Source: Simplicispira psychrophila DSM 11588 (GTDB lineage: Bacteria; Pseudomonadota; Gammaproteobacteria; Burkholderiales; Burkholderiaceae_C). From it: DNA of 64,000 nucleotides. Under the pieces are notes generated by a model that saw only the letters and a list, made by a program, of their open reading frames with translations, was not told the DNA's origin and did no database searches. Below are positions 1 to 64,000 of this stretch, piece by piece (within the stretch, counting starts at the first letter, position 1; each line of letters opens with the position of its first letter). Location: positions 62,001 through 126,000 of the forward strand of contig NZ_JHYS01000005.1 of assembly GCF_000688255.1 (NCBI RefSeq), in the 5' to 3' direction. The position numbers and the translations under genes were made by a program.

Positions 1-639
1 CGCGTGCGCTACACCACCAGCCACCCGAACGAATTCACGCCGCGCCTGATTGCCGCCTATGCCGAGCTGCCAAAATTAGTCAGCCACCTGCACCTGCCGG
101 TACAACACGGCAGCGACCGCATCCTGATGGCGATGAAGCGAGGCTATACCGCTATGGAATACAAGAGCACCATCCGCAAGCTGCGCGCCATCCGTCCGGA
201 CATGGCGATGAGCAGTGACTTCATCGTCGGCTTTCCAGGCGAAACCGAAGAAGACTTTGCCAAGATGATGAAGCTGATCGACGACATCCACTTCGACAAC
301 AGCTTCAGCTTCATCTTCAGCCCACGCCCCGGCACACCGGCCGCCAACCTGCACGACGACACACCACACGACGTCAAACTGCGCCGCCTGCACACCTTGC
401 AAGCGGCGATCAACGCCAACATCAAGTCCATCAGCGAAAGTCGCCTGGGCACGGTACAGCGCCTGTTGGTGGAAGGAGCTTCCAAGCGCGATGCCAGCGA
501 GCTGATGGGTCGCACCGAGTGCAATCGTGTCGTCAACTTCGTCGGCCAGCAGCGCCTGGTGGGACAAATGGTGGACGTGACGATTACCGAAGCCAAGGCC
601 TACACGCTGCGCGGCGAGGTACTGACCTTGGCCGCCTGA
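1..639 (+). CDS. miaB: tRNA-2-methylthio-N6-dimethylallyladenosine synthase MiaB, C-terminal part (5' end outside window)
   Basis: The frame is open from the first base of the window and ends at the TGA at 637-639, so only about 212 C-terminal residues are present. MiaB is a radical-SAM enzyme that adds a methylthio group to i6A37 in tRNAs reading UNN codons. The visible part has the family segment [14 protein letters not shown], then KRGYT and [15 protein letters not shown], which belong to the second half of the radical-SAM barrel, followed by [10 protein letters not shown]. The last 65 or so residues, with VEGASKRD and the Gly/Val-rich end, fit the TRAM RNA-binding domain. The Cys cluster that binds the radical-SAM iron-sulfur centre lies upstream of the window. 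I am confident of the methylthiotransferase family. MiaB over RimO or MtaB rests on the overall match and is less certain. Confidence 0.9.
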
Positions 640-871
640 GGTCTGGCGGGGGCTGCGCTGCGAGATTCCATGAACGATGGAAGGGACGCAATCACGTCCC
701 GCTCTATCACCGGGTGCGCAGTGGGCAGCAAACCTTATCTGGCAAACCCCTCAGTTTGGCCTGTTACTACTTGTGATGGTTTAATTCAAAAAGACACAAC
801 CATAGGTTGTCAAAAAAGAAACCGCAACCTATGCAAGCCACCGGCAGGCCCCTTGTTTACATTCGATTTTC
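640..871 (+). other. Gap between miaB and the chemotaxis cluster
   Basis: There is no convincing gene here. A small inverted repeat (GGGACG at 683-688, CGTCCC at 695-700) is not followed by a T run, so it is not a clear terminator. The only strong structure is the repeated CAACCTATG palindrome listed separately at 796-833. The gap presumably holds the promoter of the chemotaxis cluster, but I cannot identify its boxes. Confidence 0.4.
796..833. promoter_or_regulatory. Operator-like palindromes upstream of the chemotaxis cluster
   Basis: ACAACC-ATA-GGTTGT at 796-810 is a perfect palindrome. The half-site CATAGGTTG (801-809) is repeated in inverted orientation as CAACCTATG at 825-833. The start codon of the first chemotaxis gene is 39 bases downstream, so the site could bind a regulator of the cluster. 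The regulator is unknown and no factor is recognised from the sequence. Confidence 0.35.
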
Positions 872-2023
872 ATGAACACGATTCAACGTTTTAAGCCGCC
901 GTTTCTGGCCTGCATGGCCGTGGGGCTGTTGGGTGCGGTGGCTGTCCTGCTGACGGCGGATGGGGGTGGGTTGGCCATCGGCCTAGCCGTTGTGCTGGTG
1001 GCCGTCGGCGCCGCCGTGGGCCTGTGGGTGGCTCGTGGCCAGGCCCAGTTGCTTGAGCAAATTCAGTCTTATGTTGCCGACCAAGCCCAATTCACCAGCG
1101 AAGTAGTGCCCATCTGGAAAAGGCATATCGACACCTCGCGCGAGCAAATGGAGACCGCCATCAATGCCCTGTCCGAGCAATTTGCCGGCATCGTTGACAA
1201 AATCGATGCCACCATCCAGGCCACCTCCCTTGAAACCGATGACCTGGCCAGCGGTGACAACAGTTTGGCGGCGGTGTTTGGGCGCAACGAGGCCCAGCTG
1301 GGGGCCTTGGTAGCGGTGCAAAACGATGCCACCCTGCGCATGGATGCCATGGTGATCAAAGTGCAGGGGATGGATCGCTTCATTGTGGAACTGCAAGACA
1401 TGGCCACCGATGTGGACCGGATTGCACAGCAAACCAACCTGCTGGCACTCAATGCCGCCATCGAGGCTGCCCGTGCCGGTGAAATGGGCCGTGGTTTTGC
1501 CGTGGTGGCCAAGGAATTTCGCATGTTGTCCAACCAGTCAGGCGAAACGGGGCGGCGCATTGCCGAGAAGGTCACCGTCATCAGCGCAGCTATTTTGGAA
1601 ACCTGCGAACTGGTCAAGGGGTCGGTCACACAAGAAGAGCATTCGCTGACCACTTCCCAGGCCACCATTGCCAAGGTACTGGCGGATTTCAAGTCCGTCA
1701 TCGACACCTTTCAAAACTCCAGTGAAGTGCTCAGGCAGGAAAGCATGGGCATTCAAGACCAGATCAACCAGGCGCTGGTGGCGTTTCAGTTTCAGGACCG
1801 GGTCAGCCAAATTCTGACCCAGGTGATCAAAAACATGGAGCTGATGCCCACTGTGCTCGGCGAATCGCAGCAGACCTACGCGGCTACCGGGGTACTGCAG
1901 GCCGCAGACCCTCAGCGTGTGCTGGGTGAGTTGCAAAAAACCTATGTCATGGCCGACCAGCACGTCGTCCACCAAGGTGGCAAGCTGGCACAGCAGGCAG
2001 CATCAGACATCAGTTTTTTTTAA
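872..2023 (+). CDS. Short membrane-anchored methyl-accepting chemotaxis protein
   Basis: This 383-residue transducer has two hydrophobic segments close together at the N-terminus (about residues 9-27 and 31-51), so almost no periplasmic domain. No HAMP domain is evident. The remainder is cytoplasmic and predicted largely helical. The hairpin tip of the MCP signalling domain is clear: [20 protein letters not shown] followed by [15 protein letters not shown], at about residues 185-215. This tip binds CheA and CheW. With so little outside the membrane, it probably senses a cytoplasmic or membrane-derived cue. It is the first gene of the cluster, with the cheY-like gene starting 9 bp downstream, so the two are probably co-transcribed. 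The C-terminus lacks a CheR-tethering NWETF-type pentapeptide. Confidence 0.9.
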
Positions 2024-2032
2024 AGGTTTGAC

Positions 2033-2401
2033 ATGAGCAAAACGGTCATGATCGTGGATGATTCAGCCTCGGTTCGCCGCGTGGTGGGCATTGCGCTCAA
2101 GGGGGCGGGTTATACCGTCATCGAGGGATGTGACGGGCGCGATGCCTTGACCAAGCTCACGGGACAGAAGGTGCATCTCATCATCAGCGATGTGAACATG
2201 CCCAACATGGATGGCATCACGTTTCTCAAAGCCGTCAAGCAATTGCCCGCCTACCGGTTTACGCCGGTCATCATGCTGACCACCGAATCGGAGGAATCCA
2301 AGAAGCGCGAGGGCCAGGCCGCTGGGGCCAAGGCCTGGGTGGTCAAGCCGTTCCTGCCTGAGCAACTTGTGGGTGCCGTTCAACGCTTGTGCCTGCCATG
2401 A
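2033..2401 (+). CDS. cheY: CheY-like single-domain response regulator
   Basis: This is a 122-residue stand-alone receiver domain. All canonical residues are present: the acidic pair D9/D10, phospho-acceptor D53 in SDVNMPNMDG, Thr at 83/84 in MLTTES, and K106 in VVKPF. There is no output domain, so it should act by binding a target such as the flagellar switch or, as a phosphate sink, by draining phosphate from CheA. It sits between a transducer and a STAS gene and is expected to be phosphorylated by the CheA encoded at 2735. Its stop codon overlaps the start of the next gene (ATGA at 2398-2401), which implies translational coupling. It may be one of several CheY proteins in this genome, so its role in motor control is inferred. 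Confidence 0.9.
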   Translation: MSKTVMIVDDSASVRRVVGIALKGAGYTVIEGCDGRDALTKLTGQKVHLIISDVNMPNMDGITFLKAVKQLPAYRFTPVIMLTTESEESKKREGQAAGAKAWVVKPFLPEQLVGAVQRLCLP

Positions 2402-2745
2402 CCACCGGGCAGACGCTGCGTATCGAGGGTGAGTTCAACATTTACCGAGCCATGGAGCTGAAAGCGGTGTTGTTTGCCGAGCCTCCGGCGACAGAGATTG
2501 ATCTGTCAGGCGTCACCGAGTTGGACAGTTCAGGTCTGCAACTACTGATGCTGGCCAAAAAAACCGCGCTGGCCCAAAACCGGCCGCTCAGCCTGGTGGC
2601 GCACAGCCAAGTGGTCATCGACGTGTTCGAGTTGCTGGATGTGGCCGGTTACTTTGGTGACCCGCTGGTCATGCGCTCCCGTGCGCCCATCGGTACAGAG
2701 AGTGGCCCGGACACCGCCACCCCAAGGAATTCCGATGGATCTTGA
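2398..2745 (+). CDS. STAS-domain protein (anti-sigma-factor-antagonist-like)
   Basis: This 115-residue protein consists of one STAS domain of the SpoIIAA/RsbV type. The signature is TEIDLSGVTELDSSGLQLLM; the Ser pair of DSSG is where family members are phosphorylated. The start at 2398 overlaps the upstream stop as ATGA; an ATG three codons further upstream is possible but less likely. Its end overlaps the cheA start at 2735. Small STAS proteins sit inside several proteobacterial chemotaxis clusters, and their job there is poorly defined. A partner-switch or scaffolding role on the array is inference. No anti-sigma kinase gene is visible nearby. Confidence 0.85.
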   Translation: MTTGQTLRIEGEFNIYRAMELKAVLFAEPPATEIDLSGVTELDSSGLQLLMLAKKTALAQNRPLSLVAHSQVVIDVFELLDVAGYFGDPLVMRSRAPIGTESGPDTATPRNSDGS

Positions 2746-4936
2746 CGAAGCCCTTCAGCTGTTCATCGTCGAGTGCCGCGAACTACTCGAAGACATGGAA
2801 GCTGGCTTGCTGGCCGTGGAGAACGCCCAGGAAAAAAGCGAAATCATCAACGCGGTGTTTCGCGCAGCGCACACCATCAAAGGGTCGTCGGGCTTGTTCA
2901 GCCTGGACCACATCGTGGCTTTCACCCATGTGGTGGAAAGCGTGCTGGACCGCGTGCGCAGCGGAAAACTGGCATTAAATGGGCCACTGGTGGCGCTGCT
3001 GCTGGCCTGTGGTGATCACATGCGTGCCCTGGTGGACGGAGTGGCCAGCGGTGAACAGTCGGGTACACCGCAGCTGACCGAATCCGGCGAGCCGCTGGTG
3101 CGTGGGCTGCAAAACTACCTGGATAGCGGCGCGGCTGCCCCACCGCCCACAGACCCCTCAGGGGTGCCAGAGACCGGTTCTGTGCGCCGCATCAACGGCA
3201 TCCAGGTGGATACAGACCATTGGCACATCTCGGTACGCTTTGGGCCAGACGTGCTGCGCAATGGCATGGACCCGATGTCGTTCATCCGCTACCTGGCCAC
3301 GCTGGGACAGATCACCGCCATAACCACTGTGGCTGACGCACTGCCTGATGTAGCCACCATGGACCCCGAGACCTGCTACCTGGGATTTGAAATCGCCTTC
3401 AAAGGCCACGCAGACAAGGGCAACGTCGATAAAGCGGCCATCGAGCAGGTATTTGAGTTTGTGCGCGAAGACAGCCACCTGTTCATATTGCCGCCGCACA
3501 GTCTGGTATCGGCCTACGTGACCCTACTGGAGCAGCAAGGCGATTCCGTGCGGCTGGGCGAAATGCTGGTACGCTGTGGCTCCCTGACGCGGCAAGAGCT
3601 GGACAGTGCGCTGAATCAGCAAGTGGAAACCCCCGCCGCCCTCATTGGTGCCATTTTGGTCACCCAAGGATCGGTACAGCCGGAGGTGGTGGAGGCGGCG
3701 CTGCAAAAGCAAAAGCACGCCAAAGAAACAATGGTGGCCGAAAGCCGCTCCATCCGCGTGGATGCCGATAAGCTGGATCAGTTGATCAATCTGGTGGGTG
3801 AACTCATCATTGCCGGGGCCAATGTCAACATGATTGCCCACCGCGCCAAGGTGGTCGAACTGGAAGAAAGCACCTCCAAACTCTCGACCCTGGTGGAAGA
3901 GGTGCGCGACAGCGCCTTGCAGATGCGCATGGTCAAAATTGGCGCCACCTTCAACCGCTTTCAGCGCGTGGTGCACGATGTCTCGCGCGACTTGGGCAAG
4001 GACATTGCGCTGGTCATCGAGGGCGAAGATACGGAGCTGGACAAAACCGTGGTCGAGAAAATCGGCGACCCCCTGATGCACCTGATCCGCAACTCGATGG
4101 ACCACGGCATCGAGCCAGCCGAGGTGCGTCGAGCCCAGGGAAAAGCTGAGCAGGGCATGGTCCGCCTTAATGCCTTTCACGACTCAGGCTCCATCGTCAT
4201 CACCGTGGAAGACGATGGCGGCGGCCTCAAGCGCGACCGCATTCTGGCCAAGGCTATCGAGCGCGGCTTGGTCGAACCCGGTCACAGCCTGTCCGACGCC
4301 GAGGTGTACAGCCTGGTTCTGGAGCCGGGGTTTTCCACGGCCGACAAGGTCTCGAATCTGTCGGGCCGTGGCGTCGGCATGGACGTAGTCAAACGCAACA
4401 TCGCCGCGCTGCGCGGCACGGTCAGCATGACCAGTGAAGAGGGACGCGGTACGACTGTGACAGTGCGACTGCCCCTGACGCTGGCGATCATCGATGGTTT
4501 TCTGATAGGGGTGGACAAGGCGGTGTATGCCATTCCCCTGGACATGATCGAGGAATGTGTGGCCTTCTCAGCCGAGCCCGACCACGACTACACCAACCTG
4601 CGCGGCGAGGTACTGCCGTTCATTCGCTTGCGCCAGCTGTTTGGTATGCGTGGCGAGCCCACCCGAGGCGAAAACATCGTGGTGCTCAAGCATGGCGAGC
4701 AGCGGGCGGGCCTGGTGGTAGATACGCTGCTGGGCGAGTTCCAAACAGTCATCAAACCGCTGGGCAAGATGTTTTCCCAGGTCAGGTGCGTGAGCGGTTC
4801 GACCATTTTGGGCAGCGGGGATGTGGCCTTGATTCTGGATGTGCCCTCACTGGTGCAGCAGGCCATGGCGAGTGCCGAGGCTAGTGTGACTGCAGCGTGC
4901 CGGCGGTCAAGGGATGTGGCGTTGCCGGCCTCGTGA
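2735..4936 (+). CDS. cheA: Chemotaxis histidine kinase CheA
   Basis: This is the hub kinase of the array; it passes phosphate to CheY and CheB. I chose the ATG at 2735 (733 residues) because AAGGAA precedes it and the protein then begins directly with the HPt domain. An upstream in-frame start at 2639 would add 32 unrelated residues. Domains in order: HPt with phospho-His46 in AAHTIKGSSG; an acidic middle region; two short repeats at about residues 270-328 (see findings); a dimerisation helix pair; the HATPase with HLIRNSMDHG and GRGVGMDVVKRN; and a CheW-like domain at the C-terminus. The gene overlaps the STAS gene and is followed 73 bp later by a large transducer. The insert of two 'GxxLVxxGxxxxxxxxxAL' repeats is uncommon in textbook CheA proteins. 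Confidence 0.95.
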   Translation: MDLDEALQLFIVECRELLEDMEAGLLAVENAQEKSEIINAVFRAAHTIKGSSGLFSLDHIVAFTHVVESVLDRVRSGKLALNGPLVALLLACGDHMRALVDGVASGEQSGTPQLTESGEPLVRGLQNYLDSGAAAPPPTDPSGVPETGSVRRINGIQVDTDHWHISVRFGPDVLRNGMDPMSFIRYLATLGQITAITTVADALPDVATMDPETCYLGFEIAFKGHADKGNVDKAAIEQVFEFVREDSHLFILPPHSLVSAYVTLLEQQGDSVRLGEMLVRCGSLTRQELDSALNQQVETPAALIGAILVTQGSVQPEVVEAALQKQKHAKETMVAESRSIRVDADKLDQLINLVGELIIAGANVNMIAHRAKVVELEESTSKLSTLVEEVRDSALQMRMVKIGATFNRFQRVVHDVSRDLGKDIALVIEGEDTELDKTVVEKIGDPLMHLIRNSMDHGIEPAEVRRAQGKAEQGMVRLNAFHDSGSIVITVEDDGGGLKRDRILAKAIERGLVEPGHSLSDAEVYSLVLEPGFSTADKVSNLSGRGVGMDVVKRNIAALRGTVSMTSEEGRGTTVTVRLPLTLAIIDGFLIGVDKAVYAIPLDMIEECVAFSAEPDHDYTNLRGEVLPFIRLRQLFGMRGEPTRGENIVVLKHGEQRAGLVVDTLLGEFQTVIKPLGKMFSQVRCVSGSTILGSGDVALILDVPSLVQQAMASAEASVTAACRRSRDVALPAS

Positions 4937-5009
4937 GGAGCTTTCGCAAGCCGTGGCACGGTAGAACTATTGGGTTGTAGTGGGTTTGGTGGAATTGAAA
5001 GGAAAAAAC

Positions 5010-7880
5010 ATGTTTGGAAACTTGAAAATCGGAGTCCGCTTGGCCATTGGCTTTGCCTTGACGCTGGTGTTGCTGATCGTGGTAGCCACACTGGGAGTGA
5101 CGCGGATCAATGCACTCGACAACGAGGTTGCCGGCTTGGTGCAAGACAAATTCCCGAAAACCATGGCGACCAGCGATATGGTAGGAGCGATCAACGTGAT
5201 CGCTTGGCGTCTGCGCAACGCGTACATCTTCCCTGCCGCAGAGGCGCAAAAAGAACTGGACGCCATTTCCGAGCAGCGCAAGATCATTTCTGATCGCATC
5301 GAGACTCTCGAAAAAACCATTACCAGCGATACCGGCAAGGCATTACTGAAGAAAGTGACCGATACACGCGAGCTGTATGTGCCACAGCAGGAGCGATTCA
5401 TTGAATACCTGCGCTCCGACAAGAAAGACGAAGGAGCCTTGCTGCTGACGAACGAATTGCGCCAAACGCAAGCCGATTACATCGGTGCCATCGTGAAGCT
5501 GAGTGACTACCAGGACACACTGGTCAAGCAGGCCGGTGCTAATGCCGAAGCACTGGCTAATGCTTCACAGAATATGTTGATGCTCCTGGCCATCGCCGCA
5601 TCGCTGTTAAGCGCAGTGATGGGCTGGCTCATTACCCGCAGCATTACCCGGCCTACGCATGCGCTGATGACCGCTGCCGATAAGATGGCGGTAGGCGATT
5701 TCAGCTTCAAACTCGACATCAACAACAAAGACGAAGTGGGCCAATTGGCCAACTCAGTGAAAGCCATGCAGGCCGCCGTACAAACCATGGTGGCCGATGC
5801 AGCCCTGCTGTCCAAAGCGGCCGTCGAAGGCAAGCTGGCGACCCGTGCCGACACTTCCAAACACCAGGGTGATTTCCAGAAAATCGTAGTGGGCGTGAAC
5901 GACACGCTGGACGCTGTCATCGGCCCCTTGAACGTGACGGCCAAGTACGTGGATGACATTTCCAAAGGAACCATTCCTCCGGTCATTACCGACAACTACA
6001 ACGGCGATTTCAATGTCATCAAAAACAACCTGAACAACGTCGTCAAGATGATGACCGAGTTGTTGCAGCAAACTGACCTCATCATCAAGGCCGCTGCAAC
6101 CGGTGAATTGAGCAAGCGGGCCAATGCCGATTTATTTGCTGGCGGCTGGAATCAATTGGTCAGAGGGGTGAATGACACCATCACTAACATCGTCAACCCA
6201 TTGAACGTGACGGCCACTTACGTGGACCGCATTTCCAAAGGAGACATTCCGCCGAAAATTACGGACGTCTACCTGGGTGACTACAACATCATCAAGAACA
6301 ACCTGAACACCTGCATCGATGCTGTCGATGCACTAGTGGCCGATGCGGCCCTGCTGTCCAAGGCCGCCGTCGAAGGCAAGCTGGCGACGCGTGCCGATGC
6401 CACCAAACACCAGGGAGACTTCCGCAAGGTAGTGGCGGGTGTCAACGAAACGCTGGACGCGGTGATCAGGCCGCTAAACGTAGCGGCTGATTACGTCGCC
6501 AGGATTTCCGTGGGCGATATTCCACCGGTGATCACCGATAGCTACAACGGTGACTTCAACACCATCAAAAACAACCTGAACGTCTGCGTCGAAGCCATCA
6601 GCCAGCAAACAGCGGCCGCCAAGGGCATTTCTCAAGGCGACTTGACCGCAGTAGTGAAGATCCGCTCGGAAAACGACGAGATGGCCAAGGCATTGATCGG
6701 TGTGGTCAAGGCGGTGAATGGTCTGGTGGTCGATGCCAACCGACTGTCCAAGGCGGCAGTGGACGGCGATCTGGAGCTGCGCGCCGACACCGCCCACCAC
6801 ATGGGTGATTTCCGCAAGGTGGTCGAGGGTTTGAATGAGGTGATGATCGCCGTCAACACCCCAGTCTCCGAGCTGCGCGAAGTGCTGGGGGCCTTGGAAA
6901 GTGGCGACCTGACTCTGAGCATGAAACACGCGTACGCGGGCACATGGGATGATCTGAAGTCGGCCGTCAACAACATGTTGACCAAGCTGACCGAAGTAGT
7001 GACGGACGTGAACAGCGGTGCACAGGCCTTGGCCGGTGCCTCTGAAGAGGTGAGTGCCACAGCGCAGTCGCTGTCACAGGCGGCCAGCGAGCAGGCGGCG
7101 GGGGTGGAGGAGACCAGCGCCTCCATCGAGCAAATGACCTCTTCGATCGCGCAAAACACCGAAAACGCCAAGATCACCGATGGCATGGCCAGCAAAGCTG
7201 CCCGCGATGCGGCCGATGGCGGCGAAGCGGTGCAGGCCACGGTCGCGGCTATGAAGCAGATTGCCCAAAAAATCGGCATCATCGATGACATTGCCGCCCA
7301 AACCAACTTGTTGGCGCTCAATGCCGCCATTGAGGCGGCCCGTGCGGGCGAGCACGGCAAGGGCTTTGCCGTAGTGGCTGCCGAGGTACGCAAGCTGGCT
7401 GAACGCAGTCAGGTGGCCGCCCAGGAAATTGGCCAAGTGGCCAGCAGCAGCGTGGAACTGGCCGAGAAGGCCGGCAAACTGTTAGCCGAAATCGTGCCCA
7501 ACATCCGCAAAACGTCTGACTTGGTGCAGGAGATCACCGCTGCGTCCACTGAGCAATCCTCTGGCGTCGGCCAGATCAACTCCGCCGTCAACCAGCTAAA
7601 CCAGACCACGCAACAAAACGCCTCCAGCTCCGAGGAACTGGCGGCCACCGCTGAAGAAATGAGCGGGCAAGCCGAGCAGTTGCAACAGACCATGGCGTTT
7701 TTCAAGCTGGACGATGATCGGCGTTCGCCAGGATCGGTGGCCGCAATGGCGCGCAAACCTAAGTCTGCGCTGCAGCGGATCGACACGCCCTCGCGTCGTG
7801 GCTTTGCCAAAGTACCCACGCCAGCCATAGCGCATGCCTCTGCGCTGGAGCTGGACGAAGCCAAGTTCACCAAGTTCTGA
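5010..7880 (+). CDS. Methyl-accepting chemotaxis protein with poly-HAMP array
   Basis: This is a 956-residue transducer. The start at 5010 is chosen because AAAGGA ends 6 bp before it and the first TM segment then begins at residue 6; a start 30 bp upstream lacks this. Architecture: TM1 (about 6-28); a four-helix-bundle periplasmic domain with a segment like those in Tar-type MCPs (about 30-185); TM2 (about 190-212); a long chain of HAMP-like units to about residue 660; and the signalling domain with [20 protein letters not shown] at the tip. The HAMP chain contains repeated motifs: [16 protein letters not shown] occurs twice, 182 residues apart; SKGxIPP-type and GDFNxIKNNLN segments occur three times. 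The C-terminal tail lacks a CheR-binding pentapeptide. It sits between cheA and cheW and is probably the major receptor of the cluster. Confidence 0.93.
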
Positions 7881-7891
7881 AAGGCATCGCC

Positions 7892-8461
7892 ATGCCTGCT
7901 CTGGTAAAGACCGACAAAAAATCCCTGTCCGATCTCAAGGCAACAGGGATCAAGGCAGTAAACGACAACAAGCAGTACCTGACCTTCATGCTGGGAGGGG
8001 AGATGTTCTCCCTCAGCATCCTGGCCATCAAGGAAATCATTTGGTACGCCAACCTGACCGACGTACCCATGATGCCGGCATGCATCCGGGGTGTCATCAA
8101 CCTGCGCGGGGCGGTGGTACCCGTGATGGACTTGTCGGCCCGGTTTGGCAAACCGCCCACGCCGGTGACCAAAAGCACCTGCATCGTCATCATCGAGATG
8201 GCTGCTGACAATGAGGGCGATCACCAGCACATGGGCGTGGTGGTCGATTCAGTCCAAGCGGTGCTGGAAATTCCAGCGGCAGAAATTGAACCCGCCCCGA
8301 CCTTCGGGGCAAAAATCCGCCCCGACTTCATCGAAGGCATTGCCAAGGTGAATGGCAAATTCGTCATCCTGCTCAATGTGGACAACGTCATGTCCACCGA
8401 AGAAATCAGCCAGATGGGCCGTTTGGCGGCATCGGCTGACGTGTCCCCAGCGCCCACCTGA
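7892..8461 (+). CDS. cheW: Chemotaxis coupling protein CheW
   Basis: This 189-residue protein links CheA to transducers. The single CheW domain spans about residues 28-170, with the family segments YLTFMLGGEMFSLSILAIKE, CIRGVINLRGAVVPVMDLS and GVVVDSVQAVLEI. Residues 1-27 form a charged Lys-rich N-terminal extension, longer than in E. coli CheW. The gene starts 11 bp after the transducer stop and is followed by cheR, consistent with one transcript. Confidence 0.95.
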   Translation: MPALVKTDKKSLSDLKATGIKAVNDNKQYLTFMLGGEMFSLSILAIKEIIWYANLTDVPMMPACIRGVINLRGAVVPVMDLSARFGKPPTPVTKSTCIVIIEMAADNEGDHQHMGVVVDSVQAVLEIPAAEIEPAPTFGAKIRPDFIEGIAKVNGKFVILLNVDNVMSTEEISQMGRLAASADVSPAPT

Positions 8462-8485
8462 CATGCGCGCGCCCGGTTGCTATCC

Positions 8486-9295
8486 ATGTCGATAAGGTCC
8501 ATCACCGACACGGAGTTCGCCCACTTCCAGCGGTTCATCTTCGATGCAGCCGGCATCTCCATGGCCGATGCCAAAAAAGCCCTGGTCATGGGGCGGCTCA
8601 GCAAGCGGTTAGCGCGGTACGACCTTGACAGCTTTGGTGCGTACTTTCAGCTGCTGACATCGGGTCACCACCCTGAAGAGGTGCAGATGGCAGTGGACTT
8701 GCTGACCACCAACGAGACTTATTTTTTTCGCGAGAACAAACACTTTGAATTTTTGCGTGCTCAGGCATTGGCCGCCCGGGTACGCTCCCAGCCGTATCGG
8801 GTGTGGAGTGCCGCCAGCTCTAGCGGCGAAGAGGCCTACACCATGGCCATGGTGTTGGCCGATGTCATGCCGGGCTTGCCGTGGGAAATCATCGGCACCG
8901 ACATCAGCACCCGCATGCTGGAGGGCGCGTGCCGTGGGCTCTATACCCTTGAGCGTGGGCGCCACATTCCCGTGGCATATCTGCAGCGCTTTTGCCGCAA
9001 AGGTATCCAAGAGTACGACGGCCATCTGTTGATCGACCGCAGTCTGCGCAGCCACGTCAGCTTTGTGTACGCCAATTTGAATGCACCCCTGCCCGAACTG
9101 GGCCAATTCGACATGGTGTTTTTGCGCAACGTGATGATTTACTTCAACTTGGCCACCAAGCGCGAGGTGGTGGCGCGTGTGCTGGCCACCCTCAAACCGG
9201 GAGGCTACTTTTGCGTCGGCCATTCCGAAAGCTTGAGTGACATCACGCAGGCCGTTCAAGCCGTGGCACCGTCCATTTACAGAAAGCCGGACTGA
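8486..9295 (+). CDS. cheR: Chemotaxis protein methyltransferase CheR
   Basis: This SAM-dependent enzyme methylates glutamates in the signalling helices of transducers and works against CheB. I use the ATG at 8486 (269 residues). A TTG nine bases upstream is possible, and neither has a strong ribosome site. The N-terminal helical domain precedes the Rossmann domain. The SAM loop is SAASSSGEEAYTMAMVL, and the later motif FDMVFLRNVMIYF is family-typical. The N-terminal Met-Ala-Asp-Ala-Lys segment followed by LVMGRLSKRL matches the positively charged substrate-recognition helix. The gene is followed immediately by cheD, with its stop codon only 2 bp before that start. Confidence 0.95.
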   Translation: MSIRSITDTEFAHFQRFIFDAAGISMADAKKALVMGRLSKRLARYDLDSFGAYFQLLTSGHHPEEVQMAVDLLTTNETYFFRENKHFEFLRAQALAARVRSQPYRVWSAASSSGEEAYTMAMVLADVMPGLPWEIIGTDISTRMLEGACRGLYTLERGRHIPVAYLQRFCRKGIQEYDGHLLIDRSLRSHVSFVYANLNAPLPELGQFDMVFLRNVMIYFNLATKREVVARVLATLKPGGYFCVGHSESLSDITQAVQAVAPSIYRKPD

Positions 9296-9297
9296 GC

Positions 9298-9831
9298 ATG
9301 CGCGAGATGCCTTTGATGGACATTTTTTTGCTGCCCGGCGAGTACTTCGTCGGCGATGCAACTTTTCAGGTGCGCACCATTCTGGGGTCTTGTGTGTCCA
9401 TCACGCTGTGGCACCCCGGTGCGCGTGTAGGAGGCATGTCGCACTTTCTCTTGCCCGCACGCGGCAGTGCCAGCACCGCCGACAGCGGTTTGGACGGCCA
9501 CTACGGCGACGAGGCCCTGGCACTGATGCGCCAAGACCTGCAAGCGCTGGGGGTGGACCCTCGGCACTGCCAGGCCAAGCTGTTTGGTGGTGGCAACATG
9601 TTTCCTGGGCGGGTGCGAGCCGAGGGTGCCCATGTGGGTCAGCGCAACGGCGAGGCGGCTCGAGAACTACTGCAGCAGCACGGTATCTCCATCATGACCG
9701 AGAGCCTGTTCGGCATGGGGCACCGGCAAATCATTTTTGACATCAGCAAGGGCGATGTCTGGTCTAGGCAAGTCAGGCCATCGGCCATGGAGCTGGCCGC
9801 CGAGGCCGATGCACAAGGAGCCATTGCGTGA
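9298..9831 (+). CDS. cheD: Chemoreceptor glutamine deamidase CheD
   Basis: CheD deamidates specific glutamines in transducers so that they can be methylated, and in many bacteria it also interacts with CheC-type phosphatases. At 177 residues it has the usual length. The catalytic Cys32 and His49 are visible in [11 protein letters not shown] and [10 protein letters not shown]. The family segment [10 protein letters not shown] follows, and the end carries [13 protein letters not shown]. It lies between cheR and cheB, the standard order for adaptation enzymes. An AAGGAG near its 3' end serves the overlapping cheB start. Confidence 0.95.
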
Positions 9832-10898
9832 GCCGCATCAAAGTCATGGTCGTGGACGACTCCGCTGTAGTGCGACAGGTGGTGACGGCACTGCTGGCGC
9901 GCGACCCTGGCATTGAGGTGGTAGCCGCTGTGGCCGATCCGATTTTTGCCATGAATCGCATGCGGGTGCAGTGGCCCGATGTGCTGGTACTGGATATCGA
10001 GATGCCGCGTATGGACGGCATCACGTTCCTGAAAAAAATCATGGCTGAACGGCCTACGCCGGTGGTGATTTGCTCGACCCTGGCAGAACAAGGCGCCGAA
10101 ATCTCCATGGCCGCCCTGGCTGCGGGGGCAGTCGCCATCATTACCAAGCCCAAACTGGGGCTCAAGCAGTTTCTGGAGGATGCATCGGACGATCTGGTGT
10201 CGGCGGTCAAGGCGGCTGCACGCGCCAACGTGGCGGTGCTGCGCGGCGCCTCTGCACGGCACACCGCCGATGTGATCCTGCCAGCCTTAGACAAACCATC
10301 GACCCTGATCCAGACCACCGAGCGGGTCGTGGCCCTGGGCACTTCCACCGGCGGCACGCAAGCACTGGAAGAGGTATTAACCGCGCTGCCACGGGTGACG
10401 CCAGGCATTGTCATCGTGCAGCACATGCCCGAGAAGTTCACGGCAGCGTTCGCGCAGCGGCTTAACGGCCTATGCCAGATCGAGGTCAAAGAGGCCCAGA
10501 ACAACGACCGCGTGATCAATGGCCGCGCGCTGATTGCGCCGGGTGGCAAGCACATGCTGCTCAAGCGCAACGGCGCGCAGTACCACGTCGAAGTGATCGA
10601 TGGCCCCCTGGTCAACCGCCATCGCCCGTCAGTGGACGTGCTGTTTCGCTCGGTGGCTAAGTGTGCAGGAGCCAATGCGTTGGGGGTCATCATGACGGGT
10701 ATGGGCGACGATGGCGCCGCAGGATTGTTTGAAATGCGCCAAGCAGGTGCCCGCACCCTGGCACAAGATGAAGCCAGTTGCGTGGTCTACGGCATGCCCA
10801 AAGAAGCCGTCAAACGCGGCGGTGTCGAAAAAACTGTTCCCCTGAGCGCCATTGCCCGCGAAATCATGCTGCAGCTATCGGGCGTGATGGTGCGCTGA
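9828..10898 (+). CDS. cheB: Protein-glutamate methylesterase/deamidase CheB
   Basis: The start is a GTG at 9828 that overlaps the cheD stop (GTGA), with AAGGAG at 9815-9820 at good spacing. The 356-residue product has an N-terminal receiver (acidic pair in [10 protein letters not shown], phospho-Asp in [11 protein letters not shown], Lys in ITKPK) and a C-terminal esterase. The esterase catalytic triad is visible: Ser in [11 protein letters not shown], His in IVQHMPEKF, and Asp in [13 protein letters not shown]. When phosphorylated by CheA it demethylates transducers. It closes the adaptation block cheR-cheD-cheB. Residues between the domains are Ala/Thr-rich, like a linker. Confidence 0.96.
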
Positions 10899-10967
10899 GC
10901 ACCAACGGCCTGATTGTCTGACTGTCTTACAAAGTACCCCCCCCACATACCAAAATTGGAGTCGCAC

Positions 10968-11351
10968 ATGACACTGAAGTGGAACGACCGCTACGCCACG
11001 GGGTACGCCGAAATGGATGCCCAGCATCGCCATCTGTTTGAGTTGATCAATCGCATGATGGCAGCCAATACGGCGCAAGAGATCAAGCCCCTGCTGATGC
11101 AGTTGTACAAACACACACATGCGCATTTTCAGCAGGAAGAAGATTTGATACGCAGCACCGGCTTTCCCGGCTTGTCTGCGCACATTAACGGACACAACCG
11201 CTTGCTTGACCGGCTCAATGCGTTCAGTAGCGATATCGGTCGCGAAAATTTCAACAAGACCGCACTGGTGGCACTGATGAGCGACTGGGCCATGAACCAC
11301 ATCGTTCATGATGACATCAATGCCTTGAACTACCGGGCGCAAAAGGACTGA
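10968..11351 (+). CDS. Bacteriohemerythrin (O2-binding di-iron protein)
   Basis: This 127-residue single-domain hemerythrin has a start at 10968 supported by GGAG at 10958-10961. All seven expected iron ligands can be placed: H20 in DAQHRHLF, H53 and E57 in HAHFQQEE, H72 and H76 in SAHINGH, H111 and D116 in NHIVHDD. Bacteriohemerythrins bind O2 reversibly and are thought to deliver or sense oxygen. The position after cheB, separated by 69 bp with a C run, suggests a link to oxygen-guided motility. Whether it is co-transcribed with the chemotaxis genes cannot be seen. Confidence 0.92.
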   Translation: MTLKWNDRYATGYAEMDAQHRHLFELINRMMAANTAQEIKPLLMQLYKHTHAHFQQEEDLIRSTGFPGLSAHINGHNRLLDRLNAFSSDIGRENFNKTALVALMSDWAMNHIVHDDINALNYRAQKD

Positions 11352-11368
11352 GCCACTGCTGCTGGCCC

Positions 11369-11586
11369 TAGAGCGCTTTCACACTGAGCGGCCATCACCG
11401 CAGTGGCTGACCACCACAGACCACCGCATGGGGCCAAGCGCTCAAGCACAAGCCAGTTGGGTTGAGTACCACCCAACCCACAGTGCAAATTTATGCTATT
11501 TTTGGCCTCTAAGCCTTTAAATATGTGCGTTAGTAGCTATCAATTTTGATACGATGCATTCCTCAGTCAGCGCGAAAACGCTCTAT
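11369..11586. repeat. Mosaic intergenic repeat, copy 1
   Basis: The element is bounded by an inverted end motif: TAGAGCGCTTTC at the left and its near complement ending GAAAACGCTCTA at the right. Inside lie a palindrome GTTGGGTTGAGTACCACCCAAC and a module with 'aaatttatgctatttttggc' followed by 'ctttaaatatgtgcg' and TAGCTATCA. The same modules recur in different order at 39612-39770 and 63575-63739. It is non-coding. Confidence 0.75.
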
Positions 11587-11747
11587 TTACAAGGAAGGCC
11601 GGCAAGATTTTTTGTGAGATTCAGTCAAATGGGGCCCTTTTTATGGCTACCAACTGTGGCAGGCCATGGGATCAGAGTTCATAGCTGGAACCGCACGCCC
11701 AGCAAGCGTTAGAGGCTAATTTGATCCAATTTAATTGGAATCTGACC
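11587..11747. other. Gap between intergenic repeat and IS element
   Basis: There is no gene here. Near its right end is the perfect palindrome CCAATTTAATTGG (11726-11738), followed by AATCTGACC (11739-11747), the left copy of the insertion-sequence target duplication. The segment 'aattggaatctgaccc' resembles the tandem 'attaattctgacccct' units to the right of the insertion sequence, which suggests the element landed in an older repeat. Confidence 0.4.
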
Positions 11748-13128
11748 CTCATGGCACAAGGATAAGCGCCCAAGCAAGGATTCGAAGGTGGACTGAAGCC
11801 CCGACAGTGATAGGCTGAAGTTGCAAAACGGACAGCAAATCACAAGGACATCAGCCCGGATGAAGGATAACAAAGTCAAGAATTTTCAGCAGGCGCTGAG
11901 CATCCAAGACATCTGCTGTGTGGTTGAGCACCACAGCAAGCCCACGGCACGCCATCGCCTGTATCCGCCCTTGAAGACTTTGAGCCTGTTCATCTGGCAA
12001 ATTCTGGCTGGCGCACGAACGTGCCAGGATGCCGTGGTGCGCAATCTATCCGAGCGCGTGAGCCTGGGGGTATCCCCCAGCTCCCTGAACACTGCAGCCT
12101 ACTGCGAGGCCCGAATGCGCCTGCCAACAGCCATTGCAGCAACCCTTGGCAGTTTGCTCAGCGAGCGATTGGAATGCCTGACACGCCGAGCAACCAAGCG
12201 GCGTTTCCTCAAAGCAAAACACAAGCGCCTGGCCTGGGCTTTCCCATGGTTCGTATTGGTGCCCTGATCGGGCTGGCCAGCGGTGCGGTACTGGGCTATC
12301 AACTGACACCTTTGCAGGGCAAGGGCTCGGGCGAGCAGACGGTGCTGCGCGCCTTGAGCGACAAGATACTGCCGGGCGATATTGTTCTGGCCGACGCCTG
12401 GTTGGCCACATGGTGGCTCATTCATGCCATCAGCTGTCGCGGCGCAGATGTGCTCATGGCGCAGCATGGCAGGCGAACCAGCGATTTTTCGCAAGGCGAG
12501 TCCTTGGGCAAGAAAGACCATATTGTTGAATGGGCGCGCCCCCAAAACCCCAATGGATGAGTGCGCAGGAGTATGCAGGCTGCCCGCCAAGGCTGCGAAT
12601 GCGAGAAATCGAGGTCGATGGCCGGGTGCTGGTGACAACGCTGTTGCAGCCGGCCTACGCCAGCGCGCTGGCGCTGGATCGGCTGTACGCCATGCGCTGG
12701 AATATCGAGGTGGATTTTCGCGCCATCAAAGCGACGCTGGAGCTGGATGTGCTGCGCTGCAAGTGCAGAGAGATGATTGAGAAGGAAATCGCAGTATCCA
12801 TGCTGGCTTACAACCTGGTGCGCTGGGCCATCAGCGCCAGTGCAGCGCCGGCGCAGGTGCTCGCGCGTGCGTTAAGTTTTGCAGGGGCCAGGCGTTTGCT
12901 GGCAAGTTTCAGCCTTCGATTCGTGGGCTGTGCAAGCGGCAGTATTGCCGCTTTGACTGAAGTCTTGCTCAAGAGTATTGCCAAGCTCAAATTGCCGACG
13001 CGAACTGGCCGAATCGAGCCGCGTGCCAAGAAGCGGCGTCCGAAAAACCTACCGTTGTTGAGCATGCCCCGTCATGTCGCGCGCCAGCGCCATTCGCATC
13101 AAGCGGGGGCTTATCCTTGTGCCATGAG
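11748..13128 (+). mobile_element. IS4-family insertion sequence, degenerate
   Basis: The ends are perfect 20-bp inverted repeats: CTCATGGCACAAGGATAAGC at 11748-11767 and its complement at 13109-13128. The element is flanked by a 9-bp direct repeat AATCTGACC (11739-11747 and 13129-13137), the expected target duplication. The length of 1381 bp fits an IS4-type element that has lost some internal sequence. Its transposase gene is broken (separate entry), so it should be immobile unless helped in trans. Confidence 0.88.
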
Positions 13129-13135
13129 AATCTGA
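11860..13135 (+). pseudogene. IS4-family transposase, broken by deletion and frameshift
   Basis: Three frames together give a DDE transposase of the IS4 family. The first frame (from ATG 11860) runs to about 12173, ending in SLLSERLE. The reading then jumps to another frame at MPDTPSNQAAFPQ. In intact relatives the region just before MPDT holds the first catalytic Asp in a 'VDGT' motif, and it is missing here, so the jump is an internal deletion. A second shift lies in the C5-A4-C4 run near 12536-12550, after which reading continues PQWMSAQEY. The IS4 signature follows as Y-(2)-R-(3)-E-(6)-K: LYAMRWNIEVDFRAIK. The stop TGA (13133-13135) lies outside the inverted repeat, within the target duplication. 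Confidence 0.88.
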
Positions 13136-13170
13136 CCCCTATTAATTCTGACCCCTATTAATTCCGACCC
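13129..13170 (+). repeat. Tandem 'attaattctgacccct' repeat
   Basis: Three consecutive units follow the insertion sequence: aatctgacccct (13129-13140), attaattctgacccct (13141-13156) and attaattccgaccc (13157-13170). The first contains the right target duplication. The same word occurs once left of the element (11739-11747). It is probably a REP-like site that served as target. Confidence 0.6.
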
Positions 13171-13508
13171 GATTTGAGACGTCCACGGAAACCGGAACCT
13201 CTTCCTTCAAGTCAAAGCGCCTGAGGAGTTGCAAAGGCACAACGGTTTACACCAACCAACACGCAGAGAAAGTCATACTAGCCGCACGCGTCACGGCACA
13301 GCGCCCGCCCCTGTCTAGAGAGGAAAAACCGAGCCTAGAGACACTGTTGGCCACCGCACCTCTCCGAGGGTATTCCCCTGTCTCCAAAGCGTCAAAGAAG
13401 GGATTTCCACTCTTTACCGCTTGAAACATTGCACCTAATCTTGGCCGCTGAAAAGCCCTCAACGTCTGTGGGCTTCCATCCATTGCATGCAGCAGTAGGA
13501 GCGACCTT
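13171..13508 (+). other. Leader region of the porin gene
   Basis: There is no gene in these 338 bases. An AGTAGGAG at 13494-13501 is the porin ribosome site. The short word 'ctagag' occurs at 13314 and, as 'cctagagac', at 13334. I cannot assign promoter boxes with confidence. Confidence 0.4.
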
Positions 13509-14771
13509 ATGAAGAAAATGCGCATCTTGTCAGCAGCCATGTTCGGCTGCGTTTCATCGTTGGCCATGGCGCAAAGCACGATTGGCACCAGCAGTGTCAC
13601 GATATACGGACTCATCGACGTCGGTATCAACCACGTTACCGGCGCGCCCGGCGGTTCCGTGACCAGCATCACCAGCGGAAACATGGAAGGCTCACGCCTC
13701 GGCTTCAAAGGCAATGAAGACCTGGGCGGCGGATACCGTGCCATCTTCACACTGGAATCGCGCCTCGAAGCCGATACCGGCTCGCTCAGCAACCGCCCCC
13801 TTTCCGGTGGTCGGCTGCCTGACCGGCTCAGCACCGCGACGTCCCTCGGTCTGCCGGCCGCACTGCAGCCCGCCGTTTCCGCCGTCGCCGCCCAGATCGG
13901 CTCGTCCGTCGGCGTGAACCTGGGCAACGGCATGTTCGACCGGCAGGCCTTCGTCGGCATGGTCACGCCGTTTGGTGCCTTCACGGCGGGCCGGCAGTAC
14001 ACGCCGGGCTATCTGGCCTCCGCCAGCTTCGACGTGATGAAGACCGAATCGAGCCTTGCGCTGGGGCAACTGGTCGCCATTCCGGCCTCGTTCGACATCC
14101 GCGTGAGCAACTCGCTCCAGTACGGCTTGAAGTTGAACGGCCTGACGGCCACCGCCATGTACGCAGCCGGTGAAATCGCCGGTCGGGCAAACGCTGGACG
14201 CCTGCTGGGCGTCATGGCCATGTACCAGGGCAACGGCTATTCCTTCGGTGGCGGCTACAACACGCGCAACAACGAACTGGGTGAAAAGTCGCTGACGAAC
14301 GTCATCCTAGGCGCGACGGTGGACGTCGGTCCGGGCACGCTGACTGGCCAATTCACCACTATCAAGGATGACAACCCCAGCGGCCTGTCCAGCATCAGCG
14401 CCGCCCTGTCGGCAAACCCGGCGACGGCACCTGTCGCCGGTCTGGTGCAGAACGCCTTCATCCAGGGCTTCCGGCAAGACGCCCGCCTGTTCCAGGTCGG
14501 CTACCGCATCACCAGCGGCGTGCACACTGTGTCCGTGGCTTACAACAGCATGAACGACAAACGTCCGTTCAATGCAGACCGCGTTTCGTATGGCGCGGCT
14601 TACACGTATGCCCTGTCCAAACGAACCGACCTGAATGCAGTTTTGACACATCTGAACAACAAGAACACGTCGCAAGACATGCTGGGTGGCAACGGCTTCT
14701 TGGGCGGCGTAGCTGCAAAACCGGGCCAGGATGTGAACAGCTTGGCACTGTCGATTCGCCACCGCTTCTGA
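13509..14771 (+). CDS. Outer-membrane porin, Gram-negative general porin family
   Basis: This 420-residue trimeric-type porin forms a passive channel for small solutes. A classical signal peptide (Lys-rich start, hydrophobic core, cleavage after AMA at about residue 21) is followed by SSVTIYGLIDVGI, the first strand seen in Burkholderiales porins. The segment SRLGFKGNEDLGGGYRAIFT is highly typical. The protein ends with Phe (SIRHRF), the outer-membrane assembly signal. The start is supported by AGTAGGAG seven bases upstream. The gene stands alone, with an insertion sequence upstream and a terminator hairpin at 14861-14890. Substrate specificity cannot be told from sequence. Confidence 0.93.
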   Translation: MKKMRILSAAMFGCVSSLAMAQSTIGTSSVTIYGLIDVGINHVTGAPGGSVTSITSGNMEGSRLGFKGNEDLGGGYRAIFTLESRLEADTGSLSNRPLSGGRLPDRLSTATSLGLPAALQPAVSAVAAQIGSSVGVNLGNGMFDRQAFVGMVTPFGAFTAGRQYTPGYLASASFDVMKTESSLALGQLVAIPASFDIRVSNSLQYGLKLNGLTATAMYAAGEIAGRANAGRLLGVMAMYQGNGYSFGGGYNTRNNELGEKSLTNVILGATVDVGPGTLTGQFTTIKDDNPSGLSSISAALSANPATAPVAGLVQNAFIQGFRQDARLFQVGYRITSGVHTVSVAYNSMNDKRPFNADRVSYGAAYTYALSKRTDLNAVLTHLNNKNTSQDMLGGNGFLGGVAAKPGQDVNSLALSIRHRF

Positions 14772-14860
14772 GACACGAGCCCGGCTTGCGAGCATGACCA
14801 AAATCCCCCGCAAGGGGTAATACCAGTCAGTCAAGCACCCGACGACCTCGCTCTCCTGTC

Positions 14861-14893
14861 AAAGGCAACCTGTGTCAACACGTTGCCTTTTAC
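14861..14893. terminator. Hairpin terminator after the porin gene
   Basis: A 9-bp perfect stem, AAAGGCAAC (14861-14869) with GTTGCCTTT (14882-14890), has a 12-nt loop and is followed by 'tacttttg'. It is 90 bp past the porin stop. Confidence 0.65.
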
Positions 14894-15031
14894 TTTTGAT
14901 AAGCCTCTCGCAATGTGCTTTGCGCGAGACCCTGCCCTCAACCTCACCGGCAAGTTCTCCATCCGCAGGCAAGCTGCCTCTGTGGCACGTCGTGCAGCAA
15001 CTAAACGCCTTACTGGCGTCTTTGGTCAAAT

Positions 15032-15060
15032 AAAAAAGCGCCTCAAAGGGCGCTTTTTTA
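15032..15060. terminator. Strong bidirectional hairpin terminator next to attL
   Basis: AAAAAAGCGCC (15032-15042) pairs with GGCGCTTTTTT (15049-15059) around a 6-nt loop. A and T runs on both sides make it work in either direction. It lies immediately left of the island's attL and insulates the island from the porin side. Confidence 0.8.
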
Positions 15061-15063
15061 TAT

Positions 15064-15080
15064 TCTGGCGGAGGCTGTGA
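15064..15080 (-). repeat. attL core (tRNA-Ser 3'-end duplicate)
   Basis: tctggcggaggctgtga matches 26293-26309 exactly over 17 bp; both flanks differ at the next base. It reproduces the last 15 bases of the tRNA-Ser gene including CCA plus two bases beyond, without the rest of the tRNA. Confidence 0.85.
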
Positions 15081-15143
15081 CCGCCTACTATCTAGCATTC
15101 ATGCGGGTTTCAAGCCATTTACTAGATTTATCCCACCATCATT

Positions 15144-15161
15144 CCCACCTAAAAAAAGTGG
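15144..15161. promoter_or_regulatory. Candidate integrase arm site, left
   Basis: cccacctaaaaaaagtgg matches 26166-26183 (cccacctaaaaaaggtgg) with one difference over 18 bp. The two copies lie 64 bp and 110 bp inside the two att cores, as arm-type integrase sites would. Confidence 0.5.
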
Positions 15162-15195
15162 CTGCAAAATAAAGTGCTTTAGCTAGTCTGGCTAA

Positions 15196-15510
15196 TCAGC
15201 CGCGCACCAGCAATTGCAGCTCTTGGCGGGCGCTTTTGACGTGGATCACGCTGTCGATGCCGTATACCTTGCCATCGTGTCGCACCCGGTCAGCCGACGT
15301 AATGCCGGGGCGGTAGCGCAGTCGCACCCGTGCCGACACTTCGCTTTGCGCTTGCAATGCGGCCATGAATTCGCGCCCCACCAGCGGCTCAAAAGCGCAC
15401 CAGACAGTGCAGACAGGCACCCAGGCACCGGGGATGGGGTCGCCGTACTTGTCCACGCCTTCCTCCATGCGCTCAATCGTCACCCGTCGGTCTAGCTGGC
15501 CCGACTTCAC
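15196..15510 (-). CDS. Phage head-tail adaptor (head closure) protein
   Basis: This 104-residue protein belongs to the HK97 gp7/SPP1 gp16-type head-tail joining family. Recognition rests on the N-terminal pattern GQLDRRVTIER, the short acidic stretch, the segment VWCAFEPLVGREFMAA and the later YRPGITSADRVRHDGKVYGI, a familiar layout in this family. It would close the packaged head and offer the surface to which a tail attaches. It is the last gene before attL. Its stop is about 115 bp inside attL, and its start overlaps the connector gene by 4 bp. Confidence 0.85.
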   Translation of the reverse strand: MKSGQLDRRVTIERMEEGVDKYGDPIPGAWVPVCTVWCAFEPLVGREFMAALQAQSEVSARVRLRYRPGITSADRVRHDGKVYGIDSVIHVKSARQELQLLVRG

Positions 15511-15794
15511 TGGTACACCCGGTACGGTGCCAACAGCCGCTCAAACGCACGGTTATCGGTCAGGGGCCGGTCTGTTTGGCTCTCGCGCCACAGGTACAGG
15601 TCACCCACCAGCAGCAGCGCGGCAGACTTAATCGGCGCGGGCGCGGTGTTGTCCAACGGCACAGGGCTGTTGATGTGGTCGCCTACGGCAAGGGTCGCCG
15701 CAGCGATCAGGCCCAGCAGCAGCGCATCTTCGGCGTCGTCGTCAACCCGAAGGTGAAGTTTGGTTTCTTGCAGTGTCAGCATTTGAATGTTCAA
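15507..15794 (-). CDS. Phage head-tail connector protein (gp6-like)
   Basis: This 95-residue mostly helical protein has the start LTLQETKLHLRVDDDAEDAL and then LIAAATLAVGDHI, the pattern of HK97 gp6/SPP1 gp15-type connectors that form a ring under the portal. It overlaps the terL stop by 4 bp (15791-15794) and the adaptor gene by 4 bp. The pair of connectors at the end of a head module, with no tail gene after them, is characteristic of capsid-forming satellites. Confidence 0.85.
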   Translation of the reverse strand: MNIQMLTLQETKLHLRVDDDAEDALLLGLIAAATLAVGDHINSPVPLDNTAPAPIKSAALLLVGDLYLWRESQTDRPLTDNRAFERLLAPYRVYQ

Positions 15795-17293
15795 ACAAAA
15801 GTAAATGAATCAAAAGAGGTGCCCACGGCAGCCTCAGCGCGGGCGGCAGCACCCATAGCCATGGCAAGGGCCTGCATCCCGTCAATGCGGCCCGTGCTGC
15901 GGCTCTTGTCCAGCTTGCGCGCGCCGGTCGGGTCTTTGGTCACAGTGGCGTTAGCCGCGCACATGGTCAACACGGGGTGTCCACCGTGGGCAAGCCGGCC
16001 ATTCAGCAATTCGGCCTCCAGCGCATCCAGGGCGCCGCCCATGTCTTTCCAGCCTTGGCCCCAAGGGATCAGCGGCAGGTCAACATCAATGCGGTCGAAC
16101 TCGCGTTTCAGCTCGGCCATCTTCCAGCGGTCGAACGCCACCGCGTGCACGTCTAGCCCGCTCAGAATCTCGGCAATGTCGTGGGCCACGTAGGCGTAAT
16201 CCACCGTGGCCCCCGGCGTGGTGCGTAGGTGGCCTTGCCGGTGCCACACGTCGTAGGGCGCACGGTCACGGCGGGCGCGGTCTAGCAAGCCTTGTTCAGG
16301 CGTCCAAAAGTGGGGTTGCACGTGCCAAACGCCATCGATCTGGCCAATCACGACAAGCGCGGTCAGGTCAGTCCGCATAGACAGATCAAGACCGCACCAG
16401 ACGGGCGCATCGTCCAGCGGCTGAACCCTTGCACTGCAAGCCTTCCACACCCCCGGCGAGACATACGGGCTATCGGTGCTGACGCGGTTGTTCAGCAGCA
16501 GGTTGCGCGCGCTGTTTTCCATGCTCGGCATCCGCTGCGCTTGCGTCATCTGCTCGCGTAGGTCGTCCAGGCTGCGGAACAGACCCAAAGCGGGATTGGC
16601 CGCTTTCCACGCTGATTCGTCCATCAAGTCGCAGCCCTCGGGCGCGGCGTACAGGTGGCACACAATGCGCGGGTCTTGGCTGGTCTTTGCGTCGTCGATC
16701 CACACGCTCAATAGGTCGGCGTCGCTGGCAGATTGGGTGCTTATAGCTATCAATAAAGGAGCATCATGGGCACCTTGACTTGTCGTAATGGCATCGATGA
16801 AGTCGCTTTGCGGGCCTCGCACCTGGCCGATTTCGTCAAGGATGGCCAGCACCGGGGACAGGCCGTGTGCCGTCTTGCCGTCAGCAGCAAGGGCGCGGTA
16901 TTCGGTATTGAGGGGCAGGCCCAGCAGGCGCTTGCCGGATGGCACGATCCGCACCACGCTGGACAGCTTCGGGGACAACTGCACCATCTTGCTGGCCAAG
17001 TTGAAAACGAGTGCGGCTTGGTCGCGGCTCATGGCACCAGACACGATCTGGCTGTTTTGCTTGGCCTCGGGGCCGACCAGGTGGGCCAGCAGCAGGCCGG
17101 CGATCAATCCGCTCTTGCCGTTCTTGCGGCTCACGCTCAGGATGGCGCGGCGCGTGCCGGCTGGGTTGTCGTACACGTCACGGATGAACTGCTTTTGAAA
17201 CTCTGCCAGCTCCATGGGCTTGCCGACGTGGGCGCCATCTGGGGTCAGGCAGTGCGTTTCAATGAAGCGGATGACGCGGGCGGCGCGGGTCAC
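15791..17293 (-). CDS. Terminase large subunit (HK97-type TerL)
   Basis: This 500-residue packaging motor and nuclease pumps DNA into the procapsid and cuts it. The N-terminal ATPase has a Walker A region SVSRKNGKSGLIAGLLLAHL and a Walker B LAILDEIG with catalytic Glu. The C-terminal nuclease begins at GLDLSMRTDLTALVV with its first metal-binding Asp; a second Asp is in VAFDRWKMAEL and a late Asp in STGRIDGMQALAMA. The length is normal for the family and all motor and nuclease motifs look intact. The start is a GTG overlapping the terS stop as GTGA. Possession of its own TerL separates this island from PICIs that only redirect a helper's terminase. Confidence 0.95.
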   Translation of the reverse strand: MTRAARVIRFIETHCLTPDGAHVGKPMELAEFQKQFIRDVYDNPAGTRRAILSVSRKNGKSGLIAGLLLAHLVGPEAKQNSQIVSGAMSRDQAALVFNLASKMVQLSPKLSSVVRIVPSGKRLLGLPLNTEYRALAADGKTAHGLSPVLAILDEIGQVRGPQSDFIDAITTSQGAHDAPLLIAISTQSASDADLLSVWIDDAKTSQDPRIVCHLYAAPEGCDLMDESAWKAANPALGLFRSLDDLREQMTQAQRMPSMENSARNLLLNNRVSTDSPYVSPGVWKACSARVQPLDDAPVWCGLDLSMRTDLTALVVIGQIDGVWHVQPHFWTPEQGLLDRARRDRAPYDVWHRQGHLRTTPGATVDYAYVAHDIAEILSGLDVHAVAFDRWKMAELKREFDRIDVDLPLIPWGQGWKDMGGALDALEAELLNGRLAHGGHPVLTMCAANATVTKDPTGARKLDKSRSTGRIDGMQALAMAMGAAARAEAAVGTSFDSFTFV

Positions 17294-17751
17294 TTCACCG
17301 CCCGCAATGTTGGGATCAGGTCGTCGCCGTCGTCTTGGCGTGCCTGGCGCTCCAATGCCGAACCCTTGGCGATGTTTTCGGACTGGCCTACGGTGGCCAG
17401 CGTGTGAACCATCAGCAGGCGGGCAAGCGTCACGGCACGGCGCGTCAGGTTTTCCACGATGGCGGCAAGCGGGTGGGCCTTGTCACCCAGCAGATAACCC
17501 TCAGCGTCTAGCGTGGCTTGCAGCGCTTCAATGTCTGCCTGACACCGCGCCAAGTTTCCAGCCGTCACCAGGTCGGAGCCCGTCCAGGTATCGCGGGGAC
17601 GGGCCGTCACGATGGCATCCCAAAACGGGAGATCACCCGGGCGCAAGTTGACGTGCGCAGGTGGCGGCAGTGGCCCCAGCGCGGCCGCTTGGCTGGCAGC
17701 GATGGCAGCGGCAGCACTGTCGGAGCGGGCACGGCGGGGGGTGATTTTCAC
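17290..17751 (-). CDS. Terminase small subunit (P27 family)
   Basis: This 153-residue protein precedes terL in the usual order and overlaps it by 4 bp. It has an Ala-rich N-terminus, LRPGDLPFWDAIVTARPRDTW, then AGNLARCQADIEALQATL and IVENLTRRAVTLARLL, which is the helical pattern of P27-type small terminases. It should recognise the island's packaging site and recruit TerL. The site itself is not identified. Because small-subunit specificity decides which DNA is packaged, this gene would favour island DNA over helper DNA. Confidence 0.85.
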   Translation of the reverse strand: MKITPRRARSDSAAAAIAASQAAALGPLPPPAHVNLRPGDLPFWDAIVTARPRDTWTGSDLVTAGNLARCQADIEALQATLDAEGYLLGDKAHPLAAIVENLTRRAVTLARLLMVHTLATVGQSENIAKGSALERQARQDDGDDLIPTLRAVK

Positions 17752-18203
17752 AGGGCGTTTTTCCAGTTAGCGGTTGCGTTGTGGGAAGGGTCGGTCTGGT
17801 GCGCAGGGTCGCTGTCGATTTCTGGCGCGTCAATGGCCCGTGCAGCCACCAGATCAGCCCGTATCGCGTCATACCAGCCGTGGCAGGGGTCTAGCGGCAT
17901 ACCGTCTGCGTCGCAGCCGTAGCGCACCGTCTTGCCTTGCTCCTTTGCCGTTTTGCGCGAGTGGCATTCATGGCACAGCGGTTGCAGCGACTCGGGGCGG
18001 TTGTCGTCCGCACCGTTCATGTGATCCACGTCGGTGGCAATGACAGTCAACCCACGGGCGGTGCAGTGGCGACACAGCGGTTCACCGGCCAGCACACTGG
18101 CGCGCAGCTTTTGCCATGCGTAGCCGTTGAGCTTGAGCGTGCGCCGTGGGTCAGCATCCCGCCCGGTGCGCTTGGTCGCGGACTTGAGTAGTGCGGCTGT
18201 CAT
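17748..18203 (-). CDS. HNH endonuclease of the packaging module
   Basis: In this 151-residue protein the HNH core is clear: CRHC, then DVDHMNG with the general-base His, an Asn/Pro segment and PLCHECHSRKT. The two Cys pairs should bind structural zinc. HNH proteins next to TerS/TerL in HK97-type phages are needed for specific cleavage at cos ends, so this points to a cos-type packaging scheme. It overlaps both terS and the portal gene by 4 bp. Confidence 0.9.
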   Translation of the reverse strand: MTAALLKSATKRTGRDADPRRTLKLNGYAWQKLRASVLAGEPLCRHCTARGLTVIATDVDHMNGADDNRPESLQPLCHECHSRKTAKEQGKTVRYGCDADGMPLDPCHGWYDAIRADLVAARAIDAPEIDSDPAHQTDPSHNATANWKNAL

Positions 18204-19402
18204 TGTTTGCTCGGGTACGGTTGGGCGGCAGGCACGGCGGTGGTGGTGCTCACCATGTCGTCCAGGCCGGGGATAGCGTCGAGGTTTTCAAAGGCGCGGG
18301 CCTCAGACGGCAGCATCCAGCCAGACGCAATGCCGCTCGAATAGAACGCGGCGCGGGTGGTGGTGTCGCCGCGAAGCAGTCCTTCAAGCGAAAACTCGCT
18401 GTACAGCGTGCGGGCGGCGGCGGGTGTCAGCAGTTGGCGGTTAATCGCGCCTTCAATCGCGCTCAGGTGGCGGCCCAGCGTGTGAACGGCGAACCAGCGA
18501 TTCATGCTCTCACTGACGCTGTAGTTGGCATTGGAGAGGTCCCCGATCATGATGGGCGGCACCTTGAAAATGCGCGCCACTTCCTGCACCGTGTGTATGC
18601 GTGAGGCGATGTAGTCGCTGTCTGCCAGCGACATTGATATGGGCGTGTACTGGGTGCCCTCTTCGAGAATAGGGACCTTGCCGGCGTTCGATCCACCTGC
18701 GTGCTGGGTCTGCCAGCTTGCCGCGATGGCAGTGCGTTGCTCAGGGCGCAGCTTGCCGGCGAAGTTCAAGATGCCGCTTGCGCGGGTGCCGTTGTCCCAC
18801 GTGCTTTGGCCATGCTGTGCCTCAGCTTGGGCCAGCTCAATCACAGCGCGCGCGGCTTGGATGGGACTGACGCCGATCAGTGGGTCGGTGCCAGCACGGT
18901 GGCGCAAGTGGAACACCTCGGCGGGCAGCAGGCGCTCACGCCGGCCATCCCGGTCGGTGTAGTCGTAGCCCCCGATGGCCTCACCCCGGCGCAGCACCTG
19001 CACCCGGTCGGTCACCAGTGGCCACAGCGAGGCAACTTGGCCGGCGTTGTCGCGGGTGACGCGGGCGTAGGCGTTGCCAGTCAGCAGCATGGATGAAACC
19101 ATCCACTCCCAGAACTCGGTGGCGCACTGTTGATCGTTGGGCGTGCGGTGCAGTACCGATGCCAGCGGGTGCCCAGCGGCGATGGTGCGGTCGCCGTTGT
19201 CGCCGCGCTGGTACAGGCGCAAGGGCAGCGATCCGATGGACTCAGCGATCAAAGCCACAGCGGCATACACGGCGGCGATGGATTGGGCGGACTCAGGCGT
19301 GACGTGGCCAGCAGCGGTAAGGCTAGGCCAGCCACCGACGCCGATGGGGGCACTGCGGCGCTCTAGGCCGATGGCAGACAAGGCACGGGTGATGATGCTC
19401 AT
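18200..19402 (-). CDS. Phage portal protein (HK97 family)
   Basis: This 400-residue protein is expected to form the dodecameric DNA entry ring at one capsid vertex. Family traits visible are AAVYAAVALIAESIGSLPLRLY near the N-terminus, the NDQQCATEFWEWMVSSMLLTGNAY segment (split here across residues of the clip), LIGVSPIQAARAVIEL, SMSLADSDYIASR, and the C-terminal region with LSNANYSVSESMNRWF followed by an Arg-rich exit. The order capsid-protease-portal-HNH-TerS-TerL runs toward attL. The start at 19402 overlaps the protease stop by 4 bp. Confidence 0.93.
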   Translation of the reverse strand: MSIITRALSAIGLERRSAPIGVGGWPSLTAAGHVTPESAQSIAAVYAAVALIAESIGSLPLRLYQRGDNGDRTIAAGHPLASVLHRTPNDQQCATEFWEWMVSSMLLTGNAYARVTRDNAGQVASLWPLVTDRVQVLRRGEAIGGYDYTDRDGRRERLLPAEVFHLRHRAGTDPLIGVSPIQAARAVIELAQAEAQHGQSTWDNGTRASGILNFAGKLRPEQRTAIAASWQTQHAGGSNAGKVPILEEGTQYTPISMSLADSDYIASRIHTVQEVARIFKVPPIMIGDLSNANYSVSESMNRWFAVHTLGRHLSAIEGAINRQLLTPAAARTLYSEFSLEGLLRGDTTTRAAFYSSGIASGWMLPSEARAFENLDAIPGLDDMVSTTTAVPAAQPYPSKQ

Positions 19403-19959
19403 ATGCAGGTATCCAGCCAGCGCAGCGCGTTAGGGCGGTGGCTGAAAATGAAGCTGTTGAGGTCGCGGGCGTCCTCGATGGCCTTGCGACTGCGCAGCGC
19501 GACTTCGGTCGATTGGTAGGCGGGCCACGCTTGCACCACGCTGATTTCATGCAGCTCTACGCTGCGCAGCTCGCGTGTGTCGCCGTTCCACGATTCTTCG
19601 GTCGCAATGAATCCGAAGCTCATCCCGCCCAAGTCGCCGCGCTCGGCCAGTGCGATCACGTCGCGTGCGGCAGCGGTGTCGGGGAGGTGCAGCTCAAACT
19701 TCAAGCCCTTGCTGTCTTCGGACAGCCTCAAAGAACCGCTGCGGGTGCGGCCCAGCAACACATCAGCGCGGTGGTCGAGTAGTGCCAGCACGTCCCGGCC
19801 ACTGGCAAGCGTCTTGGCAAAGGCACCGGGGGCGATGCGCTCAGTAAAGCCACCGATGGCCGTGGGCACGCCGTAGGTCGCTGCATATCCGCTCAAGGTG
19901 CGGCCACTGGCAGTTACGCCAGCAGCGGCACCCCGGCGCTCAATGTCCGGGGCGCTCAT
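19399..19959 (-). CDS. Prohead protease (HK97 family serine protease)
   Basis: This 186-residue maturation protease cleaves scaffold segments from the major capsid protein during head assembly. The catalytic His lies in LALLDHRADVLLGRT and the catalytic Ser in LGGMSFGFIA; the third acidic residue follows downstream. The GYAATYGVP and ERIAPGAF motifs near the N-terminus are standard. Its gene begins 3 bp after the capsid gene ends. A working protease implies that the island's capsid undergoes HK97-type maturation. Confidence 0.93.
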   Translation of the reverse strand: MSAPDIERRGAAAGVTASGRTLSGYAATYGVPTAIGGFTERIAPGAFAKTLASGRDVLALLDHRADVLLGRTRSGSLRLSEDSKGLKFELHLPDTAAARDVIALAERGDLGGMSFGFIATEESWNGDTRELRSVELHEISVVQAWPAYQSTEVALRSRKAIEDARDLNSFIFSHRPNALRWLDTCI

Positions 19960-19962
19960 GGC

Positions 19963-21177
19963 TTAGGCGATGGCCAAATCGTCGATCACGACAAACGCAT
20001 CTTCACGGCGCGGCACCATGTCCAACGTCGTGAGAATACGCACCTGCACCGCGCCGCGTGAGAACGGGCCTTCCGCGTACAAATTGGTTACCACGTCCAA
20101 ACTGCCCCACGTGCCCAAGAACATCTCGGAAAAGTCGCCCAAAATCATGCGGCCTTTGGCAGGCGTGCCGGCCTTTTTAGCCAGTTGGTTTGTGACTGCC
20201 ACCGGCACGCCGGCCAATTGGCCACCGTCCAACAGGTAGCCGGGGAGGCCAGCTTCGCGCAGGGTTTTGCGCAGCACGGTCGCCACTTCGGGATGGGTCA
20301 GCCATGCGTTAGGCGTGATGTTTTTGAGGGCCAAACCTTGCAGCACTGCCAGCACCGTGGCCCAGCTCAGGGTGGCCAGCGTGCCGGTGCCGGTGGCAGC
20401 AGTCAGCAAGCCCTTGGGCTCTTTCACGCCGTCGCCGTGGATCATTGCCTTGTCCACTGCCAGCGACACGACGTTGATGAAGTCGTCGCGCACCAGTTGT
20501 TCAATCGCTGGATTGGACTGTTGCAGGAGCTGGCGGCTCAGTTCGGTAATCGCGCCGACGTGCTTGGGGCGCAAGTTGATGCTGTTGAACGTCAGGCCGC
20601 TATCGGTCAGGGCGTCACCCTCAGCAAGCCATTGGGCGGAGCTAGTGGTGGCTTGTCGGGGAATGGTCACGTCGCCGCGTAAGCCGGGCAACACGCGGGC
20701 ACCCAGCGACTGCACCACCATGCTGTTGCGCAGCAAGCCGACAAACTGGTCGGGGCGGAAGTCGGGCGGCACTACGCCAGCGGCGGTGGTGGTTGTCTGC
20801 GCAGCGCGGCTTTCAAACAACGACGTGGGGATCAGCACGCCCTTGGCTTGGACACCTTGGCGCTTTTGTTCCTGGTTGAACTCAGCCAGTGCGCCGGTCA
20901 AGCTGCGGTTTTCCGAGTGGGCGGCGATGGCGTCAACCAGACTGATATGGCCTTCCAGCTCGGCGCGGCCCTTGTCAGCCACGGCGCCTAAAGAACGTCG
21001 CTCGGCATCTTCGACAAACACGGCGCGGGCCTCTTGGCTTTCCAGCGACACGATCTCAGCTTTCAGCTTGTCAAAGGCGGCAGTGGCTTCGGGCGTCAGG
21101 TTAGGCGTGCTGGCCAGCAGGGCGCGGGCTTCGGTGACTTTGGCGGCGCGGGCTTCGCGGATGGCGTGCAGTTGCAT
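19963..21177 (-). CDS. Major capsid protein (HK97 fold, with N-terminal delta domain)
   Basis: I use the ATG at 21177 (404 residues); an upstream in-frame start at 21225 would add 16 residues without a better ribosome site. The first 110 residues are helical and charged, matching the scaffolding delta domain removed by the prohead protease. The mature part starts near GVLIPTSLFE. HK97-type segments include GVVPPDFRPDQFVGLLRNSMVVQSLGARV in shortened form, FNSINLRPKHVGAITELSRQ, ITPNAWLTHPEVATVLRK and PAKGRMILGDFSEMF. It heads the capsid operon. Satellite capsids are often smaller than phage capsids; this cannot be judged from sequence. Confidence 0.93.
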   Translation of the reverse strand: MQLHAIREARAAKVTEARALLASTPNLTPEATAAFDKLKAEIVSLESQEARAVFVEDAERRSLGAVADKGRAELEGHISLVDAIAAHSENRSLTGALAEFNQEQKRQGVQAKGVLIPTSLFESRAAQTTTTAAGVVPPDFRPDQFVGLLRNSMVVQSLGARVLPGLRGDVTIPRQATTSSAQWLAEGDALTDSGLTFNSINLRPKHVGAITELSRQLLQQSNPAIEQLVRDDFINVVSLAVDKAMIHGDGVKEPKGLLTAATGTGTLATLSWATVLAVLQGLALKNITPNAWLTHPEVATVLRKTLREAGLPGYLLDGGQLAGVPVAVTNQLAKKAGTPAKGRMILGDFSEMFLGTWGSLDVVTNLYAEGPFSRGAVQVRILTTLDMVPRREDAFVVIDDLAIA

Positions 21178-21423
21178 GTGGGCAATTCTTTCTTGGTGTT
21201 GCCCAGATACGGGCGGTTGAAACACTGTTAGAAAACACAGTTATTGAAAGAATTATCCACTATCAGGCCATTTATTGAAAGAATCTTTCACAGAAACCCG
21301 CCTTTTCATTGATTTATTGCCGTCCTTTGTGCTATGGGCGGTGGTTTCTTGCGCGAAGTGGGCGGCGGGCGTAAAAAAACCCGCTCGGGGCGGGCTGGTG
21401 TGGTCAACTTGACCGGGCGTCTA
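21178..21423 (-). other. Gap between small-protein gene and capsid gene
   Basis: This stretch of about 250 bases holds the GAAAGAAT sites listed separately. The remainder, 21291-21423, is GC-rich with the word 'aacccgctcggggcgggctggt', a possible weak hairpin (CCCGCtcgGGGCGGG). I see no gene. The capsid operon promoter most likely lies here. Confidence 0.4.
21241..21290 (-). promoter_or_regulatory. Direct and inverted GAAAGAAT sites upstream of the capsid operon
   Basis: TTATTGAAAGAAT occurs at 21241-21253 and again at 21272-21284, 31 bp apart, about three helical turns. The second copy is part of a perfect palindrome TGAAAG-AAT-CTTTCA (21276-21290). The block lies 64-113 bp upstream of the capsid start and downstream of the small-protein genes, which is where a late-operon control site is expected. 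Confidence 0.5.
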
Positions 21424-21624
21424 TTAACTGGCCTCGGCTTCGGTCTGGTGGTGTTCGCAGCGGAACTTTGGATAAGGCTGTTTCCGGATGACCATGGGGC
21501 GGTCGTATTCGTCAAGGTGGTGGATGACGATGCTCACCAGGTTGAAGCATGTCGGCTCGTTCTCAGCGGGCGCGGCATTGAAGGCTGCACAGTTGGCGCA
21601 GGTGCGTTTGGCGATGGATTTCAT
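21424..21624 (-). CDS. Small Cys-rich protein of the island, unknown function
   Basis: This 66-residue protein has Cys at positions 9 and 12 (CANC), Cys26 and a late CEHH, a spacing that could bind zinc. The rest is charged without membrane segments. It starts in a 4-bp overlap with the upstream gene (21621-21624), which supports that it is translated. I do not recognise a family. As the last gene before the capsid operon it could be a late-gene activator or accessory replication factor; that is speculation. Confidence 0.6.
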   Translation of the reverse strand: MKSIAKRTCANCAAFNAAPAENEPTCFNLVSIVIHHLDEYDRPMVIRKQPYPKFRCEHHQTEAEAS

Positions 21625-21953
21625 GGTCGGTCTTTCTGGTTGATTTCGTTGAAGTAGTCGAGGAGGTCTTGGCGCAGGTGCAGCGGCGTGGCCAGCACGT
21701 CCAGGCGCATTTGCTCGCGTGCGACTTCGCCGTCGTTGAAGTGGTCGCAGCGGCGCATAGCGGCGGCCAGCAGGCGGTGGGTGGTGCGGCTCGAATCCAG
21801 CAGCAGTTGAATCAGGGCGGCTTTGTGCTGGCGAATGTCGGCGCGCATGGCGTCAGTAAGGCGGTCAGCGCGCCCTACGACAAGCCCGTCGCCGTCAACG
21901 CTCAGGACAACACCGGCGCGGTGCAAGTCTTTGTAGAGGTCGAAGGCGATCAT
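21621..21953 (-). CDS. Small protein with TubC_N-like docking domain
   Basis: In this 110-residue protein the first half (LYKDLHRAGVVLSVDGDGLV, then RLTDAMRADIRQHKAALIQLL) matches the TubC N-terminal docking fold, a small helix-hairpin module best known from polyketide assembly lines but also found in mobile-element proteins that accompany primase/helicase genes. The second half is helical and charged. The start follows directly on the ATPase stop (21954). It probably docks onto a replication partner; no function is proven. Confidence 0.6.
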   Translation of the reverse strand: MIAFDLYKDLHRAGVVLSVDGDGLVVGRADRLTDAMRADIRQHKAALIQLLLDSSRTTHRLLAAAMRRCDHFNDGEVAREQMRLDVLATPLHLRQDLLDYFNEINQKDRP

Positions 21954-23333
21954 TTAGAAGCGCTCCTCCTCAATCACGTAGGCCCGTCCATGCGCGTCAA
22001 CTTGCTCAACTTGTCCAACTTGTCCAAGATTTGAAGGTTGGACAACATGGACAAGTTGCTTGGACAAGTTCGATTTTTCGGGCAACTTGTCCATCATGTT
22101 GTCCAACGCCTGAAAGTTGGACAAGTTGGACAACATGGATTTTTCAACAGGCGGCAGTGGCAGAGATTCCGGCTTAAACCAGTACCACGATCCATCAAGC
22201 TTTCGCTTCTTGATGCCAAGGCAATCGGAGGCGCGGCGCACAGTGCGCCATGCGATGCCAGCGCCTTTTGCTTCGGCCTCTACGTGCTTGGATGGGGCGG
22301 AGCCATCCTTCAGCAATTCCAGTAAGAATTCTTCGGTCTCATCTTTGGCTGAATTGTCTGCACTGTCCTGCGGCGTGTCGTCTGGTTCGGTCAGCAGCTC
22401 GCGCGCGGTGCCCTCCACCGCCTTGCCCCATGCAATGCGCGAAGCCTGAATTCCAGGCAGTGGCTCGCACTGTTCCAAGTGGTACTGGAAGCCGCCATCG
22501 TCGGGGCCGATATTGGACTTGCTTCGCGCCAAAATGCGGGTGTCTTGGTTGTCGTCGTCCTGCACTTTGGCTGCCACCAGCACCACGCGCGCCACGGCGG
22601 CAAAGGCCACGCTGCCGATAACGCGCTGCGCTGGGTCAGTGCCTTGTCCGCCCTTGGAAAAGTGGGTAATGCCCAGCACGGCGCAGTCGCACGCGGCGGC
22701 CAAGTCCACCAGCGGCTGCAATGCGCGGCGCACTTCGGTGTTTTTGTGACTGTCGCCAGTAACAGCGCTCACCACCGGGTCGATCACCAGCAGCTTGATA
22801 CCGCCGATTTGTTCAATCGCGGCCAGCAACTGCCCCAAGTCGCGGGATGGGTCAAACGGCACCACCTCACCGTCGCGGCGCGCGCCATCAATAAAGAAGC
22901 AGCGATCCTTGTCGGCACCAGCGGCCAGCAGGCGGGGTAGCAGCGTGTCTGCTGGGTCATCCTCTCCACTCCAAATTAGGATGTTGCCCGTGTCGCTACG
23001 CGATCCATCTGGCCAGCGCCCGCCGATAGTCAGGGTTGCAGCGATGGCCAGCGCGATAGTGGTCTTGCCTTGGCCGGGGGCACCCGCCAATAGGTGAAAT
23101 TTGCCCAGTGCAAGCCAGTGCGTCCACAGCCAGCGCACGGGCTGCGGGGTCAGGTCAGCGCCGCATTTCAGGATGACGCTATCGCGCATCAGGCGCGGTG
23201 CAGCAACAGGCGCAACGTCATCAAAGCCGTCGTCCAAAGACGCAAGCGGAGGGAATGCGGGGTAACTGCCCTCAGCGTCCAAGCGTGCGGCCAGTTCGTT
23301 GATGTGGTCTTGTTTTTGTTTATTGGTTTTCAC
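21954..23333 (-). CDS. RepA-like AAA family ATPase (replicative helicase of the island)
   Basis: This 459-residue protein has a RecA-like ATPase core: Walker A in HLLAGAPGQGKTTIALAIAA, ILIWSGEDDPADTLLPRLLAAG, Walker B LLVIDPVVSAV, and GITHFSKGG as a sensor-type motif. This matches hexameric RepA/DnaB-like helicases of plasmids and satellites (AAA_25 type). A winged-helix-like region lies at about residues 345-400. The C-terminal 60 residues are unusual: they encode SNLSNF/SNLSKQ/SNLGQVGQVEQV, a consequence of the iteron cluster in the DNA (separate entry). It follows the CHC2 primase gene with a 4-bp overlap. Together they should start replication of the excised island. Confidence 0.85.
   Translation of the reverse strand: MKTNKQKQDHINELAARLDAEGSYPAFPPLASLDDGFDDVAPVAAPRLMRDSVILKCGADLTPQPVRWLWTHWLALGKFHLLAGAPGQGKTTIALAIAATLTIGGRWPDGSRSDTGNILIWSGEDDPADTLLPRLLAAGADKDRCFFIDGARRDGEVVPFDPSRDLGQLLAAIEQIGGIKLLVIDPVVSAVTGDSHKNTEVRRALQPLVDLAAACDCAVLGITHFSKGGQGTDPAQRVIGSVAFAAVARVVLVAAKVQDDDNQDTRILARSKSNIGPDDGGFQYHLEQCEPLPGIQASRIAWGKAVEGTARELLTEPDDTPQDSADNSAKDETEEFLLELLKDGSAPSKHVEAEAKGAGIAWRTVRRASDCLGIKKRKLDGSWYWFKPESLPLPPVEKSMLSNLSNFQALDNMMDKLPEKSNLSKQLVHVVQPSNLGQVGQVEQVDAHGRAYVIEEERF
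22011..22133. repeat. Iteron cluster: nine TTGTCCA/TGGACAA copies, candidate replication origin
   Basis: The 7-mer TTGTCCA or its complement occurs nine times in 123 bp: TTGTCCA at 22011, 22020, 22087 and 22099; TGGACAA at 22039, 22048, 22061, 22118 and 22127. Three pairs have a 9-bp period. The copies form two blocks, each with direct repeats facing an inverted set. The cluster lies within the 3' end of the ATPase gene. Iterons of this kind bind initiator proteins in plasmids and in satellite P4. Confidence 0.7.
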
Positions 23334-23788
23334 TTGAACATCTCCACCACGCGAGTGATGCGGCCAGCGCTTTGCAGTACGCGCTTGCGTTCGTCATCGG
23401 AAAGAACCACGCCAAAAGCCACGTTGCCGGCGGCGACTGCCACCAGCATTGCTTCGCGCTCCAAAAGCTGCAAAGCGTCACGCGGCGACATTGCCGTCGG
23501 CTTGTGTTGGACGGCGGGGCGCCCATCGTCAACCCACGCGCCCAAGGCTTTGGCCGCGTCGATAAATTCCAAGCCATGCGCGGCTTGGTGGTAGGCCAGC
23601 ACGTCGCCGCCTTTTTCGTCGCAGGCCATGCACATGAAACCCCCGGTTTCAGTGTTGACGCGCATGGAATCGCTGCCGCCGTGGAATACGCACTTGGTGG
23701 TGCGCCACTTGCCGCGACTGGTGAAGATCAAGCCTTCGGATTCGTAGTAGCTGACGGGGTCAGGCAGTTGGTTGCGGTCGAAGCTCAT
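23330..23788 (-). CDS. CHC2 zinc-finger primase-like protein
   Basis: This 152-residue protein has a DnaG-type zinc ribbon: a Cys-x2-His in TKCVFHGGSDSMRV and Cys-x2-Cys in GFMCMACDEKGGDVLAYHQ, then a helix with FIDAAKALGAW. This matches the CHC2 domain that reads template DNA in bacterial primases. The catalytic TOPRIM domain is absent, so on its own it should not make primers. It may load or guide host primase or the neighbouring ATPase. It overlaps the ATPase gene by 4 bp. A comparable division of replication functions occurs in other satellites and plasmids. Confidence 0.85.
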   Translation of the reverse strand: MSFDRNQLPDPVSYYESEGLIFTSRGKWRTTKCVFHGGSDSMRVNTETGGFMCMACDEKGGDVLAYHQAAHGLEFIDAAKALGAWVDDGRPAVQHKPTAMSPRDALQLLEREAMLVAVAAGNVAFGVVLSDDERKRVLQSAGRITRVVEMFK

Positions 23789-24207
23789 TACTGGCCCTTT
23801 TCCATGCGCCCGGCCTGCATTGCGGCTTGCTCCATGTGACGGTGGGCGGCACTGCCAGCTTGGACGCGCTGCGCCATCGGGAAAATGCGGCCACTGGCAG
23901 CGGCATCAACTACCTCAGCACAGCAGGCAATGGCGGACAAAATCCCAATGGCCACGCTAGGGCCGAATTTGCATGGCGCCTCCAAGCCAATTTCAGAATC
24001 AAGCTCGCGCTGGCCCAACATGGCGGTCAAGGTGTGAATGCCTTGCACGGCACTGCTCAGGCGGGCCACTGACTGCGGGCACAGATAGACAGCGCTGTCG
24101 CCGGCCAGTGCCTCGAAGCTGTCAGCAAAGGGGAAGGTGGGGAAGGTCTCGGGCGCGGCTTCAGGTACACCGGCGGCTGGCGTTGCGCCATTTGTGAATG
24201 CTTGCAT
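23788..24207 (-). CDS. Hypothetical protein of the island replication operon
   Basis: In this 139-residue protein the N-terminal 35 residues are Ala/Pro/Thr-rich. The middle has helical stretches (SVARLSSAVQGIHTLTAML, VAIGILSAIACCAEVVDAA), and the C-terminus is charged. No transmembrane segment or known motif is evident. The stop overlaps the CHC2 start by one base and the gene begins 9 bp after alpA ends, so it is co-transcribed with both. The function is unknown. Confidence 0.6.
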   Translation of the reverse strand: MQAFTNGATPAAGVPEAAPETFPTFPFADSFEALAGDSAVYLCPQSVARLSSAVQGIHTLTAMLGQRELDSEIGLEAPCKFGPSVAIGILSAIACCAEVVDAAASGRIFPMAQRVQAGSAAHRHMEQAAMQAGRMEKGQ

Positions 24208-24216
24208 GGTGTCCCC

Positions 24217-24426
24217 TTACTTGCCGATGGTGGCAATGAGGGAGTCGATATCGCTTGCGCGCCAGACGGTCACTCGCGGGGACAGCTTGATCCCTGCCGG
24301 GTACTTGCCAGCCTTCACGCCGGCCCACCAGGTAGAACGGCCAATAGGGAGGATTTCGAGGATGCTCGGCTCGCGCAGGAAGCGGTCGCCTTGGATAGAG
24401 CGGTTGCGCTCAGTGGTTGCAGTCAT
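24217..24426 (-). CDS. alpA: AlpA-like helix-turn-helix regulator
   Basis: This 69-residue protein of the AlpA family (MerR-like winged helix) is common in P4-like satellites and PICIs, where it activates excision and other island genes. The signature is FLREPSILEILPIGRSTWWAGVKAGKYPAGIKLS (quoted in part: LREPSILEILPIGRSTW and AGVKAGKYPAGIKL), then RVTVWRASDIDSLIA. I prefer the ATG at 24426, giving the usual length; an in-frame ATG at 24462 would add 12 residues. No Stl-type repressor gene is present, so AlpA and perhaps the RNA at 24538 may carry control. Confidence 0.88.
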   Translation of the reverse strand: MTATTERNRSIQGDRFLREPSILEILPIGRSTWWAGVKAGKYPAGIKLSPRVTVWRASDIDSLIATIGK

Positions 24427-24503
24427 GTTGTGTCTTTCAAACGATTTATGAAAGTCACCCATGCCCTAGCGCACGGCAAAGCTTACTGTTTACAAGTACA
24501 GCA

Positions 24504-24531
24504 TTGCTTTATCGGAACGCCGTATTAGAAT
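24504..24531 (+). promoter_or_regulatory. Candidate sigma-70 promoter for the small RNA
   Basis: TTGCTT (24504-24509) and TAGAAT (24526-24531) are separated by 16 bp and point rightward, away from alpA. A transcript would start near 24538 and end at the terminator at 24588-24625. Confidence 0.4.
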
Positions 24532-24537
24532 CTGAGC

Positions 24538-24625
24538 CGTCCCTCTCACAAGACATCTCAAACCCTTTTTGGGCTTGGGTAACAAGGCCCCCTATGCGTT
24601 GACGCGCTTAGGGGGTTTTGCTTTT
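24538..24625 (+). ncRNA. Candidate C4/CI-type antisense RNA
   Basis: This transcript of about 85 nt would have the layout of the C4 antisense RNA family of phages P1/P7 and satellite P4: a pyrimidine-rich start CCCTCTCACAAGACATCTC, a small hairpin CAAACCC-ttttt-GGGCTTG with one mismatch, then GGGTAACAAGG and a terminator hairpin. C4 RNAs regulate phage and satellite lysogeny by pairing with a leader mRNA. The position between alpA and integrase fits. I place it in this family from memory of the motif, not from a model search. Confidence 0.5.
24588..24625 (+). terminator. Intrinsic terminator of the small RNA
   Basis: CCCCCTA (24588-24594) pairs with TAGGGGG (24609-24615), extended inward by GCG/CGC across a mismatch, and is followed by TTTTGCTTTTT. 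It reads rightward on the + strand, opposite to the island's genes. Confidence 0.7.
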
Positions 24626-24785
24626 TGGGCGGACGAATAACGTCCAATTGCAAAAAGCAGGGCGAATGCTAGCAGAGTTTTTAACGAGCTATTTGCCTCC
24701 TGAAAAATAAAGTTGGCATGTGCATCACATTTTCAACATCTTGTTTAATTCCATTTACATCAACCACTTAGCCTAGCCTAATAAC

Positions 24786-24814
24786 GGTTGATTGTTGTGC
24801 TCTATTAATCAACC
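24786..24814. repeat. Inverted repeat between alpA and the integrase gene
   Basis: GGTTGATT (24786-24793) and AATCAACC (24807-24814) are perfect 8-bp arms around a 13-nt spacer, in AT-rich DNA. This may be a protein-binding site. Confidence 0.4.
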
Positions 24815-24860
24815 AATATGGCTTGTCACAGCTTTATGAACATTGTTCAGTTATTCCCAT

Positions 24861-24880
24861 TGATGCCCCTTGATGCCCCT
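24861..24880. repeat. Tandem decamer tgatgcccct x2
   Basis: Two perfect copies are followed by a third partial 'tgattc', 47 bp past the end of the integrase gene. A regulatory or integrase-binding role is possible but unproven. Confidence 0.4.
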
Positions 24881-24926
24881 TGATTCAAGATTGCACTCAA
24901 ATTGAATACAAATCTCATTAGCCGCA

Positions 24927-26151
24927 TTAGCCATTAGCCACACCCTCGCAGTAGTTCGCCCACGCTTGCATCAAGGCGCGCCGCCTCTCCAGTGCGTCGC
25001 CGCGCCGATAGGCTGCCTCCACCTTTGACTCCAACGCGTGCGCCAGCGCTTGCTCGGTTAGGTCACGGGCGAAGTCGGTATGTTCAAACGCCCAGTCACG
25101 AAAAGAACTGCGGAACCCGTGAGGCACGCACACATCACCCTCAGCGTCCTTAAACGCCATGCGCCGGGTGATAGCCGTCAGGCTCATGTCTGATAGTTGA
25201 CCGCCACGGGGCGCAGGAAACAGCAGTTCGGTGCCCTCGATACGCGGCAGGCTCTCCAGCAGTTGAATGGCGGGTTGGCTTAACGGGACGCGGTGCTCCT
25301 TGCCCGCCTTCATGCGCTCGCCTGGCACAGTCCAGACAGCCGCCTCCAGATCAATCTCGGCCCATGTGGCACCACGCACCTCTGCGCTGCGTGCGGCTGT
25401 CAGGATGACGAACTCCAGGGCGCGGGGTGATATGCCTTCACGCTCGCGCAGTGCAGCCAGGAATGCCGGCATGTTTGCTACTGGCACGGCGGGATGGTGG
25501 CGCACCTTGGCAATCTTGCCTGGCGCGGGGAGTAGCTGGTCTAGGTGGCCTTGCCAGCGCGCTGGGTTGTCGCCTTGTCGGTAGCCTGCTGCGCTTGCCC
25601 AGGCCAGCACCTGCTCTATGCGGCCTCGAACGCGGGTGGCGGTGGCTGTCTTGGTTTTCCAGATTGGGCGCAGCACCTCCAGGACGTGGGACTGCCTGAC
25701 TTCATGCACCAGGGTGCTGCCAAAGGTGGGATAGACGTAGGTCTCGAACGTCGAGGGCCACTGTGCCCGATGCTTGGCATTGCGCCAGGAATCAGAATGG
25801 GCCTCGATGTAGGCAATTGCGCATTGCTTGAATGTTTTTTGTAGCACTGCCTGCGCTTCACGCTCACGGCGGGACTGTTTGCGCTGCGCTACTGGGTCAA
25901 CACCATGGCGGCTCTCTGTACGGGCCCGCCCGTGCCTTTTGTCGTGCTGTAGCCAGTGTGACTAGAGGGAAGCCTCCCAGGCCCATTTCACGGCGCTTGC
26001 CGTCAACATTGACGCGCACCAACCAGGAACGAGCGCCAGACACAGACACGCACAGGTACAGGCCAACAGCACCGCCTACAGCGTGCATGCCCGGCTCAGT
26101 CAGGTTAGAGACTGCCAGCGCAGACAGCTCTTTTGCGATACGTGCCACCAA
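24927..26151 (-). pseudogene. int: P4-type tyrosine integrase, frameshifted by a 4-bp duplication
   Basis: Two pieces make one integrase of about 406 residues. The N-terminal piece (25897-26151) is an arm-binding domain: GGAVGLYLCVSVSGARSWLV then GKRREMGLGGFPLVTLATAR. The C-terminal piece (24927-25847) has the core-binding and catalytic domains: catalytic Arg in TAARSAEVRGATW, HGFRSSFRDWA with His and Arg, LAHALE, and Tyr in AAYRRGD. Between them CCCGCCCG at 25925-25932 is a tandem duplication of CCCG; removing one unit restores the frame through RARTESRHGVDPVAQRKQ, a family-typical linker. The start is GTG or TTG near 26148-26151 after GGGGGA. Either the gene is mutated or the base count is wrong. 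It lies beside the tRNA-Ser, as expected. Confidence 0.88.
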
Positions 26152-26165
26152 ATCCCCCCATTGAT

Positions 26166-26183
26166 CCCACCTAAAAAAGGTGG
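26166..26183. promoter_or_regulatory. Candidate integrase arm site, right
   Basis: cccacctaaaaaaggtgg is the near copy of 15144-15161 and also a 6-bp hairpin. Between it and the tRNA are further direct repeats, 'gggactaacttggactaac' and 'gggactaattgggactaac' (26211-26282), which could be additional arm sites. Confidence 0.5.
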
Positions 26184-26209
26184 ATTGGGTGGGATTGTAT
26201 GGGACTAAC

Positions 26210-26283
26210 TTGGACTAACGCTAGACCCATTCCCTCTGTAGCTATGGAAATCAACCACTTACGGGACTAATTGGGACTAACTT
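26210..26283. repeat. Direct repeats 'ggactaac/ggactaat' near attR
   Basis: The word GGACTAA occurs four times in two pairs: near 26202-26220 and again near 26263-26282. All lie between the integrase gene and the att core, as integrase-binding sites often do. Confidence 0.5.
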
Positions 26284-26292
26284 TTATGGTCA

Positions 26293-26309
26293 TCTGGCGG
26301 AGGCTGTGA
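26293..26309 (-). repeat. attR core within tRNA-Ser 3' end
   Basis: This 17-bp sequence is identical to 15064-15080 and covers the CCA end and acceptor stem of the tRNA. Because the tRNA is complete on this side, integration kept the gene functional. Confidence 0.85.
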
Positions 26310-26382
26310 GATTCGAACTCACGGACAGTTTCCCGTCGGCAGTTTTCAAGACTGCTGGTTTAAACCACTCACCCAAACCTCC
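26295..26382 (-). tRNA. tRNA-Ser (anticodon TGA)
   Basis: This is an 88-nt gene with CCA encoded. The acceptor stem GGAGGTT pairs with AGCCTCC, followed by discriminator G. The anticodon arm is GCAGT-CTTGAAA-ACTGC, which gives anticodon TGA at plus positions 26346-26348. The long variable arm has GACGGGAAACTGTC and the T arm is GTGAG-TTCGAAT-CTCAC. The T-loop and D-loop (GGTTTAAACC) are normal for serine tRNA. It is the integration site of the island. Confidence 0.96.
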
Positions 26383-26449
26383 GAATGGCAAGCGCGTATT
26401 CTAGCCGCCTGCCGAGGGCCTCAAAGGCAATTGCTACAACGCGCCCTGC

Positions 26450-28750
26450 TTAGCCTTTCTGGTTCGCCGCCGCATCGGCCGCTGCCAGCGCCGTCATGTT
26501 GAGCACGCGGCGCACGGTGGACGAGGGCGTCAGCACATGGGCGGACGCAGCACAGCCCAGCAAGATCGGGCCAATGGTGGTGCCATGTCCGCCGGTGGTT
26601 TTAAGCACGTTGAACAAGATATTGGCCGCGTCTAGGTTGGGGCAGATCAGCACGTTGGCTTCACCGTGCAGCGTGGCTTCCTCGACGATGCGACCGCGCA
26701 CAGTCTCAGACAGGGCGGCGTCACCGTGCATTTCACCATCGCATTCGATGTGCGGTGCAGCCTCGACGAACAGGTCACGGGCGCGGCGCATCTTGAGCGC
26801 GGAGGGGCGGCTGGACGAGCCGTACATCGAGTGCGACAGAAACGCCACCTTGGGCGGCACGCCAAAGCGCTGCACTTCTTCGGCGGCCATCAAGGCAATG
26901 CTGGCCAGCAGTTCGGCGTCCGGGTCTTCGTTGATATAGGTGTCGGCAATGAACAGGGTGTGCTTTTCCAGCATCAGCGCGTTCAGGGTGGCAAAGCCTG
27001 GTGCGCCCTCTTTCAGACCCAGCACCGCCTGGACATGGGCCATGTGGCCATCAAACTTGCCGACCAGGCCGCACAGCATGGCATCGGCATCGCCGACATG
27101 CACCATCAGGGCGGCAATCAGCGTGTTGGAGCGGCGCACCGCCGCCTTGGCCGCTTCGGGCGTGACGCCGTTGCGCCCCATCAGGCGGTGGTAGGTTTCC
27201 CAATATTGGCGAAAACGCGGGTCGTCATCGGGGTCGCACACCTCGATGTTCACACCCGGCTGCAGGCGCAGGCCCGCAGCGGTGATGCGCGCCTGGATGA
27301 CGGCGGGACGACCAATCAGGACCGGCCGGGCCAGGCCGTCGTCGATAGCGGTTTGGGCGGCGCGCAGCACACGCTCGTCTTCGCCTTCGGCGTAGGCGAC
27401 GCGCTTGAGGTTGGCCTTGGCAGCGGCAAACACCGGGCGCATGAACATGCTGGTCTGGTAGACAAAGCGCTTCAGGCTGTCGCGGTAGGCCTCGATGTCG
27501 GCAATCGGGCGCGTCGCCACGCCGGACTCGGCAGCGGCCTGGGCCACGGCGGGGGCAATGCGCAAAATCAGGCGGGTGTCAAACGGCGTGGGGATCAGGT
27601 AATCTGGGCCAAAGCTGAGCTCCTGGCCGACGTAGGCGGCAGCCACTTCGGGGCTCATTTCTTCCTTGGCCAGGTCGGCGATCTGGCGCACGCAGGCCAG
27701 CTTCATGGCCTCGGTGATCTTGGTGGCACCGCAGTCCAGCGCGCCGCGGAAGATGTACGGGAAGCACAGGACGTTGTTAACCTGGTTCGGGTAGTCCGAG
27801 CGGCCAGTGGCCATGATGCAGTCCGGGCGCACCGCCTTGGCCAGCTCGGGACGAATCTCGGGCTCGGGGTTGGCCAGCGCCAGGATGATCGGCTTGGCGG
27901 CCATGGTTTTCAGCATGTCGGCGGTGAGCACGCCCGGGGCCGAGCAGCCCAGAAACACGTCCGCCCCATGCACCGCATCGGCCATGGTGCGCGCCTCGGT
28001 CTTTTGCGCAAAACGCGCCTTGGACTCGTCGTAACCGCCGGGGCGGCCTTCGTAGATCACGCCCTTGGAGTCGCACACATAGACGTTCTCAATGCGCACG
28101 CCCAGGCCGACCATGACGTTCAGACAAGCCAGCGCCGCTGCGCCGGCGCCGGAGACGGCAATTTTGACGCTGCCAATGTCCTTGCCGACCAGTTCCAGGC
28201 CATTGAGCAGGGCAGCGCTGGAGATGATGGCGGTGCCGTGCTGGTCGTCATGGAACACCGGGATGTTCATGCGTTTGCTGAGTTCGCGCTCGATGTAGAA
28301 GCACTCCGGCGCCTTGATGTCTTCGAGGTTGATGCCGCCCAGCGTGGGCTCCAGCGCAGCAATCATGTCGATCAGCTTGTCCGGGTCGTTCTCGGCCAGC
28401 TCAATGTCGAACACATCGACCCCGGCGAATTTCTTGAACAGACAGCCTTTGCCTTCCATCACCGGCTTGCTGGCCAGCGGGCCAATGTTGCCCAAGCCCA
28501 GCACCGCCGTACCGTTGGTAATGACGCCAACCAAGTTGCCGCGTGCCGTGAAGTCAAACGCCAGCGATGGGTCGGCCTGGATGTCCAGGCAGGGATAGGC
28601 GACGCCAGGGGAATAGGCCAACGAGAGGTCACGCTGGTTGGACAAGGGCTTGGTCGGGTTGACCGCAATCTTGCCCCGCTGGGGGCTGCGGTGGTATTCG
28701 CGGGCGGCTTCGCGCAGGGCCAGTTCGGCGGCGGAGAGGGTGTTATCCAC
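26450..28750 (-). CDS. maeB: NADP-dependent malic enzyme with C-terminal phosphotransacetylase-like domain
   Basis: This 766-residue protein has the hybrid MaeB layout. The N-terminal 420 residues are malic enzyme: [51 protein letters not shown] and the nucleotide-binding [20 protein letters not shown]. The rest resembles phosphate acetyltransferase but is regulatory in known MaeB enzymes, where acetyl-CoA acts as inhibitor. The reaction is malate to pyruvate plus CO2 with NADPH formation. The gene is monocistronic. The stop is about 70 bp from the tRNA-Ser gene, so island insertion did not affect it. Confidence 0.95.
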
Positions 28751-29018
28751 AAGAAACTCCTGATGACGTCAACAACAAAAAAAGGGGGAAAGCGCGGCGA
28801 ATGCAGAAGCAAAAACGGTGCAGGGGGCTGCAATTTTCTACCTAAAAGGGCGTGCACGGCACACAAATTCCGCAGTTTTTCAGCAGCAGCAGCGCTTTTC
28901 AGCTATTGAAAAAATAGCATTCAGCGCTGTAAAGCAGACTATTTCAGATGGTTTTATCTGTGAAACTATTGCACAGCAAGCGCTTGAAGCTCCTATTTAA
29001 ATAGCACGTAGTGGCTAC
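28751..29018 (-). other. Gap between ffh and maeB
   Basis: This gap of 268 bases has no gene. It is AT-rich, with several short words related to the intergenic repeat family ('cagctattgaaaaaatagc' at 28899-28917, an inverted repeat GCTATT/AATAGC, and 'tttaaatagcacgtag' near 28997). It presumably holds the maeB promoter and the end of the ffh transcript. Confidence 0.4.
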
Positions 29019-30392
29019 TCAAAAAGGCATCTTGGGCATACCGCCCAGGCCTTTCATGCCGCCCATCTTCTTCATCATCTTCATCAAACCGCCGCCCTTC
29101 ATCTTCTTCATCATGTCCTGCATCTGCTCGAATTCTTTCAGCAGGCGGTTGACTTCTTGCACCTGCACGCCAGCGCCGTTGGCAATGCGTTTTTTGCGCG
29201 TGGCCTTGATGACTTCGGGCTTGCGCCGCTCCAGCGCAGTCATGCTCTGGATGATGCCTTCCTTGCGTTTGATGTCTTTTTCAGCCTTGTCCATGTCCAT
29301 GGTGCCGGCCTTGGCGCTGAGTTGCGCCGGCAGTTTGTCCATCAGGCTGGACAAGCCGCCCATCTGCTTCATCTGCTGTATCTGGCCGAGAAAGTCGTTC
29401 AGATCAAAGCCGCTGCCGCTTTTGACCTTGGCGGCGAGCTTTTGCGCCGCTTCCATATCGACGCCGGCTGCGACTTGCTCGACCAGCGCGACGATGTCGC
29501 CCATGCCCAGAATGCGCCCGGCGTGGCGCTCGGCATCAAACACTTCCAGACCGTCGATTTTTTCGCTGGTGCCGGCAAATTTGATCGGCGCGCCGGTGAT
29601 CTGGCGCACCGACAGCGCCGCGCCGCCGCGCGAGTCGCCGTCTAATTTTGTGAGCACGATACCGGTCAGCGGCAGTGCTTCCTTGAACGCCTTGGCGGTG
29701 TTAATAGCGTCCTGGCCCTGCATAGCATCGACGACAAACAGGGTTTCCACCGGTTTGAGGATGGCGTGCAGTTCCTTGATTTCCTGCATCAGCACATCGT
29801 CGATGGCCAGGCGGCCAGCGGTATCGACCAGCAGCACATCAAAGTAATGCTTTTTGGCGTAGTCCAGCGCCGCCAACGCAATGTCGCGCGGCTTTTGCTC
29901 AGGTGTGCTGGGAAACCATTCGGCACCGGCCTGCTTGGTCACCATCTTCAGCTGCTCGATAGCGGCCGGGCGGTAGACGTCGCCCGAGACTGTCAGCACT
30001 TTCTTTTTGCGCTTTTCAATCAGGTGCTTGGCGAGTTTGGCGGTGGTGGTGGTCTTGCCCGCGCCTTGCAGGCCGGCCATCAGGATGACGGCGGGCGGCT
30101 GGGCGTTGAGGTTGATGTCGCTGACGCCCTCGCCCATGGTGGCGGCGAGTTCGCGGTTGACGATGCTGACCAGCATCTGGCCGGGCTTGAGCGAGCCGAG
30201 CACTTCTTCGCCCAGCGCCTTTTCTTTGACGCGGGCAATGAAGTCACGCACCACAGGCAGGGCCACGTCGGCTTCGAGCAGCGCCATGCGCACTTCGCGC
30301 AGCATGTCCTGGACGTTGGATTCGGTGATGCGGGCCTGGCCACGCATCTCCTTGACGAGACGCGTGAGTTTGTCGGTAAGGGCGGAGGCCAT
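29019..30392 (-). CDS. ffh: Signal recognition particle protein Ffh
   Basis: This GTPase binds 4.5S RNA and the signal sequences of nascent membrane proteins and docks to FtsY. I start it at ATG 30392 (457 residues); an upstream in-frame start at 30485 would add 31 residues not seen in Ffh. N domain: LTDKLTRLVKEMRGQARITE. GTPase motifs: GLQGAGKTTTTAKLA, DTAGR, TKLDGDSRGG. The M domain at the end is Met-rich (QMQDMMKKMKGGG and LMKMMKKMGGM). The gene diverges from the ccsA-like gene at 30484. Confidence 0.97.
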   Translation of the reverse strand: MASALTDKLTRLVKEMRGQARITESNVQDMLREVRMALLEADVALPVVRDFIARVKEKALGEEVLGSLKPGQMLVSIVNRELAATMGEGVSDINLNAQPPAVILMAGLQGAGKTTTTAKLAKHLIEKRKKKVLTVSGDVYRPAAIEQLKMVTKQAGAEWFPSTPEQKPRDIALAALDYAKKHYFDVLLVDTAGRLAIDDVLMQEIKELHAILKPVETLFVVDAMQGQDAINTAKAFKEALPLTGIVLTKLDGDSRGGAALSVRQITGAPIKFAGTSEKIDGLEVFDAERHAGRILGMGDIVALVEQVAAGVDMEAAQKLAAKVKSGSGFDLNDFLGQIQQMKQMGGLSSLMDKLPAQLSAKAGTMDMDKAEKDIKRKEGIIQSMTALERRKPEVIKATRKKRIANGAGVQVQEVNRLLKEFEQMQDMMKKMKGGGLMKMMKKMGGMKGLGGMPKMPF

Positions 30393-30483
30393 GTCAGTAA
30401 TTCCGGGTAGACCCGCGGCCAGGCGCTGGCAGGCGGGTGGGGGGCCCGGCTGCAGGCAGCGGGCGAAAGGTAAACTGTGACCC

Positions 30484-31281
30484 ATGATTTTACCCAGTGC
30501 ATCCCCGATCAGTCTGCTGCTTGGACTGGCCGCAGCCGCCGCCTACGCGGTGCCGGCGCTGGCGGCCGCGCGTTTGCAGGCCAGCGGCGCCCGCGTGGCT
30601 TTATGGACGGCGTGGGTCTTGCACGCCGCCACGCTGGCCTGGAGCATGGTCGGCAGCACGCCGCACTTTGGCTTTGCGCCAGCGCTGTCGATCACCGCGT
30701 GGCTGGTGCTGACGGTGTATGGCGTTGAGCGCCAGTTATTTCCCCAATTGCAGGCACGCCGCACGCTGGCCGCCCTAGGCGCCTTGGCGGTGCTGCTGGC
30801 GCTGGTGTTTCCCGGCCAACCGCTGCATGGCGCGGCCTCACCCTGGCTGCCCCTGCATCTGGCGCTGGGCATTGCCTCTTACGGCCTGTTTGCGGCGGCC
30901 GTGGTGCATGGCGCCATCATGGCGCGCGCCGAGCGCCGTATGCGCCTAGCCGTCGATCCCGACAGCGGTATGCCACTGCTGACGCTGGAGCGCTTGACTT
31001 TCCGTTTTGTCACCGCCGGTTTTGCCCTGCTCACGGCCACGCTGGTGGCGGGTCTGCTGTTCAGCGAGGCGCTGTATGGACGCGCCTGGCGCTGGGACCA
31101 CAAAGCCGTGTTCTCCGTGCTGTCATGGCTCACCTTCGCCGCCCTGCTGCTGGGGCGCTGGCGCTTTGGCTGGCGCGGGCGCACCGCCCGGCGCATGTTG
31201 TACGTCGGCGCGCTGCTGCTGCTGCTGGCGTATGCCGGCTCGCGCTTTGTGCTGGAAGTGTTGCTGGAGCGCAGCCTGTGA
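30484..31281 (+). CDS. CcsA/HemX-like cytochrome c assembly membrane protein
   Basis: This 265-residue protein has about eight hydrophobic segments spread over its length. The central part WLPLHLALGIASYGLFAAAVVHG and the later WDHKAVFSVLSWLTFAALL carry the His residues typical of the CcsA/YpjD family, whose members handle heme or act in cytochrome c maturation. Family members beside ffh are common in Burkholderiales and are often annotated simply as 'cytochrome c assembly protein'. A direct role in heme export is unproven. The start is 91 bp from the divergent ffh start. Confidence 0.82.
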   Translation: MILPSASPISLLLGLAAAAAYAVPALAAARLQASGARVALWTAWVLHAATLAWSMVGSTPHFGFAPALSITAWLVLTVYGVERQLFPQLQARRTLAALGALAVLLALVFPGQPLHGAASPWLPLHLALGIASYGLFAAAVVHGAIMARAERRMRLAVDPDSGMPLLTLERLTFRFVTAGFALLTATLVAGLLFSEALYGRAWRWDHKAVFSVLSWLTFAALLLGRWRFGWRGRTARRMLYVGALLLLLAYAGSRFVLEVLLERSL

Positions 31282-31499
31282 AATATCTGGTGTTGTTCCT
31301 GGTGCTGGCCTTGGTCTATGCCGTCTGGCGCAGCCAGAATCGTCCCAGCGCCCCGCCCCCGCGCGCGCGTCCACCGCTGCCCGCACCGCAGGACATGGTG
31401 GCCTGCCAGCGCTGCGGCCTGCACCTGCCGCGCTCAGAGGCTGTGGGCAGCGGCCAGCGCCACTATTGCTGCGCCGAGCACCAGCGCAGCGATGCTTAA
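31278..31499 (+). CDS. PP0621-family small protein
   Basis: This 73-residue protein starts at a GTG that overlaps the upstream stop (GTGA at 31278-31281). One N-terminal membrane helix (KYLVLFLVLALVYAVWR) is followed by a Pro/Arg-rich linker and a C-terminal Cys cluster: CQRCGLHLPRSEAV then YCCAEH. The pattern matches the PP0621 family, small proteins usually found next to pilS in beta- and gammaproteobacteria. The Cys/His set looks metal-binding. The function is not known. Confidence 0.8.
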   Translation: MKYLVLFLVLALVYAVWRSQNRPSAPPPRARPPLPAPQDMVACQRCGLHLPRSEAVGSGQRHYCCAEHQRSDA

Positions 31500-31549
31500 C
31501 AACCTGTTGACGCTGGCGCGCGCCGGCGTCCCGTCAGTGCCCGGTACGG

Positions 31550-33226
31550 ATGCGCGCTGAAGACCCGTCTTTTTTGCGCCTGTGGCATGGCTTTCTGACC
31601 GGGCGCATCCTGGTCGCCCTGGCTTTGCTGCTACTGCAGGGGCTGGGTCAAGCACTGAGCCACAACACCCAACCGCTGGAGTTGTCGGTGTCCCTGGCCT
31701 ACTTGGCGGCCACGGTGCTGCTGCGCTGGCTAGGCCACGCCACAGCACCAGCGCCCTGGGCCGGGCCGCAGTGGCTGCCCTCCCTCGGCGTCGATTTGCT
31801 GGCCGTGTCCGCACTGCAGCTGCTGCACACCGGCGGTCTGAATTTCACGCCGCTGTTTGGTCTGCCGATTTTGATGGCCGCCGTGCTGGGGTCGCTCACG
31901 CTGGCACTGGGCACCACGGCAGCGGTGACGCTGCTGCTGCTGGCCTGGGCGTGGTGGCTGGGCGCGCAAAGCGGGGGCGACGCCACATCGCACTACCTGC
32001 AATCGGCGCTGACGGGGACCGGTTACTTCATCCTGGCCTTTCTGGTGCACCACTTGGCCACCCGCCTGGTGCGCGAGCAGCAACTGGCGCAACACAGCCA
32101 GCGGGCGGCGCTGGTGCAAAGCCAGGTGAGTGCACTGGTGATGCAGAACCTGAGCGATGGCGTACTGGTGGTCGATGCCGAACACACCGTGCGCGTGGCC
32201 AACCCGGCAGGACTGCAGCTGTTGGGCAGCACCGGCAGCGTGGCACTGCCTTTCACCCTCGCGCAGACCGAGGTCTGGCAGCCGCTGCTGGAGCTGGTAC
32301 GCCACACCTTTCATCAAAGCGCACCACAGGCCGCAGACGCCACCCTGCTCTCGCCCGGCCAAAGCCCGGTCGGCCTGCATATACGCACCTGCCTGACAGC
32401 ACCACACAACGCCCTGGGCGAACCGTCCGGCGAACGCCTGTGCGTGATGTTTCTGCACGATCTGCGCGAAATGCAAGCGCGCCTGCGCACTGAAAAACTC
32501 GCCGCCATGGGACGCATGTCGGCCGCCGTGGCGCACGAAATTCGCAACCCCTTGGCCGCCATCGTGCAGGCCAATGCACTGCTGAGCGACGACCTGCACG
32601 ACCCGATGCACCAGCGCCTGTCGGGCATGGTGCAAAAAAACGCCGATCGCCTGATGCGTATTACCGAAGAAATTCTGGACATTGCGCGCGTGCAGCACCA
32701 GATCGGCCACAGCACGCCCAGCGCCGTGGTGCTGGACGAGGCGGTGGCACACATCTGGCGCGACTGGCATGAGCACGACCCGAGACAGCGCATGGCCGAG
32801 GTGGCGTTCAGCACGGCCCAGACGCATGTCGAATTCGATCCCGAGCACCTACGCCGGGTGCTGTTCAACCTGCTGGACAACGCCTTGCGCTACCGCAGCG
32901 GTGCCCCTCAGTCGCTGCAACTGCTGACCCGCGTCAACCTGGCCGGCCAGGCCAGCGTGCAGGTGTGGAGCGATGGGGCACCGATGGACCAATCGGTCGA
33001 GCGCCACCTGTTTGAGCCGTTTTTTTCCTCCGAGAGCCGCTCCAGCGGTTTGGGCCTGTACATCTGCCGCGAACTGTGCGAGCGCCACGGCGGCGCCATC
33101 AGCTACCAGCGCCTGACGCGGCAGACACCGCGTGGTGATATCGATGGCAATGCCTTCACCATCCACTTTCGCAAGCCCAGCAGCCTGCAAGAATCGGCCT
33201 CGCTGTTTGACACCCTGGTGATCTGA
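31550..33226 (+). CDS. pilS: Sensor histidine kinase PilS
   Basis: This 558-residue protein has six hydrophobic segments in the first 180 residues, with little periplasmic sequence, which is typical of PilS. A PAS-like region follows (VLVVDAEHTVRVANPAGLQLLG). The phospho-His lies in AAVAHEIRNPLAAIVQANALL (quoted in full here for residues 325-345 only in part: AVAHEIRNPLAAI). ATPase motifs are NLLDNALRY and SSGLGLYICRELCERHGG. PilS controls pilin gene transcription with PilR and sigma-54, responding to pilin levels in the membrane. The gene is followed 15 bp later by pilR. No pilin gene is in this window. Confidence 0.9.
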   Translation: MRAEDPSFLRLWHGFLTGRILVALALLLLQGLGQALSHNTQPLELSVSLAYLAATVLLRWLGHATAPAPWAGPQWLPSLGVDLLAVSALQLLHTGGLNFTPLFGLPILMAAVLGSLTLALGTTAAVTLLLLAWAWWLGAQSGGDATSHYLQSALTGTGYFILAFLVHHLATRLVREQQLAQHSQRAALVQSQVSALVMQNLSDGVLVVDAEHTVRVANPAGLQLLGSTGSVALPFTLAQTEVWQPLLELVRHTFHQSAPQAADATLLSPGQSPVGLHIRTCLTAPHNALGEPSGERLCVMFLHDLREMQARLRTEKLAAMGRMSAAVAHEIRNPLAAIVQANALLSDDLHDPMHQRLSGMVQKNADRLMRITEEILDIARVQHQIGHSTPSAVVLDEAVAHIWRDWHEHDPRQRMAEVAFSTAQTHVEFDPEHLRRVLFNLLDNALRYRSGAPQSLQLLTRVNLAGQASVQVWSDGAPMDQSVERHLFEPFFSSESRSSGLGLYICRELCERHGGAISYQRLTRQTPRGDIDGNAFTIHFRKPSSLQESASLFDTLVI

Positions 33227-33241
33227 CCCACACTTCCTGCC

Positions 33242-34771
33242 ATGAATGCCTCTGCTGCCTCCATCCTGGTGCTGGACGACGAACCCGACCTGCGCACGCT
33301 GTACGAACTGACTCTGCTGCGCGAGGGCTACCGCGTGGCCACGGCCGGCACGCTGCAGGAGGCGCGTGCGCAACTGCAGACGCAGCGCTTTGACGTGGTC
33401 ATCAGCGACATGCGCCTGCCCGACGGCTTTGGCATGGAGTTGCTGCAAGAGCTGCGCGCGCAGCAGCGCAGCGAGCGTTGCATCGTCATGACCGCCTATG
33501 GCTCGGCAGAAAACGCCGTCGAAGCCCTGCGCTCGGGCGCTTTTGACTACCTGACCAAACCGGTCGATCCGAAGCAGTTTCGTCTGGTGGTGGCCTCGGC
33601 CGTGCAGGGCAGCGGCGGCATGTGGGCGACACACAATGCGGCGCGGTCACCCCAGGCCCGCCCCAGCCATGACAAACCCGACTGCCCGGACAACGCCAAC
33701 GACGCGCTGGCCCGTCTGGTCGGCACGTCCGAGGTGATGCGCCATGTCAAGCAGCGCGTGCTGAAAATCGCCCACAGCATGGCGCCGGTACTGGTGCGCG
33801 GCGAGTCGGGCACCGGCAAAGAGCTGGTGGCGCAAGCCCTGCATGCCAGCAGCCAGCGCGCCAAAGGCCCGTTGATTGCTGTCAACTGCGGCGCCATCCC
33901 GGAAAATTTGCTCGAAGCCGAATTCTTTGGTGCGCGCAAAGGCGCCTACACCGGTGCCACGCAAGACCGGCCCGGCTATTTTCAGGCAGCGCAGGGCGGC
34001 ACCCTGTTTCTGGATGAGATTGGTGACCTGCCGCTGGCCATGCAAACCAAACTGCTGCGTGCAATCCAGGAGCGCAGCGTGCGCCCGATTGGCTCAACCC
34101 AAGAAGAAAATGTTGATGTGCGCATCATCAGCGCGACGCACCGCGACTTGGCTGAAGAAGTGCAGAGCGGGCGCTTTCGGCAAGACCTGTACTACCGCCT
34201 CAACGTCATCGAGATCGTCATCCCGCCACTGCGCGAGCGCCGCGAAGACCTGCCCGCACTGTGCACCGCCCTGCTCGACCGCATTGCCCACGAATCAGGC
34301 TTGGTCGCGCCGGCACTGACACCTGCAGCACTGGCCGCGATTGCCACGCAGCCGCTCAAAGGCAATGTGCGCGAACTGGAAAACCTGCTGCACCGCGCCG
34401 TGGCCCTAAGCGACGGCGAAACGCTGCAACTCGAATGCGCAGCGCCGGCCGACACACCGCCAGCCACCCGCACCACAGCCGCAGCCCCGCTATCCTCTTC
34501 ACCCCCTGCAGCGCCCGGGCAGCGGCCACCCGCTGGCGCACCCAGCGATTCCGGCGCTCTGGCCGACGCCGACCTGCCGCATGACCTGCAGGCCTGGCTG
34601 GACCAGCAAGAGCGCGACATTCTGGTGCGCGCTCTGCACGCAGCCGGCTTCAACCGCACCGCCACCGCCGCCCGGCTGGGCATCAGCCTGCGCCAGATAC
34701 GCTACCGCATCGCCCGCCTGAACATTGCCGCGCCCCAAGACACCGAACCCCATGCCGACACCGAGCATTGA
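33242..34771 (+). CDS. pilR: Sigma-54-dependent response regulator PilR
   Basis: This 509-residue protein has three domains. The receiver has its phospho-Asp in VVISDMRLPDGFG. The AAA+ domain has Walker A GESGTGKE, the sigma-54 contact loop as GAYTGA (a Tyr in place of Phe, known in active members), and GGTLFLDEIGDLP. The C-terminal helix-turn-helix is FNRTATAARLGISLRQIRYR. Between AAA+ and HTH lies an Ala/Pro/Ser-rich stretch of about 60 residues. Partner of the PilS upstream. The gene overlaps the preferred ampD start by 20 bp. Confidence 0.93.
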   Translation: MNASAASILVLDDEPDLRTLYELTLLREGYRVATAGTLQEARAQLQTQRFDVVISDMRLPDGFGMELLQELRAQQRSERCIVMTAYGSAENAVEALRSGAFDYLTKPVDPKQFRLVVASAVQGSGGMWATHNAARSPQARPSHDKPDCPDNANDALARLVGTSEVMRHVKQRVLKIAHSMAPVLVRGESGTGKELVAQALHASSQRAKGPLIAVNCGAIPENLLEAEFFGARKGAYTGATQDRPGYFQAAQGGTLFLDEIGDLPLAMQTKLLRAIQERSVRPIGSTQEENVDVRIISATHRDLAEEVQSGRFRQDLYYRLNVIEIVIPPLRERREDLPALCTALLDRIAHESGLVAPALTPAALAAIATQPLKGNVRELENLLHRAVALSDGETLQLECAAPADTPPATRTTAAAPLSSSPPAAPGQRPPAGAPSDSGALADADLPHDLQAWLDQQERDILVRALHAAGFNRTATAARLGISLRQIRYRIARLNIAAPQDTEPHADTEH

Positions 34772-35375
34772 TCCAACAGCTTCATCTGCCGCAGCGCCAT
34801 GGGACGGCGGCTGGCACACCAGCGCCGTGCGCCAGCCCTCGCCCAACTTCGGCCCGCGTCCAGCCGGTGCGGTACTGGATTTGCTAGTGCTGCACTCGAT
34901 CAGCCTGCCGCCCGGCGAATATGGCGGCGGCCAGGTGCAGGCACTGTTCGCCAACACCCTGGACTGGGACGCGCATCCGTACTTTCAGAGCATCCGCGGC
35001 TTGGCGGTATCAGCGCATTTTTTCATCACCCGCAGCGGCGAACTGTGGCAGTTTGTCGATTGCGAACAGCGCGCCTGGCACGCCGGGCGCTCGTGCTACC
35101 GGGGCCGCAGCCAGTGCAATGACGACTCGATTGGCATCGAGCTGGAAGGTCTGGAAGGCGATCCGTTTGAGCCGGCGCAATACACCACTCTGGTGCATTT
35201 GTGCCACGACCTGGCCGCGCGCTACCCGGTAGCGCACATCGCCGGCCACGAGCACATCGCCCCTGGCCGCAAGGCCGACCCCGGCGCGGGGTTTGACTGG
35301 CAGGCTTTGCGGCAGCAGTTGCAATGGGACGCCGCATGCTTTCCGAGTGCAGCGCCACCCCATAAACGCTATTAA
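34752..35375 (+). CDS. ampD: 1,6-anhydro-N-acetylmuramyl-L-alanine amidase AmpD
   Basis: This zinc amidase removes the peptide from anhydro-muropeptides during cell-wall recycling and thereby affects AmpR-controlled beta-lactamase expression. I use the ATG at 34752 (207 residues); an in-frame ATG at 34725 is also possible. Zinc ligands are visible: His in LDLLVLHSISLPPG, His in VAHIAGHEHIAPGRKADPG and its Asp. The AHFFITRSGELWQFVDCEQRAWHAG segment, here described rather than quoted whole, carries the catalytic region. The gene ends a small + strand group that starts at 30484. Confidence 0.92.
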   Translation: MPTPSIDPTASSAAAPWDGGWHTSAVRQPSPNFGPRPAGAVLDLLVLHSISLPPGEYGGGQVQALFANTLDWDAHPYFQSIRGLAVSAHFFITRSGELWQFVDCEQRAWHAGRSCYRGRSQCNDDSIGIELEGLEGDPFEPAQYTTLVHLCHDLAARYPVAHIAGHEHIAPGRKADPGAGFDWQALRQQLQWDAACFPSAAPPHKRY

Positions 35376-35380
35376 ATAAA

Positions 35381-35420
35381 TAGCTAATACCGCACGTATC
35401 TCAAAGGCTAGAGGCTATTT
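35381..35420. repeat. Partial copy of the intergenic repeat, tagct...gcacgta module
   Basis: Reads TAGCTAATACCGCACGTAT, then AAGGCTAGAGGCTATTTT. It matches the module at 39691-39740 (tagctgctagcgcacgtattt...ggctagatgccaaaaa). No flanking palindrome is present. Confidence 0.6.
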
Positions 35421-35516
35421 TTATATGAATTGTGATTTTTGAATGCTTTTGGAGCGCAATAGCACATATTTGCCTTTGATTTAGGCGTCGAAAAAACTAC
35501 GGCAAAACACCCATAC

Positions 35517-35532
35517 ACACTACAGGTAGCGT
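35517..35532 (+). promoter_or_regulatory. Possible NrdR box upstream of nrdA
   Basis: ACACTACAGGTAGCGT agrees with the NrdR operator pattern ACACTATATCTAGTGT at about 12 of 16 positions. NrdR represses ribonucleotide reductase genes. A second box at the usual spacing of about 31 bp is not evident, so this is weak. Confidence 0.3.
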
Positions 35533-35654
35533 TTTGGGTGCAAAATACGGCTATATTTAGCGTGCGGAGTGAACCCCAATTCACCCGTGCGTTTTCTTTT
35601 GAGGGCGGCCCGCATGGCGCACGCTCTCCTCCTCACCCCTTGAACGAAAACGCC

Positions 35655-39611
<3,957 letters not shown>

Positions 39612-39614
<3 letters not shown>

Positions 39615-39770
39615 AGCGCTTTCGCGCTGACTGAGACAGATGTTGGGTTGAGTACAACCCAACCCACCAATACTACCAATCAAAAACAATAGCTGCTAGC
39701 GCACGTATTTAAAGGGCTAGATGCCAAAAACAGCATAAATTTGCACCGTAGATTGGGTTGTACCCAACCC
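39612..39770. repeat. Mosaic intergenic repeat, copy 2 (overlaps nrdA stop)
   Basis: It starts with TAGAGCGCTTTCGCGCTGA, whose TAG is the nrdA stop codon. Then comes the palindrome GTTGGGTTGAGTACAACCCA, the module tagctgctagcgcacgtattt...agatgccaaaaacagcataaattt, and a second palindrome GGGTTGTACCCAACCC. The central module is inverted relative to copies 1 and 3. Confidence 0.75.
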
Positions 39771-39820
39771 AGCTGGCTGCTGCCTATCCACCGATCAGAT
39801 CTCCAAACTGGAAAAAAACC

Positions 39821-40975
39821 ATGTTGAATTGGGACGAAGAAGTCACCACCGCCTCACCAGCCGATGTAGAGTCATTTAGCCCTTTAGCCCAAGCAGAGTC
39901 TGCGCTAGCAGCTCCTGATTCGATAGCAGAACCCGCGCCGCCCGCCGCTCCCCTGCAACGCCGCGTCAACGCCGCTGACAAACGCATCATCAACGGCCAA
40001 ACCGACGTCAACCAGTTGGTGCCGTTCAAATACAAATGGGCGTGGGAAAAGTACCTGGCCACCTGCGCCAACCACTGGATGCCGCAGGAAGTGAACATGA
40101 CGCGCGACATCGCGCTGTGGAAAGACCCCAACGGCCTGACCGAAGACGAGCGCCGCATCATCAAGCGCAACCTCGGCTTTTTTGTCACCGCTGACTCGCT
40201 GGCGGCCAACAACATCGTGCTCGGCACCTACCGCCACATCACCGCGCCCGAGTGCCGCCAGTTCTTGCTGCGCCAGGCGTTTGAAGAGGCCATCCACACC
40301 CACGCCTACCAGTACATCGTCGAGTCGCTCGGCTTGGACGAGGGCGAAATCTTCAACGCCTACAACGAAGTCCAGTCGATTCGCGACAAAGACGAGTTTC
40401 TGATTCCGTTCATCAACGCCATCAGCGACCCGCTCTTTGCCACCGGCACGCACGAAAACGACCAGACGCTGCTCAAGTCGCTGATCGTCTTTGCCTGCCT
40501 GATGGAAGGGCTGTTTTTCTACGTCGGCTTCGCGCAAATTTTGGCGCTGGGGCGGCAAAACAAAATGGTCGGCGCGGCCGAGCAATACCAATACATCCTG
40601 CGCGACGAGTCGATGCACTGCAACTTCGGCATCGACCTGATCAATCAGCTGAAACTGGAAAATCCGCATCTGTGGACGGCGGAGTTCAAAGAAGAAATCA
40701 AGGCGCTGTTCATGACTGCCGTCGAGCTGGAATACAAATACGCTGAGGACACCATGCCGCGCGGCGTGCTGGGCATGAACGCCTCGATGTTCAAAGGCTA
40801 CCTGCGCTACATCGCCAACCGGCGCGCCACGCAAATCGGCCTGGAGACGCTGTTTCCGAATGAAGAAAACCCGTTCCCCTGGATGAGCGAAATGATCGAT
40901 TTGAAAAAAGAACGCAACTTTTTTGAAACCCGCGTCATCGAGTACCAGACCGGCGGCGCGCTGTCCTGGGATTGA
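39821..40975 (+). CDS. nrdB: Class Ia ribonucleotide reductase small subunit NrdB
   Basis: This di-iron protein generates the tyrosyl radical used by NrdA. The start is ATG 39821 (384 residues), preceded by GGAAAA; an upstream ATG at 39758 would lie inside the intergenic repeat. The first 55 residues are Ala/Pro-rich and variable. Metal ligands and radical site lie in [31 protein letters not shown] (Glu, His and the candidate radical Tyr) and [14 protein letters not shown] (Glu and His). Helices end with [15 protein letters not shown]-like tail ([13 protein letters not shown]). The 206-bp gap from nrdA is filled by a repeat, so expression may be partly independent. Confidence 0.95.
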
Positions 40976-41174
40976 GTGCTGCGCATGGCCTATGAGCCAA
41001 GATAGCCAAGATTTCTTACTCCCGCCCCTGTAGCACGCCACCATACTGTGGTGTGCGCGGCGTTTGCATAGTGAGGGGCGTGGATCGTATTTCGCATTTC
41101 ATCACCATGGACGCTCCATACCCATAGACAATAGACGCCATGAAGAGCTATTTGATCATTGACCCAAGGAGAAC

Positions 41175-41813
41175 ATGATGGCATCTGCGAAAAAATCGGC
41201 CACTAAAACGGCCCCTGTTGCAAAAAAGACGGCGCCCGCCGCCCCAACCACAGCGCCCAAGACGGCCAGCGTGAAAACGGCGGCACCGGCGAAAAAGGCC
41301 GCGCCTGCAAAAAAGGCTGCGCCCGCCACCAAGGCCACGGTAGTGGCTGCAGCACCTGCAGCATCTGCAGCACCCGCCAAGAAAGCCGTCGCCGCTAAAA
41401 AAGCACCGGTGACCAAGGCAGCTCCAGCCAAAAAAGCGGCACCTGCGGCCAAAACCTTCGCCGCCAAGGAAGTAGCACCCGCTGAAAAAGCTGCCGCCGT
41501 GAAAAAGAAAGCCACGCCGGCAGCCGAGCCAGCAGCAACCAAAGCAGTCGCGGCCAAAAAGGCCGCCCCAGTGAAAAAAGCGGTATCTGCTGCACCAGCC
41601 CCCGTCGCTGCTGCAGCAGCGCCCGCCAAAAAAACAGCACCGGCCAAAAAGACCGTAGCCGCCCCTAAAGCGGTTGCAGTGAAAGCGGCACCCGCCGAGA
41701 AAAAAGCGGTGCCTGCCAAAAAATCAGCCAAGCCATCCGCAACGCCCGCCGCACCCAAGACCACGCTCAGCCCCCAAGCCAAGTGGCCTTTCCCAACGGG
41801 CGACAAGCCTTAA
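41175..41813 (+). CDS. Histone H1-like Ala/Lys/Pro-rich DNA-binding protein
   Basis: This 212-residue protein consists almost only of Ala, Lys, Pro, Val and Thr, with many AAPAKKA-type repeats and no hydrophobic core. It resembles the C-terminal tails of histone H1 and bacterial HctB/BpH1-type proteins, which bind DNA non-specifically and condense it. AAGGAG at 41166-41171 serves ATG 41175 or, at better spacing, ATG 41178. The repeats at DNA level (gcxaaaaaggcxgc) allow length variation by slippage. A terminator follows at 41854. The gene stands alone. Confidence 0.85.
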   Translation: MMASAKKSATKTAPVAKKTAPAAPTTAPKTASVKTAAPAKKAAPAKKAAPATKATVVAAAPAASAAPAKKAVAAKKAPVTKAAPAKKAAPAAKTFAAKEVAPAEKAAAVKKKATPAAEPAATKAVAAKKAAPVKKAVSAAPAPVAAAAAPAKKTAPAKKTVAAPKAVAVKAAPAEKKAVPAKKSAKPSATPAAPKTTLSPQAKWPFPTGDKP

Positions 41814-41853
41814 CCTGCTTGAAGGCATGGCGCTCGTCTGAGTGCCACAGGCA

Positions 41854-41880
41854 ACCCGGTGCCAGACACCGGGTTTTTTA
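41854..41880 (+). terminator. Terminator of the histone H1-like gene
   Basis: ACCCGGTG (41854-41861) pairs with CACCGGGT (41867-41874) around loop CCAGA, followed by TTTTTT. Confidence 0.85.
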
Positions 41881-41903
41881 TGTCTGCACGGCTCTGCGGT
41901 GGG

Positions 41904-42641
41904 TCAGTGCTGCAAGATCTTGTTCAGGAAGTCCTTGGTGCGTGGCTGACGCGCTTCGGGATGGTTGAAGAATTCTTCACGCGAGCAGTCCTCCAGGATT
42001 TTGCCGCCCACATCCATGAAGATGACACGGTGACTGACCTTGCGTGCAAAGCCCATCTCATGCGTCACGCACATCATGGTCATGCCCTCGTTGGCCAGGC
42101 TGACCATGACATCGAGCACTTCTCCGACCATTTCAGGATCGAGCGCCGAGGTCGGCTCATCGAACAGCATGACGATGGGGTCCATGCTGAGGGCGCGTGC
42201 AATCGCCACGCGCTGCTGCTGTCCACCCGACAGCTGCCCCGGAAATTTGTCCTTGTGCGCTGACAGGCCCACCCGGTCGAGCATCTTGAGGCCGCGCTTG
42301 AGGGACTCATCGGCGCTGCGGCCCAGTACCTTGACTTGCGCGATAGTCAGATTCTCGGTCACCGACAGGTGGGGAAACAGCTCGAAATGCTGGAACACCA
42401 TGCCGACGTGACTGCGCAGTTTGGGTAGGTTGGTTTTAGGGTCGTGTACCGGCACGCCATCGACCCAGATTTCACCTTTTTGGATCGGTTCAAGCGCATT
42501 GATGGTCTTGATCAGCGTCGATTTGCCCGAGCCAGACGGGCCGCACACCACCACCACTTCACCCTTTTGAATGGTGGTGGAGCAATCGGTCAGCACCTGA
42601 AAGCTGCCATACCATTTGGAAATATTTTTGAGTTCAATCAT
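41904..42641 (-). CDS. gltL: Amino-acid ABC transporter ATPase (GltL-like)
   Basis: This 245-residue ATPase energises uptake of glutamate/aspartate or a related amino acid. The start is at 42641 after GAGGAA; the longer in-frame extension upstream is not family-like. Walker A is [12 protein letters not shown], signature [15 protein letters not shown], Walker [16 protein letters not shown], switch His in VTHEMGFA. It is the last gene of the gltIJKL unit. The convergent histone-like gene ends about 90 bp away. Confidence 0.92.
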
Positions 42642-42664
42642 TGGAAATTCCTCTGCCTTTCCGC

Positions 42665-43336
42665 TCAGCGGATGATGGCAATTTTCTGGTGCAGGCGCTT
42701 GACGGACCACGACAGCGCGTAACACATGACAAAGTAAACCACGGCGGCGGCAAGGTAGGCTTCAATCGGGCGGCCAAAATTCTTGCCCGCCACTTCAAAG
42801 CCCTTGAGCATGTCGTAGGCGCCAATGGCATACACCAGCGACGTATCCTGGAACAGGATGATGGTCTGCGTCAGCAGCACCGGCAGCATGTTGCGAAAGG
42901 CCTGCGGCAAGATGACAAATTGCATGTTCTGGCCGTAAGTCATGCCCATGGCCTGGCCCGCAAGCACCTGCCCGCGCGACACCGACTGGATGCCGGCGCG
43001 CATGATTTCGCTGAAATATGCCGCCTCAAACGCAACGAAGGTGATGTAAGCCGAAACCTCAGCGCCAATCGGCCGGCCAATGAGGGCCGGCATCAGCAGG
43101 AAGAACCACAAGATCACCATCACCAGCGGAATACTGCGCATGCCATTGACATACACCACAGCCGGCCCCGCCAGCCAGGGCTTGCCCGATAGGCGCATCA
43201 GCGCCAGCAAGGTACCCAGCAGCACCCCACCGAACGTGGCCACCACCGTCAGCATGAGACTGAAATACAGGCCCTTCAGAACAAAGTTGCTGATCAGATC
43301 CCAGTTGTAAAACGAGAAATCAAGATTGAGCGCCAT
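42665..43336 (-). CDS. gltK: Amino-acid ABC transporter permease (GltK-like)
   Basis: This 223-residue inner-membrane permease has about five membrane segments. The EAA-type loop that contacts the ATPase is visible as [21 protein letters not shown]. The N-terminal part [22 protein letters not shown] is standard for the HisMQ/GltJK family. The start lies 2 bp from the gltJ stop, so the two are co-translated. Homology to glutamate/aspartate permeases is clear, but substrate identity is inferred from the family. Confidence 0.9.
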
Positions 43337-43338
43337 GT

Positions 43339-44097
43339 TTAATGCCCTCCGCCAGCGCTGCTGGCCACCATCAGGCCCGGCACCCGAGCGCGTTTTTCAA
43401 TGAACGCCATGATGCGGTTGATAGCAAACGCTGAAATGACATACAGCGCGGTGACGGCCAGATAGACCTCAATCCCACGCGAAGTTTCTTCCTGCGCCTG
43501 CATGGCAAACATGGTCAACTCAGCCACCGACACGGCAAACGCCACCGATGAATTTTTAAAGATGTTCATGGCTTCGCTGGTCAGCGGTGGAATGATGATG
43601 CGCAGCGCCATGGGCAGCAGGATGTAGCGGTAGTTTTGAAACATGCTGAAGCCCATCGCCATACCGGCGTAGCGTTGGCCGCGCGGCAATGTTTCAATGC
43701 CCGAGCGCACCTGCTCGGCAATACGCGCCGAGGTAAAGAAGCCCAGCGCAAACACCACCAGCACAAAACCCGGTACCACCCGCATCGCCGGAAACAGCGT
43801 CGGCACGACGTGGTACCAGAGAAATAACTGTACCAACAGCGGGAGATTGCGAAACAACTCCACCCACGCGCTACACAACCTGACCACGATGGGCCGCTCT
43901 GGCAGAGTGCGCAGCGTGCCTATCAATATCCCCAACACCAATGCCAGCGCCAGCGACAGCAGCGACACCGAAATCGTCCAGCCCCAAGCGGACATCATCC
44001 AGTCGAGGTACGTGACCTCGCTCCCTTTACCAAAGCAGCCTGGAACAGCCACCCGATCCAACGTGTCCTCGCAGAACACTTGCCAATCCCAGCTCAT
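43339..44097 (-). CDS. gltJ: Amino-acid ABC transporter permease (GltJ-like)
   Basis: This 252-residue permease starts at 44097 (MSWDWQVF); an ATG 12 bases upstream is the alternative. A periplasmic N-terminal stretch precedes TYLDWMMSAWGWTISVSLLSL, a family hallmark. The ATPase-contact loop is RYAGMAMGFSMFQNYRYILLP. It forms the heterodimer with GltK. A terminator-like hairpin separates it from the binding-protein gene upstream, suggesting lower expression of the membrane part. Confidence 0.9.
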   Translation of the reverse strand: MSWDWQVFCEDTLDRVAVPGCFGKGSEVTYLDWMMSAWGWTISVSLLSLALALVLGILIGTLRTLPERPIVVRLCSAWVELFRNLPLLVQLFLWYHVVPTLFPAMRVVPGFVLVVFALGFFTSARIAEQVRSGIETLPRGQRYAGMAMGFSMFQNYRYILLPMALRIIIPPLTSEAMNIFKNSSVAFAVSVAELTMFAMQAQEETSRGIEVYLAVTALYVISAFAINRIMAFIEKRARVPGLMVASSAGGGH

Positions 44098-44123
44098 AAG
44101 AGCCCCCATTTCTTAGATGCCAT

Positions 44124-44160
44124 AAAAAAAGCCCCCTCAAACCCAGCCGTTTGAAGGGGC
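44124..44160 (-). terminator. Intercistronic terminator between gltI and gltJ
   Basis: On the - strand GCCCCTTCAAAC pairs with GTTTGAGGGGGC and is followed by a run of seven T. It lies 17 bp past the gltI stop and before gltJ. Such hairpins let the binding protein be made in excess over the permeases. Confidence 0.8.
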
Positions 44161-44177
44161 GCTGTCATAACAGCGGA

Positions 44178-45080
44178 TTACTTCTTGGCGTAGTCTTCCA
44201 TGGGCTTGTCGTTGGGGTGCGCCCAGGCATCCTTGGTCGCTTCAGACATTGGCAGACCCACCTTGGTGCCCGTGGGCGGAATCGGCTGCATGAACCACTT
44301 GTCGTACAGCTTGGCGAGCGAGCCGTCAGCGATCTGGCGCTTGATGGAGTCGTCCACGGCCTTCTTGAAGGCCGGATCGTCCTTGCGCATCATGCAGGCG
44401 ATGGGTTCCACCGACAGCACTTCGCCAACGATCTTGTAATCGGCTGGATTCTTCGCCTTGGAGATATTGCCCGCCAGGATCGAGCCGTCCATCACAAAGG
44501 CATCGGCGCGGCCCGTCTCCAGCAGCAAGAAGCTGTCGGCGTGGTCCTTGCCAAGCACTTCCTTGAAGTTGACGCCATTGGCGCGCTCATTCTTGCGCAG
44601 CGTTTGCACCGACGTGGTGCCCGTAGTGGTGGCCACAGTCTTGCCGCTCAGGTCCTTGATCGACTGGATGCCGGACTTGGCCTTGGTGGCAATGCGCACT
44701 TCTTCCACGTAGGTGGTGACGGCAAAGGCCACATCTTTGGCGCGCGTAGCATTGTTGGTGGTCGAGCCGCACTCCAAGTCCACCGTGCCGTTGGTGACCA
44801 AGGGCACGCGGTTTTGCGAGGTGACGGGCTGGCGCTTGATATCGAGCTTGGCCAAGCCCAGCTGCTTCTGGATGTCGTCCAGAATGCGTTCGGCCATTTC
44901 GGTGTGAAAGCCGACATATTTGCCGTCGCCCAGCGTGTAGGCCAGCGCACCGGAGGACTCGCGCACCCCCATGGTCACGCTGCCGCTGGATTTGATTTTG
45001 GCCAGTGTGTCATTGGCCTGGGCAAATGCACTGCCTGCAGCCAATACGGTGATCGCGATAGCGAGCAAGTGTTTTTTCAT
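44178..45080 (-). CDS. gltI: Glutamate/aspartate-type periplasmic binding protein GltI
   Basis: This 300-residue protein has a signal peptide (MKKHLLAIAITVLAAGSAFA, cleavage near residue 20). The start at 45080 is supported by AAGGAGA; longer in-frame sequence upstream is not coding. Family segments are SGSVTMGVRESSGALAYTLG, LECGSTTNNATRAKDVAF, and TTGTTSVQTLRKNE. These are typical of the GltI/DEBP group that binds Glu and Asp. It delivers ligand to GltJKL. It is the first gene of the unit, with its promoter in 45081-45250. Confidence 0.92.
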   Translation of the reverse strand: MKKHLLAIAITVLAAGSAFAQANDTLAKIKSSGSVTMGVRESSGALAYTLGDGKYVGFHTEMAERILDDIQKQLGLAKLDIKRQPVTSQNRVPLVTNGTVDLECGSTTNNATRAKDVAFAVTTYVEEVRIATKAKSGIQSIKDLSGKTVATTTGTTSVQTLRKNERANGVNFKEVLGKDHADSFLLLETGRADAFVMDGSILAGNISKAKNPADYKIVGEVLSVEPIACMMRKDDPAFKKAVDDSIKRQIADGSLAKLYDKWFMQPIPPTGTKVGLPMSEATKDAWAHPNDKPMEDYAKK

Positions 45081-45250
45081 TAGTGTCTCCTTGTGGGTGA
45101 AATGAAAAGGCAGACTCTGCGAAAGGAAAGTCAGGGCTGGAAAATATCCCAGACGCCGTGGATACGCAAGCAGGACTACCCTATAAAACCTGTCACCAAC
45201 CTGTCTGCCGCCAAAGAGAACTTGTGACGGTGTAAAAGCGTAAAGCGCAC

Positions 45251-46189
45251 TCAAATTTTTTCTGACTGCAGAAAATCCCACAGCGCATGGGCCGGGTTTT
45301 TACTCTGCTCGCGGTCACTGTCTTTACCAGACGGTTTCTCGCGGCACGCACGCACATCCATGGTAATTTCCAGCCCCGGCAAACCGGGCGGCGCAGCACG
45401 CACCAATTTGCGGGTACGCAGGTCTTTTTTGACGGCGCTGTGCGGCAAAAAGGCAATGCCGTGGCCTTCTAAAGCCATGGCTTTCAAGCCCTCGGCCATG
45501 TCGGTTTCATAAACACGGTCCAGGTGCAAGGGCGTGCTGGACTCTTTCAGGATCAGATCCGTCACCCGCCCCAGGTAAGCGCCCGGCGCGTAGCCCAAAT
45601 ACGGCAGCGGCTGGTTGGCGCGGCCGGGAAGTTGGTAGAGCGGCAAACCGTCAGCGTCAGCCTTGACGTAAGGCGCCAGCACCTCTTGCCCCAGGCTGAC
45701 CATTTCATAGCGGTTGGCATCGAGCTGAAACGGCTGCGATGCGTGGTGGTAAGTGATGAGCAGATCGCAACTGCCCTCGACCAGGCGCATGACGGCATCG
45801 TGCACATTAAGGGCAATCAGCCGGCTTTTGAAGGGGCCAAATTTTTCGCGCAGGCTCGACACCCAAGCCGGAAAGAACGTGAAGGCCAGGGTGTGCGGCA
45901 CAGCAAATTCGATCATGTCCTGGCTCGACGTGCTATGCGCGCGCAGCGTGGCGCGGGTGTTGTTCAGCGCTTGCAGCATTTCTAGCGACTGGTCGTAGAG
46001 CGTTTTACCAGCCGGCGTCAGCGACGTGGGGTACGAGCTGCGATCGACCAAATCGGTGCCAGCCCAAGCCTCCAATGCCTGAATGCGGCGCGAGAATGCC
46101 GGTTGCGTCACATGGCGCAGCTGCGCCGAACGGCTGAAACTGCGCGTCTCAGCCAAACTGACAAAATCTTCAAGCCACTTGGTTTCCAT
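45251..46189 (-). CDS. LysR-family transcriptional regulator
   Basis: This 312-residue protein starts at METKWLEDF (46189). The HTH is in SFSRSAQLRHVTQPAFSRRIQALE (quoted here as SRSAQLRHVTQPAFSRRIQ), followed by LVDRSSYPTSLTPAG, both standard for LysR. The effector domain has no recognisable ligand signature. It lies upstream of gltI in the same direction and divergent from the TRAP genes 175 bp away, so either could be its target; LysR proteins most often control the divergent neighbour. Confidence 0.88.
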   Translation of the reverse strand: METKWLEDFVSLAETRSFSRSAQLRHVTQPAFSRRIQALEAWAGTDLVDRSSYPTSLTPAGKTLYDQSLEMLQALNNTRATLRAHSTSSQDMIEFAVPHTLAFTFFPAWVSSLREKFGPFKSRLIALNVHDAVMRLVEGSCDLLITYHHASQPFQLDANRYEMVSLGQEVLAPYVKADADGLPLYQLPGRANQPLPYLGYAPGAYLGRVTDLILKESSTPLHLDRVYETDMAEGLKAMALEGHGIAFLPHSAVKKDLRTRKLVRAAPPGLPGLEITMDVRACREKPSGKDSDREQSKNPAHALWDFLQSEKI

Positions 46190-46364
46190 CCCCACATTAT
46201 CGGGGGTTGGATTCGGGTTAGCCCGATGCCATGGGGCTCTTTGCAGCAGAATGCAGGCCGCATAATCAACAGTACGCCCGCCTGCCGACGCCGACAGAAC
46301 GCACTGCACCCCAGCGCTCGCAGCATGACTTCTGCGCCGCCCTAATCTCCCATTTTCTGCTTCC

Positions 46365-46955
46365 ATGCTCCCTTCCCCAGACCTCGGGCCAGAGACTGCG
46401 CCTTCTGATCCTGCCTTGCCTATGGCACCCGAGCCGCGCTCGCTGCGCGTCGAAGACTGGCTCACCGTGCTGGTGATGGGGGCGCTGGCCCTGATCACTT
46501 TCGTCAACGTGCTGGTGCGCTATTTCACCAACTCCTCTTTCGCCTGGACCGAAGAAATTTCCGTCTTTCTGATGATCGTGCTGGCGCTGGTCGCCGGCTC
46601 AGCCGCCGTGGCGCGTGACCGCCATATCCGCATTGAGTTTTTCTGCGACAGCGGCAGTGCCGCCCGCCGCCGGCGTCTGGCGCAGCTGGGGGCACTGATG
46701 GTGGCACTGCTGTTTGCGCTGATTGCCGCACTGAGCGTGCGCGTGGTCTGGGACGACTATCGCTATGGCGAAACCTCGCCCGGCATTGGCGTGCCGCAGT
46801 GGTGGTATTCGATCTGGCTACCGGTGTTTTCCGCCCTGATTGCCACGCGCGCCATCGGCCTTTTCGTGCACCGCAGCCGCCAGCCGGACATGGAATTTTT
46901 GCCACCGCCCAGCCCAGGCACGCCCGCCGCGACGCACACGGAGCGCCAGCCATGA
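46365..46955 (+). CDS. TRAP transporter small permease (DctQ type)
   Basis: This 196-residue protein has four membrane segments between residues 30 and 170, with a short Pro-rich tail. The core VEDWLTVLVMGALALITFVNVLVRY is family-like (long segment described by its first 20: VEDWLTVLVMGALALITFVN), with FAWTEEISVFLMIVLALVAG and IRIEFF. It pairs with the large permease to import carboxylates by a sodium or proton gradient. It overlaps the next gene by 4 bp (ATGA). Confidence 0.9.
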   Translation: MLPSPDLGPETAPSDPALPMAPEPRSLRVEDWLTVLVMGALALITFVNVLVRYFTNSSFAWTEEISVFLMIVLALVAGSAAVARDRHIRIEFFCDSGSAARRRRLAQLGALMVALLFALIAALSVRVVWDDYRYGETSPGIGVPQWWYSIWLPVFSALIATRAIGLFVHRSRQPDMEFLPPPSPGTPAATHTERQP

Positions 46956-48250
46956 TCCCGACGCTGCTGTTTGTCGCCTTCATTGGCCTGATGCTGGCAG
47001 GCGTGCCAATTGGCGCCGCGCTTGGTCTGGCCGGTGCCACTGCCATTGCGCTGGCCAATCAGGACACCCAGTGGTTTGGTCTGCTCGCCATTCCACAGAA
47101 TTTTTACGCCGGCCTGGGCAAGTACCCTCTGCTGGCAATTCCCATGTTTGTCCTGGTGGGCTCCATCTTCGACCGCTCAGGCGTGGCACTGCGCCTAGTC
47201 AACCTGGCCGTCGCCATCGTCGGGCGCGGCCCGGGCATGTTGCCGCTGGTGGCCATTGGCGTAGCGATGTTTTTGGGTGGCATTTCCGGCTCGGGTCCGG
47301 CCACGGCAGCCGCAGTGGGCGGCGTGATGATTGCCGCCATGTCGCGTGCCGGCTATCCAGCGGCGTTTTCCGCCAGCGTGGTAGCCGCAGCAGCGGCCAC
47401 CGACATTCTGATTCCACCGTCGGTGGCCTTCATCGTCTATTCGGTACTGGTGCCGGGCGCCTCGGTGCCGGCCCTGTTTGCTGCAGGTCTAATCCCCGGC
47501 GTGCTGGCTGGCCTGGCGCTGATGGTGCCGGCGGTGTGGTTGGCACGGCGCCACGGCATGGGCAAATTGGAGGCCCATCTGCCGCGCCCGCCGTTCTGGC
47601 GCAGCCTGCGCGAGGCAGCCTGGGGGCTGGCGGCTCCGGTATTAATCCTAGGCGGTATGCGCGCTGGTTGGTTCACGCCCACCGAGGCCGCCGTGGTGGC
47701 AGTGTTTTACGGTCTGTTTGTCGGCATGGTGATCCACCGCACGATTGGCGTACGCGATCTATTTGTCATTCTGCGCGAATCCGGCGAGTTGTCAGCGGTC
47801 ATTCTGCTGGTGGTATCGCTGGCCGGTATTTTTGCTTTTTCGCTGTCCACGCTGGGCGTGATCGACCCGATCACCCGCGCCATCGTCGAGTCGGGCCTGA
47901 GCGAGCACGGCGTGCTGGCACTGCTGATTGCCATGTTGCTGGTGCTGGGCATGTTTCTGGACGGTATCTCGATCTTCCTGATCTTCGTGCCGCTGCTGAT
48001 GCCCATCATGGACCACTACCACTGGAGCCCAGTGTGGTTTGGCGTGGTACTGACGATCAACGTCGCGATTGGCCAGTTCACCCCGCCGATGGCGGTGAAC
48101 CTGATGGTGTCCAGCCGCATCGCCAACGTGCGCATGGAAGAAACCACGCGCTGGGTGTTGTGGCTGGTGGCCGGCATGGGCGTGGCACTGCTGCTGGTCA
48201 TCATCTGGCCGCAGCTGGCGCTGTGGCTGCCAACGCGGCTGGGCTATTGA
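46952..48250 (+). CDS. TRAP transporter large permease (DctM type)
   Basis: This 432-residue protein has about twelve membrane segments. Start ATG 46952 overlaps the dctQ stop. Typical segments are LGKYPLLAIPMFVLVGSI, MFLGGISGSGPATAAAVGG, TDILIPPSVAFIVYSVL and INVAIGQFTPPMAVNLMV. It is the ion-coupled channel component. Substrate choice rests with the binding protein at 48309. Confidence 0.95.
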   Translation: MIPTLLFVAFIGLMLAGVPIGAALGLAGATAIALANQDTQWFGLLAIPQNFYAGLGKYPLLAIPMFVLVGSIFDRSGVALRLVNLAVAIVGRGPGMLPLVAIGVAMFLGGISGSGPATAAAVGGVMIAAMSRAGYPAAFSASVVAAAAATDILIPPSVAFIVYSVLVPGASVPALFAAGLIPGVLAGLALMVPAVWLARRHGMGKLEAHLPRPPFWRSLREAAWGLAAPVLILGGMRAGWFTPTEAAVVAVFYGLFVGMVIHRTIGVRDLFVILRESGELSAVILLVVSLAGIFAFSLSTLGVIDPITRAIVESGLSEHGVLALLIAMLLVLGMFLDGISIFLIFVPLLMPIMDHYHWSPVWFGVVLTINVAIGQFTPPMAVNLMVSSRIANVRMEETTRWVLWLVAGMGVALLLVIIWPQLALWLPTRLGY

Positions 48251-48308
48251 TGTCGATTGTTGTAGCGACTTTTGTCGTTGTTTTTGCTGACCCAAGGAGA
48301 CTGAAAAA

Positions 48309-49340
48309 ATGAAACTGCGTACCTTTCTGACGACTGCTGTGGCAGCCGCTGCGGCCCTGGCCTTTTCGGCACCCACCATGGCGCAGACCTACAAGAACGA
48401 ATACCGCATGTCGCTGGTGCTGGGGACGGCCTTTCCGTGGGGCAAGGGCGGCGATCTGTGGGCCAACAAGGTACGCGAGCGCACCAATGGCCGCATCAAC
48501 ATCAAGCTCTACCCCGGCGTCTCGCTGATCCAGGGTGACCAGACACGCGAATTTTCTGCCCTGCGCCAGGGCGTGATCGATATGGCGGTGGGCTCGACCA
48601 TCAACTGGTCGCCCCAGGTCAAGCAGCTCAATCTGTTCTCGCTGCCGTTCCTGATGCCCGACTACGCTGCTGCCGATGCACTGACGCAAGGCCCGGTCGG
48701 CAAAAGTCTGTTCCAGACGCTGGAAAAAGCCGGTGTGGTGCCGCTGGCTTGGGGCGAAAACGGTTACCGTGAAATCTCCAACTCCAAGCACGCCATCAAG
48801 ACGCCAGCTGACTTGAAAGGCATGAAAATTCGCGTCGTCGGCTCACCGCTGTTCCTCGATACCTTCACCGCCCTGGGCGCCAACCCGACCCAAATGAGCT
48901 GGGCTGACGCACAGCCGGCCATGGCCAGCAGCGCTGTGGACGGACAGGAAAATCCGATGTCGGTCTACATGGCAGCCAAGCTTTACAGCGTGGCGCAAAA
49001 GCACGTCACCATGTGGGGCTACATCAACGACCCACTGATCTTCGTCGTCAACAAGGATATCTGGAACAGCTGGACACCCGCCGACCGCGAGATCGTCAAG
49101 CAGGCCGCCATCGACGCCGGCAAGGAAGAAATCGCCCTTGCGCGCAAGGGCATGGTCGAGCCCGGCAAGCCGCTGCTCAAGGAAGTCGCCAGCCACGGCG
49201 TGACCGTGACCGAGTTGACGCCAGCCGAGCGTGACGCCTTTGTCAAGGCCACGCGCCCCGTAGTAGAAAAATGGAAGGGCCAGATTGGCGCCGAGCTGGT
49301 GAATCTGGCAGAAAAATCCATCGCTGAACGCAAGCAATAA
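48309..49340 (+). CDS. TRAP transporter substrate-binding protein (DctP type)
   Basis: This 343-residue protein has a signal peptide cleaved after TMAQ (about residue 26). AAGGAG at 48294-48299 precedes the start. DctP-type features are WANKVRERTNGRINIKLYPG, EFSALRQGVIDMAVGS, and DLKGMKIRVVGSPLF. The conserved ligand-carboxylate Arg lies in that last motif. The gene follows the permeases, unlike the usual P-Q-M order. A terminator follows at 49344. The ligand cannot be named. Confidence 0.93.
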   Translation: MKLRTFLTTAVAAAAALAFSAPTMAQTYKNEYRMSLVLGTAFPWGKGGDLWANKVRERTNGRINIKLYPGVSLIQGDQTREFSALRQGVIDMAVGSTINWSPQVKQLNLFSLPFLMPDYAAADALTQGPVGKSLFQTLEKAGVVPLAWGENGYREISNSKHAIKTPADLKGMKIRVVGSPLFLDTFTALGANPTQMSWADAQPAMASSAVDGQENPMSVYMAAKLYSVAQKHVTMWGYINDPLIFVVNKDIWNSWTPADREIVKQAAIDAGKEEIALARKGMVEPGKPLLKEVASHGVTVTELTPAERDAFVKATRPVVEKWKGQIGAELVNLAEKSIAERKQ

Positions 49341-49343
49341 ACT

Positions 49344-49387
49344 CCCCGCACAGCACTTTGGCAAGCCTCGCACTGCGGGGCTTTTTT
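49344..49387 (+). terminator. Terminator of the TRAP operon
   Basis: CCCCGCA (49344-49350) pairs with TGCGGGG (49374-49380) and is followed by CTTTTTT. Confidence 0.75.
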
Positions 49388-49476
49388 ATGGCCGTTCACC
49401 CCAGCTTTGAGCCATCTTTATCATTCGTACACATCTGCCTGCCAAAATTTGCGCCCCATCCTGGACTGTTTCCGCC

Positions 49477-50856
49477 ATGTTTTTTTATCCGTCTGACAGA
49501 CTGCCGAATACGCCCGCACACTCAGCCTCCCGCTGTCAGACCACAGCCCCCGCAGCCGCACCACAGCGCATGCGCTGGCGGCCGCTGGCACTGGTAATGG
49601 CACTGACGGGCGCGCTGGTGGCCTGCTCCGACAAGGCCACGCCTGCGGCCCCAGGGGCGGGCAGCGGCGGCGGCGAACCGGTCAAGGTGGGCGTCATCAC
49701 GCTGCAAGCGCAAAGCCAAGTCCTGACCAGCACCCTGCCCGGGCGCACCAGCGCCTTTCTGAGTGCCGAGATTCGGCCGCAAATCAGCGGCATCGTGCAA
49801 AAACGCCTGTTCACCGAAGGCGCCCTGGTCAAAGCCGGGCAAGCGCTCTACCAGATCGACCCGGCCCCCTACGAGGTGGCCGAAGCGTCGGCCAAAGCCG
49901 CTTTGACCAAGGCACAGGCGCAGGCGCGCAGCGCTACATTGAACGCACAGCGCGCCGCCGAACTGGTGCAAATCGATGCCATCAGCCGCCAGTCCTACGA
50001 AGAAAGCCATGCCAGCGCGCAGCAAACCGCCGCCGACGTGGCAGCCGCTCAAGCATCGCTGGCAGCCGCGCGCATCAACCTGAAATACACCCGCATCAGT
50101 GCACCCATTGCCGGGCGGACCAGTCTGTCCACCGTGACGCCGGGCGCCTTGGTCACCGCCAACCAGGCGGGCGTGCTGACTACCATTGCGCAACTGGATC
50201 CGATGTACGTGGACATTCCACAATCGAGCACCGATGTGCTGGCGCTCAAGCGCGAGCTGGCGCAAGGACACTTTGAGCGTGTGAACGAAGACAAGGGCGC
50301 AGTGCGTATTACCGTGCAACTGGAAGACGGCAGCAGCTACCCGCACGCCGGACGGCTGCAATTTTCTGGCGTCCAGGTCAACCCCGGCACCGGCGCCGTG
50401 ACACTGCGCGCTGTGGTGCCCAACCCCGAGGGCACGCTCTTGCCGGGCATGTTTGTCCAAACGCTGCTGCCCACCGGCGTCTCCAGTGAGGCCTTGCTGC
50501 TGCCCCAGCAGGCGGTGACGCGCGACATTGCCGGCAAAGCCAGCGTGCTGGTGGCCAATGTCAACCACAAGGTCGAACGGCGCCCAGTCGAGGTCGGCCG
50601 CGCCATTGGCAGCTACTGGCTGGCCAGCGCCGGCGTAGCACCGGGCGATGTCATCATCGTCGATGGCTTTCAGCGCATCAAGGTCGGCGACACGGTGAAC
50701 CCACAGCCGGTGTCCTTGCCCGGCACCGCGCCGGCCGCAGCGCCCGCGACCACACCCGCACCTGCACCGGCGCCTGCGCTTACACCAGTCGTCACGATCG
50801 CCGCAGCGCCCGTCTCGCCGCCCTCGTTCCCCTTTCCCACCAACGCAACGCGCTGA
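49477..50856 (+). CDS. RND efflux periplasmic adaptor (AcrA/MexA-type lipoprotein)
   Basis: This 459-residue membrane-fusion protein has a lipobox LVAC with Cys at residue 50, if the ATG at 49477 is used. An in-frame ATG at 49570 would leave a normal-length lipoprotein signal, so that start is quite possible. The order is barrel-sandwich hybrid (SAEIRPQISGIVQKRLFTEG), alpha-hairpin (Ala/Gln-rich, about residues 130-210), and the second lipoyl half INLKYTRISAPIAGRTSLS. The C-terminal tail (about 45 residues) is Ala/Pro-rich. It links the RND pump to the outer-membrane channel. It is the first gene of an operon; no local regulator gene is seen. Confidence 0.93.
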   Translation: MFFYPSDRLPNTPAHSASRCQTTAPAAAPQRMRWRPLALVMALTGALVACSDKATPAAPGAGSGGGEPVKVGVITLQAQSQVLTSTLPGRTSAFLSAEIRPQISGIVQKRLFTEGALVKAGQALYQIDPAPYEVAEASAKAALTKAQAQARSATLNAQRAAELVQIDAISRQSYEESHASAQQTAADVAAAQASLAAARINLKYTRISAPIAGRTSLSTVTPGALVTANQAGVLTTIAQLDPMYVDIPQSSTDVLALKRELAQGHFERVNEDKGAVRITVQLEDGSSYPHAGRLQFSGVQVNPGTGAVTLRAVVPNPEGTLLPGMFVQTLLPTGVSSEALLLPQQAVTRDIAGKASVLVANVNHKVERRPVEVGRAIGSYWLASAGVAPGDVIIVDGFQRIKVGDTVNPQPVSLPGTAPAAAPATTPAPAPAPALTPVVTIAAAPVSPPSFPFPTNATR

Positions 50857-50871
50857 GAACAGCGCCCCTCC

Positions 50872-53800
50872 ATGGCACAGTTTTTCATCAACCGGCCCAT
50901 CTTTGCGTGGGTACTGGCCATCGTCATCATGCTGGCCGGCGGGCTATCGATCTTCACACTGCCGCTGGAGCAATATCCCGACATCGCACCGCCGCGCGTC
51001 AGCATCAGCGCCATCTACACCGGCGCCTCGGCCGAAACGGTAGAGAACTCGGTCACGCAGGTGATCGAGCAGCAGCTCAAGGGCATCGACAATCTGCTCT
51101 ACATGGGTTCGAGCAGCGACGCCTCGGGCAGCTCGCGCACCACGCTCACCTTCCGCCCCGGCACCAACATCGACGTAGCCCAGGTGCAGGTGCAAAACAA
51201 GCTGCAGGCGGCCATGAGCCGCCTGCCCGATGCCGTGCAAAGCCGGGGTGTATTTGTCACCAAGGGCGGCAATGACTACTTGACCACCTATAGCTTCACT
51301 TCGCCCGACCCCAATGTCAGCCAAGTGGACATTGGCGACTACCTGTCCAGCAACCTGGTCGATGTGATTGGCCGCATTGACGGCGTCGGCGACGTGACGG
51401 TGTTTGGCACCGGCTACGCCATGCGGATCTGGATGAACCCAGCCCTGCTGGAGAAATTTGCGCTGATGCCGTCCGACATCGTGGCCGCCCTGAATGCACA
51501 AAACGCCCAGGTCTCGGCCGGACAACTGGGCGCACTGCCAGCCACTGCCGGCCAGCAGATCAACGCCAGCATCACTGCGCGCACCAAACTCAAGACAGTA
51601 GGAGAATTTAAAAACATCCTGCTCAAGGTGGCGCCCGACGGCGCAGCGGTGCTGCTGAAAGACGTGGCGCGCGTCGAGTTGGGCGCCGACAACCTGGGCA
51701 TCACCTTGCGCCTGAACGGCAAGCCCGGCGCCGGCATGGGCATCGTGCTGGCCGACGGTGCCAACGCCACCGCCGTGTCGGACGCCGTGAATGCCAAGCT
51801 GGCCGAGATGCAACCGTTTTTCCCGAACGACCTCAAGCCCTTCATCAGTTCCGACTCGACACCGTTTGTCCGCGCCTCGATCAAGGAAGTGCTGTACGCA
51901 CTGGCCGAAGCCATCTTGCTGGTGGTGCTGGTGATGTTTTTGTTTCTACAAAACTTCCGCGCCACGCTGATCCCGGCCATTGCCGTACCGGTCGTGCTGC
52001 TGGGCACCATGGGCGTGTTGTCGATAGCCGGCTATTCGATCAACACCCTGACCATGTTCGCCCTGGTGCTGGCGATTGGCCTGCTGGTGGACGACGCCAT
52101 TGTGGTGGTGGAAAACGTCGAACGCGTCATGTCCGAGCAAGGCCTGTCGCCCAAAGAAGCCACGCGCAAATCGATGGCCGAAATCACCCCAGCGCTGATT
52201 GGTATTGCCCTGACCTTGTCGGCCGTGTTCATTCCGATGGCTTTTTTTGGTGGCTCGACCGGCGTCATTTACCGCCAGTTCTCCATCACCATCGTCTCGG
52301 CCATGGCTTTGTCGGTATTTATTGCGCTGACCCTGACGCCGGCACTGTGCGCCACCCTGCTCAAGCCGATTGCCAAAGGGGCCGGCCACCACAGCGCTAC
52401 GCCCCGGCGCGGCATTTTCGGGGTTTCAGACCGCTTCTTCATCTGGTTCAACCACCATTTCGAGCGCAACGCCACACGCTACCAGAGCACCGTAGGCCGG
52501 CTGCTGCACGGCAGTAAACGCATGTTGCTGGTGTTCCTGCTGATTTGCGTGGGCACAGCGCTGATGTTCAACAAACTGCCGACCTCGTTCCTGCCGGTGG
52601 AAGACCAGGGCTACATGCAGATCCAGATCAGCCTGCCCCCCGGCGGCACCAATGCCCGACTGCAAGCGGTGATGAAAGAAGTGCAGGCCTACTTTGTCCA
52701 GCAGCCGGACATCGTCAGCTTCAACGCCATCACCGGCCTGAGTGGTGACCAGGCCTCGGCGCGGGGCTTTCTGCGCCTGAAAGACTGGAGCCAGCGCCCG
52801 CACCCCGAACAAGACGCCGCCGCCATTGCCCGCAAGGCCACGCAAGACTTGGCGGTGCTGCGCGATGCACGCATCTTCGTCATGCTGCCGCCCGCCGTGC
52901 GCGGACTGGGCTCGAACGCCGGCTTCAACTTCCAGCTGAAAGACTTGAACGGCCAGGGCCACGACGCCTTGGTGGCTGCACGCGACCGCGTACTCGAATT
53001 GGCCAAAGGCCATCCGATGCTGCGCAGCCTGCGCAGCACCAACCTGGACGACACCTCGGAACTGGGCGTGACCATTGACGACCGCAAAGCATCGGCGCTG
53101 GGCCTGTCCACCGCCAACATCAACAGCGTGCTTTCCAGCGCCATGGGCGGCAGTTATGTGAACGACTTTTTGAACAACGGCCGCGTCAAGCGCGTGTATG
53201 TGCAGGGCGACGCACCGTACCGCATGTTGCCGCAAGACATTGGCCAGTGGACGGTGCGTAACGACAAGGGCGAGATGGTGCCGTTCAGCGCGTTCTCCAG
53301 CACCCACTGGACCTATGGCTCGCCGCAGTTGCAACGCTACAACGGCAGCCCCAGCTACGAGTTTGTCGGCGATGCCGCGCCCGGGGTCAGTTCGGGCGCG
53401 GCCATGGACGCCATCGAAGCCATCCTGCGCCAGATGCCGCCCGGCATTGGCTACGAATGGACTGGCGCCTCGTTCCAGGAGCGCCTGTCGGGCGCGCAGG
53501 CGCCGCTGCTGTATGCCGTGTCGATCCTGTTCGTCTTCCTGTGTCTGGCCGCCCTGTACGAGAGCTGGACGGTGCCGATGGCCGTGATTCTGGCGGTGCC
53601 GCTGGGCGTGGTCGGGGCACTGGCCTTCACCGGCTTGCGCGGCCTGTCCAACGACGTTTACTTTCAGGTCGGCCTGCTGACCACCGTCGGGCTGGCGTCG
53701 AAAAACGCCATCCTGATCGTCGAATTTGCCACCCAATTGCAAGAGCAAGGGCGCAATGTGATGGATGCCACCTTAGAGGCGGTGCGCCTGCGCCTGCGGC

Positions 53801-54087
53801 CGATTTTGATGACCTCGCTGGCCTTTGGCTTTGGCGTGCTGCCGCTGGCGCTGGGCACCGGTGCCGGTGCCGGCGGACGCCACGCCATTGGCACGGCCGT
53901 GCTCGGCGGCGTGGTGTTCTCGACCACGCTGGGCATTTTCTTTGTGCCGATTTTCTTCCTGGTGGTACGCAGCTGGTTTGCCAGCCGCTCACGCAGCGAC
54001 AGCCACGACAACGAGAACGCGGGAGCCACCACCGCTCCCGCCTTCCCTGACGACCCCGCAGCCCTGGCACCGAAAGGCTCTGCTTGA
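50872..54087 (+). CDS. RND multidrug efflux pump inner-membrane protein (AcrB/MexB type)
   Basis: This 1071-residue protein has twelve membrane segments and two large periplasmic loops, the HAE1 layout. The proton-relay Asp pair is in LAIGLLVDDAIVVVENVERV (first half), and the Lys of the second half is in GLASKNAILIVEF. MAQFFINRPIFAWVLAIVIM at the N-terminus is the standard start. It expels drugs, dyes or solvents using the proton gradient. It is preceded by the adaptor gene and overlaps the channel gene by 4 bp (TTGA). Confidence 0.96.
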   Translation: MAQFFINRPIFAWVLAIVIMLAGGLSIFTLPLEQYPDIAPPRVSISAIYTGASAETVENSVTQVIEQQLKGIDNLLYMGSSSDASGSSRTTLTFRPGTNIDVAQVQVQNKLQAAMSRLPDAVQSRGVFVTKGGNDYLTTYSFTSPDPNVSQVDIGDYLSSNLVDVIGRIDGVGDVTVFGTGYAMRIWMNPALLEKFALMPSDIVAALNAQNAQVSAGQLGALPATAGQQINASITARTKLKTVGEFKNILLKVAPDGAAVLLKDVARVELGADNLGITLRLNGKPGAGMGIVLADGANATAVSDAVNAKLAEMQPFFPNDLKPFISSDSTPFVRASIKEVLYALAEAILLVVLVMFLFLQNFRATLIPAIAVPVVLLGTMGVLSIAGYSINTLTMFALVLAIGLLVDDAIVVVENVERVMSEQGLSPKEATRKSMAEITPALIGIALTLSAVFIPMAFFGGSTGVIYRQFSITIVSAMALSVFIALTLTPALCATLLKPIAKGAGHHSATPRRGIFGVSDRFFIWFNHHFERNATRYQSTVGRLLHGSKRMLLVFLLICVGTALMFNKLPTSFLPVEDQGYMQIQISLPPGGTNARLQAVMKEVQAYFVQQPDIVSFNAITGLSGDQASARGFLRLKDWSQRPHPEQDAAAIARKATQDLAVLRDARIFVMLPPAVRGLGSNAGFNFQLKDLNGQGHDALVAARDRVLELAKGHPMLRSLRSTNLDDTSELGVTIDDRKASALGLSTANINSVLSSAMGGSYVNDFLNNGRVKRVYVQGDAPYRMLPQDIGQWTVRNDKGEMVPFSAFSSTHWTYGSPQLQRYNGSPSYEFVGDAAPGVSSGAAMDAIEAILRQMPPGIGYEWTGASFQERLSGAQAPLLYAVSILFVFLCLAALYESWTVPMAVILAVPLGVVGALAFTGLRGLSNDVYFQVGLLTTVGLASKNAILIVEFATQLQEQGRNVMDATLEAVRLRLRPILMTSLAFGFGVLPLALGTGAGAGGRHAIGTAVLGGVVFSTTLGIFFVPIFFLVVRSWFASRSRSDSHDNENAGATTAPAFPDDPAALAPKGSA

Positions 54088-55505
54088 AACACCCTGCCCT
54101 TCCTTATCTCACCGCCCTGACCGCCAGCCTGGCGCTGGCCGGCTGCGTGAACCTGGCACCGACCTACACCACGCCGGTCGCACCAATTCCGGCCACCGTC
54201 GGCGCCGACGCGCCGGCAGACCCGGTACAGGCCACAGCGCCAGCACTGGAGCAAGCCCAGTCCCTCACCTGGGTGCAGACACCGGCGCTGCAACAGGTGC
54301 TGGCGCTGGCCCTGAGCCACAACCGCGACCTGAAAATCGCTTGGGCCAACATCGAAAAAGCCCGTGCGCAATACGGCGTGCAACGCGCCGACCTGCTGCC
54401 CACCATCACCGCCAGCGGCCAAGGCAGCCGCAACCGCACCAGTGCCGACCTGACCACCTCGGGCCGCGCCGCTACCACCAGCCAATTCAGCGCCCAAATC
54501 GGCTTTACCAGCTACGAACTGGACCTGTGGGGCCGGGTGCGCAACCTGAACGAAGTAGCGCTGGAGCAGTTCTGGCAAACCGCCGTGAACCAGCGCAGCG
54601 TCGAAATCACCCTGCTGGCTGATGTCGCCAACGCCTGGCTGACGCTGGCTGCCGACCAGGCGCGCCTGCAACTGGCGCAAGACACGCTGACGTCGCGGCG
54701 CAAGGCGTTTGAGCTGACGCAGCGCATACACGCGCTGGGCGCTACCTCCGGTCTGGTGCTGGCACAAAACCAGACCACGGTGGACAGCGCACGCGCCGAC
54801 GTGGCCAGCTTTGCCAGCCAAGTGGAGCGGGACCGCAATGCGCTGCAACTGCTGGTCGGCGGTCCGCTGCCTGCGGCGCTGCTGCCGCAGGCACTGGACG
54901 GCACCCTGCCGCCCACCGCCGCCTTGCTGGATCTGCCTACGCCGCTGCCATCCAGTCTGCTGCTGGTACGCCCCGACATCGTGGCCGCCGAACACAGCCT
55001 GCGCGGCGCCACCGCTAACATCGGTGCCGCCCGCGCCGCGCTGTTCCCCAGCATCAGCCTGACGGCATCGGCGGGCAGCGCCAGCAGCGCCTTGTCGGGT
55101 TTGTTTGAGGGCGGCAATGGCACCTGGAGCTTTCTACCGCAGGTGCGCCTGCCGATTTTTGACGGTGGCCGCAACCAGGCCAACGTGCGCGTGGCCGAGG
55201 CCAACCAGCAACTGGCACTGGCGCAATACGAAAAAACCGTGCAAATCGCCTTCCGCGAAGTGGCTGATGCGCTGGCCGAGCGTGCCCACTGGGCCGAACG
55301 CCTGGACGCGCAAAGTTCACTGGTCGAAGCGACACAAAAAGCGTTGATGCTGTCGGAAGCGCGCTTTAAATCCGGCGTGGACAACTACCTCTCGGTGCTG
55401 GACGCCCAGCGCAGCCTCTATGCCGCGCAGCAAACCCAGATCTCCCTGTACCTGGCCGAGCAAGCCAACCGCATCACGCTATACAAGGTGCTGGGCGGCG
55501 GATAA
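54084..55505 (+). CDS. Outer-membrane efflux channel lipoprotein (OprM/NodT family)
   Basis: This 473-residue protein starts at TTG 54084, overlapping the pump stop. It has a lipobox LAGC with Cys at residue 21. Two repeats of the TolC-type barrel and coiled-coil are visible: the first around QVLALALSHNRDLKIAWANI and SYELDLWGRVRNL, the second around LVRPDIVAAEHSLRGATANI and LPIFDGGRNQANV. It completes the tripartite pump. A weak inverted repeat (CGGGTT...AACCCG) follows near 55543-55564. Confidence 0.94.
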   Translation: MKHPALPYLTALTASLALAGCVNLAPTYTTPVAPIPATVGADAPADPVQATAPALEQAQSLTWVQTPALQQVLALALSHNRDLKIAWANIEKARAQYGVQRADLLPTITASGQGSRNRTSADLTTSGRAATTSQFSAQIGFTSYELDLWGRVRNLNEVALEQFWQTAVNQRSVEITLLADVANAWLTLAADQARLQLAQDTLTSRRKAFELTQRIHALGATSGLVLAQNQTTVDSARADVASFASQVERDRNALQLLVGGPLPAALLPQALDGTLPPTAALLDLPTPLPSSLLLVRPDIVAAEHSLRGATANIGAARAALFPSISLTASAGSASSALSGLFEGGNGTWSFLPQVRLPIFDGGRNQANVRVAEANQQLALAQYEKTVQIAFREVADALAERAHWAERLDAQSSLVEATQKALMLSEARFKSGVDNYLSVLDAQRSLYAAQQTQISLYLAEQANRITLYKVLGGG

Positions 55506-55575
55506 AGAAAAAGCTGAACGGCTGCATGGCAACCGCGCAGGTCGGGTTAGCGCAGCGCAACCCGCCATCGCCCAC

Positions 55576-56286
55576 TCACATCCCCAGCGACCGCAGCAAA
55601 TCGTCGGTGTCGCTGTCTCCTGACAACGCAGGAGCTGGCGCAGGCGCAGGCGCAGCAGCGACAGCGGCGGCATCGCTGTGCGCCTGGGCGATCAGGGCGT
55701 CCGGGTCAGGCACTTCCTGCGGCTCAAAGTCGTACAGCTTGATGAACTCGGTGTGATCGACCGCCAACTCCAGATAAAAAATGTGGTTTGAGCCGGTATA
55801 GAAAGTCACGCGCCGGGCCTCGGGCTGATCGAGGTTGGCGTCCACGTTCAACATCACTTCCTTGTTCAGCACCAGCATCTTGGGCTGGTTTTGCGTGATG
55901 TGCGTTTGCAGTTCGCGCCGTACCTTGCCGGTGAAGTCACCCACCACCTGGTTCATCAGCTCCCCCATCACGTTGCCGACTTCGTCCGAGGTGTAGGAAT
56001 TGGCCAAGTCGCTTTGCGCCATGCCCATGTTCAGCATGTAACTCTGGTACAGCTCCATGGCGGCAGCAGCAGAAAAATTGATGATGACTAAGCCAGAAAA
56101 GCCGCCATCAAACAGCACAAAACAGCCGATGTCGGGCTTCAGGCAGGTTTTGCTGATGCGCTGCACCATGCCCGAATAATGGATCTGGCTGGCCGTGGCC
56201 ACGGTCAACACCCGGGTCACCGAGTTGCACAGGCTGACCAGCAGGTCTTCGGTACCGTAAACGACAGGGGGTTCTGATTTGCTCAT
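55576..56286 (-). CDS. DUF3334-like protein with CheX-type phosphatase motif
   Basis: This 236-residue protein has the middle segment DEVGNVMGELMNQVVGDF; GELMN, then 22 residues, then Pro (NQPKM) matches the ExxN-x22-P pattern of CheC/CheX/FliY CheY-P phosphatases. The rest fits the DUF3334 family, found in motile proteobacteria. The end is Ala/Pro-rich with a terminal DDLLRSLGM that may be a docking tail. It is encoded alone on the - strand, convergent with the efflux operon. A role in dephosphorylating CheY is plausible, since no cheZ is seen in the chemotaxis cluster. Confidence 0.65.
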   Translation of the reverse strand: MSKSEPPVVYGTEDLLVSLCNSVTRVLTVATASQIHYSGMVQRISKTCLKPDIGCFVLFDGGFSGLVIINFSAAAAMELYQSYMLNMGMAQSDLANSYTSDEVGNVMGELMNQVVGDFTGKVRRELQTHITQNQPKMLVLNKEVMLNVDANLDQPEARRVTFYTGSNHIFYLELAVDHTEFIKLYDFEPQEVPDPDALIAQAHSDAAAVAAAPAPAPAPALSGDSDTDDLLRSLGM

Positions 56287-56488
56287 AACGGGTGGTTGGG
56301 GGGATGGTTTCAGGATGTTAAAAATGCCGTTCTATATAACACAGCGCCCCTGCCTGCCGGCTTACACCATTTTCAGAAAAATTTATTTGATAGCTACTAG
56401 CGCACGTATTCATTGAATTTCAGATATAAAACATCCTGAAACCCAATAAACACCAGCGCTTACAGCTATTTTTTTTAACAGCGCCGCT
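56287..56488. repeat. Gap with partial intergenic repeat
   Basis: A partial module 'gatagctactagcgcacgta' lies at about 56388-56407, related to copies at 35381 and 39691. An AT-rich stretch follows, ending in a T run (56468-56476). There is no gene. The promoter of the DUF3334-like gene probably lies between 56287 and 56380. Confidence 0.5.
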
Positions 56489-58306
56489 TCACTCCGCTTC
56501 CCCGCTTTGCTGCAGCGCCCACATACTGGCGTAGCGCCCGCCGCGCGCCAGCAGCTCGGGGTGCGTACCGCGCTCGACGATCTCGCCGGCGTCCATCACC
56601 AGAATCTGGTGTGCCTCGACCACCGTGGACAGGCGGTGCGCGATCAGCAGCGTGGTCTTGTTCTGCGCAGCGTTTTGCAGTTCGGCCTGGATGGCGCGCT
56701 CGTTGGCACTGTCCAGCGCCGAGGTGGCCTCGTCAAAAATCAGGATCGGCGGGTTCTTCAGCAGCGTGCGGGCAATCGCCACGCGCTGCTTTTCGCCGCC
56801 GGAGAGTTTCAGACCGCGCTCGCCCACTTTGGTGGCGTAGCCCAGCGGTGTGGATGCAATGAAATCGTGGATGCGCGCGGCACGTGCCGCCTCTTCAATC
56901 TCAGCCTGGCTGGCCCCGGTGCGGCCATAGGCAATGTTGTAGGCCACGGTGTCATTGAACAGCACCGTGTCCTGCGGCACGATGCCAATCGCGCGGCGCA
57001 CGCTGGCCTGCGTGACGCTGCGGATCTCTTGCCCGGCAATGCTGATGCAGCCCTGCTGGATGTCATAAAAGCGAAACAGCAGCCGCGCCAGCGTGGACTT
57101 GCCCGAGCCGGACGGCCCGACCACCGCCACCGTCTTGCCCGCCGGAATCTCAAAGCTGATGCCCTTGAGGATCGGCCGCGCCGGCTCGTAAGCAAACTCC
57201 ACATTCTCGAAACGCACGGCGGGATGCGCCAGCCCGCTGAGCGGCTGCGCGCCGGGCGCGTCAGCCACCTCTCGCTCGCGATCCATGAGGGTGAACATCT
57301 TGTCCAGATCGACCAAGTTTTGCTTGATCTCGCGGTAGATCACGCCCAGAAAATTGAGCGGAATGTAGAGCTGGATCATGAAGGCGTTGACCATCACCAA
57401 GTCACCCAGCGTCATGCGGCCATCGACCACGCCTTGCGTCGCGCGCCACAGCATCGCCACCAAGCCAATGGCAATGATCAGCTGCTGGCCGGTGTTGAGC
57501 ATCGACAGCGTGCTCTGGCTCTTCAGGCGCGCCTCGCGCAGGCGCTGCAGGCTCTCGTCGTAGCGCTGCGCTTCGAAGGCCTCGTTGTTGAAGTATTTGA
57601 CGGTTTCGTAATTCAGCAGCGAATCGACCGCCTTGCTCTGCGCCAGCGAATCCGACTCGTTGGCGAGACGACGAAACTGCGTGCGCCACTCGGTCAGCAG
57701 CACCGTGAAGGTGATGTAGATCGCCAGCGCGGCCAGCGTGATCCAGGCAAACCAGGCGTCAAATTTGACCGCCAACACCGTCAGCACCAGCGCCACTTCG
57801 ATCAGCGTGGCGCCGATGTTGAACAGCGTGAATGAGATCAAGGATTCGATGCCGCGCACGCCGCGATCGATGTCGCGTGTCATGCCGCCGGTCTGGCGCT
57901 CCAGATGAAAGCGCAAACTCAGGGCGTGCAGGTGCTCAAACGTCTGCAGCGCAATCGAGCGCGCCGCACCCTGCGTGGCTTTGGAGAACACCAATTCACG
58001 CAGCTCGGTGAACAGCGAGGTGGACAGGCGCAGCAGGCCATACGCCAGCAGCAATCCAGCCGGCACCACCAGCACCACGGCCGGATCGCCCAGCTTGATG
58101 TCCATGGTGTCGATCAGGTTCTTCAGCAGCACCGGCACGCCGACATTGGCCACCTTGGCGCCGACCATGAAGACGATGGCCACGATGACACGCCATTTGT
58201 ACTGCCACAAATAGGGCAGCAGGCGCGCCAGCGTGCTCCAGTCAGAGCGCTTGTGCGCAGGGTTTTCAGGCGTGGGGGAGGGAGAGGACTCGCCGTGGTG
58301 GCGCAT
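56489..58306 (-). CDS. ABC exporter, Atm1/HMT1-like half-transporter
   Basis: This 605-residue fused membrane and ATPase protein starts at ATG 58306; a TTG nine bases upstream is the alternative. Six membrane helices lie between residues 35 and 330. ATPase motifs are [42 protein letters not shown] and LLIAHRLST. SLRFHLERQTGGMTRDIDRG and LLNYETVKYFNNEAFE are hallmarks of the mitochondrial Atm1 (ABCB7) group, whose bacterial members export glutathione-linked metals or persulfides. The substrate here is inferred from that group. Confidence 0.9.
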   Translation of the reverse strand: MRHHGESSPSPTPENPAHKRSDWSTLARLLPYLWQYKWRVIVAIVFMVGAKVANVGVPVLLKNLIDTMDIKLGDPAVVLVVPAGLLLAYGLLRLSTSLFTELRELVFSKATQGAARSIALQTFEHLHALSLRFHLERQTGGMTRDIDRGVRGIESLISFTLFNIGATLIEVALVLTVLAVKFDAWFAWITLAALAIYITFTVLLTEWRTQFRRLANESDSLAQSKAVDSLLNYETVKYFNNEAFEAQRYDESLQRLREARLKSQSTLSMLNTGQQLIIAIGLVAMLWRATQGVVDGRMTLGDLVMVNAFMIQLYIPLNFLGVIYREIKQNLVDLDKMFTLMDREREVADAPGAQPLSGLAHPAVRFENVEFAYEPARPILKGISFEIPAGKTVAVVGPSGSGKSTLARLLFRFYDIQQGCISIAGQEIRSVTQASVRRAIGIVPQDTVLFNDTVAYNIAYGRTGASQAEIEEAARAARIHDFIASTPLGYATKVGERGLKLSGGEKQRVAIARTLLKNPPILIFDEATSALDSANERAIQAELQNAAQNKTTLLIAHRLSTVVEAHQILVMDAGEIVERGTHPELLARGGRYASMWALQQSGEAE

Positions 58307-58349
58307 AAGGGACAATTCCAGAACTTGTTTTTACTTCTGGATTGTGCCC

Positions 58350-58781
58350 ATGCCCGACGTACCCCACCTCCCCGCGCCCGCCTTGCCCTGCAGCCATGAG
58401 CTGGTACTCAAGGTGATCCCGATGCCGGCGGACTGCAATGCCAACGGCGATATTTTTGGCGGCTGGGTCATGGCCCAGGTGGATCTGGCCGGTTCGGTAC
58501 TGCCAGCACGCTACATTCGCGGCCGCATGGCGACGGTGGCAGTGAACGAATTCATCTTCAAGCAGCCCGTCGGCGTTGGCGATCTGCTGTCGTTTTTTGC
58601 GCACATTACGCGCATCGGCAACACCTCACTCACAGTGGAAGTCGAGGTGTATGCAGAGCGCTTTGCCGATCAAGGGCGCCATTTCAAAGTCACCGAAGCA
58701 CGCTTGACCTATGTTGCCCTCGACGCCGAAGGCCGGCCGCAGGCCATCCCACGCCACGCAGTAGTGGACGGGCCTATTTGA
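58350..58781 (+). CDS. Acyl-CoA thioesterase, YciA-like hotdog protein
   Basis: This 143-residue single hotdog domain starts at ATG 58350. The active-site region reads MPADCNANGDIFGGWVMAQV with the Asp that activates water; the later KQPVGVGDLLSFFAHI and TSLTVEVEVYAE are typical of the YciA/BACH group. It hydrolyses acyl-CoA esters; chain preference is unknown. It diverges from the ABC exporter, 44 bp apart. Confidence 0.88.
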   Translation: MPDVPHLPAPALPCSHELVLKVIPMPADCNANGDIFGGWVMAQVDLAGSVLPARYIRGRMATVAVNEFIFKQPVGVGDLLSFFAHITRIGNTSLTVEVEVYAERFADQGRHFKVTEARLTYVALDAEGRPQAIPRHAVVDGPI

Positions 58782-58799
58782 CCGTTCGAGCGACTGGCG

Positions 58800-59369
58800 T
58801 CAGGCGGAATGCGCAGTGATGGCGTTGGTTGCGTTCGTAGTGTTCGCCGTGGCGCTGCTGGCAGACGGGCGCCCCTGGGTCGATGCGGCGCCCTTGGCCA
58901 AGCCTACGCCGACCTCAATCTCGCCCGAGAGCTGGCCGCCCTCTTCCACCACCAGCTTGCCGTAGCGGATCTTGCCGCTCACTTTGCCGGTGCCAAAAAT
59001 CACCAGTTTTTCACGCACCGTGAGCGTGCCATTGAATTCCCCACGAATTTCGGCAATGTCGATCTCGGCTGAGCCCCGAAATGCCCCCTGTTCGGAGATC
59101 TGCATGACACGCGAATCCATGGTGGCTTCGACCGTGCCTTCCACCACCAACGTGTCGCAATCGGTGATTTCCACCCCCTTGAGCTTGATATTGGGGCCCA
59201 CGGTGAGCTTGCTGCCCGCATTCTCCACTGGCGCATTGGGACTGGCAACGACGGGAGTGCTGGCGGCTGCGCTCGGTACAACGCTGCTCACAGAGGTGGG
59301 CATAGTGGGAACGCGGGGCTGCAAAGACTCAGGTTCACGCTTGCCAAAAAAGGGGTTTTGCACGGCCAT
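58800..59369 (-). CDS. Bactofilin (polymer-forming cytoskeletal protein)
   Basis: This 189-residue protein has a central bactofilin domain (about residues 55-155) with the beta-helix repeats EGTVEATMDSRVMQISEQGA, IAEIRGEFNGTLTVREKLVI and KVSGKIRYGKLVVEEGGQLS. The N- and C-terminal regions are Ser/Pro/Ala- and Ala/Thr-rich and disordered. AAGGAGAT precedes the start. Bactofilins form membrane-associated filaments that guide cell-wall enzymes or motility proteins. Here it stands beside thioesterase genes with no cell-wall partner. Confidence 0.9.
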   Translation of the reverse strand: MAVQNPFFGKREPESLQPRVPTMPTSVSSVVPSAAASTPVVASPNAPVENAGSKLTVGPNIKLKGVEITDCDTLVVEGTVEATMDSRVMQISEQGAFRGSAEIDIAEIRGEFNGTLTVREKLVIFGTGKVSGKIRYGKLVVEEGGQLSGEIEVGVGLAKGAASTQGRPSASSATANTTNATNAITAHSA

Positions 59370-59445
59370 CAGATCTCCTTGAAAAGCAGCGATCGTAAAA
59401 GCCCAGGCAGCCGAAAGATCAATGCACTACGCAAGATGAGTAACC

Positions 59446-59481
59446 AAAATCCTCAATGCTTGCATACGCTTGCAGGATTTT
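59446..59481. terminator. Inverted repeat between bactofilin and thioesterase genes
   Basis: AAAATCCT (59446-59453) and AGGATTTT (59474-59481) form 8-bp arms around a 20-nt loop that contains GCTTGC twice. It may end the thioesterase transcript on the - strand. Confidence 0.45.
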
Positions 59482-59525
59482 CATAGTCACACGTCTGGCA
59501 GCCAGGGGCTGTGCTGTGCACCGTC

Positions 59526-60008
59526 TCAGGACACGATGTAGGCCGCCGCCGCCGCCGACATGAGTACGCCGTCAGGCCCGAAAAACTCCATCCGCGTGCT
59601 GGCCACGCGCGAGCCCAGGCGCAGCACCTCGGCGCGCAGCGTGAAGTGGCTGCCAATGCCGGGGCGCAAATAATCCACGCGTAAATCGATGGTGCCCAAT
59701 TTGCCAAAGCGGTGCAGACGCTGCTCGGGCGACTCGTCCATGTGGCGCGCACCAATCGCCGCCATCACCGCCAGACCGCCCATGGCGTCCAGCCCGGCGC
59801 TGATGACGCCGCCATGGAGGCGGTTGTAGGCGTAGTGGCCGACCAGATCGGGCTTCATGTCGATGCGCGCCTCGACGCACTCGGGGCGCAGCGCGGCGAT
59901 CTTCAAACCGAGCAATTGATTGAAGACGATCTTTTCTTCGAAAATGATGCGCAGCCCCTCGATAAATTCAGGCTCGAAAACGACAACGGAAACTGGTTTT
60001 TTGGTCAT
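59526..60008 (-). CDS. Thioesterase of the PaaI/YigI hotdog type
   Basis: This 160-residue protein starts at ATG 60008; an in-frame start 39 bases upstream is less likely. The hotdog core has PDLVGHYAYNRLHGGVISAG with the active-site region and DLRVDYLRPGIGSHFTLRAE. An N-terminal 30-residue helix precedes it. It is likely a medium- or long-chain acyl-CoA thioesterase; the substrate is unknown. It is not in an operon with the neighbouring bactofilin. Confidence 0.85.
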   Translation of the reverse strand: MTKKPVSVVVFEPEFIEGLRIIFEEKIVFNQLLGLKIAALRPECVEARIDMKPDLVGHYAYNRLHGGVISAGLDAMGGLAVMAAIGARHMDESPEQRLHRFGKLGTIDLRVDYLRPGIGSHFTLRAEVLRLGSRVASTRMEFFGPDGVLMSAAAAAYIVS

Positions 60009-60084
60009 GGTCTGGATTGTGCGGCACACTCCCTCAAGCCAAGACACTCTGGGTGGCCAAGTGGCGATGCATCAGCATGGCGCT

Positions 60085-63000
60085 TTATCGGCCATCCATG
60101 CCAAGAAGTGCGTAGCCGGTGATGAAAGCGTAGCTGGTGCGCGCATCCTCGCCAAGCTCATCCAGGTGGATCGTACGCCGCTGCCATGAGGAGAAGTCGG
60201 GCCCTTGGGGCGTGCCGGGGGCAAGTGGATGCGACGTCAGGTCGCGCACTTCCAAACCCCAGTTGGGGAAAATGCGCTGTCGTGCGGCACCCTCGATGAC
60301 GATACGCAAGTTGCGGTGCCGTGGATCGCCTTTGATTTTGTTGAGGAGATTCGACAGGGTCTCCTGCGTGCCCTCCAGCATCTGCATGAAATAACCGTCC
60401 TGATAGATGAGGCAGCCCGTGAGGCCCGCCGCACGGTTGGCGCTACGGGCGTGCTGCTGCAAACTGTCGAGCGCTTTGGGAGACATGGCGGCTACCGCTT
60501 GACTGACGTAGATCAGGAAATGCAGGGGGGCAGTCATGCCAGCGCTGCCGCATTGGGCTTCGCGCTCGAAGGTTTCGACAAAGACGTCCTCTTCCAGCGG
60601 CCGATGGAAGTAGTAGCCCTGGATGAAATCGCAACCGAAGGCACACAGCTCGCGCTGCTGGGGGCCGTTTTCTACGCCCTCGGCCACCAGCTTGAGACCG
60701 AGCGCCCGTCCCAGGCCAATCACCGCACGAACGACGGCTCGGCTCTCCTGGCTCTTGTCGATGCCATCGACAAAGGCGCGATCGATCTTCAATACGTCCA
60801 CCGGCAGTCGCGTCAGTTGCGCCAGCGAAGAATAGCCGGTGCCAAAGTCGTCCACGGCCACGCGCAGACCGAGATCGGCCAACCGACGCAGTACGCGCAG
60901 ATTGGTTTCAACGTCCGCCATCAGCGAGGTCTCGGTGATTTCCAGCAGCAAGTTGACTGGATTGGCCCCGGTTTCCATCAGGATGGCGGTGAAATCATCG
61001 AGCAATGTGGCGTGGTTGAGCTGGCGCGCCGACACATTGACCGAAACATAGGGCGCCTGATCGCCCCAGCGCCGGCGCCAGTCGGCCTCGGCAAGGCAGG
61101 CTTGGCGAAACACCCAGGTGCCGATGGGCACGATGGAGCCGGTCATTTCGGCGATCGGGATAAATATCGCAGGCGACACCTCTCCGGTAAGCGGCTTCCA
61201 ACGCAGCAGCAATTCAGCGCCGACGATACGGCCGCTTTCGGCAGCCACAATCGGCTGGTAACGCGGCGACAATTCCTGGCGTTCCATAGCGGTGCGCAGG
61301 CCGTTGGTGATGGCCAATCGCTGCCGTGCCTCTGCCTGAAGGCTCTCGCTGAAAAACTGCCAGCCATCGCGCCCCTTCTCCTTCACGGCGTACATGGCGG
61401 TATCGGCGCAGCGCAGCAGGTCGTCGGCTGAGTGGGTGCTGCCATTACCGATGGCCACACCGATGCTGGCGGTGGCGAACAGAGGCGTGCCGCTGTCGTC
61501 GGTCGGCTGACGCAACGCATCGTTGATGCGCTCGGCCAGCACCGACATCGCGACCGGCTGCTCGACCTGTTCGCACAGCACGACAAATTCATCCCCGGCC
61601 AGCCGCGCCACCGTATCGCCGGGGCGCACCTGCCGGATCAGTCGTTGGGTGACGCTCTTGAGCACCTGGTCGCCGGCGTCGTGGCCGTGGGTGTCGTTGA
61701 TGAGTTTGAAACCGTCGAGGTCGATGAACAGCAACGCCACGCTGGTGCCGCTGCGCCGCGAACGCTGCAGCGCGGTGCTAAGGCGTTCGCGGATCAGCGC
61801 GCGGTTGGGCAGGCCGGTGAGCGGGTCGTGGGTGGCGCGCCGCGTCAGGTCTTCCTCGGCCTTTTTGCGCTCAGTGATGTCGCACATGGTGACGACCAGC
61901 AGCCAGTCGCCCCCCTGTTCGCCATTCCTGCACTTGGCGATGGCGGCCTCCAGCGGAAAGAAACTGCCGTCCTTGCGATAGCCGGCGATCTCAGCGCGGC
62001 CGGACATCCTGCGCTCGGTCTCCTCACCTTCGACGAAAGCGCGCAACAGTTCGACATGGCGTTGGCGAAAATGGGGCGGCAGCAGCAGGTGCACCGACAT
62101 ACCGATCAATTCATCCTCGGCGTAGCCAAACATCTGGCAAGCGCTGCGATTGGCTTCGGCAATGAGGCCGTTGGCGTCGGTGGCGAGGATCGCCATGTCG
62201 GCCACGGTCAGAATCTGCTGCGCTGTCCCGAGCTTGCGTCGGGCGGCCCCGACCTCGGCCGCCAGCCGCGCTGTCACCTCCGGCGTCAGCGGTGATTCGT
62301 GCAATTGGGCTGCCTGCATCTGTTTGCGGTAGCGCTCGGGGATCTGCGGCGGATGGCGGCCAAAGCGCTCGATGATGGTGAAAGTGCCGTCCGCATTGCA
62401 ACGCGACAGGTAGGTGTTGACACTGGCGTGGTGGGTGGCGGCGTCCATCTCGACCGCCCCTTGCGGGCCGACGACGCGCACCCGCTCCAGCGCATTGATC
62501 AGCGCCTCAGCCTCGACCGTGCCAGCGGCTTGTGCGGCGTTGGCAAAGGCATGGACGCAGAGATAAGTGCCCTCGCCAAAATTTGTCAGCACGCCGTTGC
62601 CGTGCGGCCAGATGCCATCGACGCCAGGTTGGCGGGCCAGGCGCTGCAGGTACTGGTGGTTCTCCAGGGTGTCCAGCGACATGAAGTAGGTGTTGCTGGA
62701 ATAGAACCCCTCGCGCACGTGCGGTGGCAGACGGCTCACCAGCATCTCGTCGTAATGGCCCATGACCACGGCCATGCGTTTCTTCAGTCCCATCTCGCTA
62801 AAACGGGTCAGCAACGTGATCTGGTCGTTGCCGGCGAAATAGGGCACGAACACATCGGCACCGGAGCGGGCGACCTGCTCCAACAAGCGGTCGATATTGG
62901 CCACCGCAGCGCCGATATCCAGATATTCCTCGCCGACGCAATTGCCATCGAGCTGCTGCAGGGTGCGCTTGGCCGCATCAATTGAGCCGCGCGGCCACTC

Positions 63001-63444
63001 GTAGTTGTTGCCAGCAAAGAACATTTTGAGTCCATAGCGCTGCGCTATAAACGGAATCATCTGATCAATCTGCTGGTTGGGCAGCGCCGCAAAATGAAAG
63101 AAATAGCGGCTGCTGATGCTGCCCTCAGAGAACGAGAAATTGAGCAGCGGAATCTGCTTGGGTTCGGCCACCTGCGCGGCGACGGCGATACGCGAATTGG
63201 ACAGCAGGTTGCCGATGAGAGCGACGCAGCCGTGCTCATCGATCAGGCGCCGCGCCGCCGGTACCGCCGTGCCGGGCAGACTGCCGTCATCCTCGATGAT
63301 CAGTTCCAGCGGCCGACCCAGCACGCCCCCGCGTTCATTGATTTCATCGCAGGCGATGCGCGCCGCCCAAATGATCTCGGGGCCATAAATTTCTACTAGC
63401 CCGGTCAGTGGGGGCATCAAGCCGATGCGAATGGTTTGGGTCAT
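60085..63444 (-). CDS. Ligand-binding/PAS/GGDEF/EAL/BLUF light-responsive c-di-GMP protein
   Basis: This 1119-residue protein has no signal peptide or membrane segment. Residues 1-370 resemble amide/urea binding proteins of the AmiC type (IRIGLMPPLTGLVEIYGPEI). PAS: about 410-525, with ILATDANGLIAEANRSACQM. GGDEF: about 535-690; the site reads AGDEF and an RxxD inhibitory site (RPGD) precedes it by five residues. EAL: about 715-960, with ELLLRW (Leu for Ala), DDFGTGYSSLAQL, LKIDRAFV and AEGVE, so catalytic residues look intact. BLUF: about 972-1065, with flavin-binding Tyr in FLIYVSQ, Asn in ARSANRAAGLTG, Gln in FMQMLEG and Trp in FPNWGLE. It should couple a ligand and blue light to c-di-GMP turnover. 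Confidence 0.92.
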   Translation of the reverse strand: MTQTIRIGLMPPLTGLVEIYGPEIIWAARIACDEINERGGVLGRPLELIIEDDGSLPGTAVPAARRLIDEHGCVALIGNLLSNSRIAVAAQVAEPKQIPLLNFSFSEGSISSRYFFHFAALPNQQIDQMIPFIAQRYGLKMFFAGNNYEWPRGSIDAAKRTLQQLDGNCVGEEYLDIGAAVANIDRLLEQVARSGADVFVPYFAGNDQITLLTRFSEMGLKKRMAVVMGHYDEMLVSRLPPHVREGFYSSNTYFMSLDTLENHQYLQRLARQPGVDGIWPHGNGVLTNFGEGTYLCVHAFANAAQAAGTVEAEALINALERVRVVGPQGAVEMDAATHHASVNTYLSRCNADGTFTIIERFGRHPPQIPERYRKQMQAAQLHESPLTPEVTARLAAEVGAARRKLGTAQQILTVADMAILATDANGLIAEANRSACQMFGYAEDELIGMSVHLLLPPHFRQRHVELLRAFVEGEETERRMSGRAEIAGYRKDGSFFPLEAAIAKCRNGEQGGDWLLVVTMCDITERKKAEEDLTRRATHDPLTGLPNRALIRERLSTALQRSRRSGTSVALLFIDLDGFKLINDTHGHDAGDQVLKSVTQRLIRQVRPGDTVARLAGDEFVVLCEQVEQPVAMSVLAERINDALRQPTDDSGTPLFATASIGVAIGNGSTHSADDLLRCADTAMYAVKEKGRDGWQFFSESLQAEARQRLAITNGLRTAMERQELSPRYQPIVAAESGRIVGAELLLRWKPLTGEVSPAIFIPIAEMTGSIVPIGTWVFRQACLAEADWRRRWGDQAPYVSVNVSARQLNHATLLDDFTAILMETGANPVNLLLEITETSLMADVETNLRVLRRLADLGLRVAVDDFGTGYSSLAQLTRLPVDVLKIDRAFVDGIDKSQESRAVVRAVIGLGRALGLKLVAEGVENGPQQRELCAFGCDFIQGYYFHRPLEEDVFVETFEREAQCGSAGMTAPLHFLIYVSQAVAAMSPKALDSLQQHARSANRAAGLTGCLIYQDGYFMQMLEGTQETLSNLLNKIKGDPRHRNLRIVIEGAARQRIFPNWGLEVRDLTSHPLAPGTPQGPDFSSWQRRTIHLDELGEDARTSYAFITGYALLGMDGR

Positions 63445-63574
63445 GGCGGTATCGGCAACAGGGAAGCAAATATGGGGCGGATTAAAAAATTTTTAGCAGT
63501 TTATCTCTAAACGTAACTGATCAAATCCGGCCACGAATCTTATTTCCATATATATCAATGACTTACATCAGTAT

Positions 63575-63739
63575 TAGAGCGCTTTCACGCTAAGTAGCCA
63601 TCACCGCAGCCTGCGGTGAAAATTTATGCTATTTTTGGCTTCTAGCCCTTTAAATACGTGCGCTATCAGCTATCAACTTTGACACGCCACATTCGTAGGT
63701 TGGGTTGTACTCAACCCAACATCAGGCTCTGTCAGCGCT
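63575..63739. repeat. Mosaic intergenic repeat, copy 3
   Basis: It starts TAGAGCGCTTTCACGCTAA, continues with GCCATCACCGCAGCCTGCGG, then the aaatttatgctatttttggc...ctttaaatacgtgcgctatc module, then the palindrome GGTTGGGTTGTACTCAACCC, and ends TCTGTCAGCGCTA. The module order differs from copies 1 and 2. Confidence 0.75.
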
Positions 63740-63792
63740 ATGGTTTTTGTATTCCAACCCCGTGATCTACCGCTGTGGTTTATCTGAAAAAT

Positions 63793-63821
63793 AAAAAAGG
63801 CCGTATCAAACGGCCTTTTTT
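63793..63821. terminator. Bidirectional terminator
   Basis: AAAAAAGGCCG (63793-63803) pairs with CGGCCTTTTTT (63811-63821) around a 7-nt loop. It ends the - strand enoyl-CoA hydratase transcript. Confidence 0.85.
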
Positions 63822-63849
63822 ATTAGCGGGGCGCAACCAGCGCCTGCGT

Positions 63850-64000
63850 TCAACAGCCGCTGAAATCGGGCTTGCGCTTTTCCATGAAGGCGGTAAAGGC
63901 TTCTCGGGCGGCGGGTTCGGTCAGCATCCGAGCAAAGATGGCGCCTTCTTCGGCGATGCGCTCCAGCACCGGTTCGACCAGGCCTTGTTTCATCAGGCGC
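63850..64000 (-). CDS. Enoyl-CoA hydratase/isomerase family protein, C-terminal part (continues beyond window)
   Basis: Read on the - strand, the last 50 residues are in frame to a TGA at 63850-63852: RLMKQGLVEPVLERIAEEG and AREAFTAFMEKRKPDFSGC. The AFxAFxEKRKPDFS ending is a common C-terminus in the crotonase family, which acts on enoyl-CoA thioesters in fatty-acid or aromatic degradation. The catalytic domain lies outside, so the exact member cannot be named. Confidence 0.85.
   Translation of the reverse strand, partial: RLMKQGLVEPVLERIAEEGAIFARMLTEPAAREAFTAFMEKRKPDFSGC

Follow-up and report, generated by a model that had tools for sequence, protein, structure and literature searches.

A probable capsid-forming phage satellite in a tRNA-Ser gene of Simplicispira psychrophila, and a mostly Burkholderiales clade of related elements

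An 11.2-kb island in a tRNA-Ser gene of Simplicispira psychrophila DSM 11588 is, with high probability, a capsid-forming phage satellite, of the cf-PICI type by gene content (for the definitions, as far as the accessible text of the sources goes, see PMC10690885 and PMC10448857). It lies in a window of 64,000 nucleotides, the whole stretch of DNA that was analysed, to which all positions below refer. The island has a specific att site, the corresponding gene set and no tail gene among the scanned open reading frames (ORFs), and it belongs to a coherent clade. The original prediction had described a cf-PICI-like element without tail genes, in tRNA-Ser of a Comamonadaceae-type genome, and to that extent it stands; the extension of range that it proposed is weak, and the integrase is not intact. 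The kind of element is large and already known, and greater novelty lies at the level of the clade (plasmid forms and an orphan RNA) than in this one island.

The edges of the island are exact at 15064 and 26309, as had been predicted, and are set by TCTGGCGGAGGCTGTGA, a direct repeat of 17 bp that corresponds to the tRNA 3' end. The attL-side copy (15064-15080) duplicates the tRNA-Ser 3' end; the attR-side copy (26293-26309) lies mostly within the intact tRNA-Ser(TGA) gene (26295-26382, minus strand), which is the integration site and whose 3' end it covers. Two exact copies are present in the window, where a given 17-mer would be expected about 7e-6 times. A short way in from each end of the island lies an imperfect 32-nt repeat (15130-15161 and 26152-26183, 84% identical), probably an integrase arm site, and shorter repeats lie beyond the latter at 26191-26211 and 26263-26283. 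Related strains, in which an empty site was to be sought, do provide one. A malic enzyme search of 26 genomes of the genus showed that tRNA-Ser(TGA) adjoins maeB in the two closest (L035 and L056) and lies about 1.4 kb from maeB in a more distant one (L047). In the close relative G260 (locus L056; genome 61% complete) miaB, a terminator hairpin and the tRNA follow one another at a site without the island, and since the window's attL abuts the same hairpin, the edge of the island matches the empty site. L035 has different genes at the site and no island. The label of a Comamonadaceae-like host fits. From miaB to the hairpin the window carries an extra stretch of about 14.4 kb relative to L056, with chemotaxis-type genes (recognized by eye), transposase fragments and a porin.

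Sixteen assigned ORFs, all on the minus strand, make up 91% of the island, and eight adjacent pairs overlap by 4 nt. These and one alternative ORF, 17 in all, were scanned against Pfam and PHROGs. From the tRNA inward, the order starts with a tyrosine integrase in two ORFs (arm-binding domain, 25897-26151; central and catalytic domains, 24927-25847), followed by an AlpA regulator/excisionase (24217-24462), a 139-aa protein without a family match (23788-24207), a CHC2 zinc-ribbon protein with the N-terminal domain of DnaG only (23330-23788), an AAA_25 replicative helicase-like ATPase of the RepA type (21954-23333), a 110-aa protein with a TubC_N domain that is kept in some relatives (21621-21953) and a 66-aa protein without a family match (21424-21624). 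The order continues with the major capsid protein (MCP; PF05065, HK97 fold family; 19963-21225), a prohead protease (Peptidase_S78; 19399-19959), the portal protein (18200-19402), an HNH endonuclease (phrog_2323; 17748-18203), the small terminase subunit TerS (phrog_5601; 17290-17751), the large subunit TerL (15791-17293), the head-tail adaptor Ad1 (gp6-like; Phage_connect_1, phrog_40; 15507-15794) and the head closure protein Hc1 (Phage_HCP, phrog_25, TIGR01563; 15196-15510). Both databases confirm the predicted AlpA and full HK97-type head, packaging and connector module, and none of the 17 scanned ORFs matched a tail or lysis family, in keeping with the predicted lack of such genes. Besides the integrase, discussed below, two gene assignments needed correction. 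The gene called primase-like does match the DnaG zinc ribbon, and nothing beyond the zinc ribbon was matched; no catalytic primase domain was found among the scanned ORFs. The predicted helicase gene is present, and is better described as a RepA-like AAA_25 ATPase.

Compared by description with cf-PICIs, as the accessible text of the sources presents them, the island is alike in having its own MCP, prohead protease, portal, head-tail connectors, TerS, TerL and HNH, together with AlpA and integrase ORFs, and in lacking tails. It differs in that the zinc ribbon and AAA_25 ATPase are encoded by separate genes, as opposed to the Pri-Rep of the cf-PICI definition, in that its integrase frame is interrupted, at a specific att site, and in that it falls in a Burkholderiales-type clade. 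EcCIEDL933 is named as a cf-PICI in the part of PMC11389934 consulted; when a named E. coli cf-PICI was sought with TerL as the query, two matches were obtained, and the one inspected proved to be a tailed HK97-type prophage. Gram-negative PICIs (EcCICFT073; PmCI172) share the layout of integrase, AlpA and replication genes and the lack of Stl, but their criteria, in the portion of PMC6092414 seen, include the absence of phage structural genes, which this island has; PmCI172 is itself reported there to encode an MCP homologue.

These families and the literature suggest how the element would work. A helper phage would raise AlpA, the integrase would excise the island at the tRNA-Ser core, and the AAA_25/CHC2 module would replicate it. 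MCP, protease and portal would assemble an HK97-type head, which TerS, TerL and HNH would pack with island DNA and which Ad1 and Hc1 would close. Lysis and whatever neck and tail proteins are still needed would then come from the helper, a predicted form of tail piracy.

HK97-type siphophages have homologues of the island's head and packaging proteins. TerL is 62% identical to HK97 gp2, and lower identities were found for the portal (33%), TerS (32%, to gp1), the protease (30%) and HNH (27%, to gp74), with Ad1 and Hc1 detectable. Searched against no more than eight HK97 proteins, seven of eight island proteins match their counterparts at E<1e-4; the MCP match to gp5 in the same eight-protein database is marginal (E 0.004), and the two are barely alignable. 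The gene order also differs: HK97 has TerS-TerL-portal-protease-MCP-gp6-gp7-gp10 and then the tail, whereas MCP-protease-portal-HNH-TerL is usual in the clade, and the island has no tail gene among its scanned ORFs.

The clade is large and mostly Burkholderiales, with 32 loci in named genomes and 134 relatives in IMG/VR, the best 80 of which were taken on. The 32 loci come from a profile scan of GTDB genomes; about half are in Comamonadaceae, the others in Oxalobacteraceae, Alcaligenaceae and Nitrosomonadaceae, with two in Lysobacteraceae. Any match to the MCP was found in 32 of 250 family genomes, host included, with close copies (48-72% identical) at 9 places in 7 other genomes and the rest partial and at most 40% identical. 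The predicted range extension is modest, because such islands recur in Comamonadaceae, and cf-PICIs are called widely distributed or abundant across diverse taxa in the passages available from PMC10690885 and PMC11773190. A search of the phage and plasmid collections brought up no DNA closely matching the island. In a tree of MCPs, 71 from the clade and 12 others including a few phages, the window's protein falls within the clade on branches with starred support; the clade has one origin in 24% of bootstrap trees, the outgroup branches being long.

Genes were mapped on 122 sequences, among which L022-L030 largely repeat other loci and L096, a 13,291-bp IMG/VR record identical to the window island, probably comes from the same assembly and so adds no independent support. 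With these set aside, 45 loci with an integrase and a connector span 9.4-12.6 kb (median 10.7), some of them IMG/VR repeats of named genomes and some cut at the integrase. The same exclusions, with named and IMG/VR copies of one genome recurring, leave 89 loci in which the order MCP-protease-portal-HNH-TerL is kept in 85; the exceptions are two circularly permuted contigs (L073 and L105) and two loci (L160 and L162) with a long alternative portal ORF that starts upstream. The island places capsid-forming satellites with one head-gene order in Comamonadaceae and related families. Three relatives (L022, L023 and L029) lie in tRNA-Ser genes, where 14-bp copies of the tRNA end enclose 10.3-11.2 kb. 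Other relatives fit less well: the end copy of L025 marks out a longer stretch, about 13 kb, in which a HipA gene stands past Hc1, and for L026 and L027 no tRNA-end copy was found. Ad1 and Hc1 are not detectable in some relatives (L022, L068 and L100).

The homology to HK97, together with a broken integrase frame of the kind found in decaying prophages, could be taken to mean that the island is what remains of a longer HK97-type prophage after loss of tail and lysis genes. We consider this very unlikely. The head gene order is not that of HK97, other genera have the same set of genes, again without a tail and with tRNA-end repeats, and MCP identity at the 32 GTDB loci is 43-79%, versus at most 31% among the 30 phage matches listed (84 of 50,697 phage records match, all below 60% identity). 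A compact, tail-less plan that recurs across genera is not expected from prophage decay, and the remnant was rejected on these grounds. The flanks agree: 381 ORFs outside the element, from 86 loci, contain ten clusters common to at least three loci, of which the eight with Pfam matches include no tail or lysis family and two have no match, in a scan that reached at least 3 kb past the last core gene in only 32 of the 86 loci, window and repeats included. The families of these clusters are short-chain dehydrogenase with DUF6788, exonuclease, Orn/Lys/Arg decarboxylase, ABC ATPase, chemoreceptor, Fic, HemN and Hsp70. A 35.6-kb record (L155) has P2-like tail genes, recognized by eye, on the far side of the satellite integrase; they were judged, again by eye, to belong to a neighbouring prophage outside that integrase. 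PF13550, searched in L155 and seven further records or genomes, had no match.

Structural comparison in the consulted part of PMC12846349 puts cf-PICI and gene transfer agent capsids on one branch, which raises the idea that the island is a gene transfer agent or another domesticated capsid locus. This is extremely unlikely, given the integrase ORFs, att repeats, AlpA and replication genes, and a patchy distribution: a close TerL (80%) occurs in one of 25 other genomes of the genus, and two more have TerL at 25-33%.

A capsid-forming satellite remains the preferred reading, and its lack of a Stl/Rpr repressor fits Gram-negative PICIs. Gram-positive PICIs have a Stl/Rpr master repressor with a divergent gene pair, whereas the 16 assigned ORFs all lie on the minus strand and none matches a repressor family. 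The original prediction had recorded this absence and concluded that induction must differ from that of staphylococcal PICIs; in the available text of PMC6092414 it is ordinary for Gram-negative PICIs. AlpA is the activator there and Stl a Gram-positive feature (PMC6092414 and PMC11773190, in the parts seen), so a missing Stl is expected here. The siphophage helper with a compatible neck that the original prediction called for is putative; a search of the host genome for a prophage with matching head-tail joining proteins brought up tail genes at one place. PF04860 found the island's own portal only, PF04883 (HK97-gp10 neck) and PF13550 had no match in the genome, and PF10145 found one tape-measure gene; each of the four families matched 2 to 7 of 14 control genomes. 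The prophage that holds the tape-measure gene sits at the edge of a contig and also encodes a major tail protein, a head protein and a transposase. We take this prophage to be Mu-like; no sheath gene was seen in the 20 kb of it that were read.

Five relatives (L073, L105, L170, L142 and L165) carry ParA-like genes and have no integrase match in the gene map. Three of them look circular, with exact terminal overlaps of 55 bp (L073 and L105) and 127 bp (L170), while L142 and L165 are incomplete fragments. The ParA cut-off of NF041546 is passed by L073, L142 and L170; L105 falls below it, and L165 was matched to the ParA of L105 by blastp only. L170 has a serine invertase-like gene too. The replication proteins of these relatives matched no family, and Rep is putative, from size and position only. 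The five are candidate satellite-plasmids, and L073, L105 and L170, with ParA, a putative Rep and no integrase, would fit the description of the cf-PISP, a capsid-forming satellite-plasmid of Vibrio. The cf-PISP is episomal, with ParA/Rep and no integrase, whereas the window island sits in the chromosome and has integrase ORFs; in the sections seen of the 2026 paper, cf-PISPs are reported only from Vibrio and not outside that genus (PMC13230959). Among 60 labelled MCPs (55 integrase, 5 ParA), the supported branches force five changes, and the ParA forms sit in five separate places on the tree, label shuffles being uninformative with five rows; the label test speaks to placement and not to the direction of change. 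The MCP of L073 sits beside that of an integrated Ramlibacter island. Such close pairs of integrated and plasmid-like elements with similar capsids are material for testing changes of satellite life style. Neither these relatives nor the RNA described next figured in the original prediction.

A conserved block directly follows TerL in 62 of the 99 loci on which both an MCP and a TerL ORF were mapped, by a profile built from 32 sequences and in a count that includes repeats and cut loci. By covariance model it is present in 53 of 100 relatives' loci, 34 of the 53 being in the model. In all four loci scanned the block is Rfam family RF03044, Proteo-phage-1, for which a literature search found no paper with that name. 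Three helices, one of them a pseudoknot, were chosen by eye on the same alignment of 35 sequences on which they were scored; 97.8% of cells pair, with 65 two-sided changes against a mean of 10.8 in shuffled and 7-11 in slid versions. Ten places in the 250 family genomes exceed the cut-off, all of them in islands that look like satellites, eight belonging to this clade and two not; a weaker match (G242) lies among apparent host genes. The RNA was not found in the host genome, and it is absent from the window, where the best score over 22 kb with filters off was 10.5 bits (E 0.09); some relatives also lack it. The block was considered as a possible cos site. It does track TerS type (41 loci with both, 7 with neither, 3 with RNA only and 4, the window among them, with TerS only; these 55 loci have connectors, exclude L022-L030 and L096, contain some repeats and are uncontrolled for relatedness). 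The covarying pseudoknot, however, points to an RNA, and the block is also carried by two islands, L215 and L216, in which no TerL was matched. A search of the HK97 ends for two patterns from the block found neither.

The missing RNA bears on the state of this copy, as does the integrase. The predicted integrase is there in its domains and its att site, but the arm-binding and the central and catalytic ORFs are in different frames. In relatives the integrase is a single ORF, at most about 1.4 kb long, so intact copies exist. The interrupted frame had escaped the original prediction. With it, unless it is an assembly error, either the island is grounded or its excision would depend on an integrase acting in trans, and this copy may be immobile. 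A reading compatible with the satellite, to which we give slightly less than an even chance, is a cf-PICI now grounded and kept by chance or for phage interference. The interrupted integrase and the missing RNA speak for it, but the head and packaging genes are all open with their 4-nt overlaps, which makes any decay recent at most, the break may come from misassembly, the draft being in 38 contigs, and the RNA is missing from some relatives as well.

A further reading, to which we also give slightly less than an even chance, is a mostly Burkholderiales radiation of capsid-forming satellites in which one head-and-packaging cassette would have switched repeatedly between chromosomal modules (integrase, AlpA) and plasmid modules (ParA, putative Rep). 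Satellite-plasmids would then be a recurrent life style and no peculiarity of Vibrio, the pseudoknotted RF03044 RNA at the terL 3' end of many members might act in packaging or in a switch of expression from terminase to connectors, and the window island would have lost it. An orphan structured RNA family tied mainly to satellites makes its function testable. That it occurs in satellites only was rejected, since some matching contigs lack clade proteins. The exact loop pattern, absent from the phage and E. coli collections, occurs in 22 IMG/VR contigs: 17 belong to this clade (some repeating known loci), two are distant HMM matches, and three, one of them a 31-kb contig, have no clade proteins in the stretch examined. 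The Paracoccus plasmid pBEN carries a partial match in unannotated surroundings.

Five relatives that share the head and packaging cassette of the clade, the mostly Burkholderiales group of capsid-forming satellites to which the window island belongs, carry ParA, and no integrase was detected in them (sequence records L073, L105 and L170 over their whole length, L142:244-927 and L165:46-504). The termini of three of the five (L073, L105, and L170) overlap exactly, which gives these records a circular appearance. The ParA-type relatives are candidate satellite-plasmids beyond Vibrio, the host of the satellite-plasmid cf-PISP.

Immediately 3' of terL, 53 of the 100 scanned loci of relatives have the pseudoknotted RNA RF03044 (Proteo-phage-1; for example, L116:9959-10055, L129:9894-9990, and L093:15451-15547); it was not found in the window. 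The RF03044 block also has a partial match in the alphaproteobacterial megaplasmid pBEN of Paracoccus versutus (L238:12001-12055), in a region without listed genes. A satellite-like island of a different kind (L215:2489-15117) combines this RNA with an integrase, AlpA, DUF3987 and capsid protein E, and with an ORF that was named IS30-like by eye. A second Rfam family, the int-alpA RNA RF02996, is found in relatives (L152:1583-1648 and L121:1707-1773), in 58 of 250 genomes of the host's GTDB family, and in the host itself outside the island (G000:C10:113460-113538); none was detected in a search of the window island.

The sole tail genes found in the host, for a tape measure and a major tail protein, belong to a Mu-like prophage that is cut by a contig edge (L182, G000:C14:1-20000). 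Elsewhere, a cluster of tail genes, P2-like by eye, adjoins a clade satellite in a single 35.6-kb IMG/VR record (L177, G273:C1:1-20000).

Beside the island, miaB is separated from the tRNA terminator by ~14.4 kb (window 627-15028) with chemotaxis-type genes, transposase fragments and a porin; the close relative G260 lacks this stretch at the same place. In a tRNA-Gly island, a gene for a HipA-like kinase, apparently cargo, lies beyond Hc1, the last gene of the cassette (L025:1924-3174).
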